Shown: positions 1-48,585 of the stretch, one piece after another
Layout of the letters: every line of letters begins with the position of its first letter
Numbering within the stretch: position 1 is the stretch's first letter
From: a virus
Reading direction: 5' to 3' (one strand)
IMG/VR virus record: IMGVR_UViG_3300020477_001675
Coordinates: 1-48,585 of that record
Length of the DNA stretch: 48,585 nt
Notes under the pieces: generated by a model
The model's database searches: none
What the model was told of the DNA's origin: nothing
The model's input: the letters and a program-made list of their open reading frames with translations, nothing else
Made by a program: the position numbers and the translations under genes

Positions 1-1590
1 GGGGCAAGCCCTGTCGTATTAATTAAGGCTTCCGATGAAGCTGGGGCAGCTTCTCTTAAGTTTGTTTCGGATCAGGGTGATGATAATCACGATTCGCGAA
101 CTATTGATTTAGTTGATGGTGGAAGCATGAAGTTCTTGAGTTACGAGGGTGGCTCGTGGGCTACTCACGTAACCATTGACAAGGACGGGAAATTTGGAAT
201 TGGAATTGCTCCCACAGTTAAATTCCATGTTTATTATAATTCTGCCTCGGCTTCCGATGGTGCTATTATTGAAAATGCAGGGGGAGGGGTAGAACTCAAA
301 TTAACACCCAGCGGAACTAATACTTGTGGCTTGGTTTACGGTACAGCGGCGGGTGGAGATTTTTATGTTTCTTCAACTAAAACTGGCGTGGGTGAAACCT
401 TCAGGGTTACCGCTGCTGGTCTTGTGGGAATTGGCACCTCTTCTCCTTCTGCGATGCTAGATGTTCGTGCTGGGGCCGAAACTGTTGCAACGTCTGCCGC
501 TCTAAGAACCTCTATTCCTGACACGGTGGGTAATAGGGGTGGGTTGTCAATTTTAAATGCCAGCGGTGGATTACTGGGTGGATTAACCGCAGAAATAATT
601 ACTGCTGGAGCCGCCAATACTTCCGTGGGCAGGCTGGACTTATGGGTACAAAACGCCGCTTCAACTACCACGGCAATGACCATTTTAAAAGATGGCAAAG
701 TTGGTATTGGGACCACTGGGCCCACGACTTTACTGCATGTTGCTGGTGTCGCGCAGTTCGGAAGACAAGACTCTAGTGCTGAAGGTGGCGAGATTCGACT
801 GACGCGGGCAAATGATGATGCTGCTGCATGGGCGATTGATGTTCATGGTAATAGTGGGTCTCATGCTAACCGTCTCAGATTTATAGATGCCACCAGTGGG
901 GCTGAAAAAATGACTATTGATAACAATGGTTATGTTGGCATTGGCCTATCTAATCCTCAATATCTCCTCGACGTAAATGGAAGTGTTCGGGCAAAGGAAG
1001 TTCGCTTCACTGACGGAACCGTTATGACAGGGGCTTCGGGAGGAGGAGGCATCCAGACGACTTATTTCACCTCTAATGGAACCTTTACGGTGCCCAAAGG
1101 CGTGACATCCATAAGGATTAAAATCATGGGTGGCGGTGGTGGCGCGCGAAACTCACAAAGTTGGAGAAGTGGCGCTGGGCTGGGTGAAAGCGGCGGGTCG
1201 GGTGGATATTGTGAAAAAGTTATTGCCACCACCCAGAATGAACAATATACAGTAGTAGTTGGTAAGGGTGGCGGGTATGGTGGTGGCAACCCCGGAGCAA
1301 ATGGAACCAATTCAACTTTTAAGGGCCCCGGGGGGACTACTTCCAAAGCTAACATAACAGCAGGAGGCGGTTTCGGTGGAGGGCGGGGGCACAAAGGGGG
1401 TGTTGCTACCGGAGGCGACCTTAATGTAGCAGGGGTGGATGGCATTAACCCCGGGGGAGACTGGGCGTCGGAAATCCGAGCCCCAGCGCCAAGGGTAGGG
1501 TCAGTTTTTGGTGACGCCTTCGGGGCCGGTGGAGGTTTCGGTCAAGGTACCGGCAGGGATGGTGTCTGTATGGTTGAATATATAGGTTAA
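1..1590 (+). CDS. Tail fibre / adhesin with glycine-rich C-terminus (5' partial)
   Basis: The frame is open from the first base of the window, so the gene begins upstream and the ATG at 127 is internal. The visible 529 residues hold four spaced copies of a G-x-V-G-I-G-T-x-x-P-x-x-L-x-V type motif (near 205, 430, 710 and 940), a pattern common in trimeric phage fibre shafts. After a segment starting TYFTSNGTFTVPKG comes a glycine-rich tail (roughly 1130-1560) like the polyglycine receptor-binding tips of some phage adhesins. No S74 chaperone domain follows; the protein ends at VEYIG. Its job is probably host recognition at the virion surface. The J-like protein of this phage carries a second glycine-rich domain of the same style. 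Family assignment is good; receptor specificity cannot be inferred. Confidence 0.8.
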   Translation, partial: GASPVVLIKASDEAGAASLKFVSDQGDDNHDSRTIDLVDGGSMKFLSYEGGSWATHVTIDKDGKFGIGIAPTVKFHVYYNSASASDGAIIENAGGGVELKLTPSGTNTCGLVYGTAAGGDFYVSSTKTGVGETFRVTAAGLVGIGTSSPSAMLDVRAGAETVATSAALRTSIPDTVGNRGGLSILNASGGLLGGLTAEIITAGAANTSVGRLDLWVQNAASTTTAMTILKDGKVGIGTTGPTTLLHVAGVAQFGRQDSSAEGGEIRLTRANDDAAAWAIDVHGNSGSHANRLRFIDATSGAEKMTIDNNGYVGIGLSNPQYLLDVNGSVRAKEVRFTDGTVMTGASGGGGIQTTYFTSNGTFTVPKGVTSIRIKIMGGGGGARNSQSWRSGAGLGESGGSGGYCEKVIATTQNEQYTVVVGKGGGYGGGNPGANGTNSTFKGPGGTTSKANITAGGGFGGGRGHKGGVATGGDLNVAGVDGINPGGDWASEIRAPAPRVGSVFGDAFGAGGGFGQGTGRDGVCMVEYIG

Positions 1591-1633
1591 ATATTATTTG
1601 ATTTTTTTTCTTCTAACTATTATAATAAGCAAT

Positions 1634-1861
1634 ATGAATACTGAAGAAAATACCCCTCAAAATACCCCTGAAACCGCAGAGGAACAGGCTCCACAGCAAC
1701 TGACTCTTCACACGGCTCTAAATAATGTTGTGGGTGCGGCGAGGGAAGTTAGATTAAATTATCAAGAACACTCACTTTTGGAGAGGTCTATCCAGATGGT
1801 GGTAGAGGCTCTTAATAACGCACCAGTGGAAAATGCGCCAGAGTCAACAGAAAAGGTGTAA
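1634..1861 (+). CDS. Small acidic protein of unknown function
   Basis: This encodes about 75 residues starting MNTEENTPQ. An upstream in-frame ATG at 1598 would add a hydrophobic MIFFLLTIII stretch, but that start sits 8 nt after the previous stop with no ribosome-binding site, so I prefer 1634. The N-terminal third is rich in E, T, P and Q and probably disordered. The middle (LTLHTALNNVVGAAREVRL to MVVEALNN) looks helical. It lies directly before the tubulin-like gene, and its stop codon forms part of the GTGTAA motif upstream of that gene. A role as partner or adaptor of the tubulin-like protein is possible, but only by position. I do not recognise the family. Confidence 0.6.
   Translation: MNTEENTPQNTPETAEEQAPQQLTLHTALNNVVGAAREVRLNYQEHSLLERSIQMVVEALNNAPVENAPESTEKV
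1856..1861 (+). promoter_or_regulatory. GTGTAA motif upstream of the tubulin-like gene
   Basis: GTGTAA lies 11 nt before the ATG at 1873 and includes the TAA stop of the preceding gene. It matches the element found before several other gene starts in this window. No GGTAAAAGG follows here, so support is weaker. Confidence 0.3.
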
Positions 1862-1872
1862 TTGTTTTCGAC

Positions 1873-3054
1873 ATGAACGAAAACAAAGATAACACAGAGC
1901 AACCAACTCCTGTAGATGATATTGTTTCCTATATGCATGGAAACGATGTAGATATTTCTATACCCAATATTCCGCTGCCCACAGCAGTCAAACCCTCTAA
2001 AAAGGAAGACGTCAATAAAGATGTGTGTGATGTGTCCTTTAAGTTTGCTTTTGTGGGTGCAGGACAAGGGGGTTCACGAATCGCTGAAGCTTTTCACACG
2101 CTTGGCTATAGAAAGATTTCTGCCATCAATACTGCCCAGCAAGATTTAAATACCATTAAACTCGACAACAAATTATGCATCGGGGATGGCGGCGCAGGAA
2201 AAGACCCATCGGTGGCCGAAAAGTTGTACGCCGAGAGAAAAGAAGATGTTCTTGATTTCATGTATGATTCTTTCGGAGAATCTGTAGATAGAATTTTTAT
2301 ATGTGCCGGGGCCGGTGGAGGCTCAGGAGCAGGGACGCTTTGTCCGTTAGTAGAAACCGCACAGGAAATGCAACGGTCAATTAAAGCACCCACTAATAAA
2401 GTGGGTGTCGTCCTTGCTCTACCCAAGCATTCAGAGGGGAAGAAAGTTAATGCTAATGCTTTTTCTACTCTTTGTAAGGTGTGGGAATTGGTAGAGAAAG
2501 AAATTGTTTCTCCTCTTATTTTATTAGATAATGAAAAGATAAATAAACTTTATCCGGGATTACCTGTTGGGCCCTTCTGGGAAACTGCTAACATGAGCAT
2601 CGCGGGATTATTCCATTTGTTTAACCATACGGCGTCAAAAGATAGTAGTTATTCTGCTTTTGATTCAAATGATTATAAACAAATATTAGATACTGGTCTT
2701 ATTGTTTTCGGCGCGGCAAGTATCGAGGATTGGACAAGTGGCCCATCCAGTATTAGCAAAACTGTTAGGGATAACTTGAAAAACAATATGTTGGCAGGGG
2801 GTATTGATTTGAGTACTGGCAACTCTGCAGGTGTCGTAATTATTGGTGGAAAAAACGTTTTGGATGAAGTTCCCCAGCAGAATTTAGATAGAGCCTTCGA
2901 CCAGTTCTCCCGCATTCTTAGAAAGGGTAGCGTCGTTCACCGTGGAATCTATAGTGGTGACAAACCTGACCTGACGGTCTATACCGCTATCGGCGGAATT
3001 CAAAAACCCCTTGCAAAGTTAGAGGAATTAAAATTGCTTGGAGATTTAAATTAA
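1873..3054 (+). CDS. Tubulin/FtsZ-like GTPase
   Basis: This 393-residue protein has a disordered N-terminus of about 55 residues followed by a recognisable tubulin/FtsZ GTPase fold. Visible loops are GAGQGG (62-67, T1), NTAQQDL (86-92, T2-like), GDGGAGKDP (104-112, T3-like), the tubulin signature GAGGGSGAGT (146-155, T4) and a T7-like FDSNDYKQIL (263-272). The T7-like loop keeps two acidic residues, D264 and D267, with FtsZ spacing; the usual Asn two residues before the first is Ala262. Family members bind GTP and polymerise into filaments. Phage tubulins (PhuZ of phiKZ-like phages; TubZ-type proteins) position DNA or replication compartments. The C-terminus (ELKLLGDLN) lacks an obvious long acidic tail. 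It sits between a tail-fibre gene and a lysis-like cassette. The fold call is strong; the subfamily and role are open. Confidence 0.88.
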   Translation: MNENKDNTEQPTPVDDIVSYMHGNDVDISIPNIPLPTAVKPSKKEDVNKDVCDVSFKFAFVGAGQGGSRIAEAFHTLGYRKISAINTAQQDLNTIKLDNKLCIGDGGAGKDPSVAEKLYAERKEDVLDFMYDSFGESVDRIFICAGAGGGSGAGTLCPLVETAQEMQRSIKAPTNKVGVVLALPKHSEGKKVNANAFSTLCKVWELVEKEIVSPLILLDNEKINKLYPGLPVGPFWETANMSIAGLFHLFNHTASKDSSYSAFDSNDYKQILDTGLIVFGAASIEDWTSGPSSISKTVRDNLKNNMLAGGIDLSTGNSAGVVIIGGKNVLDEVPQQNLDRAFDQFSRILRKGSVVHRGIYSGDKPDLTVYTAIGGIQKPLAKLEELKLLGDLN

Positions 3055-3077
3055 TTTTATAAAAAAAGGAAACATAT

Positions 3078-3293
3078 ATGGCTACTAAAAAAAGTAATAA
3101 TGTTAAGCCCGGATATCTCACAACGGAATTCTGGATCACAGTTGTGGTCGCATTGAGTTCATTGCTGTGGGGTGCTGGGGTACTCGACCCTGAGGGGGCT
3201 GGAACAGCGAACAAAGTTTTTGGACTTCTAGTTTCAGGACTTAGCGCGGTGGGATATACGGTCTCAAGGGGTCTCGCCAAAAAAGGAACCTAA
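3078..3293 (+). CDS. Small two-helix membrane protein, putative holin
   Basis: This 71-residue protein has a clear ribosome-binding site (AAAAAGGAAAC) before the ATG. It has two hydrophobic segments, about residues 18-36 (FWITVVVALSSLLWGAGVL) and 46-62 (KVFGLLVSGLSAVGYTV), and a basic C-terminal end (SRGLAKKGT). Size and topology fit a small phage holin, which would make timed holes in the inner membrane for lysis. It is the first of several overlapping small membrane or lipoprotein genes; its stop overlaps the next start as TAATG. No endolysin is in the window, so lysis function rests on topology and context. Confidence 0.6.
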   Translation: MATKKSNNVKPGYLTTEFWITVVVALSSLLWGAGVLDPEGAGTANKVFGLLVSGLSAVGYTVSRGLAKKGT

Positions 3294-3472
3294 TGCTCTG
3301 GCTGACAGCAGTTGTAAAAGCCATTTTAGAATGGCTAACAGAACTTGCCAAACAGGATACTAAAGCTAGTGATGCTGACGCTACACCCCAAAGCTTAAAA
3401 GACCGCTGGCGGCAGCGCATCAACGACCAACTAAAAAAAAGTGAAGACCTTAAAAATTCTGACGCTGATTAG
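3293..3472 (+). CDS. Small protein of the lysis-like cassette (59 aa)
   Basis: A 59-residue reading frame starts at an ATG overlapping the stop of the putative holin gene (TAATG), which suggests translational coupling. The N-terminus (MLWLTAVVKAILEWLTEL) is an amphipathic or hydrophobic helix. The rest is polar and charged, with SLKDRWRQRINDQLKK forming a basic helix. The last 32 nt overlap the next lipoprotein gene in another frame. I do not recognise a named family. An accessory holin or inner-membrane spanin-like role is possible from position only. Confidence 0.55.
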   Translation: MLWLTAVVKAILEWLTELAKQDTKASDADATPQSLKDRWRQRINDQLKKSEDLKNSDAD

Positions 3473-3665
3473 TGCGCTTATATTACTTGTTTCGTGCGGA
3501 AGCACTCGGGTGGTATTTGTGGATACTAAAGCTAATTTAGTGAGAATTGGTCCCAACTTTCCCGCAGGAAAGGTATACATACTTAAAAACGGAGAGTGGA
3601 TTCTCTCCAAAAATAAAGTAAAATTACCTGAAGGATGGTACGCGGGTGGTTTACCACAAGACTGA
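3441..3665 (+). CDS. Small lipoprotein (o-spanin-like position), GTG start
   Basis: This 74-residue protein starts at GTG inside the preceding gene, in a different frame. It has a textbook lipoprotein signal: KTLKILTLISALILLVSCGS, with lipobox LVSC and the modified Cys near residue 19. The mature part is about 55 residues (ending LPEGWYAGGLPQD) and would sit on the periplasmic face of a membrane in a diderm host. A small lipoprotein overlapping another lysis-cassette gene resembles the Rz/Rz1 arrangement, where the lipoprotein is the outer-membrane spanin. Unlike many Rz1 proteins it is not strikingly proline-rich, so spanin function is an inference. A terminator follows. Confidence 0.6.
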   Translation: MKTLKILTLISALILLVSCGSTRVVFVDTKANLVRIGPNFPAGKVYILKNGEWILSKNKVKLPEGWYAGGLPQD

Positions 3666-3692
3666 CCAAATTATCCTAATCTGCCAATTCAC

Positions 3693-3720
3693 GAGGGACC
3701 AAAAGGTTCCTCTTTTTTTT
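3693..3720 (+). terminator. Rho-independent terminator
   Basis: GAGGGACC and GGTTCCTC form an 8-bp stem with one G-U pair and an AAAA loop, followed by a run of T to 3720. It ends the transcript of the holin-like and lipoprotein genes. A GTGTAA motif begins 7 nt after it. Confidence 0.85.
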
Positions 3721-3726
3721 ATCTAA

Positions 3727-3732
3727 GTGTAA
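3727..3732 (+). promoter_or_regulatory. GTGTAA motif after the terminator
   Basis: GTGTAA immediately follows the terminator and overlaps the A of an ATG at 3732. If it is a promoter element, that ATG cannot be the main start and the ATG at 3747 is preferred. Confidence 0.4.
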
Positions 3733-3746
3733 TGTCTATTAGAGTC

Positions 3747-4118
3747 ATGAAAACTTTTCTTCACAAAACCAAAGAAAATCTCAAAAATATCGTAGGTTCT
3801 CCTATTTTTTTGAGCATATTAGTTACTTCTGCTGTATTTTTATTGATATTAACTACACAGAAAATTTCTTACGCCGCCCACCTTTTAAAGGTGGAGACGG
3901 AAGCTGAGAAAATTATTATTAAACAAAAAGACATATATCAACAAGAATTGTTACAAAAACAAATTATTATTAATTCTCAGGCTAAAATGATAGAAAGTGC
4001 AGTTAACCATATTAACTATCAACGGGGTATCATGGAGAAACAAAAAAATTCTATCAAAAAACTAATAGAACAATTTGAAAAATTTAATGGCCCTTATGAC
4101 ATCACGAACAAGTTATGA
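3747..4118 (+). CDS. Membrane-anchored coiled-coil protein, i-spanin-like
   Basis: About 123 residues from the preferred start MKTFLHKTK; an in-frame ATG at 3732 would add five residues but overlaps the GTGTAA motif. One N-terminal membrane helix is visible (IFLSILVTSAVFLLILTTQ). It is followed by a long charged helical region rich in K, Q, E and I (from KVETEAEKIIIKQKD onward) that reads as a periplasmic coiled coil. One N-terminal membrane anchor plus a coiled-coil ectodomain is the layout of inner-membrane spanins. The upstream small lipoprotein could be the outer-membrane partner, although a terminator separates them. The stop overlaps the next start (ATGA). The topology is clear; spanin function is inferred. 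Confidence 0.6.
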   Translation: MKTFLHKTKENLKNIVGSPIFLSILVTSAVFLLILTTQKISYAAHLLKVETEAEKIIIKQKDIYQQELLQKQIIINSQAKMIESAVNHINYQRGIMEKQKNSIKKLIEQFEKFNGPYDITNKL

Positions 4119-4426
4119 AGACCAGAACCTTATATAAACAATCGGGTGGAACTTGGATCACAAATACTAAAACTGCTACTACTCGTCACGCCAGTGTCTT
4201 TGATCCCCCAGTGCCGCCTGTAAAAAGAAAAAAAAATATGAGCTCCTGTATTAATCCGGTGCAAAATTTAAATCCTAAAAAAATTAATTTCTTGAAGTTT
4301 CTTTTTGAGCCCCATAATACATTTGCGATGCTTTATGCTGCCCTCCTTGGAGTCAGTGTGGCTTTCAATGTTTATCAGCACATGCAATTAAAGGCATATT
4401 TAGACCTCCTTAATAGTATGCAATGA
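4115..4426 (+). CDS. Single-pass membrane protein, unknown
   Basis: 103 residues, overlapping its neighbours by ATGA at both ends, so it is probably translated by coupling in a three-gene operon. The first ~65 residues are polar, with a short proline-rich basic patch (FDPPVPPVKRKK). One hydrophobic helix lies near residues 70-88 (TFAMLYAALLGVSVAFNVY), followed by a short tail. I do not recognise the family. It probably belongs to the same envelope or lysis function as the genes around it. Confidence 0.55.
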   Translation: MKTRTLYKQSGGTWITNTKTATTRHASVFDPPVPPVKRKKNMSSCINPVQNLNPKKINFLKFLFEPHNTFAMLYAALLGVSVAFNVYQHMQLKAYLDLLNSMQ

Positions 4427-4941
4427 AAAATATAACCTACATTTTTCTTTTAAACATTTTTATGTTTACGGTTGGATGTGGGACATTGTACAATCTTACC
4501 GAGGACGCGCACGACAGGCGGGAGAGGCGTGCGGGTTTGGACCCCCTTCACATTCATAGCTGTGGCCCAACAGCTATGGAAAAAGCTCATGAACTTTATG
4601 GAGGTTCAGTAGATAGAGTTTTAATAAGTAAAGAGCTCCAAGATAAGGGAAATTTTTTAAGGTCTTTTTTATCAGTATTCAGTCATCACGCTAGAAGTAT
4701 TACTTTTCCGGGGGAAATAATAGAGTATTTTGAATCTAGAAATTTCACTATAAATAAAATTAAAGATTTCAAAGATTTAAAAAAGAATGATGTTGCACTT
4801 ATTCTTGTAAAGAAGAAATATTCTATTTCGTACCATTGGATGTGTTATCCTGTGGATTTAAATATTTTTACTTTTTATGGAAGGGGTTCCACGGTGATCA
4901 CTGATATTTATTTAATAAAACCTCCTCCCAAGACTACTTAA
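4423..4941 (+). CDS. Lipoprotein with C39-like cysteine-protease fold (putative)
   Basis: 172 residues. The N-terminus is a lipoprotein signal (YIFLLNIFMFTVGCGT) with the modified Cys near residue 19. The mature part contains HSCGPTAMEKA (Cys near residue 47) and later SYHWMCYP (His near residue 145). A C-G-P-x-A helix followed by a late His in a beta-rich region is the hallmark of C39-type papain-like peptidases and their relatives. The protein would be a membrane-anchored periplasmic enzyme or pseudo-enzyme. It ends the overlapping envelope-protein operon. Possible roles include peptidoglycan or host-protein cleavage during lysis, or superinfection exclusion; none is shown by sequence alone. 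Confidence 0.55.
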   Translation: MKNITYIFLLNIFMFTVGCGTLYNLTEDAHDRRERRAGLDPLHIHSCGPTAMEKAHELYGGSVDRVLISKELQDKGNFLRSFLSVFSHHARSITFPGEIIEYFESRNFTINKIKDFKDLKKNDVALILVKKKYSISYHWMCYPVDLNIFTFYGRGSTVITDIYLIKPPPKTT

Positions 4942-4992
4942 AAAATGTAAATCTTTTTTTTATCTATCTTCTTCCCAAACTGCGTATTTCTT

Positions 4993-5013
4993 GTGTATTT
5001 ACTACTGAAAAGG
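4993..5013 (+). promoter_or_regulatory. Degenerate promoter-like motif and ribosome-binding site
   Basis: GTGTAT (one mismatch to GTGTAA) is followed 10 nt later by GAAAAGG, ending 7 nt before the GTG start at 5021. The RBS supports the GTG start; the promoter reading is weak. Confidence 0.3.
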
Positions 5014-5020
5014 TGTCTTT

Positions 5021-5605
5021 GTGGATAAAGTAAATAAACTAGAATTTGAAATTTTCGAAGTCTCAGGCTTTCAAAAAAAGCCTGACTCTTCCTCTTCGAA
5101 AAAAGAGGCACCACAGGCTCCTCAAGCAGATGAAAATGTGGCTATTGCTTTTTCTGCAAAAATCGTCGGTATGCTTCGGGAAAAAATGAGGAAACACAAC
5201 AAAGCAAACCCCAATAAAAAAGTAACTCTTTCAGAACTCAAAAAAGTTTATACGTCTGGAGCCACAGCCTTTTCAGCTTCAAGCTATCCAGATAACACAC
5301 GCGGAGAAGTTGCGCTAGCACGAGTGAACATGTTTTTACGGCTTAAGAATGAAAAAGATGCTTATAAAAATGATTTAACACATTTATCCCAAGCTTCATT
5401 TTCTCACATGACAGAACTTCAACTAGAAGAGGAAGAACAAGAAGATAAAACCATTTTTGATGTAACGGACAACCTCACCCCTTCAAAACAAGATTTTGCG
5501 TTGGCTACTGAAGATATCCATAATAACAAGCTTGATTATGACTTTCAAGATGTCCATGAGCTCTATTTAGATGATTATAAGCCAGTAGGATTTTTGTGGG
5601 AATAA
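5021..5605 (+). CDS. Head-module protein of unknown function
   Basis: 194 residues from a GTG start supported by an upstream GAAAAGG. A disordered Ser/Pro/Gln-rich stretch (about 20-38) precedes a conserved-looking core: KVTLSELKKVYTSGATAFSA, then GEVALARVNMFLRL. The C-terminal half is acidic (ELQLEEEEQEDKT) and ends GFLWE. The core pattern resembles small DUF-type domains in other large phages, but I cannot name it securely. It sits 4 nt before the prohead protease/scaffold gene, so a role in head assembly or as an internal head protein is plausible by position only. Confidence 0.6.
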   Translation: MDKVNKLEFEIFEVSGFQKKPDSSSSKKEAPQAPQADENVAIAFSAKIVGMLREKMRKHNKANPNKKVTLSELKKVYTSGATAFSASSYPDNTRGEVALARVNMFLRLKNEKDAYKNDLTHLSQASFSHMTELQLEEEEQEDKTIFDVTDNLTPSKQDFALATEDIHNNKLDYDFQDVHELYLDDYKPVGFLWE

Positions 5606-5609
5606 CCTT

Positions 5610-7103
5610 ATGAAAGAATTTAAATATAAAACTAGCTTTAGTTCTGTTATTAAACCCATCGTATCAGAAGAAAAAGATAAGTACTTGGCGATGGCAAGTT
5701 TAATGGATGTTGGAGATTTTGTCCCTGATATTGATACAGAATCTAATATTGATTTATTGCCTATAGCGTTTAATGCTTTTGTTGCAAATCGTGTTAATAA
5801 AAATGGCGACGTAATTGATGCGGCGACGGCGTTAGCGATTCATAAAAATTTTATTAATAAACCTATTAACATTGAGCACAACAGGGAAAAGGTGATGGGA
5901 ACCATTTTAACTGCTGGCTTCAGTGAGTTTGGAACAGATCGCCCACTGACCGAAAGTCAGGTGAAGGATATAAAGGGGCCTTTTAATATCACGCTTGGAG
6001 GGGTTATTTGGAAGGTGGTAAATAGTAAAATCGCAGATTTAATTGAAAGTTCTACCGACCCCGCAAGTGAATACTACCATAGTATTTCTGCTAGTTGGGA
6101 GCTCGGTTTTTCAGATTACAAGTTAGCCCTGATTGAAGGAGACAGTAAAAACCTTGAAGATGCAACTATCATTGATGAAGAAAAGTCAATTGAAGAATTA
6201 GGGCCTAATTTGAAGAGTTTTGGCGGCTCAGGTGTTCTTGAGGATGGCAGAAATGTTTACCGCCAAGTTATAGACGAGGTCGTTCCCTTGGGGATAGGCT
6301 TAACAGAAACGCCTGCAGCTGAGGTGGTTGGTATTCATACCAAGCCCAAGGCTCAGGAAAACCAAACAGAAATTGTTAATTCTAGCGAAAAAAACATTTC
6401 ACAAACCCAAAATAATAATGTAATAGAAAATACGAGTGTTGTTATGAAAATTACAAAAATTGAAGATATCAATAGCGAAAGCGTCAAGCTTCTTGAAGCT
6501 TCTGCCGTTTCTGATTTCATTCAAGACCAGCTTAAACAGGCCTCTGAACAATATAGCATTGAAAAGTCAAAGCTTAACACTGCTCTTACCGAGGCAACTG
6601 AAAAGCATGAAGCCTTGGTAGCAGAACATACAGAAGTCAAAGAGCAGCTTGATAGAGTACAGACCTCCCTTCACAAGCTGGAAGCTGAAAAAGCCGCCAA
6701 GGAAGCTGAAGAGCGGTTTACTAATCGCATGTCTGTGTTGGATGAAGAATTTGTGCTCGAAGATGAAGAGCGCGAGCTTATTGCATCAGACATTAAGGAC
6801 ATGACCGAAGACAACTTTTCGGAGTACCACGACAAACTTAACGTTTTTATGAAAAATAAAAAGCGTGAGGTGGTCGAGGCTTTTGAGAAGCAAAAGGCCG
6901 AGGAAGAGGCCAAGGCGCAAGAAGAGGCTGAAGAAGCCGAAAAGCTCGCTCAAGCCTCTCCGAAGGAAGTAGTTGAAGAGGCAATTGAAAATGCTGATCT
7001 TGAGGAAGATGAAGTTCCCAATTCTATTGAGGCTTCTCAACCCACCATTTTTGATCGGTACAAAGCTGCCTTTTCTTTGGACCAATTTGAAATTAATAAA
7101 TAA
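5610..7103 (+). CDS. Prohead protease fused to scaffold
   Basis: 497 residues in two parts. The N-terminal ~240 residues look like a prohead (U35/T4 gp21-like) serine protease: NIEHNREKVMGTIL carries the candidate catalytic His90, and YYHSISASWELGF carries the candidate nucleophile among Ser158, Ser160 and Ser162, with an S-W-E-L context like the S-M-E-V of related enzymes. From about residue 280 to 465 the protein is a long charged coiled coil rich in E, K and A, as expected of a scaffold or core protein. It would direct capsid assembly and then cleave itself and capsid precursors. An in-frame ATG at 6444 (residue 279), at the junction, could start a separate scaffold polypeptide. The decoration-like and major capsid genes follow directly. 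Confidence 0.82.
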   Translation: MKEFKYKTSFSSVIKPIVSEEKDKYLAMASLMDVGDFVPDIDTESNIDLLPIAFNAFVANRVNKNGDVIDAATALAIHKNFINKPINIEHNREKVMGTILTAGFSEFGTDRPLTESQVKDIKGPFNITLGGVIWKVVNSKIADLIESSTDPASEYYHSISASWELGFSDYKLALIEGDSKNLEDATIIDEEKSIEELGPNLKSFGGSGVLEDGRNVYRQVIDEVVPLGIGLTETPAAEVVGIHTKPKAQENQTEIVNSSEKNISQTQNNNVIENTSVVMKITKIEDINSESVKLLEASAVSDFIQDQLKQASEQYSIEKSKLNTALTEATEKHEALVAEHTEVKEQLDRVQTSLHKLEAEKAAKEAEERFTNRMSVLDEEFVLEDEERELIASDIKDMTEDNFSEYHDKLNVFMKNKKREVVEAFEKQKAEEEAKAQEEAEEAEKLAQASPKEVVEEAIENADLEEDEVPNSIEASQPTIFDRYKAAFSLDQFEINK

Positions 7104-7122
7104 TATATAATTAGGAGAAATT

Positions 7123-7680
7123 ATGCCAACATTAAGACCATTACAAGATTATAGTCCTCATGATGTCGTTAACCTTTTCTCGTGGAGTGGTACCGTTCCT
7201 GCCTATAAGGGCACAATGGTAAAAATGCTTTCGAGTGGTTGGCGTAGTCAGGACGAGCCCGTAGAAATGTTCTCTGCGGCTGGCAATAGTTACAACAATA
7301 CAGTATCCCAGCGGTATCGTACCACTGCCCAGATCGGCGTATGCGGTTCTGGATCAGCAGGCACCAAAGATATCCCCTTGGGAATGCTGCTTTATGATGT
7401 GCGTGAAACCGACGAGAATGGCGAGAAGCTGCTCTATCATCCCCGCAAAGCTGCGGAAAATGATTGGGTTATCAGCGGACAAGCCGCCCCCGTTCTTACA
7501 CGCGGAGTAGTACTTTACAGTGGCGCTACGCTTGCTAGTGATTCCCCAACTCTCGGTGAGGCCGTGTATACGTCCCCCGATGGTGAGCTCACTTCGGCTT
7601 CCACGCTAGGAACCGCTGTTGGTAAAACGCTTGGATTGGCAGATGCGAGGAATCACATCTTACTCAAGCTCGAACTGTAA
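7123..7680 (+). CDS. Capsid decoration / stabilisation protein (putative)
   Basis: 185 residues with a strong ribosome-binding site (TTAGGAG). The protein is beta-rich with no membrane segments and begins PTLRPLQDYSPHDVVNLFSW. It lies between the protease/scaffold and the major capsid gene, the position of the lambda D-like head decoration gene, and shares the TTAGGAG leader with the capsid gene, which suggests high expression. It is longer than lambda D (110 residues), so it may be a different fold such as an Ig-like or beta-tulip decoration. The call is mainly positional. Confidence 0.65.
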   Translation: MPTLRPLQDYSPHDVVNLFSWSGTVPAYKGTMVKMLSSGWRSQDEPVEMFSAAGNSYNNTVSQRYRTTAQIGVCGSGSAGTKDIPLGMLLYDVRETDENGEKLLYHPRKAAENDWVISGQAAPVLTRGVVLYSGATLASDSPTLGEAVYTSPDGELTSASTLGTAVGKTLGLADARNHILLKLEL

Positions 7681-7706
7681 ACCCTTTAAGAAATTAGGAG
7701 TTTAAT

Positions 7707-8816
7707 ATGAAATTAAAGTTAAAGAATACCCCAGAACAGGTAGAACTTGTAAAAGCCTTGGGTTCCAAGAACCCCACTGAGCAAGCTCAGGCTGCAGAGG
7801 CTTTTGCGGCGTTCATCGCACCTGTCGCACAAAAAGTATTAGCTCAAGCTGGCACCGCTGGCTTGATCTTCAACGATAGCGTTTATGATGAGGATGACAG
7901 CCCAAGCATCCCACTGGACCTTTGGTACGACCAAGGCGTAGATTACGTCAGCGTGTGGTCCCAAAGTGTTGCAGGGGGTTTGCCGACCAGTCACGTAAGT
8001 GGTCTTTCTGAGTTAAAGATCGCCACTTATCGCTTGGACAGCGCGGTGAGTTTCCTCAAACGTTACGCTCGTCGTGGACGTTTAGACGTAGTAAGCAAGG
8101 CGGTAGAGAGAATGGCCCAAGAAGTTCTTGTAAAGCAGGAACGTAATGCGTGGGCTGTTATTTTGAAGGCTCTTGCTGAGGCTACCACTAACAGTTTAGC
8201 CCACGTTATCGCTTCCGATACGGTGGATGTGTTCTCTGTTAATGACTTGAGTAATTTAATGACTCGCATTAAGAGAATCAACACTTCTTTCGCTAACGGA
8301 ACCCCCGCGAATTGGGACAATAAGGGTCTTACCGATCTTTTTGTTAGCCCCGAGATCATGGGAATGGTACGTGGATTCGCTTATAACCCCGTGAATAGCA
8401 TCGGTAGTACTTCTACTGGTCCTGTTTCGCTACCTTATCCGATTCGTGAAGATATCTTCAGGAATGCTGGAATGAGTGAGCTTTTTGGTGTCGTGTTGCA
8501 CGAGTTGATCGAGTTTGGCGATGGCAAGAAGTACAACACCCTCTTTGGTGAAATGGTTGCTGGTTCTTCCGTAACCATTCCCGGTGGCGGTGGTGGCACA
8601 TGGGTTACCGGTGATGACCAAATTTTGGTCGGTGTTGATCTGTCACGCGAAGCGTTTATCCGCCCGGTTGCCCGTCAGGACGACGGTGGTGCGACGTTTA
8701 CCGCCCTTCCCGATGACCAATTCGTTGCCCGTCAAGAAAAGACAGGCTTCTATGGTTACTTGGAAGAGGGTCGCGTATGTATCGACTCCCGTGCCGTTGT
8801 GGGCATCGCGGTGTAA
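7707..8816 (+). CDS. Major capsid protein (HK97 fold)
   Basis: 369 residues with a strong TTAGGAG ribosome-binding site. It follows the protease/scaffold and decoration-like genes and is followed by a strong terminator, the usual setting for the most expressed head gene. The N-terminal ~60 residues (to about QKVLAQAG) are helical and Ala/Gln-rich, fitting a delta domain or N-arm that may be cleaved. The rest alternates strands and helices, including a long spine-like helix (VVSKAVERMAQEVLVKQERN) and a glycine loop (TIPGGGGGTW). The C-terminal CIDSRAVVGIAV is typical of the end of HK97-fold capsid proteins. Identification rests on context plus overall pattern. Confidence 0.85.
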   Translation: MKLKLKNTPEQVELVKALGSKNPTEQAQAAEAFAAFIAPVAQKVLAQAGTAGLIFNDSVYDEDDSPSIPLDLWYDQGVDYVSVWSQSVAGGLPTSHVSGLSELKIATYRLDSAVSFLKRYARRGRLDVVSKAVERMAQEVLVKQERNAWAVILKALAEATTNSLAHVIASDTVDVFSVNDLSNLMTRIKRINTSFANGTPANWDNKGLTDLFVSPEIMGMVRGFAYNPVNSIGSTSTGPVSLPYPIREDIFRNAGMSELFGVVLHELIEFGDGKKYNTLFGEMVAGSSVTIPGGGGGTWVTGDDQILVGVDLSREAFIRPVARQDDGGATFTALPDDQFVARQEKTGFYGYLEEGRVCIDSRAVVGIAV

Positions 8817-8843
8817 CATATAATTGTAATCATAGCTCAATCA

Positions 8844-8870
8844 AACCCAGTCGAAAGACTGGGTTTTTTT
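8844..8870 (+). terminator. Strong Rho-independent terminator after the capsid gene
   Basis: AACCCAGTC and GACTGGGTT form a perfect 9-bp stem closed by a GAAA tetraloop, followed by T residues to 8870. It separates the capsid transcript from the neck genes. Confidence 0.93.
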
Positions 8871-8900
8871 GTTATATAACTTCCCAAAGGGTCAAAAATT

Positions 8901-8925
8901 GTGTAAGCTGAATTAAGGTAAAAGG
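8901..8925 (+). promoter_or_regulatory. GTGTAA-N10-GGTAAAAGG promoter/RBS signature
   Basis: GTGTAA at 8901-8906 and GGTAAAAGG at 8917-8925 lie between the capsid terminator and the ATG at 8927. The position directly after a terminator supports a promoter that restarts transcription for the neck and tail genes. Confidence 0.5.
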
Positions 8926-8926
8926 T

Positions 8927-9286
8927 ATGGCAAATTCTAGAAAAACTACTAAAAAGGTTAAGGAACTGAAGCAAACCCATGGGAAAGATGAAGCTTCTCC
9001 CAAGTCTACTACCCTAGATCAAATTTGGGGGGATACGGGCTTGAGCAAATATAAAACCATGGAGATTACTGAATATCGCGGTTCTTTAAAGGGCATGAAT
9101 AAAACAGACTTGCAACGCCACGCTTCAGAGGTGGGTATAATTCCTGTAGATAATCGGGAGATTCTCATCAAGAGGTTGGAGGGAGAATTTAATAAATATG
9201 TTGCTAACTATCGTGTGCCTCAAGTGAAATCTAATCCACGGACTTTATCTCAAGAAGCTAAAGATATTTTATCTGAGGGAAGATAA
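8927..9286 (+). CDS. Small SAP-like protein of unknown role
   Basis: 119 residues with a basic, lysine-rich N-terminus (ANSRKTTKKVKELKQT). Residues about 52-90 (GSLKGMNKTDLQRHASEVGI, then REILIKRLEGEFN) have the L-x-x-M-x-x-x-D-L-x-x-x-A-x-x-x-G spacing of a SAP-type helix-extended-helix. SAP-like domains often bind DNA, so a minor head or head-completion protein touching packaged DNA is possible. It is the first gene after the capsid terminator, with its own candidate promoter. Function is not established. Confidence 0.55.
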   Translation: MANSRKTTKKVKELKQTHGKDEASPKSTTLDQIWGDTGLSKYKTMEITEYRGSLKGMNKTDLQRHASEVGIIPVDNREILIKRLEGEFNKYVANYRVPQVKSNPRTLSQEAKDILSEGR

Positions 9287-9307
9287 ATTCTACAATCATA
9301 ATTAGTA

Positions 9308-9313
9308 GTGTAA
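9308..9313 (+). promoter_or_regulatory. GTGTAA motif upstream of the gene at 9327
   Basis: GTGTAA ends 13 nt before the ATG at 9327 in a 40-nt intergenic gap. No GGTAAAAGG follows and the start has no good ribosome-binding site. Confidence 0.3.
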
Positions 9314-9326
9314 TATTTAATGTATT

Positions 9327-9662
9327 ATGGCTACTTCTTATGATATAAATTTAACAGCTGGGGATGATTTTTATCACCGTTTCGCTGCTACGGGGTCTGA
9401 TGGACTACCTATTAGTCTAGCACCTTATTCTATTAGTGGCCGCGCACGATCCACCTATGGAGCTTCGGGGGTGCTTCTTGACCTTTCCCCTACAGCTGTG
9501 GCCACGGGTATTGCTAGTGGCTACATAGATGTAACTATTAACGGAGAAAGTACTACAGGATTAGCCTCGACGCAGGGTGTATATAATATTCAACTTCACA
9601 GTGGAGAAAGTCGTGTAAGAGTATTTAGGGGCTTCTTGAACATTAATCCTAGTATAAGATAA
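9327..9662 (+). CDS. Beta-sandwich structural protein (BppU-N / Ig-like, putative)
   Basis: 111 residues beginning ATSYDINLTAGDDFYHRF. The alternating pattern, with SISGRARSTYGASGVLLDLS and YNIQLHSGESRVRVFRGFLN, reads as a single beta-sandwich domain. It resembles the small N-terminal domain of baseplate upper-protein connectors and related modules common in phage virion proteins. No catalytic residues or membrane segments are visible. It sits among head-completion genes, so it is probably a minor virion or head-fibre protein. The fold resemblance is by eye only. Confidence 0.5.
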   Translation: MATSYDINLTAGDDFYHRFAATGSDGLPISLAPYSISGRARSTYGASGVLLDLSPTAVATGIASGYIDVTINGESTTGLASTQGVYNIQLHSGESRVRVFRGFLNINPSIR

Positions 9663-9671
9663 GGAAAAATT

Positions 9672-10175
9672 ATGGCAAAAATTGTTTCAATTGCAGACGA
9701 GATACACCGTGAATTAGCGAGTCCCACTGATTTATCTATTGCTTCTATTGCTTTTTGGTTGAGAACTAATATAGGGCAATTGAACAATTTACTTAATTTA
9801 GATAGAGAAATTATTGATACCACCCTAGAACTTAATGCAGAACTAACCAGTCAACAGTCTGTAATTTTTAAAAAGCTTTATTTTGTTCATTACTATGATG
9901 TGAAAATTAGAGCTACGCTAGGAGCGGCTTCAACAGATGCTACGGTAGAAGTTTCTTCAGATGGAGCCCGCGTAAGAAAAATAAACAAAAACGAACTAAG
10001 CAGAACATGGCTTTCAGCACGCAAAGCGGAAGAAGAAGAGTTACGCAAGCTAGTAACAGCTTATAACATTACAGCGAGTTCCCCGATTCAAGTTGCGGGT
10101 GACGATACAATTTCTGAAAAAAATAATTCTCGCTTAGATGATTATCTTAATCGGACTTACTTTAATAATATTTAA
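9672..10175 (+). CDS. Head-tail connector (adaptor, gp6-like), putative
   Basis: 167 residues, mostly helical. It starts AKIVSIADEIHRELASPTDL and continues with SIASIAFWLRTNIGQLNNLL. Small helical proteins with an N-terminal region of this type just downstream of the capsid gene are usually adaptor connectors of the HK97 gp6 / SPP1 gp15 kind, which attach under the portal. The next two genes have the size and order of a stopper and a tail-completion protein. The call rests on synteny and helical character. Confidence 0.6.
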   Translation: MAKIVSIADEIHRELASPTDLSIASIAFWLRTNIGQLNNLLNLDREIIDTTLELNAELTSQQSVIFKKLYFVHYYDVKIRATLGAASTDATVEVSSDGARVRKINKNELSRTWLSARKAEEEELRKLVTAYNITASSPIQVAGDDTISEKNNSRLDDYLNRTYFNNI

Positions 10176-10177
10176 TA

Positions 10178-10627
10178 ATGGCAGATTTAGTTTCATCAAC
10201 TGATAGGACGGCCTTAAAGGCAACCTTGAGCGATCATTTTGATACATTCAAAAGAGAAATAGTCGTCTTTAAGGAGCCCATTAGGGTAGTTAAGAATGTT
10301 GTTTCTAATAATAGCTATGCGGGTTATGGAGAAAATTCTAACCAAGTAGAATTTGATTATGTTGCTGTGTCAGGCGTGTATTCAGGAATAGTAAATTACT
10401 ATGGCAACCAAGAGTCTGAATTGGGTGATGAACTTGGAAATATTATGATTGGAAAGGGATCGGTTAAAATTAAGATAGAACAAGATGCCCGCGATTTCAT
10501 GCTAAACGGAGCTACAACACAAGCTATACATATTGATGGAAATACATTTAATAAAATTTCTGACGAAAAAATACAAGATTATCTTGGCTTAAAGTATTAT
10601 ATATTTTATTTGGAAAAGACTGACTAA
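10178..10627 (+). CDS. Head closure / stopper-like protein, putative
   Basis: 149 residues, only 2 nt after the adaptor-like gene and overlapping the next start (TAATG), so it is co-translated with them. A helical start (TALKATLSDHFDTFKREIVVF) is followed by strands (VEFDYVAVSGVYSGIVNYYG and GSVKIKIEQDARDFML). A short beta-rich protein after the adaptor fits the head-completion stopper (lambda FII / HK97 gp7 type) that forms the neck ring. No sequence motif proves it. Confidence 0.55.
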   Translation: MADLVSSTDRTALKATLSDHFDTFKREIVVFKEPIRVVKNVVSNNSYAGYGENSNQVEFDYVAVSGVYSGIVNYYGNQESELGDELGNIMIGKGSVKIKIEQDARDFMLNGATTQAIHIDGNTFNKISDEKIQDYLGLKYYIFYLEKTD

Positions 10628-11280
10628 TGATTCATATATCAAAATTTAAGCTGAACAAAAGAGTTTTAAATAGCGAGCTCTATAGGGGTCTTTCGTCCAA
10701 AAAAGTTGAAACCTTAGCATACGATGAAGCAGAAAAACGAGCTAATGTTGCTAAAAAAACCATGATAAAAGAATTTAATCAAAGTGCAATAACACAAGAA
10801 TTAGATGCAGGAGCAGCAAACACCAAGAACATTAGTAGAACTTTGACCGGGATACCCTACGGAGCAGCTTCCTTATTCGGATTTATTGGTTTTGATGAGG
10901 GGGCTAAACCCACAGAAATTGTACGAGAATATCTCAAAGATATGGGTTATGTTTTTAAAAAAGGAAAATTCACAAAACGTATAACAGGAGGAAGATATAT
11001 TTTTCAGGTAGAAGTGCCAGTTCTTTCAGAAATCACGCCCCTTACCCCAATGCCGTGGGAGGGGGGCAGAAGTTGGATAAGGGGTATCGAAAGAGGAATT
11101 TCGGGACTAAGTTACTTTATGGCTACCAAGTTCAGAGTAAATAGTCGCTCTGGTCAAGGTATCCAAATTACTAATAAATATTTTTCCGGTGCTACCTATA
11201 AAGCGTCGAAATATTTCTCAGCTATTGCTAATAATTTTATTCAGCGATTAGAGGGGAGGCAACCTAAGGTTGTTGTATGA
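10627..11280 (+). CDS. Neck / tail-completion protein (HK97 gp10-like), putative
   Basis: 217 residues. It overlaps the preceding gene by one nt and the following gene by four (ATGA). The layout is an N-terminal helical stretch with many K and E residues, then YGAASLFGFIGFDEGAKPTE, a beta segment, and a C-terminal helix (YFSAIANNFIQRLEG). Third place after the adaptor and stopper, and a helix-strand-helix plan, fit tail-completion proteins that join the neck to the tail terminator. The assignment is positional. Confidence 0.5.
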   Translation: MIHISKFKLNKRVLNSELYRGLSSKKVETLAYDEAEKRANVAKKTMIKEFNQSAITQELDAGAANTKNISRTLTGIPYGAASLFGFIGFDEGAKPTEIVREYLKDMGYVFKKGKFTKRITGGRYIFQVEVPVLSEITPLTPMPWEGGRSWIRGIERGISGLSYFMATKFRVNSRSGQGIQITNKYFSGATYKASKYFSAIANNFIQRLEGRQPKVVV

Positions 11281-12128
11281 TAGCACAATTTGACAATCAA
11301 GTAATGTCGAGTTTCTTTTTGTGGTTTGACCATACCCTCCTGCGGAAGGGAAGGGCATTTACAAACTACGGCTCTAAGTTTTATCCTGTCAATAATTTGT
11401 ATCAAGGATATTATACGTATGGGTCTCCATTTAGGCAGTTTGTAGCTGATTCTTCAATTAGTGGCGCAACTGTAATTAGCGGGGTTTATCTTGATGGGTC
11501 ATTCAAAAACCGTACGGAATCTAATTTTACGGGTATTAATTATAACCAAGGTCAGGCTTATTTTGTTTCTAACGTAGATACCACGAGTGTTACAATGAGT
11601 GGAGATTATGCCGTAAAAGACTTCAACATTTTCCTAACAAATCAGACAGAAGAGAAACTTTTATTTGAAACACAGTTTACCTTGAAAAACAAAATTGGAC
11701 TAACTGCCACGGGATTACCTCCTGACTCCTTAACTTATCCTGCTATTTTCATCAAAAATATGGGGGGTCAAAATAGCCCATTTGAATTTGGGGGCACTCA
11801 GGCGACCAATATGAACATAAGGTCCATTATTGTGGCGGATAATCAATTTCACTTAGATGCAGTGTGTTCTATATTTAGAGACGAAAAAGAGAAATATATA
11901 AGACTTCTTTCGGAAAGTGAGATGCCTTTTAATAATTTAGGGGATTTTAACAATTATAGTGATTATAATTATACAGGGATCGTAGATGTAAAAAGTACAA
12001 ATGATGCGTGCTTTATTGAGAATATTAGTGTAAGTAAAGTAGGTGGGGCATCTTTTGCGGGGGTAAATAACGTAAATCCCAACGTTTATAGTGCTTTACT
12101 AGATTTTGATATACAAAAAATAAGATAA
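11277..12128 (+). CDS. Neck or tail structural protein, unknown (tail-terminator position)
   Basis: 283 residues, beta-rich and aromatic (SSFFLWFDHTLLRKGRAF, NNLYQGYYTYGSPFRQF). It lies between the tail-completion-like gene and the tail-tube gene, where lambda has the tail terminator U, but it is about twice the usual terminator length. It could combine a terminator with another domain or be a distinct virion protein. No membrane segment, signal or catalytic motif is visible. I do not recognise the family. Confidence 0.5.
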   Translation: MIAQFDNQVMSSFFLWFDHTLLRKGRAFTNYGSKFYPVNNLYQGYYTYGSPFRQFVADSSISGATVISGVYLDGSFKNRTESNFTGINYNQGQAYFVSNVDTTSVTMSGDYAVKDFNIFLTNQTEEKLLFETQFTLKNKIGLTATGLPPDSLTYPAIFIKNMGGQNSPFEFGGTQATNMNIRSIIVADNQFHLDAVCSIFRDEKEKYIRLLSESEMPFNNLGDFNNYSDYNYTGIVDVKSTNDACFIENISVSKVGGASFAGVNNVNPNVYSALLDFDIQKIR

Positions 12129-12155
12129 AAAATATTTCACATTTAACTAAAAAAC

Positions 12156-12180
12156 ATGTAATTATTGACGTAACATAAGG
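12156..12180 (+). promoter_or_regulatory. Promoter-like motif and RBS before the tail-tube gene
   Basis: ATGTAA (one mismatch to GTGTAA) at 12156 and ATAAGG ending at 12180 lie in the 60-nt gap before the ATG at 12189. This is the only sizeable gap in the neck module and fits separate high expression of the tail tube. Confidence 0.3.
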
Positions 12181-12188
12181 ACGTACCT

Positions 12189-13388
12189 ATGCCAAGAAAT
12201 AGAATTATTTATCAAAGTGAAGCTCTCTACGCTGGCCCTTCTCCTGCTACGGGTTACCATTATTTGTCTGGGACCACGCCGGTTGCAAATGTTGGGATTA
12301 ACACCGTTGGATACACATCAAGAGTAAAACAGCTTCAACGAATACAAACCGCCAATTATAGTTTTAACATCGCTCGTCAGGATGTTAACCAGTTTGGTGA
12401 GTTAGCCGCCATTGACCGGGTTATCCTCGAATCTCCCACTGTATCGTTAGATACATCTTATATCCTTGGTTCTTTGGAAAACGAAAGCCTTTTAGGTTTT
12501 TCTCTTACGCCTAGCGGTAGCACGGCTGTTTTTGCTGCGCTTTCAGGTATTTTGAATAAGACTGAAGACGAGAGAAACTACTTTATCAAGACCGTGCCTG
12601 AAGGTAGTGACGCCTTAGGGGGTAGTGATGTTTTAAACCCAAGTACTACTGTAAATACCAATGTTATTGGTATCGGTAATGGATTTATTAGTTCTTATAC
12701 TACTGAAGCTTCAGTGGGTGATTTCCCGACTGCCTCTGTTAGTGTTGAGGGTCTGAATATGGCCTTCTCTAAGGGTGTTTCGGGTAATTATATTCCAGCA
12801 GTTACGCCAACAGACGGATCAAAAATTACTGATATTTATTATGCGTTGCCTTCTGGCCAAAGTAATAATAATGTTTCTGGTGTAAGTGCGCTACGCCCGG
12901 GTGATATCACCCTAAGTTTCTATCCCAATGGTAGTACTACCGAGATGGGTGGATTTACGGGTGTTAGCATTACGGATGCCAAGATTCAAAGTTATAGTCT
13001 ATCCTTTGACCTTGCGCGTGATCCGCTGCAGAAGCTGGGCTCACGTTTCGCATTTGCTCGTGAAATTACCTTCCCGGTAACTGTAACGTGTACAGTAGAT
13101 GCCAACCTAGGTGATCTTTACACCGGTAGTTTAGCCGATGTTCTTGATGCGGATTCGGCTTATGACATTAACCTTAAACTTAATGCTCCGGGTACTGCGG
13201 GCGCGGCTGCAGCTGCAGCATCCGATAACGTAATGGCGCGTTACGTCCTCAAGAAGTGTAAAATTGATAGCCAAGAATACACCTCGGATATCGGTTCTAA
13301 CAAGGCCATTTCTATGACCTTCTCGGCGCAGATTGGTGGACCAGCGCAAACTGACGTCGGACTGTTTATTAGCGGTCTTGCACACTAA
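12189..13388 (+). CDS. Major tail (tube) protein, putative
   Basis: 399 residues, entirely beta-rich with Ser/Thr/Gly/Asn loops, beginning PRNRIIYQSEALYAGPSP. It precedes the tail-chaperone-like genes and the tape measure and is followed by a strong terminator, the place of lambda V. It is longer than a minimal tube protein and reads as a tube domain with an internal repeat: GFISSYTTEASVGDFPTASV in the middle and a second strand-rich half from about residue 255. The IPT-containing protein at 46922 has a similar stretch (GFLSTYSFTVEQYGPVVVTA), which suggests paralogy. Context is the main support. Confidence 0.75.
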   Translation: MPRNRIIYQSEALYAGPSPATGYHYLSGTTPVANVGINTVGYTSRVKQLQRIQTANYSFNIARQDVNQFGELAAIDRVILESPTVSLDTSYILGSLENESLLGFSLTPSGSTAVFAALSGILNKTEDERNYFIKTVPEGSDALGGSDVLNPSTTVNTNVIGIGNGFISSYTTEASVGDFPTASVSVEGLNMAFSKGVSGNYIPAVTPTDGSKITDIYYALPSGQSNNNVSGVSALRPGDITLSFYPNGSTTEMGGFTGVSITDAKIQSYSLSFDLARDPLQKLGSRFAFAREITFPVTVTCTVDANLGDLYTGSLADVLDADSAYDINLKLNAPGTAGAAAAAASDNVMARYVLKKCKIDSQEYTSDIGSNKAISMTFSAQIGGPAQTDVGLFISGLAH

Positions 13389-13407
13389 TTAAATTAAATA
13401 AACTCAC

Positions 13408-13433
13408 AGCACCCCATTAGGGGTGCTTTTTTT
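13408..13433 (+). terminator. Rho-independent terminator after the tail-tube gene
   Basis: AGCACCCC and GGGGTGCT form a perfect 8-bp stem with an ATTA loop, followed by seven T. A GTGTAA motif lies 21 nt downstream. Confidence 0.93.
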
Positions 13434-13453
13434 GTTCTCATGCACATGTCACA

Positions 13454-13479
13454 GTGTAAAGAGATATGAAGGTAAAAGG
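13454..13479 (+). promoter_or_regulatory. GTGTAA-N11-GGTAAAAGG promoter/RBS signature
   Basis: GTGTAA at 13454-13459 and GGTAAAAGG at 13471-13479 sit between the tail-tube terminator and the ATG at 13486. The signature also decides the start: the earlier in-frame ATG at 13423 lies inside the terminator stem. Confidence 0.5.
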
Positions 13480-13485
13480 TTTTTT

Positions 13486-13713
13486 ATGGCGGAAAAGGAT
13501 AGGGAAAAGGACTTCCTTAAGTTCCAGATTACTCGCAAAGTAACCAATCTTTATAAAAATTTTCTTTTTATTTTAGAAGATTTAAAAAGTGATGGTTATG
13601 ATATTGATGACGAGACTTATCAAAAGTGTCGCAAAAGAGTGCTTGATCATGGAAATGATACCGTCAGGGAAATAGATGATTATTTAAAGAGTTTTGATAT
13701 TCATTTAAGGTAA
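13486..13713 (+). CDS. Small protein in tail-assembly-chaperone position
   Basis: 75 residues from MAEKDREKDFLKFQ. The in-frame ATG at 13423 is rejected because it is part of the terminator hairpin. The protein is helical and charged (TRKVTNLYKNFLFILEDL, YLKSFDIHLR). It occupies the place of lambda gpG between tail tube and tape measure, as does the next gene. No slippery sequence joins the two; the next gene has its own GGTAAAAGG and ATG. A chaperone role is inferred from position and size. Confidence 0.55.
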   Translation: MAEKDREKDFLKFQITRKVTNLYKNFLFILEDLKSDGYDIDDETYQKCRKRVLDHGNDTVREIDDYLKSFDIHLR

Positions 13714-13720
13714 AAGGATT

Positions 13721-14677
13721 ATGAAGAAACTATACCAATTTACACTTAAGCAAAAAGCTACCGAAAAGGTAACCGAAAAAAAGAAAGATAAAGACGGTAA
13801 AGACATCGAGGTTACTAAAGATGTCGAAAAGGAAGTGGACCGTCATGTTATTCTTCGTAAACCCACGCGCTCTCTCTTTGATGAAGCAGAGCTCTATTAT
13901 GGAGTTATTCTTTCAGAGGGGATTAAAGCAGGACTTCTTACGCGAGCATTATTATCTAAAAGGTTCTCCAATGATGGCGGCGTGATGAGTGACCGTGATA
14001 AAGAGGACTATGCTGATCTTTATCTTAAGTTGTTCGAAAATCAAAATGAATTGGAAAGAATTTCTTTAATTGAAAGCGGCACACGCACGGAAGAAGAGAA
14101 AAAAAGGCTTACCTCCCTAATGAAAGATAACGGAACCCTTAAAAGAGAAATCCAAGATTTTGAATTAGCCCAAGCTTCTTTGTTCGAACAAACCGCTGAA
14201 AATAGAGCTCGCAACAAAACTATCCTTTGGTGGGTTTTAAATTTGGCTTATCATAATGATCCCGACACTGATAAAACCACACCAGTTTTTGACGGGAATT
14301 CTTTTGATGAGAAACTTAACAGTTATGACACTTTGGAAGAATCTGAAGACCCATTTCATGATGAGCTTTTGAGAAAGTTGGTTTATTATATTAGTTATTG
14401 GTATGTAGGAAATGCCCAAACTGAAGAAGAATTTGCTGCCCTTCTCAAAGACCTTGAGGAAAGTGGTTTAGAAGAAGAATCCATGGAAGCTATTGACGAA
14501 GCTTCTAAGGATCATGATAAACAGAAGGCCTCTGAGGCTTCAGTAGAGCCACAAAAGGCTTCTGAGGTTAAACCAGAGCCACAAAAGGCTTCTGGGGAAG
14601 CTAAACCAGAGCCAAAAAAGGCTCCCGATCCCAAGCCTGAAGAAAAAGCCCCAGCAGAGGAGGGGCAAAAAGCATAG
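13721..14677 (+). CDS. Tail-assembly-chaperone-like protein with repeat tail, putative
   Basis: 318 residues, preceded by GGTAAAAGG (13709-13717). The N-terminus (KKLYQFTLKQKATEKVTE) is beta-like and lysine-rich. The middle is helical and acidic (RTEEEKKRLTSLMKDNGTL; LLRKLVYYISYWYVGNA). The last ~50 residues are a low-complexity tail of P-Q-K-A-S-E/K-P-E-P units encoded by imperfect 30-33 bp repeats. Position between tail tube and tape measure suggests a tape-measure chaperone. A disordered charged tail would suit a protein that coats a very long unfolded tape measure, but that is inference. A terminator follows. Confidence 0.55.
   Translation: MKKLYQFTLKQKATEKVTEKKKDKDGKDIEVTKDVEKEVDRHVILRKPTRSLFDEAELYYGVILSEGIKAGLLTRALLSKRFSNDGGVMSDRDKEDYADLYLKLFENQNELERISLIESGTRTEEEKKRLTSLMKDNGTLKREIQDFELAQASLFEQTAENRARNKTILWWVLNLAYHNDPDTDKTTPVFDGNSFDEKLNSYDTLEESEDPFHDELLRKLVYYISYWYVGNAQTEEEFAALLKDLEESGLEEESMEAIDEASKDHDKQKASEASVEPQKASEVKPEPQKASGEAKPEPKKAPDPKPEEKAPAEEGQKA
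14527..14642 (+). repeat. Imperfect 30-33 bp coding repeat (PQKASE type)
   Basis: Three to four units share CCAGAGCCACAAAAGGCTTC or close variants and encode E-P-Q-K-A-S-E / K-P-E-P-K-K-A. They form the C-terminal tail of the chaperone-like protein. Confidence 0.75.
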
Positions 14678-14695
14678 TACGACCCAAACACAAAT

Positions 14696-14724
14696 AAAGC
14701 CCCATAACTTATGGGGCTTTTTTT
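14696..14724 (+). terminator. Rho-independent terminator
   Basis: AAAGCCCCATAA and TTATGGGGCTTT form a long inverted repeat (practical stem about 10 bp, loop AACTT), followed by T to 14724. It ends three nt before the ATG of the next gene, which is unusually close. Confidence 0.9.
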
Positions 14725-14727
14725 ATA

Positions 14728-15729
14728 ATGAAACTTGAAAAACATCTACTTCGAAGAGCTTATATGGATATTATTCAGGGGAGAACTCAAAGCTCTTTGC
14801 CTAAATATGGAAAGTTTTATGTTAAGCATTTAGACCTTTATTCTTCAGAAGAGATTGATGAAAAAAATGCAGAATACAAGCACTACGCTTCAAACAAAGG
14901 GCTTCCCTCCACCGAGGATAAGCTCAAAGAGTTAGAAAAAGAAGGTCTTTGGTCACCGGAAAAAGAAAGAGCAATCGAAGATGAAAGAAAAATGATTGCC
15001 ACGCTAAAGGTTACAAAGTCAAAATTTGTTCTTAAAGCTGATATAAACAGTATCCAAAAACAAATTACAGATGCTGAAAAAATACTCGACGAACGAATCA
15101 CCGAAAGAATGAACCTTGTAGGATTTACGAGTGATTTGTATGCCCTTAAAAAAATAAATGAATTTTATGTTTATGTAACTTCTTTCAAGGATAAGGAATT
15201 AACAGAGGCTCTTTTCACACAGGAAGAGTTTGATGAACTTCATGAGCTTGAAATAAGCGTGCTTATAAAAAATTATAATGACTTAAATGAGCGGTATAAC
15301 GAAGAAAACATAAAAAGGGTGGCACTTTCTGGTTTTTTTCTTAATTCTTTTTATCTGTGTAAAGACAACCCTTTTACCTTTTACGGAAAACCTGTAATAA
15401 ATTTAACATTTCATCAAAATGAGCTTTTTACATATGGGAGATACTTCAAAAATATACTTTCAGAGTTGAAACACGAACCTACTCCTGATGTAATGGATGA
15501 TCCTGATAAGCTTATTGAATTGTTTAACGTAAGCAAAAATTCTGAAAAACTAAAAGAAAAGATAGATCAATCTTCGGCTACCACCATTGTCGGAGCCACA
15601 CAAGAAGACCTTCAAAGAATGGGAATAACCGCTACTTCCCACGATACAGGGGTTAGTCTTGCCAAAGAAGCCGCAAAGAAGGGCGGTTCTCTTGATATGG
15701 AAGACCTCATAAAAATACACGGCGAGTAG
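14728..15729 (+). CDS. Virion-assembly protein of unknown function
   Basis: 333 residues, helical and charged. The ATG at 14728 directly follows the T-run of a terminator, with no free ribosome-binding site. The in-frame ATG at 14764 has GAAGAG five nt upstream and would give MDIIQGRTQ. I keep the first because the helix LEKHLLRRAYMDIIQG looks complete with it. The central region is a coiled coil (from KERAIEDERKMIATLKV), followed by a compact domain and a C-terminal VGATQEDLQRMGITATS segment. It sits immediately before the tape measure, so it may help tail initiation or tape-measure folding. Family not recognised. Confidence 0.6.
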   Translation: MKLEKHLLRRAYMDIIQGRTQSSLPKYGKFYVKHLDLYSSEEIDEKNAEYKHYASNKGLPSTEDKLKELEKEGLWSPEKERAIEDERKMIATLKVTKSKFVLKADINSIQKQITDAEKILDERITERMNLVGFTSDLYALKKINEFYVYVTSFKDKELTEALFTQEEFDELHELEISVLIKNYNDLNERYNEENIKRVALSGFFLNSFYLCKDNPFTFYGKPVINLTFHQNELFTYGRYFKNILSELKHEPTPDVMDDPDKLIELFNVSKNSEKLKEKIDQSSATTIVGATQEDLQRMGITATSHDTGVSLAKEAAKKGGSLDMEDLIKIHGE

Positions 15730-15740
15730 GGTGTATTTTG

Positions 15741-15763
15741 GTGTAATTAAAGGTGGTAAAAGG
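15741..15763 (+). promoter_or_regulatory. GTGTAA-N8-GGTAAAAGG signature before the tape measure
   Basis: GTGTAA at 15741-15746 and GGTAAAAGG at 15755-15763 fill the 39-nt gap before the ATG at 15769. This suggests the tape measure has its own transcription start. Confidence 0.5.
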
Positions 15764-15768
15764 ATTAT

Positions 15769-18700
15769 ATGGCAAAAGCTGGACATATTGATATTGGAGT
15801 TAATATTCCTAAGGCGGAAGTTAGGAAGGCCGAGGCCCAACTTCGAAGTCTTTTCTCGACCACTCAAAATTTTAACAAAAATCCAATTGTTGCCAAAAAT
15901 TTCACACAGCCCCTTGGGAGAATAACGGGTGCTGCAAATGAGTTTAATAAATCCCTTGAAGCTTCTAATGCTCGTGTAATTGCTTTTGGTGCGTCTGCCG
16001 GTGCCATCTTCGCTGTTCAAAAAGCGATGCAGTCTTTGGTAAGAACTGCCATCGAGGTGGAACAGCAATTTCGGGAAATTAATGTCTTATTTAATTTATC
16101 GGCAAAAAACTTCAAAAGGTTTGGTGACGGACTCTTTAAGGTGGCGAAGCAAACAGGTACAGCCTTTAATGAAGTAGCTGAGTCAGCAACAGAGTTTGCA
16201 CGTCAGGGTTTGACAGTAGAGGAGACCTTAAAAAGAACGAATGCCGCTCTAATGCTTACAAGGCTCTCTGGCATGAACGCCGTTAATGCTACGGAATCCC
16301 TTACAGCAGCTTTAAATACTTTTAACAAAGCGGGGCTTGATGCTACAACTATTGTTAACAAGATGGCTCAAGCAGATGCTAAGTTTGCCGTGAGCTCTGG
16401 AGACTTGGCCGAAGCTATTAAAAGAACTGGCGCATCCGCTGTAAGTGCCAAGGTAAGTTTTGATGAACTTATTGCCATGGTTACTGTGGCACAAGAAAAA
16501 ACCGCTCGTGGTGGTTCTGTAATTGGTAATAGCTTTAAGACTATTTTTACCCGTATTCAAAGACCCGAAGTATTAAATCAACTTGCTGCCTTGGGAATAG
16601 CTGTAAGAAAAAGTAGCGGAGAAGTTTTACCGGCGGTTACAATTTTAAAAAGTTACGCAAAAACCTACGAATCCCTAACCCCTGCGCTTAAATCCACTAC
16701 TGCGGAAATGTTGGCGGGTGTTTTTCAGGTTAATGTCCTAAAGGCCGTTCTTCCTGATTTGGCTCAACAAACAGGTAAATACGCCCAAGCTTTACAGGTA
16801 GCGGGAAGTGCTACTGACGAAGCCACGCGTAGAATGGCTGACTTGACAGATACTACCAAAGGTAGAATGAATGCTGCCATAATCGAGTTGACCAGTTTTG
16901 CCGCTGAGGTTGGTAAAATTACCATAATGCCAGCTATAGAAAATATAGTCAAGGCCCTCAATAATTTGGTCAATCTTATTAAACCTGAAAATTTCTTTGG
17001 TTTAGGAGAAACGGTAGGGAAAAGCGTTTATGAAGGTATAGGAAAAATTATCTCAGGCCCCGGTCTTTTGCTGTTGGGAACTGTTCTCGCAAAGATCGGT
17101 GGAAGATTAGCAGTGTTCGTCAAGGATGCAGCAGGGGGATTTTTGGGACTTAATACAGCTTCAGAAAAACTTGCTCAAACACAAAATGTAATTCAAAATG
17201 TTTTAGCCCAACGACCCAAGCTTATTGCACAGGCCACAGCTAGCGAAGAAGGAATGGTGGCCGTGGCACGAGCTTTGTCGAGAGAACTTACTGAAGCCAA
17301 CCGACAAATGGTTGCGATTACCTCAACTGCCGCCAAGATGGCTCCAGTCGTTGTGGGGGGTGCTGCGAAAGGGGGAGCGGGGAAAAAGGGTGTCAAGGCA
17401 CCCGTAGGATTTGTACCCGGCGCATCAATGGGGTTCGTACCTAATTTTGCCAGTAATACAGAGGCAGAAAGACAAGGGGCCGCACAAGGGGGCTATTCTC
17501 CCGGGAAGATAAGGAAAACCAATATTCCGGGCGTTGGTTCTGTTACTTACAATGGCAATGAACAAATAAAAAAATTTGATGGCCTTCAACAACCGGCCAT
17601 AATGCCGCCCGCCCTTTCTGAAGCGGGTACAAATTACAGAAAAATCTTTAAAGATACTCACGGCTTTGATCCTTATAATGCTGCAGATGGTTTTGTTCCA
17701 AATTTTAATAGAAGGGAGACAAGAAAGGGAAACGTTACACCACCCACTGCGATACCCGAGGATATGATATGGGAGAATGCCGACCGAGTTGGACTGGTGG
17801 GAGTTTTTGCTCAGAAAACACAAACGGGGAGGTTCTCGAAATTAAGTGGACAGACTACCATGCCAATAAAGAATATAAAACCTTTGTCGCACGCTATAAA
17901 CACCAAGTTAGATGACGAAGTCAAGACTGCACCAACTAAAGAAGCTAAGAAGGACGCAGAAGTCAGGAGAAAAAAATTATTAAGTAAATCTATTCAATTT
18001 CAGGGTGTTCAAACACAGCCTTTAGAAACTTTAAGGGGTGCGGCCAAGAACCAAGCTCAGGTTTTTAGCAAAAACCTTAGCGGTCATATGATTGAGGGAT
18101 TATCTAATTTTGCTCAAGAGTTTTTTAAGCCAATTTTAAAAAATCAAGGTCCCACAAATGCCAAGGAAATAAAAAATGCTCTAAAGACAAGTGAAAATAA
18201 GCTCCTTTCTCCTGATGCAGAAGGTATTTTTTTTGAAAAGGCTATTAAGTTATATTTAGGGGGAGGAAAAAATCCCGCTGCCTTTATGGCATCTTTGGGT
18301 GCTGACACCCGAGCCCCTTGGGATTTTGAGGAAGGTACAGGGGTAAGCAAGGAATTTAGAGAGGGATTTGGCTTTTCCGCGAGACTAATAAAGGCTGATG
18401 CCAAAAGAACCATAAATAAAGATACGCTACAAGAGGTAATTCCCAAAACATATGCGGGGGTTCTCGAACAAGGTCTGGGTACTTTTGGGGACCTCCCACT
18501 TGTGGACTATGTAAGGGGAGGGGCAGGCAGTATAGCTGGAAAATCGTGGGCGGTGAAACGTGGTATAAAAAGCCCCGTAACAGACACAGAAAATAAATTA
18601 AAAAGCTTAGGTTTCGTTCCAAATTTTGCAGGAATCAAAGCCGCTGTTGATAGGGAAAATGCTGCAGGAATAAGCCGCCGCGACATACGCGTTGGCATGG

Positions 18701-21700
18701 ATAAAAGACTGAAGAGCGGCGTGGGGGTTTATAACACTTCGGAGGGTAGTCTTTCGGATGCCATTGATATGCATCTTGCTTCTGGGGCCACTAAAAAATC
18801 CATTCAAACGATGGGGGCAGCAAAAGGTTATGTTCCTAATTTTATGGTAGGCCTGCAAAGGCCCACTGTTGGAAAGTCATCTCCCAATGCCAAATTTTCA
18901 ACAGAGCCCCCCAAGGGTGGAGAAGGTGGAAAAGGTGAAGAGATGGGCTTCGGATTCATGATAGCGATGACAACGGCAGGAGCACAAGTTGAAACGTGGT
19001 CTGAAAAGCTTAGGGAGAGTGAAAACTTTCTAGTAAGATTCGGGGGGAGTATGGGAGAACTTATAGGGTCACTGGCCCTGTGGGGACCAACACTTGGTAT
19101 GATAACACAGTCTTTTGGAGGACTCGCAGCAATAGGAACCAAACTCCAGAAAAGCAACTTCGGATCAATCATGAATACCGAGTTTCTACAGGCAGGGGGT
19201 AGGGGTAAGGCCGGTCAACGGTTAGCTTCAAGGTCAGGTTTTAGGAAACCAGTGGAGTTCGGGGGGGGCTGGAAGGGGACAGCGCAGAGAGGGGTAGGGA
19301 AGATTTCAGGAGGAATAGGGAAAGTTGCAGGAACAGCAGGTCGCGCGTTAGGAGCCGTTGGTGGGGTTGTTGGGGGCGGCGCAATGTTGGGTGCTGGTCT
19401 GGTTGGTGGCGCGGCAGTTTTGGGGGCCAAGATGTACAAAACATGGCGCAATGCAGCATTCGATGACGCTTCCATAAGCATTAATAAAAATTTAGATAAA
19501 AATGCAGACCATTTTAAAAGACTATCTGAGTCTCTTTCTGTTACTGCATCAGCCACTAGCAAATACACAGAAGCTATTAGGGCAGGAGACCAAGTTAAGG
19601 CTCTTGCGGCCAAAAGAGAAATGAAAGCCTCTCTTGTTAAGGGTGGTGTGGGTAAACTTCTCCAAAGCAAGCCTATTACGGCGGGCGGGAAAACATTTAA
19701 AAGCACTGCGGACGTGATGGCAGCATTTACAAGTGGCAACGACGACCTTATTGCAGAGCTCCAGCAAAAAATAGCAGACGCCACCCAAAAATTTGGCAAC
19801 ATGAACACTGCGGCGGGAGATGTTTCCGCTGTTTTACAAGACTTTCAAAGCGCCCAAGGTTGGATTTCTGATGATTTAAGTGGAGATCAAATACGAAAAG
19901 CTTCTGAGGGTTTTGCGAAGGCCTTGAGTGATTTGACTCCTGATCAGGCTTCTAGTTTTAAGTCCGAGTTATTAAAGATGCAGGGTCAGATGAAAGACTT
20001 TGGGAAGCATGTTAGTACAGGGGAGATAAAACAAACAGCTGGAAAGTTTGCTAACTTAATTAAAGGTTTAGATATAGAAGAAAGTGTACGTAACGACCTA
20101 GTAAAACAATTTAGAGCGGTTGCTACTACTACTAATCTAGATGAGGAAGCATTAAGAAAATTATTTAATGCTCTAATTGACAAAGCCGTTCCAAGTTTAA
20201 CGAGATTAGGAGACTCGGCTCTCACCGCATCAGAAATCATAGAAATAAAGGTAAACCCTGCTTTTGCACAGGTAACCGCAAGTCTGAATGATTATGCCCG
20301 TCGTATGGAGGGTGCGGCTTTAGACCTTAATCTTACTGTTGATGTTAACAAAATAATCCGCGATGGTGCTCAAAACATGATTGCGGAGGGAAATAAATTT
20401 TATTTAAATAATTTGAAAAAATCTTTTGGCCCCATGACTAATGTTTTCGAGCAAATCAGACGGGGTGAGGCTGAGTCTCGATTTAAAAGGGAGACAGGGC
20501 TCAAAGGGGCTAGGGCTAAAACTGCTCAAGATTTACAAAAAATTATTTCCACAGAGCTTTTAAGGGGGAAACAATCAGCGGGTGCGAGGAACCCAGCTAT
20601 GTTTATGGGGCGCAGTGGGTCTCAGGCGGAAAAGTTAATGGAGATGTTTGAGCCGCTAATTACAATAGGTGCAACTGGTGTCGATGTAGATAAGCCTGTT
20701 GCTCAGGTTGAAGAGGCCCTCGATGAGGTCACTAAAAATTTAGGGGAATTTGTACAGGGGCCCACAACGGGGCCACCCAACCCCGATCTAGCATTGGAAG
20801 CCCTTCGAAGCGACCTCGCCTTTGACCCCAAGCTAATGGAAGACATAGGGGGGATATTTGATAAACTCGGTTTAAGTAGCTCTTTATTGGGTGACGAATT
20901 AACTAAAGTTGCAACCCAATATCGTGCCGAAATAGCCCTCCTCAAGCTTAGAGAACGACTCGAAAAAGATAAAGTAATGAGACAGCAAAGGCTGGATTTT
21001 GCAGATGAGGCCGCACGATCTCCACAGTCTTTTATTAAAAGGTTTGACCAAGCACAAGCAGATGTAACGATTGGTAGAGCTACCGGAGATGTAGATTTGG
21101 AGACCAAAGGCCTTATAGATCAGGCAAAAATGTTTCAAGGCGTAACTCTGGGAGGAGTAAATGCCGCAGAGCCTTTTGAAACAGCCTTGGCAGATAAATT
21201 TGCCAAAAATATGGAAATGGGTCTAAGAGGCATGGGCTACGACTTGGGTAGTGGAGACATGCAAGCTATACGGGAGTCTGCTGCCTTAAAAGCAGAAACC
21301 TTCATCAAACCTGAAAAAACACAAGAACAATTAATTGCCGTTAACGAGGCACTTAAAAATGAAATCGTAAGGGATATTTCACAACAAGAGAAACTACTCG
21401 TGGCACAAGAAAAACTCACAAATGCTATCAATGAGGCGACATCGACGTTGGCACAGGGATTTCTCTCTGCGGGGTCAGTGGTGAGGGAGGGTGGGGGTTC
21501 GATTGGTGAAAAACTTAAAGAAACGTGGAGTCGTACCAAAGACGCGGCCGACAAGGAAAAGAAGCAGAGAATGGAGGCGGCAAAGCAACTAGACTTAGAG
21601 GCGCGTGCTGGTGGAAACGCCCTCACCGTAAAACAGCAGAAAATGCTTGACGAAGGGAAAGACCCGAGGGAACTGTTACCTTTACAGCAGAGGATTGACG

Positions 21701-24700
21701 AGTTAAATACTACAATTAAAAGGATGAAGGGCTATAAGGACCAGCCCGGAAAGGTGGGGCCTATTGGATCACTGTATACCCCGAGCCAATACAAGCAAAT
21801 ACTGGAAGATAACCTAAAAGAGTTAAAGAGACTGAAAGATTTACAGAAAAACCCACGGTCTGGACCACGTGGTAATAGGGGGTTCGAGGGTACTAGCTTT
21901 TCACCCAACGAAGAATGGAAGGCATGGAATGCCGAAATGAAAAAATCCGGTTACAATGTGGCCTACCTGAATTCGGTCTTAGAGGACACTTCTCGTCACC
22001 TAGCGGCGGGTGGTGCTGGTGCAGCATGGACTCCCACAACAGCAAGGGGCATTTCTCATCCAATGTTCGTGGATGGAAGGTGGATTAGTCAGCCTGCTTC
22101 CGGGTCCACCCATTCTGGCCACCCCGGCGTTGGCCCAAATCAAAGTCCAGCTACATCACGTTTTCAAGATTACATATGGCAGCCTCCCCGGCCCGGAGAG
22201 ATGCTTGGCGTGAGCCTTTCAACTCCTGCCGACTCCCACGCCGAGACGGTGGCTAAACAGAAGAAGCAGGCCGAACAGATGACAGCGGGCTTGGCACGGA
22301 GAAGAACAGGAAGAGGGGGGGCAGCAGGGGGCACGCCCGGTGTAACAAGCGCAGAGGACTTGGCGCAAGAAACCTATTTAAAAGCACAAACCGCTCAAGC
22401 AATGAAGCTAGCTGGAAAACTTACCTCTGATGAACAAGCCAAAAGAGAAAAGGGATTGGGGACACAAGGTAAGTTACTAGCTGGGGCACTTCTGAATAAA
22501 GACCTCCCGATGGAACATGGCGCGCTAATGATGAATGAACAGTTACGTAAGATGGGGGCACTCTCTCTTATGGAAAGAACAAAAGGGAGAACACCTATAT
22601 CTGATGCAGAGCTTTTTGATATTAATGAAACACTTGGGAAGCAAGGGCTAGGTCAACTTACTCGCGAGCAAGCAGAGAAACAAAGGGGAATAACAACGCC
22701 AAAACAACGAGATAAGATTTTAAGGGGAGAGATAAAAGACCCTACTGGGCGGATGATATCCCGCGATGAGCAGTTCAATACGCAGGTAAAGGGAGTGTAT
22801 GACAACTTTCAGAAAATGCAGCAAGAAGCTCTTACTCTAGGAGTTCCCCTTAATGAGATGGAAAAAATAAGCCTAGACTTGAGAAAAGAGGGTGAAAAGC
22901 TTACCCACGACAACATAAAAACGCAAGAACAATTAACTAAAGCACAGAACAAGTTGGCGCTTGCAATGACAAAGGTTACCCGCGCAACAAACGCGCAAAA
23001 AAGTCAAGTCACAACTGATCGAACCTTCGACCAATTTGAGGCGAATTTGATAGGCACTTCCGAGCTTCAACAACAAACTTATCAGAATTTGATGGACAGC
23101 ATAAACGAAGACGGTATTCCCAGCATGGAAGCATGGGGTGACGCTATTAAGTCAAAATTTTCCTACAATACCAACCAAGCCATGAAGGACATGGTGGAGC
23201 TTAGTTTGAATTTATCAGACCAACTTAAACAGGGACTAAAGGACGCCATATATGCGGGCATCACGGGGGCACGAAACTTTAGAGAAGTCATGTCAGAAGT
23301 CTTTCAAAGTATGCAAAAAGAATTAACTAAACAAGCTATTTCATCCTTTGTAGAGGCAGGAGTGGGAGGCCTCAAAACGGGATTGACTAAGATACTAGGG
23401 GGGGGCAAGGACACAGGAAAAGCAAGAGGAGGCTTAATTAAACGCTATGCCGGGGGTGGTATGGTCACGGGTGGCAGCGGAAATAGAGATGATGTACCGG
23501 CCTATTTACAAGCGGGTGAATATGTAGTAAGGAAGTCAGCGGTTCAAAAATATGGCCCCGAACTTATTGAGCGACTTAACGATAGAAAAGTAAATCGTAA
23601 TTCCCTGAAGAGAAGAAGATTCCAAGGAGGCGGCTATGCGAACAAAGGTTTTGCTTTCTCTACTGATGAGTTGATGACAAATCAATATGACTTTACGGGG
23701 AGTGCCTCACACCCCAGCGGTGGAAGCTTTAATGTAGATTCACGACTATCTGCATTAGCGCAAACTGACAGCAACAATCCCATGAACCAGCTTAAGTGGG
23801 ACCGTGAATCTGCTCTTCAAAATTACCTTAAGGAAAGACAAGCCTACGAAGAAGACAAAAAAAGGCAAATGGAGGCATATAAAAAGAGACGCATGGGTGT
23901 TTGGAAACAACTGGGTATACAAATAGCTATGAACGTAGCTACAGCTGGATTGGGGAAACTCCTTTCCGGTGCCGGGAAGGCCGCTGCCGACGCGAAAGAT
24001 GATAAATCAGAAATCCCCAAAGATTGGGCTGAGACGTCCCAAAAAAACATGGACGCAATAGGCGCGGAGACAAAGGCACTGAACCAACAAATGCAACATA
24101 TGCCTTATGGCTATGATTCGAGTTTCGACTACAAGCCCATGAACGCTCTTGGAGGTAGATACGGGATGATTAGGAAGTCGTCCACCCCCCAGATGCTTGA
24201 CATCCCCAAATTTTCAAGGGGCGGTTATATAAGCCAACACGGTTTATCAAGTGGGTGGAGTTCTGTACTCGGCGGCGCAAACATGAAGTACGGCTTCGGC
24301 AAGCAAACGGGAAAAGGTTTCGGGGGAATGTGGAGCAACCGAATGGACTTGGGAAGCCTGTTGGGCCTTCTGGGTGGCATGGGCGGCGGTATGATGGGTG
24401 GCATGGGCGGCGGCATGATGGGTGGCATGGGCGGCGGCATGATGGGTGGCATGGGCGGCGGCGGTGCAGGTTTGTTGGGGGGAGTAAAGCTAAGGCACGG
24501 CTTCGGCAAGCAAACAGGAAAAGGTTTTGGTGGAGAGTGGAGTAATAGCATAGGCCTAGGGACTTTGCTTGGTGGCCTTGGTGGCCTTGGTGGCATGGTG
24601 GGATTTGCTAACGGTGGTAGTGCTGGGCGGGATAACGTTCCTTCCCTTCTTATGGGTGGAGAGTATGTCGTAAAGAAGGATGCGGTAGACAAATATGGAG

Positions 24701-25035
24701 TTAATTTCTTTGACCGCCTTAACGGCGGAAGACTGAAGCACTTTGCCGAAGGCGGCTATGTAGGAGAAGGGGCTCCTAATGCTGGGGGCGAAGGAGTAAC
24801 CGGGGGGCCATCTTCTGTTTCTAATAATATAAATATTTCTGTGACCGTTGAAAAAAATGGAAATGTTACCAGCACCACGGGTAACGAAGAAGACGAAAAC
24901 AAAAACACCAATGAGAATCTAAGTGAAACCGAACGTGCTCAAGACTTTGCCAAGAAAATCAAGGGTGCAGTGGTCAATGAAATTGTGTACCAACAACGTC
25001 CGGGCGGCTTACTTTATGATGATAAAAGGAATTAA
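15769..25035 (+). CDS. Tape measure protein (3088 aa)
   Basis: This scaffolds tail-tube assembly and sets tail length; it is probably released into the host at infection. The N-terminal ~420 residues form a TP901-type tape-measure core (NEVAESATEFARQGLTVEET; GNSFKTIFTRIQRPEVLNQL). Five GFVP-type motifs follow at residues 547, 555, 641, 948 and 1020 (four read G-F/Y-V-P-N-F). Hydrophobic Gly/Ala segments at about 1090-1125 and 1190-1222 could insert in a membrane. Long coiled-coil stretches follow. Near the C-terminus two copies of a G-x-x-D-x-V-P-x-x-L-x-x-G-E-Y-V-V-x-K module (about 2558-2604 and 2943-2994) flank a MGGGMMGG repeat. The end (QQRPGGLLYDDKRN) overlaps the convergent J gene by 4 nt. 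At 1.5 angstrom per residue the upper-bound tail is about 460 nm. Confidence 0.93.
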   Translation: MAKAGHIDIGVNIPKAEVRKAEAQLRSLFSTTQNFNKNPIVAKNFTQPLGRITGAANEFNKSLEASNARVIAFGASAGAIFAVQKAMQSLVRTAIEVEQQFREINVLFNLSAKNFKRFGDGLFKVAKQTGTAFNEVAESATEFARQGLTVEETLKRTNAALMLTRLSGMNAVNATESLTAALNTFNKAGLDATTIVNKMAQADAKFAVSSGDLAEAIKRTGASAVSAKVSFDELIAMVTVAQEKTARGGSVIGNSFKTIFTRIQRPEVLNQLAALGIAVRKSSGEVLPAVTILKSYAKTYESLTPALKSTTAEMLAGVFQVNVLKAVLPDLAQQTGKYAQALQVAGSATDEATRRMADLTDTTKGRMNAAIIELTSFAAEVGKITIMPAIENIVKALNNLVNLIKPENFFGLGETVGKSVYEGIGKIISGPGLLLLGTVLAKIGGRLAVFVKDAAGGFLGLNTASEKLAQTQNVIQNVLAQRPKLIAQATASEEGMVAVARALSRELTEANRQMVAITSTAAKMAPVVVGGAAKGGAGKKGVKAPVGFVPGASMGFVPNFASNTEAERQGAAQGGYSPGKIRKTNIPGVGSVTYNGNEQIKKFDGLQQPAIMPPALSEAGTNYRKIFKDTHGFDPYNAADGFVPNFNRRETRKGNVTPPTAIPEDMIWENADRVGLVGVFAQKTQTGRFSKLSGQTTMPIKNIKPLSHAINTKLDDEVKTAPTKEAKKDAEVRRKKLLSKSIQFQGVQTQPLETLRGAAKNQAQVFSKNLSGHMIEGLSNFAQEFFKPILKNQGPTNAKEIKNALKTSENKLLSPDAEGIFFEKAIKLYLGGGKNPAAFMASLGADTRAPWDFEEGTGVSKEFREGFGFSARLIKADAKRTINKDTLQEVIPKTYAGVLEQGLGTFGDLPLVDYVRGGAGSIAGKSWAVKRGIKSPVTDTENKLKSLGFVPNFAGIKAAVDRENAAGISRRDIRVGMDKRLKSGVGVYNTSEGSLSDAIDMHLASGATKKSIQTMGAAKGYVPNFMVGLQRPTVGKSSPNAKFSTEPPKGGEGGKGEEMGFGFMIAMTTAGAQVETWSEKLRESENFLVRFGGSMGELIGSLALWGPTLGMITQSFGGLAAIGTKLQKSNFGSIMNTEFLQAGGRGKAGQRLASRSGFRKPVEFGGGWKGTAQRGVGKISGGIGKVAGTAGRALGAVGGVVGGGAMLGAGLVGGAAVLGAKMYKTWRNAAFDDASISINKNLDKNADHFKRLSESLSVTASATSKYTEAIRAGDQVKALAAKREMKASLVKGGVGKLLQSKPITAGGKTFKSTADVMAAFTSGNDDLIAELQQKIADATQKFGNMNTAAGDVSAVLQDFQSAQGWISDDLSGDQIRKASEGFAKALSDLTPDQASSFKSELLKMQGQMKDFGKHVSTGEIKQTAGKFANLIKGLDIEESVRNDLVKQFRAVATTTNLDEEALRKLFNALIDKAVPSLTRLGDSALTASEIIEIKVNPAFAQVTASLNDYARRMEGAALDLNLTVDVNKIIRDGAQNMIAEGNKFYLNNLKKSFGPMTNVFEQIRRGEAESRFKRETGLKGARAKTAQDLQKIISTELLRGKQSAGARNPAMFMGRSGSQAEKLMEMFEPLITIGATGVDVDKPVAQVEEALDEVTKNLGEFVQGPTTGPPNPDLALEALRSDLAFDPKLMEDIGGIFDKLGLSSSLLGDELTKVATQYRAEIALLKLRERLEKDKVMRQQRLDFADEAARSPQSFIKRFDQAQADVTIGRATGDVDLETKGLIDQAKMFQGVTLGGVNAAEPFETALADKFAKNMEMGLRGMGYDLGSGDMQAIRESAALKAETFIKPEKTQEQLIAVNEALKNEIVRDISQQEKLLVAQEKLTNAINEATSTLAQGFLSAGSVVREGGGSIGEKLKETWSRTKDAADKEKKQRMEAAKQLDLEARAGGNALTVKQQKMLDEGKDPRELLPLQQRIDELNTTIKRMKGYKDQPGKVGPIGSLYTPSQYKQILEDNLKELKRLKDLQKNPRSGPRGNRGFEGTSFSPNEEWKAWNAEMKKSGYNVAYLNSVLEDTSRHLAAGGAGAAWTPTTARGISHPMFVDGRWISQPASGSTHSGHPGVGPNQSPATSRFQDYIWQPPRPGEMLGVSLSTPADSHAETVAKQKKQAEQMTAGLARRRTGRGGAAGGTPGVTSAEDLAQETYLKAQTAQAMKLAGKLTSDEQAKREKGLGTQGKLLAGALLNKDLPMEHGALMMNEQLRKMGALSLMERTKGRTPISDAELFDINETLGKQGLGQLTREQAEKQRGITTPKQRDKILRGEIKDPTGRMISRDEQFNTQVKGVYDNFQKMQQEALTLGVPLNEMEKISLDLRKEGEKLTHDNIKTQEQLTKAQNKLALAMTKVTRATNAQKSQVTTDRTFDQFEANLIGTSELQQQTYQNLMDSINEDGIPSMEAWGDAIKSKFSYNTNQAMKDMVELSLNLSDQLKQGLKDAIYAGITGARNFREVMSEVFQSMQKELTKQAISSFVEAGVGGLKTGLTKILGGGKDTGKARGGLIKRYAGGGMVTGGSGNRDDVPAYLQAGEYVVRKSAVQKYGPELIERLNDRKVNRNSLKRRRFQGGGYANKGFAFSTDELMTNQYDFTGSASHPSGGSFNVDSRLSALAQTDSNNPMNQLKWDRESALQNYLKERQAYEEDKKRQMEAYKKRRMGVWKQLGIQIAMNVATAGLGKLLSGAGKAAADAKDDKSEIPKDWAETSQKNMDAIGAETKALNQQMQHMPYGYDSSFDYKPMNALGGRYGMIRKSSTPQMLDIPKFSRGGYISQHGLSSGWSSVLGGANMKYGFGKQTGKGFGGMWSNRMDLGSLLGLLGGMGGGMMGGMGGGMMGGMGGGMMGGMGGGGAGLLGGVKLRHGFGKQTGKGFGGEWSNSIGLGTLLGGLGGLGGMVGFANGGSAGRDNVPSLLMGGEYVVKKDAVDKYGVNFFDRLNGGRLKHFAEGGYVGEGAPNAGGEGVTGGPSSVSNNINISVTVEKNGNVTSTTGNEEDENKNTNENLSETERAQDFAKKIKGAVVNEIVYQQRPGGLLYDDKRN
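24372..24467 (+). repeat. 24-bp tandem repeat in the tape measure gene
   Basis: About four near-identical 24-bp units (GGGTGGCATGGGCGGCGGCA plus TGAT) encode G-G-M-G-G-G-M-M. Flanking protein segments GFGKQTGKGFGG...WSN are also duplicated on either side (from about 24293 and 24499), so a larger duplication frames the array. Confidence 0.9.
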
Positions 25036-28000
25036 CCACCCCTTCTTCCGTATTCAGCTTCCGCGCTAAAGTTTAGGAAGTTTACATTTGTTCCATTAAA
25101 CTCGAACCTTATATTCAGTGTTTCACTTGTTTTGAAATCACTCAGGGGCAATCCTCTGGACTGTATGTTAAATACTGGGAGCAAGTCTGTTGAGCCATTC
25201 CACTTCGCATTATTACAGAAGGTAAATTTACTTGCTGATAGCGGGTTGGACGCCCAATTTTCAGCGTTGTCTACTCTGACGTCATTTATGTAAACTTTCC
25301 AGTTATCAAGCTGGCTGAGCTCTTGCCATCTTTCATTTTCGTGCTCGGAGTTAATATAAAGTTTTCTTTCACCCTGCACGGACCCCTCAAGCTTTATAAA
25401 TCTCCACTCCTTTTGAGCAGGAAGAGAGAATTCGATATTTTGTGTACCACCCTTAATTAGCTTCTTGACGGCATTTGTATCATCAAGAGTAACTATTTGT
25501 GGGGTACTTACATCTAACATGGAAGCTAAATCGTAATCAGGATGTAGTAAGGGATTTCCTTCTGCCGCTGTATGGTATACAGTTTCGCTTTCTTGATCAA
25601 AACTATCATAGAGGCTGTAGGCCATGAATACCGAACCATTTAATAACATATCTCCAGTGGGATTAATTTCAATTATATTATTATAATCAACCCTTATACG
25701 TTGGATACCTGAAGGAAGCTCTCCTAGCTTTTTACCTTCAATGCCACTACTCGCGAATTCTCCGGTGCTTAGATAAATGTAAGCTCCCTTTATGTCCTTG
25801 TTGAATGTTTGGTAGTTGTTCTTTTTGAAAGTTAAGTTTATTTTGTTGTCTAGGGTAATTATTTGTGAGGTACAAATATCATTATCAACCCCACACTCGT
25901 CGCCATCAGCAGAAAGATAAGGATTGCTTACGGGGGGATTTTCGACCCTTACAATATCATAACCACTTGCATTTTGATAGGAAGAATCCAAGTTTATATA
26001 TCCGCCAGCTGAACTTCTTCCCAATTCATCATGGGCTTCTACTACAAGATCAAACCTTCTTTCGCCAGAGGTGTGAAGGAGGTTACCAGTTAAATCATAG
26101 GTGAACATTAAACCACTTAGAATGCTATCCAGTTCATTTCCTATTGAAGTTTTAGGTTCATAGCCAGTACGTTCATAAAGGATTTCTTGGTTTGGCTTAG
26201 TGAGGCTTGAGGATTGCGGCCTCACCGTTATCCTAAAAGTGTTAGTGTTGGGAAAAACGCCAGAATTTGCAAGTTCTGATGTCCACTTAAAAGTGGGGCT
26301 TCCCCCTGTAAAGTGAACTTGTTGTGCATCTGCCGTACCCGCTTCGTTACTCAGTTGCGTATCTGTAGAAAGGCGTAAGTTTTTAATTTGCACATCCATT
26401 ACTGGGGTGTTTTGTGGAATAGTTATAAAATCTATTCGGCTTGATGCAGAATACTCACCCAGCGCATTTGTACTAAAGGCTTTAAACGCATACATTCCAG
26501 AATCAAGGGGTTGGAAGGTTCCGTGTGCGGTGTCAGATTTGGCGGGTAATACAGCTAGTCTATTTTTAACATCAGGTACATACATTTCACCGCTTGGCCA
26601 CTTTGCCCTGCCGATAGAAGTATTGGCCATGTAGTATTGTCCGGTGGGAGTTGAACCGGTGAACTCACTCCACAAATTGGGATAATTTCCAGTAAAATCA
26701 GAAACCGTAAATGATTTTTCGCCTTCCTTTATAAAGATGTGATAAGAGTCTAGGCCGTCAGTTACAGCGGGCGGCGTAATTGCATATTTTACTTCAACAG
26801 TGTTTGGCGTAAGCCTATTAAGGTTCAAGGAAATTGCCGAAGGCCCATCAGGCACTTTTAAGGTCGGGGAATTAAACAAGCCGCCCTGTTCAAATGCTAG
26901 ATCATTTTCAAGTAATTGATATTTTTTAGGATTGTTTTGGACTGCCTTGATTTTATACAGTTGTTTTTCTTGCTCGTCGATGTCGGTTATGCGATAGGTA
27001 GTTTCTACATTAACAGCTTCAGAAAGGGTTTCTCCATACTGAAATTCTTCACCAGTAGGATAAACTGTAAAGACAGTTTGATCAGGTATAATGTAGTCAG
27101 TTTGATTTAATATTTTTCTGCTTCCATCAAAATTAGGTAGCCACGCTAGTGGTCTAGAAACGTCATTTCCACTAAAGGTAATTTGAGTTTTTTCATTACC
27201 ATCGACTGTAATTCCTGATGCCATATCGCCCGAAAATAAGAGGTCTTGAACCTGAGACCTTCTGAAATCTTTAGCATCACCAGCATTAAGGTCTGACACA
27301 TTATAACTATCATAGCTATAAGTGGGAGTAAGCAATGAAAGGTTATATACTTTATTTGAATCAATTTCTAACTTAGAATCCAAGGTAATTTGAGTATAGC
27401 CAGTAGGACCGCCATCAATGTTGGTTTCGCCCACCTTAAATGTTCTTCCCCCCCTTCGGCTGGGGAGTCTGTTGGCATCGGTGACACTAATGATATCCCC
27501 CGGCTTTAAATAAGCCCCCTCAATTCCTGCCCTAAATTCACAGACTTCTATTTCTAAGTTTTCAGTGTAAGTAAGCCATTTTCCAAGTCGTAAAGCTTGG
27601 CCTCTAGAGGATGCTCCAAAAGCTGATACGTCAGTCTCTCTAATTCCATTTTGTTTGATTCCTTCAATGTCTTCAACATATTCAATGGCGGGTCTATAAA
27701 AATTATTTTTGTCATTGTATCTTACAATGCAAACATTGTGTCTATCTCGTCGGCTTGTGTTACTATATCTAAAGTCCCCATCTTGGACATTTGCATTGGT
27801 AAAATTATAGATTGGTAACTTGGCAGAATCTTGCACGGCATATAGTTGTCCCGCAGCGTAATATAAAATACCCCGAAAACAACTAGCCATATCATTCATG
27901 ACTTTGTAAGCATCTTCTCTTTTGTTGATAATGACATCACATACAAAACGAGGCTCCATTCCGCCATTACCATCGGGAACAATTACGTCACAATATTGTG

Positions 28001-31000
28001 CAATTTTATATAATGTCCATTTATCGAAACCTTCCTCAGGTATATATTTTCCAAGGCCATATCTATCATTAGTTACCAGATCATAAAAACACCAAGCTGG
28101 ATTATTGGTCCAATATTTTTCTTCCTTGAACAGTCCATTCCACGGACCCTCAGATTCATCATAAGTTCTTTTTATGGGGTCATAATTATTAGGAATTTTA
28201 ACTTTTAACATCTTTGTATCAAAACTTCTAGAGGGAAAGTTACTAAAGTATTCCGCACTAAATTTTTGAATTGTGACAGCAGAATTTGGGTAACACATAC
28301 TGGTTTCATATATTTCAGTAAGGCTGTCAACTTTCGTAACGCTTTTATTCCTCGCAGTTGTTGATTCGGGTGCCGTCCTATGAATCTTGATTTCCCATCC
28401 CCAGAAATTGTCTCGTTTGCTAGTTGGAATAGAAGCCAAGGTGTCTGAAAAATCCAATACATATTTTTTTATGAAACCTTGAGAGGTGACACCTTTTATT
28501 TCTTCGTTGTAAGCTTCTACGTAGCTAGACGTGTCATCATTAAAAAGAGGCCTGAAGTGTATTACAACGTTACTAATAGTCGCGTCATTAAAGTTGCCAT
28601 TGTCGGCTTGTGAATAAAGCTGTTGTATTTTTATGTTTAATTCTGCTGCTACACAGTGTTTGTTTACGATTCTATACTTTTTAGCGAACATGTCATCGCT
28701 GTAATTGGCGGGGCGTGGATCAGTAGTGGGACCCCTTAATCTTTCTCCAATGTTTCTGGTTTTTTGCAGGGGGAATCCTGACGCCGTTGTAAGAGATATG
28801 TTATCAAAAAATAGAGTAGTATTGGATTCTTGTAGTTCTATCCCTATATAATAAGTTCCTTCGCTACGTGGAGTTGTTCCTAGTGGAATTTTAAAATTTA
28901 GTCCTATAGGTTGATCTTTGGAGTCTTTATTGTTAATGCGTCCATTGGCAAACGGATAGAAAATAGATGATACAGCAATATCATCCTCAGGCTTCATATC
29001 GGGGCTCTTATTGACTACTAGCCTAAATGAGCCACCTGTTGCCTGTGACGCGGCGGCTTCACAAGTTAGATAGTATGTGTTGCGTTCTTTGAGCTTTGCA
29101 GTTTGTATTATAAACTTTTTGGCAGTTTCGACGCTGCTTACTTCCCTTTCTGGGGAGGAAGCATAAGTTCCATTAAAGTAATCATCTATAGTGGCGGTGG
29201 CTTTCGCTCCGCTTCCTCCACCCCCCGTAAACTTTACAGTAGGAGCAGTAAGGTATTGTGTGCCTTGTTTTGTTATATTTATTGACGTAACCGCGCCATC
29301 AACTACAGAAGCCTCGGCAGCGGCATCTTGACCCGCTGTAGGGTTACCACCCTCAAGGGTAATTGTGGGCGCAGTAGTATATCCAGAGCCACCTTCAGAT
29401 ATGCTTATAGCCGTGACACCTCTATCAAAATTTTGAACTCTTTGAAAATTATATAAATTTGTTGTACGGTACTCAATGAAAGATTCCCCCACGGGCCACT
29501 GATAGCCTACGGGTGTAAAGTTCATCATTGTATCCCCCACCCTTTCAAACTGACACTTGGGTCTTCCGTTTCCAAACTCAGCAGACCACAGATCATGCGG
29601 GGGTTCTTTGACGGTAGTTATCGTGTTGGGTGGTCGGGATGCTTTAAGAATATAATCATCTGCAGCTGCCCTAGCGAATATGTTTTCCGCTATTATAAAT
29701 TGATCATTTTCATCTACCGATATATTACCCAAAAAATTTTCTTTAGGTGTATTAGAGTAAATTTTTAAACGAGACTCCAGCAGAAAAGTGGTATACCCAT
29801 CAAGCCCGAATGATTGTTTTGGTGGGGTGAAGGTAGTACCACCGGTATAACGTGCGACATTGGAAATCCTTAGTTGATCCATGTATCCATCAAAAAGGCC
29901 CGTGTGAGCCTGAACGGCTGTAGCGTTGTTGTAGTAAGCTCCCACTATAGCCCCCGCAGTATAATCGGGAGAATAGCCCCCGCTAAATGGAGTTCCTGTG
30001 GTAATTTGAACACCATCAATATACATTCTAAGGGTTCCGTCTTCACGTACCGCTGCCACATGATACCACAAACCGGGTGCAAACGTATAAGCTGCGCGAA
30101 GATAAGTAGAGTTATCGTTTAATTTAGAATAAAGATATAAACCATTACCATCTTCTTGCGTGGATACCATAAATATCCAGCCCGTTCCATCTTGGGCCGC
30201 ATTTGAAATGATGGTGTGTTCGGTGTCAAACCTATCAAGATATATCCACGCCTCAATTGTAAAGTTTTCGGTGCCCAAATTAAATGCAGAACTTTCTTCA
30301 ACCGCTAAATAATCGCCGTTATATTGTTGCCAAGATGGATTGTCAAAATATATTGAACTATTTAGGATGATGGCTTGGTCTGTTGAATGAACGGGGGTTA
30401 GTGATCCGACTCTTGCGGGGTGCGCTGTAATTGTATTTGCGTAAGCACTAAGGTCATAAAATGAATCTACCTCTGCTAAACTTCCAACATTTGAATGAAG
30501 TAAAATAACGGTATCATCATCAGGTTGGAACTTTTGGGTTGGCGGGATAAAGTTTTTGGTATAACGCCCCACGTCACTCACTCTAAATTCATCCATGAAT
30601 GATGTGCTTGCTTTAGTCTGGTAATTGGTAACACCACCAATGCCTACAGTTGGATTTGAATTTTTAAAAACCCTATCATCTAAAATACTAGAGTTAGCCC
30701 CCGCATCCGCAACACCGTCTACAAATAGCTGTATTAAATTAGGCTCGGCCTTGAATTGTATGGTGGGAGGGGTAAAGTTTGTTTTGTACATAGCCGCATT
30801 AGCTATACGAACCTCATCAAGTTTACCTTGAAAATGAGACGCTGCAGACAAGTCATGTTTTATTCCAAAGCGGAGTGAAGTTTCTTCAATATTATCGTTA
30901 GATATGAAACTCGTGGGTTGTTGTATTCCATTTATAAAGAAATTCAATCTGGCACCGATCCTTACAAGTGCAATGTGATACCATTGGCCCGGAGAAAGTT

Positions 31001-34000
31001 CGATGCCACTCCAAGTATAATCATTTCCTTCCAAGTAAACAACAAACCCACTAATGTTTGGTGTTCCATACTTATATTTGTATGAAATATCAAAATGGGT
31101 ATTGTCTGACGCTCCCATTATCCATTGGTGTGTGGCCGGGGATGCTAGTGGAGATGCATCCGCCTTTGTGGCCCCTGTAGTAGTTGTAGGAAAATCATTA
31201 GTGCTCCCGTCGTCAAAAGAAGTAGTGTCTATATTGGGTTGTAAAAGGAATATAGTATTAGTATCGTTTGTAAATTTACTTGTAGAGGGGGTAAAAGCTG
31301 TTGTGTAGCGTGCATTGTTGGACATTCTTATTCCCCCGAGATAACCTTTAAAACCGGGGTATTCGACAAGCGAAGTGGACGTGCTCGGGCGATCACCCCG
31401 GACGCTACCATAGTCACACGGATTAGGCCATAGGGTTCTGCCAATATAAAGTGTTGAGCTCAGGGTCCCACCAATATGAGTATTTTGGCCCCCGGTAACG
31501 CGCGGGGTACTGAAAGATGTCTCTACACCATCAATAAAAACATATTTTAGAGTGCTACCCTGTGATACGAGGGCAACATGATGCCATTTTCCTTCTTCCA
31601 TGCCGTGAGTGAGTGAGGTTCGATAATAATAAAAACCCTTCGAGACACTTTCGGGTGGGTTCTCCCCCCATGCAGAGTCACCACAACAATAATCCCAACA
31701 TCTCGATAGGTTGTCAATTCCTATGGATGTTTTGTTTATCCAAATGTACCACATAAATACATTTTGGGGATGTATGTTCTGAAAAATGTAACGCGCTTTA
31801 TTATAGTCATCAAAATTATCTATTTTAATCCAAAACTCAGTTGTTCCGACGCCGGGGGTATTAGTGCCACCACTGCCATGGTATGCGGCGAGCCCCCATG
31901 AATTTCCTCCTCCGGGGACAGTGGCATCACTGCCCCCGTAATTTCCTTCTACTGATAGATAAGAAGATGTCGAACCATTAAAATAAATACTATTCTCGTC
32001 ACTAAGGGTTTTCATCCAGCTTTCAACCGTGAAAGTCTCCCCCTTAGGGAATCCAATACTTCGAGACTTTGGAATTTCTATATAATTAGAAGCTGTGCTC
32101 CCTAGTTCTAGAGAGCCTGTCCCCCCCTTTATGTCGGCAGGATTTTGGCTTATGCTGGAACGCCCAAATCGCTGCATTGAATGGTTAACCCATTCATTGG
32201 TAGGTACATCAAAGTGCTTTAGTAGCAAAGTGTTGGAATCTTCAACAAATGCAGTGGTAGATGGAGTAAAGGCTACATAGGGGATTCCACTTCTACGAGA
32301 CACTGTTCCAACCATGTTTATAGTGTGGCTACTACTACTTTCATCTGTGAAACTGGTATCACTTTTCACGGGTTGGATAAGGAGCTTAGTATTGCTGTCG
32401 GTTGTAAATTTAGCCGTAGGTGCCACAAAGTCTTGTGTATAGCGAGCCGTATTGCTTACTCGCACGTCATACATATGCCCATCGAGGTTGTAATTCCACT
32501 GTGCAAGTGAGCCGAAGGTTGTTCCAATTAGAAGGGGTTCTGAGCTATTATTTATACTAAATGAACCAACCGAGAGTTGAGCATACTGTAAACCATCAAC
32601 ATAAACAGTTAAATACAAATCTTCAGTTCTTACAACTGCTATGTGATACCATCGGTGAGTATCTAAACTGAAGCCAGCAGTAGTAGTATAATCCCAATTT
32701 CCCCCACTTCCTCCTCCTTTGAGGTGAGCTTGGACTTGATTGGTTGATGTTAGACTGATAGCCCATGCACTGTCACCACCCCCAGAAGCAGACTCTTGTT
32801 GTACCATTAGGCCAGCAGCAGCTACCGTATTTAAATAAACAGAAAATTCAACTGTCCATGCGCTAGTTCCATTTGGCCAGTCATCACTGTCGGGTATAGA
32901 CAAATAGCCAGTGCTTCCCCCCACTTTTCCAAAGTCAATATGCCTATCATCATCAGTGTAACGCGCACTGTCACTTATGCGAAGTTCATCAAGATATCCG
33001 TCAAAATAAGACATTTCCCCCTTGGAGAAGCCAATGTTTACGTCACCGGTTAAACTGGGTAGGGTAGCAATGGCTGTATTTTCTATTAATGATTCATTTC
33101 GACCATCTACGAACAAATAAACATCTGAGCTATCCCGCACCAAAGAAAGGTGATACCATTTATTTTTACTGGGTGACCAGTCAGCGTGGTAATTAGCTAC
33201 ATCGCTTGCACTACTTAATGCTTTAAAATTAATTTGGTTATCTTTATAGAGCCATGAAATTTTATCAGTAAATGGACTCATGCCTTCTATGTATAAACGA
33301 CCTCCATCGTTTTGGGCTCTAGAATGAGAATAGGTCCAACCTTTAACGGCGCGATTGAAAGTGTATCGCGTAGCTCCATCATATAAAATAATTACACCGC
33401 TACCTCCTCTACCCCCCATGTCTATTCGTGCAGCTGCGCCACCGCCGCCACCAAGACCATTGGTTCCAATTTCTCCACCATACCCCGAAGTTTTACGGGC
33501 ACCATCACCACCGCCCCCTGCCCCCCCGCTACCGGGAGAACCATTAAATCTACTGCCACCACCACCGCCGCCATAATAAACAGAGGTTGAACCATCTGCT
33601 ATAGTAAAGGCTTTTCCATCTCCACCCTTACCACCTTGGGTGGTACTTCCATCTGTGCCAGCTTCGGCTGCACCACCACCACCGCCGCCGCCAGAATTAT
33701 TTCCTGCGTAGTGAAACGGTGTGCCCCCACCCGCTTTACCATATCCGGTACCACCACCCGAATTAGTTTGTAAAGTTGCTCCCCCGGACGTTAAACCAAA
33801 ACCTTTTAGGTTTGGATTTCCACCACCGCCGCCGCCAGAACCCCCGTCAAGGACCCCTGCATTAATTTGGGAAAGGTCTTTGGTGCGGTTACCCGCTCCA
33901 CCCCCAACGGCTGTCATGTCTCCAAAAATAGAATCTTGTCCACGCGTAGGGGACATCGCATCGGGACATCCTGCTGTCCCCCTACATGGCGCGTGGTTAC

Positions 34001-37000
34001 TGCCGCCTTCTCCACCATAACCCACTAAAGCTGTTATGGTTTCTCCTTCCGTAACAGGATAAGATGCATTATATAAAACACCTCCTCCACCACCGCCGCC
34101 GCCCCATGCACCACCGCCGCCACCACCGCCGCCGCCCACGAGTAGTGTTTCTAGTGATGTTATTCCTGCCCCTATTGTTATTTCGTTTGATTTATCATAC
34201 AAACCCTTGTCTTGTATTTCGGGCTGGATAAGCAATAGTGTATTACTATCATTTGTAAATTTAGCTGTAGGAGGCAACCCTGCTGGTGCAAAATAAGAAG
34301 GTAAATTTTTCTCTCGCGTTGCTGTTCCGTGGTTGGTTATAACGTGTGCGCTACTACTTTCATCATGAAAATTAGTGTCCGTGCTTACAGGCTGAATGAG
34401 GAGCGTGGTGTTAGCATCGCTAGAAAAGGTGTAAGCTGGGGTAAAATCAGCCGTGTAGCGTGCTGTGTCAGACATTCTTACGCCATATAGATATCCGTTA
34501 AAAGCCCACCCGTCACTGAGGGTCCAAGTGCTGCCTATAATAAGCGGACCTGTGGCCAAGTCTCCAAGAGTAGTATTGTGCTCTATAGAATGATTCAGTT
34601 TACCATCTATATACAAGGAAAACCATGATCCATTTCGCACTGCAGCCATGTGATGCCACTGGCCATCAAGCAGTGAAGAGGTACTGTGAAGGTTAACCCT
34701 GTCCGATCCCGAGTTACCACAATAAAAATTACCTTTTCCATCCGGTTGTATTTTAAAGTCGTAAGTATTCCAACCATTTCGTGTGCCACCTGTATAAGGA
34801 CCTGATACTATTGCTTGGTAACCACCGTTTTTGGTGGTTTTAAACCATGCTTCAATAGTAAAATTACTGCTACCCAAATCCCAATCGGTACTGTCAGCAA
34901 CACTAAGATACTGAGTTGAACCGTTCAGGGCAATACTTCGCGCAGTTGAACTAGATGTATATCTTGAATTATCACTTACCCTCACGCCATACATGGAACC
35001 CGAAAAACCATTAGAGGGTATAAATTCAGCGCTTGGATTGCCGTCTATTGCATAATAGCTTCCCAACACCAAGGGGTTAGCTGTATCTCCTGCGGCTGTT
35101 TGGGGGACGTCTAGGATTACAGACCCATCTGCATAAACCGTGGTATTCGTGCCGTCAGAGTTAACCGCAATATGATGCCATGTATCTTTTGTAGGAAGCC
35201 ATGCACCAGTTGTTGTTCCTGCGGCATTATCAGTTCTTAATTTCAAATAACCTACCCCACTAGAATAATAATACGAAAGATAAAAATATAGAGACGCCGG
35301 TCTTGATTTGGAATCTACAGCATTTTCTGTAACCATTGAATATAGATATTGTTCAGTGGTATTTGTAATATCACTAAATTTAGCCCAAAATTCAATTGTC
35401 CATGTATCACTTGCAGTCCATTTAAAATCTGACCCACCCGTAACTGTTACAAAAGCATTTCCCCACCACGAACTTTTATCGGGAGAATCAAACACCATGG
35501 GTACCTCTAAACCTGTTTGTTCATATAAAGCAAGCGCCTTTCCGGTGTCCTTAAAATTATACCACCCTTCTAGGGTAAAATTACTTGAACCAAAATCAAA
35601 TGATCCATTGTCATTTACAGAAAAACTTTTTTCTTTAGCTCCATCTAGGCGCAGTGAACCTGTTCCAATCCTTTTAATGTCAGTTGAAATAGGAAGGTTT
35701 CCATAGGATGGGGTTGATTGGGGTGGTGTGATATTCGAATTGTCACTCCATACTTCTACAGGATCAGTGTGTAAAAGCAAAAGGGCATTAGGATCAGATT
35801 CAAAAGGCACAGTGGTAACAGTAAAGTTCGAAGCATACCGTGCAGAGTCACTATAGCGCAACTCGCTTAGTCTACCTTTTGAATAACCATCAACACAATA
35901 CCCTATACTTGGAGCGTCGGGAAAGTTCCCCATCGCTGAGCTACTGCTTATAGCTGTGTGAGCGGTCCCGTCTGTTACTTCCGTTCCATTAACAAAAAAC
36001 TTTAAACTTCCAGCATTTCGTACGACTGCAACATGGTGCCATGCAGCTATGGTTAGAGCAGTAGCTCCATAACCTGAATAATTCCATGCATTACCTTCCC
36101 CATTATTTTTGCAGGTTATCCCGCTCGAAGATGCGCTTACATTGAAATAGTCTCTCTCTTTTTTGTTCCCTTCTCTTGACCACAAATCCACCCTGTCTGA
36201 ACCACTGTTAAGATATACCCACCCCTCAATAGTAAAGTTTCCTGTTCCCCTATTAAGGTCTGCACTGGGGGCTACCAAAAGTTTTTGATAACCATAAAAG
36301 TTTATGGAAGACCCTAGATCATAAGGGGCGGCTACATCCGTGCTGTGGTGAGTATTTCCATATTTGGTTATTGTAAAAGCATTACTACTTGAGTCTGAGA
36401 AAGAGGTGTTTCCGTCAGCTACTGTATTTGATTGTAGCAGTAGCTTGGTTGACGAATCACTAACGAGTCTAAATGCTGGCGGGGTAAAATCTGAAATATA
36501 TCTACTTTGTCCAAAAGAAATTCTAAAGTTATTAAGATACCCCTTTACATTAGAACTTACAGTTCCGCCTAAGTAACCAGAGCTCCCAGTATTAGCCGCC
36601 CCTATATACATGTTTTGAGCCGTAAATGCGCCGAAACTACCTACGGCTTTTCCACCCACCCCATTACTGACGGCTGACTTAACGACGCCATCCACAAAAA
36701 TCCGTAGCGTGGCTGGTGGGGTTATATCACAGGTGAATGCGATATGGTGCCACTGTCCATCATTAACGTTTACGTCGGCTTCTTGGTCTCCATTATTATC
36801 AGTACCCCACGCAGCATAACATTTTACAGAACCCGTTTGGGTTACTCTCATGTTTATGTATTCTGAGCTAGCAGATTGTGGAGTTTCGAAAATATAAGCA
36901 TCCGCCGTCCCTTGTGTCAGGTTGCCACTATTTTGTCTTTTGAACCATGTTTCATAACACCAATTGGAATCTGTGGGAGACCACAAGTCTGTTACCGCGC

Positions 37001-40000
37001 CAACTTTTAGTCTATCATTGCTGGAAGTACCGGCAAATTCGATGGAAGAAGCCGAACTTGAAGCGGACGTTAAATAAAATGGGTTACCTACTGCAAAATC
37101 TCTATAAGTTTGTTGGAGGGTGGAGGAAGCCGTTGAAAGCTCTCTTTTGCTGGGGCCACTGTCTTCAAAAGTGCCCCAGAAATCCCCCTCGGGATGAATA
37201 AGTAATTCAGTGGGATCACTTCGTGATACTGCAACGTGGTGCCACTTCCCCACAGAGAGAGTTTGGTCTGTATACAGAGATATGGGCCAACTATCTTTTC
37301 CGTCCCCGTATGCAAACCATGGCTTCATAAGATTTGAAGTCGAAAAGTGATAAGAGGGTAGATTTACTTTGTTTGTAGGCGTCGTTTCGTTGGTGTTGCC
37401 TCCAAAAATAAATCCATTTCTACGATTAAGAGCCATTACTTCGTCTTTGGAGGTGTCCACTGGAGATGGGTAACCATATAAGTTAACCCATTTGTCAAAA
37501 TCTATTAAAAATAATGTATTCCCATCTGCTTCAACTCGGGTAGGGGTAAAATTTGAACTATACCGAACCACATTGGACATTCTTATGTTGTCCATCCACC
37601 CCTTATACTGGTAACCACTGTGCCACTGGGCTCGACCAATTGTAAAGTGTTGACTACCCGTATTAGTCCAGCTACTAAAGGTTTTGCTGCCTTTAAGAAC
37701 GCCGTTTATATACAAATAAACAGTTTTACCATTGGCTACACAAGCAATATGGGACCACTGATTGAGTGGCAATGAGCCAGTCGGCGTAACTAAATCATCA
37801 TTACAGGTAGAAAAATTTAAATGATTATTATAACGCAGCATGAGATTAAAAGCGTTACAGCCATTAGCATTGCCTCTCGAACATAGTGAGCCTAATCCAT
37901 TATCAGGCTGGCCACCATTGGGGTATATCCATGCTTCGTATGTAAAACAACATCCTTGCTGTGAGCTTCCTGCAAGATTATAAATGTTGTTATTTCCAGC
38001 TTCAGCGCTTACATTCATGTAGCTATTTGTATTCCCGTGAAAATATATTGAAGAGCTTCCGTATTTAACTACATCAGAATTTTTAATAGGATAACTACTA
38101 GCCAAAGTGATCTTAGCCCCCTTCGATTCACTTTCGTCTAGGGAAAGTAAATTTTCAGGATAGTATACCCATGATTCAATTGTAAATCCTTTTTTGTTCT
38201 CATTTCCGCGTATGTTGCCCAACGAAAAATCAGTCTCAGGGGTATCAGCCCTAAGTTCTAAATATGGTCCACGATTAGATGTGCCTTCGGGCCCAGTAAA
38301 AGCTATAGAGCTTGCCCCAAGTCTGGCGGGTGCATTGAGGTGAAAAACGCCATCAACATTTGATATTGGATTTGCATAAGGACTATTATCTATAAAAGTA
38401 TCATGGATAAACGTTTGAGTTTCCTGATTAGAAGAGGCTTGGAAATTTTGTAAAATTCTAAAATTATATATATACCCTTTATAATCTGATGGGGCATATC
38501 GAGTGTTGTATTGCCCCAAGCTTAAAAAATTAGTATTGCTATCACCATCTGCTATTGTTATTACCCCGGGCAATTCTGTACTGTGCGCTGTATTACTATA
38601 GTTAAACCATAGAGTTTGTGGGGAAAACCTTAATCCCGCATCTTGTGTGGAAGTGATAGTTTGCTCAGCACTACTTTCGTCTGTATAATTTGTCGAGGTT
38701 TCGGTGGGTTGAATGAGTAACTTTGTGTTGCTATCGCTAGTAAAGGGCCCTATGGGAGGATCAAAGGCAGTGGTATAACGAGCGGTATTGCTTACCCTTA
38801 GGTTAGCTACCTCACCCCACCAGTAATAAGTGGGGTTCTGAGTAACTTGGTGCCCGAAATGTAAAACCCCCTCGGTTATATCACTGACAGACGTGAGGGA
38901 CACTTGGGATACACCATTAACCCACAGTACAAGATTGCCAGATGATCTTGTAACTGCAATGTGATACCAACTATTTGTCGAAAATTCCCACGATGTATAT
39001 CCAGAAGTTGTGGTGGCAGCATTATTTTGATCAAAAAGGTAAAAACGAGATTTATAACCTTGCTTGCTTCCGTCTGAAAGATATTTATTAGCACTAATTT
39101 CGGCTGTTAGAGAAACTGTTCCGGTATCATCCGAATTTAAATCAAATATTGGGCGAAAATTCGGTGCTTTATTACCATTAGATTGTATCCATGCTTCTAT
39201 CGTAAAATCTCCAGTACCAAATTTAAAATCGTCACTTGTTATAGATAAGTAATCATTTTTGCCATCAAAATGTATACTTCTTTGGGTAATCGTAGCTTCG
39301 TCTTGGAGGGTAGATGTATGAGTTGACAGTGGTGAAAGAAGAAACTGAGTATTGCTATCATTTGCAAGTTTGGTTATAGGAATATCAAAATTATCGCTAT
39401 AGCGTGCAGTATTACTTACGCGGACATCAAATAAATAACCCTCCCACGTAGTTGTGGTAGTACTGCTAGCAGAATACCTATCCCCCATGTAAAACCAATT
39501 ATTACTAGTGTCACCACTTTCGGTGTGAGTGAGTTCTGATTTTCCATTTAAGTAAACTGTCCACGTACTTCCATCACGCACAACGGCTACAAAATACCAC
39601 GCCCTCTTGCCTAGCGGGGTGGTGGTAGCTTGCGTGGTGCTTGCAGCTGCTCCTGTATATAATTGTAGATACCAGTTATCTCCCTCCCCCTTATAAGTAC
39701 TAAGGGCCCATCCTTCGCTGGCACTTACCAAATTGCCAAACAAAGATGGGGCTGTGGCACTAAAATCATTAGCATAAAACCAACATTCTGCAGTAAAATC
39801 AGCAGTCCCTTTATATAATAGCTGTGGTGACCATGCACGTACCCAGTTTTTGTTTGAAAAAGCTAGGCTTCTTTCGGGCATCTTTGACGGCCCTGTTTGT
39901 AGGCTGTCTACTTGTGTGCCATTTATAAATAATTTATAAGTTCCATCCTTTTTGTGAGTTACATTTATATAATTCCATTGATTGGGATAAAGAGCTCCCT

Positions 40001-42878
40001 GTAAAGAGAGGGCCGTCGAAAGAGAAAGAGTTTTCCACTCAAAGACCACTTTACTAAGGCCATCTTGATATAAGGTCCATTGGGTATTATTGCCCGCTGT
40101 ATTTCCAAAGGATGCAATTGCGTTAGTAAGCGACAGGGTATCCAATGTTACAAGAATATCAGCACCTGTACCCACCCCATCAGAAATTATCATGCGGGGA
40201 ACTGATTTATATTTGCCGCCATCTGTGATGCTGGCGGCAGTGATGGTGCCCCCTGACAGCGTAAACGTTGCTGTCGCACTTCCCCCGCCACCATAAAAAC
40301 TTATTATAGGAGTAGATGAATAGCTAGAGCCTCCTGCAGTTACCGTTATGCTTTTTATAATCCCTGACAAAATTGCGGTGGCAGCAGCTGAACTTCCGCC
40401 TCCACCCGAAAAAGTAATTGTTGGGGCCGAAGTATAACCTGAACCTTTGTCGGTTACCGTTATGTCTACAACAACACCCTCTGAAATAGTAGCTGTTGCA
40501 GCGGCACCAGAACCACCACCCCCGCTAAAGGTGATACCCGGGGCACTCGTATAACCCGAGCCTCCATTTGTAATCGTAGTACCCTCTATGATACCAGCAA
40601 AATTCGCCGTGGCAGTAGCGCCCGAACCAGTGCTGTCCGTTATTACTACGGTTGGAGCAGAGGTATAACCAAATCCACCGTCTGTACTTCCGTTCACAGC
40701 CGTCGCTAATGCACCACTTCCGCCTCCTCCATTTATGGTGATAGAAGGAACTAATATTTTTCCGGTAGTCGGGTCTATACTGTTATATCCTTCTCCGTTG
40801 TCAGTTAGGGTTATAGACGCAACCCCAACAGCAGCAGTGGCAGTAGCCCCTGTTCCTCCCCCTCCCGAAATTGAAACAGTGGGGGGTGAGGTATAACCCG
40901 TTCCCATGTTGGTAACCACTATTTCGGTAACTACACCTCCAACCACCACAGCGGTAGCAGCAGCTGACGAACCCCCTCCCCCGCTAAAGCTTACCGTGGG
41001 AACTGAGGTATACCCGCTTCCACCGGCGGTTAAGGTTACTACAACTCCGAGTGCAGCAGTAGCAGTGGCATCTGTAGAACCGGCTGCTTCTGTTAACTTT
41101 CCGCCTTCCACAGTAATGGTTGGCACTGAAGTGTACCCTTTACCCGGTGCGTTAACTGTGATACCCCCCAATTCTCCGACAGTTATCCCAGTTACAGCGT
41201 TTCCAACTACAGTAGCGGCAGCTGTAGCTTGTCCTCCTCCTACGAAACTTCCTGTGGGGGCTACGTAACTTGCTCCGACAGTTTGTACAATTCCTGAATT
41301 TATAGTGCCTACTTTATTAAGGGGATAAACCCACGTTTGTATTTCCCAATCTTCAAATTCATTAAAAGCATATGCCTTTGAAGGTGGATTAATATCTTGG
41401 GCAAGATTAGGCTCATTAAATGAAGGGATTTGAGCAGTGGGATTTACATTATCTGTATAAAGAGAAGATTCACCGCTAAAATAAATACACGGCTGTGTTC
41501 CCCCAAAGGGGTCGTTTACTCCAGAATTCTGAAAAACGCCACTATTATTATTATTAATGCGAGCGTTTATGCGGCTGGTGTCATAGAATTCTGTAGCATC
41601 ATTACTGGGGTCTGACTGTAGAACGAAAGTTTGTGCTTCGATGGGCCGTATTCCATTTATTGAAAAAGCCAAGCTAGCCACCGATATGTCTACGGGGGCC
41701 AACTGAGTAACGGGCCAATTTCCCTCAAGTGGGATGTCCCATTTTTCACAATCCAAAAGCAACATCGTATTAACATCAGAGGTGGTCTTTGCAGGGGTAA
41801 AATTATTACTGTACCTTAGGATATTGGATATTCGTACGTCATCCATGTTTCCCTGAAAATGAATTGTATTAGCATTTGAATTTCTGCCAAAGAAAAGGGG
41901 ATTGCCATTTTCAATGGACATTGGGGTTCCACCTTTGGAAACGGTTAGGGTTCCTTTATGAGCCCCGTCAAGATAAAGGGATATTTGTCCGGGGGTGTCA
42001 GCAGAATGGAACTGTAACGCTACGTGGTGCCATGTTGCGGGGGTAACTTTTGCATTATTAAAATCCCCCTTATGGTATATTATATTTATAGATTGGAACT
42101 TAATATATCCATCGCTATTAATACCCAATGAAAAACCATTTGCTTTAGATTTATCTCCTTTTGAGAAATAAGTTTGATCTGTTCCCCAGTGGTCGGGGTT
42201 ATGCCAAACCCAAAATTCTACAGTAAAGTTTCCTCTTCCAAAATCATAAAAATTTTCGGTGTTTTTATTTGCATTTTTTAAATCGTCCCTGTTCTGAACG
42301 GAAAATCCCCAACTACTTCCAACAGTGGGTGGCCCAAAAGACATACTGGTATTTGAATATCGGTAGCCATCAGTAGAAGGATGAATGCTCCATGGATTTA
42401 TTACTTCAGGGGATTTGAAATTAGGAGTAACTAATTGGAGGTTTTTAACTTTCTCCATATTAGCCCGTGTGTCCCCCACCTGACCTCTTGCCTCTCCCAT
42501 GTATTGTCCCGAAGAAGAGTCGTCCCAATATGAAGTGTCACCCGTATATTGCATGTCTCCATCAGTAAATAAATTTTCATCCGACCCCAAAAATCCATTA
42601 GGACCGCCATTACTGATATCTACTTTTATTTGTTGGAAGTTAAGTTTTCCTTCTTCATCCATTATGGGGGTTTCATTAAGGAAGATAGATCGAAGGGGAC
42701 TCTTATAAGGTTGAAACGTAACCGAGTCCCACCCTGTATTGCCAAGAGTACCTACGACAGAATAATCTCCCGAAACGATACCGTCAATGGGGCCTTCACA
42801 TAGCAAGTCTAGGGTCTCGATATTAGTTACCGAGTACGCCTTTTTTCCTGCAATGTAAATTCCTTCGGTTGTAGGCAT
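25032..42878 (-). CDS. J-like: Giant lambda J-like tail-tip hub with LamG-array insertion (5948 aa)
   Basis: Residues 1-95 match the start of lambda J (LDLLCEGPIDGIVSG; SIFLNETPIMDEEGK). J homology resumes near residue 4700 and runs through METSMCYP-type, NPAWCFYDLVTNDRYGLGK (about 4920) and AFGASSRGQALRLGKWLTYT segments, then a fibronectin-III-like stretch from about 5341. The ~4600 residues between hold about 15 LamG/concanavalin-A-like modules, nine GSGYT repeats (about 535-916), a polyglycine domain (about 2900-3170) and two more GSGYT units (about 4490-4560). Fourteen modules end in a V/I/L-R-I/V/M-S-N/D-x-x-R-Y type motif, usually followed by a D-x-N-T-x-L-L-L linker. Roughly 0.65 MDa. 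J forms the tail-tip hub and central fibre, and its insertion probably binds host glycans. An AGGAAA ribosome-binding site precedes the ATG. Last gene of the M-L-K-I-J operon. Confidence 0.93.
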   Translation of the reverse strand: MPTTEGIYIAGKKAYSVTNIETLDLLCEGPIDGIVSGDYSVVGTLGNTGWDSVTFQPYKSPLRSIFLNETPIMDEEGKLNFQQIKVDISNGGPNGFLGSDENLFTDGDMQYTGDTSYWDDSSSGQYMGEARGQVGDTRANMEKVKNLQLVTPNFKSPEVINPWSIHPSTDGYRYSNTSMSFGPPTVGSSWGFSVQNRDDLKNANKNTENFYDFGRGNFTVEFWVWHNPDHWGTDQTYFSKGDKSKANGFSLGINSDGYIKFQSINIIYHKGDFNNAKVTPATWHHVALQFHSADTPGQISLYLDGAHKGTLTVSKGGTPMSIENGNPLFFGRNSNANTIHFQGNMDDVRISNILRYSNNFTPAKTTSDVNTMLLLDCEKWDIPLEGNWPVTQLAPVDISVASLAFSINGIRPIEAQTFVLQSDPSNDATEFYDTSRINARINNNNSGVFQNSGVNDPFGGTQPCIYFSGESSLYTDNVNPTAQIPSFNEPNLAQDINPPSKAYAFNEFEDWEIQTWVYPLNKVGTINSGIVQTVGASYVAPTGSFVGGGQATAAATVVGNAVTGITVGELGGITVNAPGKGYTSVPTITVEGGKLTEAAGSTDATATAALGVVVTLTAGGSGYTSVPTVSFSGGGGSSAAATAVVVGGVVTEIVVTNMGTGYTSPPTVSISGGGGTGATATAAVGVASITLTDNGEGYNSIDPTTGKILVPSITINGGGGSGALATAVNGSTDGGFGYTSAPTVVITDSTGSGATATANFAGIIEGTTITNGGSGYTSAPGITFSGGGGSGAAATATISEGVVVDITVTDKGSGYTSAPTITFSGGGGSSAAATAILSGIIKSITVTAGGSSYSSTPIISFYGGGGSATATFTLSGGTITAASITDGGKYKSVPRMIISDGVGTGADILVTLDTLSLTNAIASFGNTAGNNTQWTLYQDGLSKVVFEWKTLSLSTALSLQGALYPNQWNYINVTHKKDGTYKLFINGTQVDSLQTGPSKMPERSLAFSNKNWVRAWSPQLLYKGTADFTAECWFYANDFSATAPSLFGNLVSASEGWALSTYKGEGDNWYLQLYTGAAASTTQATTTPLGKRAWYFVAVVRDGSTWTVYLNGKSELTHTESGDTSNNWFYMGDRYSASSTTTTTWEGYLFDVRVSNTARYSDNFDIPITKLANDSNTQFLLSPLSTHTSTLQDEATITQRSIHFDGKNDYLSITSDDFKFGTGDFTIEAWIQSNGNKAPNFRPIFDLNSDDTGTVSLTAEISANKYLSDGSKQGYKSRFYLFDQNNAATTTSGYTSWEFSTNSWYHIAVTRSSGNLVLWVNGVSQVSLTSVSDITEGVLHFGHQVTQNPTYYWWGEVANLRVSNTARYTTAFDPPIGPFTSDSNTKLLIQPTETSTNYTDESSAEQTITSTQDAGLRFSPQTLWFNYSNTAHSTELPGVITIADGDSNTNFLSLGQYNTRYAPSDYKGYIYNFRILQNFQASSNQETQTFIHDTFIDNSPYANPISNVDGVFHLNAPARLGASSIAFTGPEGTSNRGPYLELRADTPETDFSLGNIRGNENKKGFTIESWVYYPENLLSLDESESKGAKITLASSYPIKNSDVVKYGSSSIYFHGNTNSYMNVSAEAGNNNIYNLAGSSQQGCCFTYEAWIYPNGGQPDNGLGSLCSRGNANGCNAFNLMLRYNNHLNFSTCNDDLVTPTGSLPLNQWSHIACVANGKTVYLYINGVLKGSKTFSSWTNTGSQHFTIGRAQWHSGYQYKGWMDNIRMSNVVRYSSNFTPTRVEADGNTLFLIDFDKWVNLYGYPSPVDTSKDEVMALNRRNGFIFGGNTNETTPTNKVNLPSYHFSTSNLMKPWFAYGDGKDSWPISLYTDQTLSVGKWHHVAVSRSDPTELLIHPEGDFWGTFEDSGPSKRELSTASSTLQQTYRDFAVGNPFYLTSASSSASSIEFAGTSSNDRLKVGAVTDLWSPTDSNWCYETWFKRQNSGNLTQGTADAYIFETPQSASSEYINMRVTQTGSVKCYAAWGTDNNGDQEADVNVNDGQWHHIAFTCDITPPATLRIFVDGVVKSAVSNGVGGKAVGSFGAFTAQNMYIGAANTGSSGYLGGTVSSNVKGYLNNFRISFGQSRYISDFTPPAFRLVSDSSTKLLLQSNTVADGNTSFSDSSSNAFTITKYGNTHHSTDVAAPYDLGSSINFYGYQKLLVAPSADLNRGTGNFTIEGWVYLNSGSDRVDLWSREGNKKERDYFNVSASSSGITCKNNGEGNAWNYSGYGATALTIAAWHHVAVVRNAGSLKFFVNGTEVTDGTAHTAISSSSAMGNFPDAPSIGYCVDGYSKGRLSELRYSDSARYASNFTVTTVPFESDPNALLLLHTDPVEVWSDNSNITPPQSTPSYGNLPISTDIKRIGTGSLRLDGAKEKSFSVNDNGSFDFGSSNFTLEGWYNFKDTGKALALYEQTGLEVPMVFDSPDKSSWWGNAFVTVTGGSDFKWTASDTWTIEFWAKFSDITNTTEQYLYSMVTENAVDSKSRPASLYFYLSYYYSSGVGYLKLRTDNAAGTTTGAWLPTKDTWHHIAVNSDGTNTTVYADGSVILDVPQTAAGDTANPLVLGSYYAIDGNPSAEFIPSNGFSGSMYGVRVSDNSRYTSSSTARSIALNGSTQYLSVADSTDWDLGSSNFTIEAWFKTTKNGGYQAIVSGPYTGGTRNGWNTYDFKIQPDGKGNFYCGNSGSDRVNLHSTSSLLDGQWHHMAAVRNGSWFSLYIDGKLNHSIEHNTTLGDLATGPLIIGSTWTLSDGWAFNGYLYGVRMSDTARYTADFTPAYTFSSDANTTLLIQPVSTDTNFHDESSSAHVITNHGTATREKNLPSYFAPAGLPPTAKFTNDSNTLLLIQPEIQDKGLYDKSNEITIGAGITSLETLLVGGGGGGGGGAWGGGGGGGGVLYNASYPVTEGETITALVGYGGEGGSNHAPCRGTAGCPDAMSPTRGQDSIFGDMTAVGGGAGNRTKDLSQINAGVLDGGSGGGGGGNPNLKGFGLTSGGATLQTNSGGGTGYGKAGGGTPFHYAGNNSGGGGGGGAAEAGTDGSTTQGGKGGDGKAFTIADGSTSVYYGGGGGGSRFNGSPGSGGAGGGGDGARKTSGYGGEIGTNGLGGGGGAAARIDMGGRGGSGVIILYDGATRYTFNRAVKGWTYSHSRAQNDGGRLYIEGMSPFTDKISWLYKDNQINFKALSSASDVANYHADWSPSKNKWYHLSLVRDSSDVYLFVDGRNESLIENTAIATLPSLTGDVNIGFSKGEMSYFDGYLDELRISDSARYTDDDRHIDFGKVGGSTGYLSIPDSDDWPNGTSAWTVEFSVYLNTVAAAGLMVQQESASGGGDSAWAISLTSTNQVQAHLKGGGSGGNWDYTTTAGFSLDTHRWYHIAVVRTEDLYLTVYVDGLQYAQLSVGSFSINNSSEPLLIGTTFGSLAQWNYNLDGHMYDVRVSNTARYTQDFVAPTAKFTTDSNTKLLIQPVKSDTSFTDESSSSHTINMVGTVSRRSGIPYVAFTPSTTAFVEDSNTLLLKHFDVPTNEWVNHSMQRFGRSSISQNPADIKGGTGSLELGSTASNYIEIPKSRSIGFPKGETFTVESWMKTLSDENSIYFNGSTSSYLSVEGNYGGSDATVPGGGNSWGLAAYHGSGGTNTPGVGTTEFWIKIDNFDDYNKARYIFQNIHPQNVFMWYIWINKTSIGIDNLSRCWDYCCGDSAWGENPPESVSKGFYYYRTSLTHGMEEGKWHHVALVSQGSTLKYVFIDGVETSFSTPRVTGGQNTHIGGTLSSTLYIGRTLWPNPCDYGSVRGDRPSTSTSLVEYPGFKGYLGGIRMSNNARYTTAFTPSTSKFTNDTNTIFLLQPNIDTTSFDDGSTNDFPTTTTGATKADASPLASPATHQWIMGASDNTHFDISYKYKYGTPNISGFVVYLEGNDYTWSGIELSPGQWYHIALVRIGARLNFFINGIQQPTSFISNDNIEETSLRFGIKHDLSAASHFQGKLDEVRIANAAMYKTNFTPPTIQFKAEPNLIQLFVDGVADAGANSSILDDRVFKNSNPTVGIGGVTNYQTKASTSFMDEFRVSDVGRYTKNFIPPTQKFQPDDDTVILLHSNVGSLAEVDSFYDLSAYANTITAHPARVGSLTPVHSTDQAIILNSSIYFDNPSWQQYNGDYLAVEESSAFNLGTENFTIEAWIYLDRFDTEHTIISNAAQDGTGWIFMVSTQEDGNGLYLYSKLNDNSTYLRAAYTFAPGLWYHVAAVREDGTLRMYIDGVQITTGTPFSGGYSPDYTAGAIVGAYYNNATAVQAHTGLFDGYMDQLRISNVARYTGGTTFTPPKQSFGLDGYTTFLLESRLKIYSNTPKENFLGNISVDENDQFIIAENIFARAAADDYILKASRPPNTITTVKEPPHDLWSAEFGNGRPKCQFERVGDTMMNFTPVGYQWPVGESFIEYRTTNLYNFQRVQNFDRGVTAISISEGGSGYTTAPTITLEGGNPTAGQDAAAEASVVDGAVTSINITKQGTQYLTAPTVKFTGGGGSGAKATATIDDYFNGTYASSPEREVSSVETAKKFIIQTAKLKERNTYYLTCEAAASQATGGSFRLVVNKSPDMKPEDDIAVSSIFYPFANGRINNKDSKDQPIGLNFKIPLGTTPRSEGTYYIGIELQESNTTLFFDNISLTTASGFPLQKTRNIGERLRGPTTDPRPANYSDDMFAKKYRIVNKHCVAAELNIKIQQLYSQADNGNFNDATISNVVIHFRPLFNDDTSSYVEAYNEEIKGVTSQGFIKKYVLDFSDTLASIPTSKRDNFWGWEIKIHRTAPESTTARNKSVTKVDSLTEIYETSMCYPNSAVTIQKFSAEYFSNFPSRSFDTKMLKVKIPNNYDPIKRTYDESEGPWNGLFKEEKYWTNNPAWCFYDLVTNDRYGLGKYIPEEGFDKWTLYKIAQYCDVIVPDGNGGMEPRFVCDVIINKREDAYKVMNDMASCFRGILYYAAGQLYAVQDSAKLPIYNFTNANVQDGDFRYSNTSRRDRHNVCIVRYNDKNNFYRPAIEYVEDIEGIKQNGIRETDVSAFGASSRGQALRLGKWLTYTENLEIEVCEFRAGIEGAYLKPGDIISVTDANRLPSRRGGRTFKVGETNIDGGPTGYTQITLDSKLEIDSNKVYNLSLLTPTYSYDSYNVSDLNAGDAKDFRRSQVQDLLFSGDMASGITVDGNEKTQITFSGNDVSRPLAWLPNFDGSRKILNQTDYIIPDQTVFTVYPTGEEFQYGETLSEAVNVETTYRITDIDEQEKQLYKIKAVQNNPKKYQLLENDLAFEQGGLFNSPTLKVPDGPSAISLNLNRLTPNTVEVKYAITPPAVTDGLDSYHIFIKEGEKSFTVSDFTGNYPNLWSEFTGSTPTGQYYMANTSIGRAKWPSGEMYVPDVKNRLAVLPAKSDTAHGTFQPLDSGMYAFKAFSTNALGEYSASSRIDFITIPQNTPVMDVQIKNLRLSTDTQLSNEAGTADAQQVHFTGGSPTFKWTSELANSGVFPNTNTFRITVRPQSSSLTKPNQEILYERTGYEPKTSIGNELDSILSGLMFTYDLTGNLLHTSGERRFDLVVEAHDELGRSSAGGYINLDSSYQNASGYDIVRVENPPVSNPYLSADGDECGVDNDICTSQIITLDNKINLTFKKNNYQTFNKDIKGAYIYLSTGEFASSGIEGKKLGELPSGIQRIRVDYNNIIEINPTGDMLLNGSVFMAYSLYDSFDQESETVYHTAAEGNPLLHPDYDLASMLDVSTPQIVTLDDTNAVKKLIKGGTQNIEFSLPAQKEWRFIKLEGSVQGERKLYINSEHENERWQELSQLDNWKVYINDVRVDNAENWASNPLSASKFTFCNNAKWNGSTDLLPVFNIQSRGLPLSDFKTSETLNIRFEFNGTNVNFLNFSAEAEYGRRGG
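33370..34180 (-). repeat. Polyglycine domain of the J-like protein
   Basis: Glycine-dominated segment (GGGGGGGGGAWGGGG near its start) with SYPVTEGETITALVGYGGEG and a closing GGRGGSGVIILYDG. It resembles glycine-rich receptor-binding domains of phage adhesins and the C-terminus of the fibre gene at 1-1590. Confidence 0.85.
40130..41275 (-). repeat. Array of nine GSGYT-type repeats
   Basis: Nine units of about 35-45 residues follow the plan G-S-G-Y-T-S-x-P-T-I-T-F-S-G-G-G-G-S-G-A then A-A-T-A, then a valine-rich strand. The array lies inside a LamG-like module whose two halves flank it. Two further units occur at about 29190-29410. Confidence 0.88.
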
Positions 42879-42886
42879 TATTTTTC

Positions 42887-43498
42887 CTATTCAGTAACTG
42901 TTGAATCCCCAGCATCTTTGTACCCTATGCTATATACTTGTGCTATAGTTTGTGAACCCACTACTAACCTGCCGTATCCCAGTGGTACAGGACCACCTTC
43001 GTTAACCGTGTTCTGGGGCCCTCCAAATAAATAAGATTGTCGTGATTTTTGTGGTGCTTCATCAAATGCTCTAAAATCTTCGAACTTGGGGGGTTTCATT
43101 AACATGTAAGTTATAACAGCAACCACTATGGCCACTATGATCATTGCGACAAGTTCAGCTGATCCTTCTATAGCGGGAGTAATGTCTATAGTTTTTAGAT
43201 CATTATTTTTTATGTAAAGTTCTGAATTTTTGACTTTGTGTATCATTTTTTCATTTACAGGGTCGGTATTTTTTATATTCCTAAGGGCAGGAGGTACTTT
43301 CATTTTTTTTCCATTTATTACAATATCTAGGTTTAAATTATTTCGTGCGTGGGTAGTAAGTAATCTTTGCCACGCGTTACCTGTTAAGACGTCTATAGCC
43401 CTTATAGCTTCAGCTACGCTGTTTACCGCGAGGTTAAATTCTCGTCCAATCTTTTTTCCCAAAAGACCGTGTAACCTTATTTTTACTAGGTTGTTCAT
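42887..43498 (-). CDS. I-like: Tail-tip assembly protein I-like
   Basis: 203 residues. The N-terminal ~95 residues (NLVKIRLHGLLGKKIGREFN, then SVAEAIRAIDVLTGNAWQRL) match the ubiquitin-like start of lambda tail assembly protein I. A Gly/Ala/Val/Ile membrane-like helix near residues 120-142 (AELVAMIIVAIVVAVITYML) is usual for this family. The C-terminus carries GYGRLVVGSQTIAQVYS. In lambda, I acts with K and J in tail-tip initiation and is not stable in the mature virion. It starts 1 nt after the K stop and ends 8 nt before J, so the three are one translation unit. Confidence 0.88.
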   Translation of the reverse strand: MNNLVKIRLHGLLGKKIGREFNLAVNSVAEAIRAIDVLTGNAWQRLLTTHARNNLNLDIVINGKKMKVPPALRNIKNTDPVNEKMIHKVKNSELYIKNNDLKTIDITPAIEGSAELVAMIIVAIVVAVITYMLMKPPKFEDFRAFDEAPQKSRQSYLFGGPQNTVNEGGPVPLGYGRLVVGSQTIAQVYSIGYKDAGDSTVTE

Positions 43499-43499
43499 T

Positions 43500-44273
43500 T
43501 TATAAAAAATCTAATCTGAATACTGCCCATACTCTGTCTTTAAAAAAAATATCATAATCTAATAAACACGACTTCTTTCTCAAGGGGTGACACAAAACAT
43601 CTCCATTTCCTGTATAAATAGCTAGGTGAACAGGCATATTTTCCTGCGCCCCCCGAGGAGTGACAATAAGATCATGCTCCTGAAGGTCTTCTTTTGAGGT
43701 CGGCGTGGGGGTTATCCGTGAGAAATTAAAATCTTTAAATTTTTTTATTACTTTCTTAAAGTCTACTTCGTATAAATTTTCTTTAAAGAAATATTCGTAG
43801 CTTGGGAAAATTTCAGAAGCCGTTAGTAATCGACCTTTATAAAAAGAACTAAATTTGTCTTTAAGATAATTTTTAGTGAGAGTTATACACCCGGGGTAGG
43901 GTGTATTTGTAAATTCTTTTCCTATATAGTTACTAAATTTTTCTTGTTTAGAATCTATAAACTCATCAGTACCCACACAATAAAGAATAAATCTATTCTC
44001 GGTGATATTCATATTTTGTTCATCCGCAAGAGAAAAATGATTCACTTTATTTGGGTGGGAGTGGTATATTGCCATTATATTTTCAGTATCAGAACATTTA
44101 ATGTAATCCTCTGGGGGAATTTTAAAATGATGCGTGGGGTCCGTAGCAATATTTTTGCACGGATAGGTGTCAAGAGATTTCCCTTTTTCTATAATAAAAC
44201 CACAGCATTCATGCGGCATTTCTTTTTCAGCATGGTTTTTAATTTTATTTTTTATTTTGGGTGTTAAAATCAT
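43500..44273 (-). CDS. K-like: Tail-tip protein K-like: JAMM peptidase plus NlpC/P60 domain
   Basis: 257 residues with two enzymatic domains. The N-terminal JAB/JAMM metallopeptidase has a complete motif: E22 in HECCGF, H71-S-H73, and S81-x-x-D84 with seven residues between H73 and S81. The C-terminal NlpC/P60-like domain has candidate catalytic Cys129 in YPGCITLTKNYL and His216 in PVHLAIYTGNGDVL. Lambda K has the same pair. The NlpC part probably opens peptidoglycan during tail penetration or assembly; the JAMM part may process a tail protein. All JAMM ligands are present, so it is probably active. Its start overlaps the L stop (ATGA). Confidence 0.92.
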   Translation of the reverse strand: MILTPKIKNKIKNHAEKEMPHECCGFIIEKGKSLDTYPCKNIATDPTHHFKIPPEDYIKCSDTENIMAIYHSHPNKVNHFSLADEQNMNITENRFILYCVGTDEFIDSKQEKFSNYIGKEFTNTPYPGCITLTKNYLKDKFSSFYKGRLLTASEIFPSYEYFFKENLYEVDFKKVIKKFKDFNFSRITPTPTSKEDLQEHDLIVTPRGAQENMPVHLAIYTGNGDVLCHPLRKKSCLLDYDIFFKDRVWAVFRLDFL

Positions 44274-45505
44274 CAGCCTCGCCCTCCTTCTCTTGTAATT
44301 GACGGAAAGGCACCGAAGGGCAAAATTCCCCTTTTGGGGTGATTAGCATCCATTTGAACAGGGGTAGAGCTCACTCCCCATCTAAGTTTGCACCCATTAA
44401 AAGTTTTAGAACATTGATCTGCTATCCAATGATCATAATTGGGAGGGGGTGTGTTTTGGGGAATATCGTGTTTAGCTACAAAATAAAATGATTTTTTATC
44501 ATGAACAATAAAAACAATATCATCTTTAAAATAAACTGTATTAGGAGACCATTTGTGGGGGGTATTTGCAGAAATAGGGTTATACCCCGGGCTTATTTCA
44601 CTAATTAACTCATCATTTTCAGTAGCTATGGGTGGTGCGTGTTTTGGAAGATGTGTGCCTTCAAAATGTTCGTGTGTATTTATCCACCCTTCAGCTTGGG
44701 CACGAAATTGGTATTCATAGGTACACCCCGCGCTACGATAATGCCATGTACACCTTTTCATATTAAAAATTCTTTGAGGTAGCTGAAGTCCTTCAAAGTT
44801 AACGTAAGAAGATAATTCAAATTGCATGGATTTTTTATCTTCATAAGATTTTTTTTCAATGAAAAAAAGATCGGGTGGGAAAAATGCATTTTCGTCAGGG
44901 GTTATTTCACTGGGTATATCTTGGTATAATCTTTTGGTAAGATCGGGATTCCCATCACTATCTAATTGATACCAATTTTGATAATCTAAAAATTTACTAA
45001 AAGTTTTAAGCCTCGTAACTTTTGCGCCAACTAAATCATCAAGGTCTTTAAGTAGTTCTTTTAAAACGGCAAATTTGCTAAGAGCTTCAGGACGCGATCC
45101 AAATGAAATTTTTGGGGAAGCTGCTGGGCCGGTAGAATTTGTTTCAAACCCTTCGGCTTTGCACGGAAAAGCTTTATATCTATTTCCTTGAAACCAAATG
45201 TCTCTTTGTATTAATTTTATATTATTGTGGAAGCGGAATACACTTATTGACGAACTAAAAGGGTCATCAATTAATGTGCCGCCCATTAACAAATTAAGTT
45301 CATTAAATTTTTGCCTTTTTTTGATTTTGTCAGGACTCAGAATATTTGAAAGATCAATTTCAAAAAGCTCTATTAAAGCCGTGGGCTCTAAGGCTGTGGC
45401 TTGAGCTTGCAGATTTTTCATACTCTCGCGAGCTTCTGCTTTTGTCATCACCACCCCGCCGCTTCTATTTAGGGGGTTTTTAAAATGTTCGTCTTTATGT
45501 GCCAT
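44273..45505 (-). CDS. L-like: Tail-tip protein L-like with inserted carbohydrate-binding-like segment
   Basis: 410 residues. The body matches lambda L: LIELFEIDLSNI, LIQRDIWFQGNRYKAFPC, DLDDLVGAKVTRLKTFSKFL, KSMQFELSSYVNFEGLQLPQ. Lambda L coordinates an iron-sulphur cluster through cysteines near its end. Here four cysteines are present at 252 and 261 (CTWHYRSAGC) and 365 and 372 (CSKTFNGC). The ~100 residues between the pairs contain a W-S-P-N-T-V-Y-F-K-D-D-I-V...P-P-P-N-Y-D-H-W segment (about 317-356) like a small CBM5/12 chitin-binding-type module. It ends GILPFGAFPSITREGG, as L proteins do. It would form part of the tail-tip hub between M and the K/I/J complex. Confidence 0.88.
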   Translation of the reverse strand: MAHKDEHFKNPLNRSGGVVMTKAEARESMKNLQAQATALEPTALIELFEIDLSNILSPDKIKKRQKFNELNLLMGGTLIDDPFSSSISVFRFHNNIKLIQRDIWFQGNRYKAFPCKAEGFETNSTGPAASPKISFGSRPEALSKFAVLKELLKDLDDLVGAKVTRLKTFSKFLDYQNWYQLDSDGNPDLTKRLYQDIPSEITPDENAFFPPDLFFIEKKSYEDKKSMQFELSSYVNFEGLQLPQRIFNMKRCTWHYRSAGCTYEYQFRAQAEGWINTHEHFEGTHLPKHAPPIATENDELISEISPGYNPISANTPHKWSPNTVYFKDDIVFIVHDKKSFYFVAKHDIPQNTPPPNYDHWIADQCSKTFNGCKLRWGVSSTPVQMDANHPKRGILPFGAFPSITREGGRG

Positions 45506-46038
45506 TATGGGGTTTCTTCAAAAGTTGCTTTGATGTTATAATTATCATTAAATATAAAAGTAGAATCAAATTTTTTAGCTATAAAAAGTTTTTGTGTTGC
45601 AAAAGGAGCAGGGGGGGTATAAGCAAACGCTTCTGCTGCTCGTCTGGTATTTAAAAAGTGCATAATCGCGAGGGTTTCTTTTTCAGAACGACCTTCAAAA
45701 CTCATGTCTAGGGTAATAAGGTTGTTATTTATACCATCGGGAGTTCTTTGGGTATAGCCATCCCCAAAACGGACAGCTAATACACGAGGTGCAATACGGG
45801 TTGTTTGATTATAAGAGGGGGTCCAAATAAATTCGGTTTTTTGTTTTGAAGCTTCTCCCACACTAAAGTTGGTATTTCCTCCCCAGTGGACATTTCCTAT
45901 ACTGGGACCACTATTGAGGTTAGCATCACTTCTAGAGTACCAGTAAATACTCGTGTTTGCCGGGTACTCTACAATATCATTAGTGTTATATGTAGTAGAG
46001 CTACTCCAAGCCGCGATTTCATCATATATAGATGCCAT
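45505..46038 (-). CDS. M-like: Tail-tip protein M-like with N-terminal carbohydrate-binding-like module
   Basis: 177 residues. The C-terminal ~110 residues match lambda M: FIWTPSYNQTTRIAPRVLAV, RFGDGYTQRTPDGINNN, then IMHFLNTRRAAEAFAYTPP. The N-terminal ~55 residues are extra: AAWSSSTTYNTNDIVEYPAN, later YWYSR and NVHWGG, the Trp/Tyr/Asp-Val spacing of CBM5/12-type modules. M sits at the interface of tail tube and tip, so this domain could be exposed on the outside of the tail end. It is the first gene of the minus-strand tail-tip operon, with a GTGTAA/GGTAAAAGG signature upstream. The L start overlaps its stop. Confidence 0.85.
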   Translation of the reverse strand: MASIYDEIAAWSSSTTYNTNDIVEYPANTSIYWYSRSDANLNSGPSIGNVHWGGNTNFSVGEASKQKTEFIWTPSYNQTTRIAPRVLAVRFGDGYTQRTPDGINNNLITLDMSFEGRSEKETLAIMHFLNTRRAAEAFAYTPPAPFATQKLFIAKKFDSTFIFNDNYNIKATFEETP

Positions 46039-46041
46039 ATG

Positions 46042-46066
46042 CCTTTTACCTTATCCTAATTTACAC
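46042..46066 (-). promoter_or_regulatory. GTGTAA-N10-GGTAAAAGG signature for the tail-tip operon
   Basis: On the minus strand GTGTAA (46066-46061) is followed by GGTAAAAGG (46050-46042), three nt before the ATG ending at 46038. It is the same arrangement as on the plus strand and precedes the whole M-L-K-I-J operon. Confidence 0.52.
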
Positions 46067-46096
46067 TTTTTATCGTGATTATTACAAAAAAACATT

Positions 46097-46897
46097 ATGA
46101 TAACCATGCTTTTTAATTTAATGGAGAGAAATAGATTTTTTTCTGAAAAAGCCAAGAAAATTAAAAATAAAAAATTATGGGGAGCCAAGGGGTGCCAAGT
46201 GGTCATGGCGGCAAGGAACGCGGAGAAGTGGTTGCCGATTACTTTGGCCTCCATAAACAACGCAATGAGGAATTTTGAGTGGATTATGCATTTTGGGGAT
46301 GATAATAGTGATGATAACACCTATAAAATAGCAAAATCTTTTTCAAAACATACTTCTGCCAAAAAATTTAATTTATTTAAATTTAATAAAGCAAAAACAA
46401 TAGCTGAGGCCAAAAATAGAGTAATTAAAGAAAGTTTAAAATATTCTCATGATTATCCTGCTATTTTTATGGCGGATGCAGATGATTTTTTTACCCAAGA
46501 AAGACCCATTGGGCTATTAGAAGTCGCTAAATCCTTAAATGCTTATTTTTTAGTGGGAAGTTGGTACTATTGCACGGGCGGCGAGAAGCTTTTAAGAAAT
46601 GCCAGTGAATCTATTAAAAAAAATGCCTTTGGACCGTGGACAACGCTAATGCACGCTGATCTTATTCCTGAGAGTGGGAAACTTTTTTATGAAAATATGG
46701 ATGCACATGAAGATATCTTTTTATGGGACGAATTTAAGGCGGCATCAGTAGAAATTGTTCCTGTTAACAGTATCGTCGCGTGCTATTACAATGCTCGTCA
46801 GGGTACAGTTTCCAAACCAGTCGATTTAGATAAAAAAATAGAAGAATTAAAAAAATATCAGTATTTAAAGAGCCTCCTTTGTAATGAAAAAGTGTAA
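46097..46897 (+). CDS. GT-A fold glycosyltransferase (family 2-like)
   Basis: 266 residues from the first ATG; in-frame ATGs at 46106 and 46121 are alternatives and none has a clear ribosome-binding site. The GT-A pattern is visible: CQVVMAARNAEKWLPITLAS (nucleotide-binding strand-helix), IMHFGDDNSDDNTYKIAKSF (second acidic cluster, about 63-82), the metal-binding D-A-D-D at 127-130 in AIFMADADDFF, and an acceptor-side acidic stretch (NMDAHEDIFLWDEF). Such enzymes transfer a sugar from a nucleotide sugar. It is divergent from the tail-tip operon and followed by a tail gene, so it could glycosylate a virion protein, or modify host surface sugars. No membrane helix is seen. The fold is confident; the substrate is unknown. 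Confidence 0.82.
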   Translation: MITMLFNLMERNRFFSEKAKKIKNKKLWGAKGCQVVMAARNAEKWLPITLASINNAMRNFEWIMHFGDDNSDDNTYKIAKSFSKHTSAKKFNLFKFNKAKTIAEAKNRVIKESLKYSHDYPAIFMADADDFFTQERPIGLLEVAKSLNAYFLVGSWYYCTGGEKLLRNASESIKKNAFGPWTTLMHADLIPESGKLFYENMDAHEDIFLWDEFKAASVEIVPVNSIVACYYNARQGTVSKPVDLDKKIEELKKYQYLKSLLCNEKV

Positions 46898-46914
46898 GAT
46901 ATTACGGTAAAAGG
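46892..46914 (+). promoter_or_regulatory. GTGTAA-N8-GGTAAAAGG signature before the IPT tail gene
   Basis: GTGTAA at 46892-46897 includes the stop of the glycosyltransferase gene. GGTAAAAGG at 46906-46914 precedes the ATG at 46922, which also has AAGG directly before it. Confidence 0.5.
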
Positions 46915-46921
46915 CTCAAGG

Positions 46922-48046
46922 ATGGCTTATTACAATTATAATAATGCCAATTTAATACTCGGTAGTGGCGCGGAACCAAAAACCTTCCTCGTTCAAGACC
47001 TTGGTATCTCGCTTGATAATCAAGTGAGTCCTGTTTATCTGGTACCTAATAAAAGTAGTTTTGATTACAGAGCAAACCGTGGATTAATTGGAACCATAGA
47101 TTTTACTTATTTTCTAACTGGTTCTGACTTTCTGAAAGATTTTATAGTTAATGAAAAACAACAAATTACAGGATCGTGTGCAGGATTAACTTTTAAAAGT
47201 GGATTTTTATCTACTTATTCTTTTACAGTAGAGCAATATGGCCCCGTCGTGGTAACAGCAGCTATAAGTTTTCATGGTGGTATTGAGGGAACATTCACCC
47301 CCGACCGCACCAACATTGATGTAAATAAAACCAAGATTTTAAATTTTTCTGACTGTACTATAACAGAACTTTCGGGCGTTGCGCCTTCTACCACAGTCCC
47401 TACTGGTGCGGGCGTTACCACTGTAGTCCCTGCTTCAATGTCTAATGCAAATTTTGCATTTCAATCCAACTTTACCCCCGTATACCTCGCGGGGCAATCA
47501 GTGCCCAAAGAAATAAAATTTAATAAAAAAAATATAACTACTTCAATAGGAGGTTATAATATTGGACTGGATACCCTTACCCTGTCAGGAGCACCGGGTG
47601 AGATGAAATTTAATTTTGCTGACAGCGGAGAAAACATACTAGAAACATTTAAAGTAAGGGGAATATTAACATCAGCATCACTGAATGTGTCGGCTGGAGA
47701 AAAAATAGAAACAAACATAACATTAATGCAAGAAAAAATAGGGGAAGCTCCACTTTTTAGTGGAATTAATCCCTATAGTGGATATGCCCATGAATTAATT
47801 TCGTTATCTGGAAAATATTTTTCAAATACCACCAGTGTACGATTCGGTGAAGACCTAGTTCCCACCACTGGTATATCAATAGTCAGCGACACCCTTATAC
47901 AAGTTCGCGTTCCTGAAGATGCCGTGATGCACGGGGGGTCAGGAAAAGGAACTATAGAAGTTACCACCGTAGGGGGAAATGTTTTTTGGCCCAACGTAGG
48001 AAATACAACACAATCTGGATTTAAAGTTAATGACAGAGGGTTTTAA
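46922..48046 (+). CDS. Tail-tube-like protein with C-terminal IPT/TIG domain
   Basis: 374 residues, beta-rich throughout. The last ~95 residues form an IPT/TIG immunoglobulin-like domain: FSGINPYSGYAHELISLSGK, TTSVRFGEDLVPTTG, SDTLIQVRVPEDAVMHG, GTIEVTTVGGNVFW. The first ~275 residues resemble the tail-tube protein at 12189 in places (GFLSTYSFTVEQYGPVVVTA here against GFISSYTTEASVGDFPTASV there), so this may be a tube paralogue, distal-tail or decoration protein. IPT and other Ig-like domains are often appended to tail-tube proteins and face outward, where they may bind cell surfaces. It has its own promoter-like signature. The IPT call is strong; the paralogy is tentative. Confidence 0.72.
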   Translation: MAYYNYNNANLILGSGAEPKTFLVQDLGISLDNQVSPVYLVPNKSSFDYRANRGLIGTIDFTYFLTGSDFLKDFIVNEKQQITGSCAGLTFKSGFLSTYSFTVEQYGPVVVTAAISFHGGIEGTFTPDRTNIDVNKTKILNFSDCTITELSGVAPSTTVPTGAGVTTVVPASMSNANFAFQSNFTPVYLAGQSVPKEIKFNKKNITTSIGGYNIGLDTLTLSGAPGEMKFNFADSGENILETFKVRGILTSASLNVSAGEKIETNITLMQEKIGEAPLFSGINPYSGYAHELISLSGKYFSNTTSVRFGEDLVPTTGISIVSDTLIQVRVPEDAVMHGGSGKGTIEVTTVGGNVFWPNVGNTTQSGFKVNDRGF

Positions 48047-48049
48047 TAA

Positions 48050-48585
48050 ATGCAATTAGAGCAACTCACAGGAAATTTTGGTGACCAAATTAGTATAACA
48101 ACTAATAATGATGGGTTCTACAAAATTAGTGACGTTAGGTTCGGTGGTATTGCTTTTGATCGCTCTCCTGATGCACCAGCTACTCCCACTGATACCACTA
48201 TTAATAATCTTGTTGGGTGGGACAATAAAACCATACAAGTAGTTATAACGAATACATGGAATACATCAGACACCTTAGACTATATTAAACTCGGAGCTTG
48301 TAATAGCGAAGGGGAAATGGTGGGTTCTAGCACCGTGGAATTTACCGGCCCAATAGCCTACGGAGAAAGTAGAACAGGCTACCTAGAATTTAATCAAGCA
48401 GTAGACGACCACGGTAGCCTTACCGTAGACGGTGAGCCACTGGGATCGTTTGTAACCGATGTAGCGTATTTACACGCTAATACTTATGACGTAGAGTGGA
48501 GTAATAGTGATCTAGAGGGTATTTGCTGGGATATTCCAGTGAATATGGCGGCTTTTGTAAAAGCACAAATAGGACCGTCTGCCGT
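48050..48585 (+). CDS. Beta-rich virion protein, 3' truncated by the window
   Basis: ATG at 48050, four nt after the previous stop, opens a frame that stays open to the end of the window (178 codons). The visible part begins QLEQLTGNFGDQISITTNND and is rich in T, N, D, G and aromatic residues with short strands (DYIKLGACNSEGEMVGSSTV; TFGPI-like turns follow). It has no signal peptide or membrane helix. It is co-transcribed with the IPT tail protein, so it is probably a tail fibre, tail-decoration or baseplate component. Family not recognised; the C-terminal part is missing. Confidence 0.65.
   Translation, partial: MQLEQLTGNFGDQISITTNNDGFYKISDVRFGGIAFDRSPDAPATPTDTTINNLVGWDNKTIQVVITNTWNTSDTLDYIKLGACNSEGEMVGSSTVEFTGPIAYGESRTGYLEFNQAVDDHGSLTVDGEPLGSFVTDVAYLHANTYDVEWSNSDLEGICWDIPVNMAAFVKAQIGPSA

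Follow-up and report, generated by a model that had tools for sequence, protein, structure and literature searches.

What a domain of carbohydrate-binding type might do inside the iron–sulphur (Fe–S) region of a phage tail tip is the question raised by this locus. In phage lambda the cysteines C173, C182, C205 and C212 of the hub protein L ring the Fe–S cluster in the solved tip, according to the available text of the structural report (PMC10721106). A sequence-only reading of the window, which is the whole stretch of 48,585 nucleotides analysed here and corresponds to the 48,585-base virus record, had described an L-like protein in which two cysteine pairs are separated by about 100 residues containing a segment similar to carbohydrate-binding modules of family 5/12 (CBM5/12), and had considered this an unusual design.

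The L gene and its neighbours

The gene is part of a cluster on the minus strand with the same gene order as in lambda (8iyk), namely M-L-K-I-J:

25032..42878, minus strand: giant open reading frame of 5948 aa at the J position (open reading frame listing)
42887..43498, minus strand: lambda I-like gene (PHROG 32, tail assembly protein, 7.9e-26)
43500..44273, minus strand: lambda K-like gene with a JAB domain (Prok-JAB, 1.3e-12; PHROG 30)
44273..45505, minus strand: lambda L-like hub protein gene, 410 aa (Pfam PF05100, PHROG 18, fold match to 8iyk_L)
45505..46038, minus strand: lambda M-like distal tail protein gene, 177 aa (Pfam PF05939, Phage_min_tail)

Residues 88–264 of the L-like protein match the Pfam family Phage_tail_L with an E-value of 4.7e-35 (121.2 bits, cut-off 25), the PHROGs search assigned it to the minor tail protein family 18 (6e-51), and residues 29–241 of its predicted model superimpose on lambda L with Z 14.3 and 3.8 Å over 156 residues (VIA-align), which establishes the L-like identity read from the sequence. 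An identical L is encoded on a second contig, the only one matched by a single-sequence scan and a DNA-pattern scan. Judged from its gene position and from a reading of its translation, the 5948-aa open reading frame is probably J-like, and by eye it contains many LamG/concanavalin-type repeats (e.g. DEVRISNVARY) as well as repeats of the GGSGYT type. On the opposite strand M is adjoined by a 266-aa open reading frame (46097–46897, plus strand) that looks glycosyltransferase-like by eye and had no match in a PHROG search.

L contains five cysteines in total, at positions 115, 252, 261, 365 and 372. The spacings of 9 (C252–C261) and 7 (C365–C372) are the same as in lambda L, so that the four cysteines of the two pairs do correspond to the lambda Fe–S cysteines. 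They are invariant in all 28 rows of alignment A4, which comprises the window and 27 of 36 non-redundant relatives, the nine omitted ones including L045 and the L039/L042/L060 type described below. In alignment A1, whose nine L rows include named phages, one of these cysteines is missing from the row of Rhizobium phage RHph_Y1_11. Going by its sequence, the window L probably also binds an Fe–S cluster. As A1 offered no pattern conserved enough for scanning, the three-row alignment A2 was used for the scan instead, and the best 80 loci were listed, ranked by similarity to the window.

Layout of the insert between the cysteine pairs

Between C261 and C365 lie 103 residues, with the following arrangement along the gene:

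44723..44752, minus strand: first cysteine pair C252/C261 (invariant in A4; spacing as lambda C173/C182)
44564..44722, minus strand: linker, residues 262–314, including the APPIATENDELI stretch (alignments A1 and A4)
44420..44563, minus strand: module with predicted CBM5/12 fold, residues 315–362 (pLDDT, PDB matches, kept in relatives)
44390..44413, minus strand: second cysteine pair C365/C372 (invariant in A4; spacing as lambda C205/C212)

The distance of about 100 residues was therefore read correctly, but only about 48 of them are CBM-like and the rest is linker, of which the APPIATENDELI stretch has a counterpart in short L proteins. The segment itself is real: its motif, W319-x5-Y325-x3-D329-I-V331 followed by Y341-F-V343, P-P-P and H-W360, is located at 44426–44551, inside the region 44390–44570 that had been pointed out. 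When the 87 open reading frames of at least 80 aa from all six frames were examined, the full pattern W..Y..D.V..[YF]..P..W was present in two, L and the adjacent M, and in none of 500 residue-shuffled sets, a test that is biased by the fact that the pattern was composed after both sequences had been viewed. We regard the conservation of the module in relatives together with its predicted fold as the stronger evidence.

Sequence evidence for a relationship to CBM5/12

A Pfam search with the window's own insert found no family, and in this respect the profile search did not bear out the proposed relationship for the window copy. For a broader view we aligned 20 inserts (A3, the window and 19 loci; near-copies were omitted, as were L029, which is truncated, and L045, which is divergent). 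CBM_5_12 (PF02839) was the commonest Pfam match among them, being found for four of the 20 members with a best E-value of 7.7e-4, always below the cut-off (19.9 bits for the best relative's insert, cut-off 26.2). Since no member exceeds this cut-off, the assignment to CBM5/12 rests on the fold and on a weak sequence similarity. The insert of locus L030 had the chitin-binding domain of ChiA1 (1ed7) as its top PDB sequence match in phmmer (E 0.0035); phmmer with the L036 insert retrieved no chitin-binding chain from the PDB, and the A3 profile search of the PDB gave nothing below E 0.5. With the insert as tblastn query, 18 phage records were matched at an E limit of 10, a J protein being the best (E 0.4), and two Pseudomonas phage proteins in this list themselves match CBM_5_12 weakly (E 0.0087 and 0.12). 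J or tail-fibre proteins of Pseudomonas phages (L092 and L093) contain a comparable CBM5/12-like module that stays under the Pfam cut-off. HHalign scored the L insert against enzyme CBMs at 13.4 versus at most 6.8 in column shuffles (n = 40); the probabilities of the profile–profile comparisons as a whole were low (29.6, 1.6 and 19.2), and we take them as supportive only. Other candidates were rejected, namely a head decoration identity of the window insert (PHROGs, E 0.081, sub-significant) and matches to SH3, BAH and Thoeris macro domains among the relatives' inserts, which were weak and inconsistent.

Predicted fold of the module

An AlphaFold model of the full L protein was built with A4 and has a mean pLDDT of 71. 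Means of ten-residue blocks range from 72 to 93 over residues 311–370 and are 93, 81, 93 and 93 over residues 321–360, while residues 235–260 stay below 50 and residues 262–290 show no confident fold. Using VIA-align, residues 315–365 of this model matched CBM5/12 domains from chitinases and chitin deacetylases with Z 5.5–6.7, among them ChiC 1wvv_B (Z 6.7, 2.0 Å/46), Moritella Chi60 4hmc (Z 6.5, 1.5 Å/42) and Vibrio COD 3wx7 (Z 6.4, 1.5 Å/45). Similar values were obtained for the Milano baseplate 8fqc_Q1 (Z 6.9, 1.5 Å/45), the A-1(L) fibre 8kec_a (Z 6.3, 1.7 Å/50), the 7-7-1 fibre 9rkv_M (Z 6.2, 2.3 Å/48) and Pa193 9b45_2 (Z 5.4, 2.1 Å/49). A Z of 5–7 is middling, and below 8 it can reflect a mere common arrangement; the fold was accepted despite this because unrelated chains are scarce in the top rows and the match spans the whole domain.

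A domain-only model (the module with its flanks, 74 residues, pLDDT 74.6) found CBM5/12-bearing chitinases and chitin-binding domains, phage tail proteins and an Anabaena injection-system protein at Foldseek ranks 1–15, all of them at E 0.035 or weaker. VIA mostly agreed for this model, with Z up to 6.2 and one unrelated chain, 1wxr, in tenth place (Z 5.5). Tail and fibre proteins are well represented among the module's best matches in predicted viral structures, all of which are at E 0.001 or weaker. The structure prediction thus agrees with what had been suspected from the letters, and the L module very probably has a CBM5/12-type fold.

A partner module on M

M is well defined by its core, of which residues 69–175 match PF05939 with 4.2e-21, and by its similarity to lambda M (8iyk_M, phmmer 1.4e-9). 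Ahead of this core lies a further segment:

45874..46017, minus strand: second CBM5/12-like module, M residues ~8–55 (Pfam, profile alignment)

This N-terminal segment has the same pattern as the L module (AWSSSTTYNTNDIVEY ... YWYS ... P ... HWGG) and matches Pfam CBM_5_12 with E 0.011 and 16.2 bits, under the cut-off of 26.2. When a profile of 17 of the 20 A3 inserts was searched against 3864 open reading frames, the best matches outside L were the N-termini of M proteins (best E 0.0095), followed by a Pseudomonas phage tail module at E 0.15. In HHalign the modules of L and M aligned over 49 columns without a shift of register and scored 24.8, a value that compares with a maximum of 9.3 among 40 column shuffles. 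On these comparisons M appears to carry a module similar to that of L. In four loci (L037, L038, L040 and L041) the M core forms the end of open reading frames of 1100–1340 residues, with a CBM-like segment directly before it.

Distribution and history of the modules

The sequence-only reading had proposed a comparison of L homologues, and indeed the insert is present in some of them and the loop is short in others. Both the L loop and the M extension could be measured in 71 of the listed loci, whose frequencies are biased as only the best 80, ranked by likeness to the window, were considered. Among these matches a short L loop without an M extension was found 40 times and a long L loop together with an M extension 27 times, leaving four loci in which the loop is long but M has no extension (L018, L039, L042 and L060). 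M of L018 is cut by the contig start, and its visible part apparently shows the end of a module. The other three carry a GGSGYT-rich insert instead, located in the same inter-cysteine loop and resembling repeats in the J-like protein of the window. In bacterial genomes the loop is short in each of 27 L loci (three flagged as long by the script are short by eye), and of five L probes compared with phage records none matched over 80% of the L length.

For the phylogenetic analysis 89 rows were reduced to 36 clusters, and among these listed matches the CBM module is present in 30 of the 89 rows and 17 of the 36 clusters. Two changes on the tree are needed to explain the CBM-module label. The CBM rows and L045 form one group (91/88), within which 14 of the 17 CBM clusters are grouped at 100/98; L045 is classified as 'other insert' by the profile and by eye is a longer-looped version of the module. 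A single ancient gain of the module is the simplest reading, and for this reason the pairing of the M and L modules, which co-occur throughout one uncultured phage clade, has to be counted as one event. The L protein of locus L028 (755–2752) has 666 residues with 359 between the cysteine pairs and so contains an extra insert besides the CBM module.

Comparison with known tail tips and CBM5/12 proteins

Lambda shares with the window the gene order, the fold of L over residues 29–241 and the cysteine spacing, but only 22 residues separate the cysteine pairs of its L, and its M lacks an N-terminal module. Precedents for the layout are found in two solved hubs. In g13, the hub of the Rhodobacter capsulatus gene transfer agent RcGTA, the available text assigns residues 143–167 and 250–263 to the two halves of the ion-binding (Fe–S) domain and the 82 residues 168–249 between them to an 'oligosaccharide-binding' domain, and an insertion domain is present on the distal tail protein as well (PMC7296036). 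The hub of the marine roseophage vB_DshS-R4C is described likewise, with ion-binding parts at 142–161 and 244–266, an oligosaccharide-binding part at 162–243 and an insertion domain in Dit, and adhesion to the capsule is proposed by its authors (PMC10276861). Like these hubs, the window L holds an extra domain (within residues 262–364) between its Fe–S cysteine pairs. The inserts are described in other terms: that of RcGTA is named after the insertion domain of LKA1 gp49 and resembles the T4 hub rather than CBM5/12 (PMC7296036), and for that of R4C the available text makes no CBM5/12 claim (PMC10276861). 6tba_7A and 8gtc_P from the two hubs align over model residues 28–242 only, and neither hub is among the matches listed for the domain-only model, although the inserts may still be related. 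In Synechococcus phage S-CBS4 the cysteine pairs of L are separated by about 250 residues (L003, 3962–5359), which lack the CBM motif and by eye look coiled-coil-like at their ends. With RcGTA and R4C inserts at the same site and a large insert in S-CBS4, 'unusual design' was too strong an expression, and the window L shows a variant of an architecture that has been solved before. No CBM5/12 module was found for L or M in a literature search whose coverage leaves most subscription journals outside.

The fold also occurs in other tail proteins. Subdomain D2 of the CBA120 tailspike TSP1 is CBM5/12-like and resembles 1ED7 (2.1 Å over 38); it belongs to the head-binding part of a tailspike, in contrast to the Fe–S hub of the window, and no sugar role is reported for it in the available part of the paper (PMC3966878). 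In the Anabaena injection system Cis13, picked up by the profile and, if 7b5h was rightly matched, by its fold, is described as a trimeric connector similar to tail fibres (PMC8894136, available text). A text search of the available parts of the Milano and 7-7-1 papers gave no mention of carbohydrate, chitin or CBM.

With CBM family 5/12 proper, represented by ChiA1 (1ed7) and ChiC (1wvv), the L module has the predicted fold and the W..Y..GD.V core in common, yet it stays below the Pfam cut-off and lacks the aromatic pair of the chitin binders. In the CBM5/12 domains of several chitinases this pair follows the equivalent strand, in letters such as AKWWTQ, and it has a role in ligand binding by CBM5s. 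The four residues after V343, A-K-H-D in the window, are aromatic in none of the 20 members. A C-x-[QN]-x-H stretch resembling CLQPHTS of ChiA1 is present in seven of the 20, the window copy not being one of them.

Possible function of the modules

We propose that a CBM5/12-fold domain was inserted into the L Fe–S domain, in the loop that connects its two cysteine pairs, and that M, which forms the ring above L, has a sister module at its N-terminus. At its base this loop would be held shut by the Fe–S cluster, so that the L module could project outward and leave the hub undisturbed. Both modules might serve as accessory adhesion domains that touch surface or capsular polysaccharide weakly and repeatedly, a role which others have proposed for the RcGTA and R4C inserts, specific recognition being left to the giant J-like protein. 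Glycan binding by the L module is plausible, and we give the accessory adhesion role of surface-exposed modules somewhat better than even chances, considering that the Z values of 5–7, the missing Pfam match of the window insert and the absence of an aromatic after V343 in 20 of 20 members count against it and that CBA120 TSP1 D2 and, if 7b5h is right, Cis13 are tail-protein cases of the fold with no sugar role in the available reports. For copy number, exposure and sugar binding, which we infer, a more elaborate and rather doubtful version can be imagined, in which the tail tips of the uncultured clade would bear nine CBM5/12 modules in two tiers, six in the M ring and three on the L loops, acting as a cooperative collar with low affinity for non-chitin glycans, keeping the tip pressed on glycan-coated hosts during the search of J for its receptor.

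Instead of binding sugar, the CBM5/12 fold could have been kept as a structural spacer or docking domain, packed against M, L or J or serving as an anchor for side fibres. We consider this quite possible, if short of an even chance. It would fit the lack of chitin-type aromatics in 20 of 20 members and the recurrence of the fold in fibre and baseplate proteins (the Milano, 7-7-1 and A-1(L) matches), in the head-binding TSP1 D2 and in the connector Cis13, and M and L modules that travel together are what would be expected of domains in contact. Against such a docking role, the RcGTA and R4C hub inserts are taken as sugar-binding by their authors (PMC7296036, PMC10276861, available text), the 22-residue loop and the M without extension in lambda argue that the hub does not need the module, and co-occurrence of both modules within one clade amounts to one event and is no proof of contact. 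Much less credible is binding of the module to chitin or a different GlcNAc polymer, by which the phage would be held on chitin particles colonised by its hosts: almost every enzyme among the structure matches acts on chitin and seven members have the ChiA1-like stretch, but the window copy lacks even this stretch, and with the aromatic pair missing in 20 of 20 members chitin binding is unsupported and any sugar site must differ from that of the chitin binders. Least probable of all, and hardly to be expected, is a chance resemblance, produced by a succession of W, Y and P in a loop that folds poorly. The missing Pfam match of the window copy could be quoted in its favour; the high predicted confidence, the consistent fold matches and the retention of the module in 17 clusters speak against it.

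The pairing of the modules on M and L leads to a concrete prediction for the tip surface in an uncultured phage group. The locus also adds to the evidence for the loop between the Fe–S cysteines as a general port by which L-type hubs acquire extra domains, with CBM5/12 here, the 'oligosaccharide-binding' domains of RcGTA and R4C, and the inserts of S-CBS4 and the L039/L060 group as its cargo so far. This suggests a possible job for the long-puzzling cluster, namely the clamping of a loop to carry such cargo. Window-type L proteins are also encoded on two contigs of 178 and 203 kb (L025 and L026), so that lambda-like tips occur in large phages as well.
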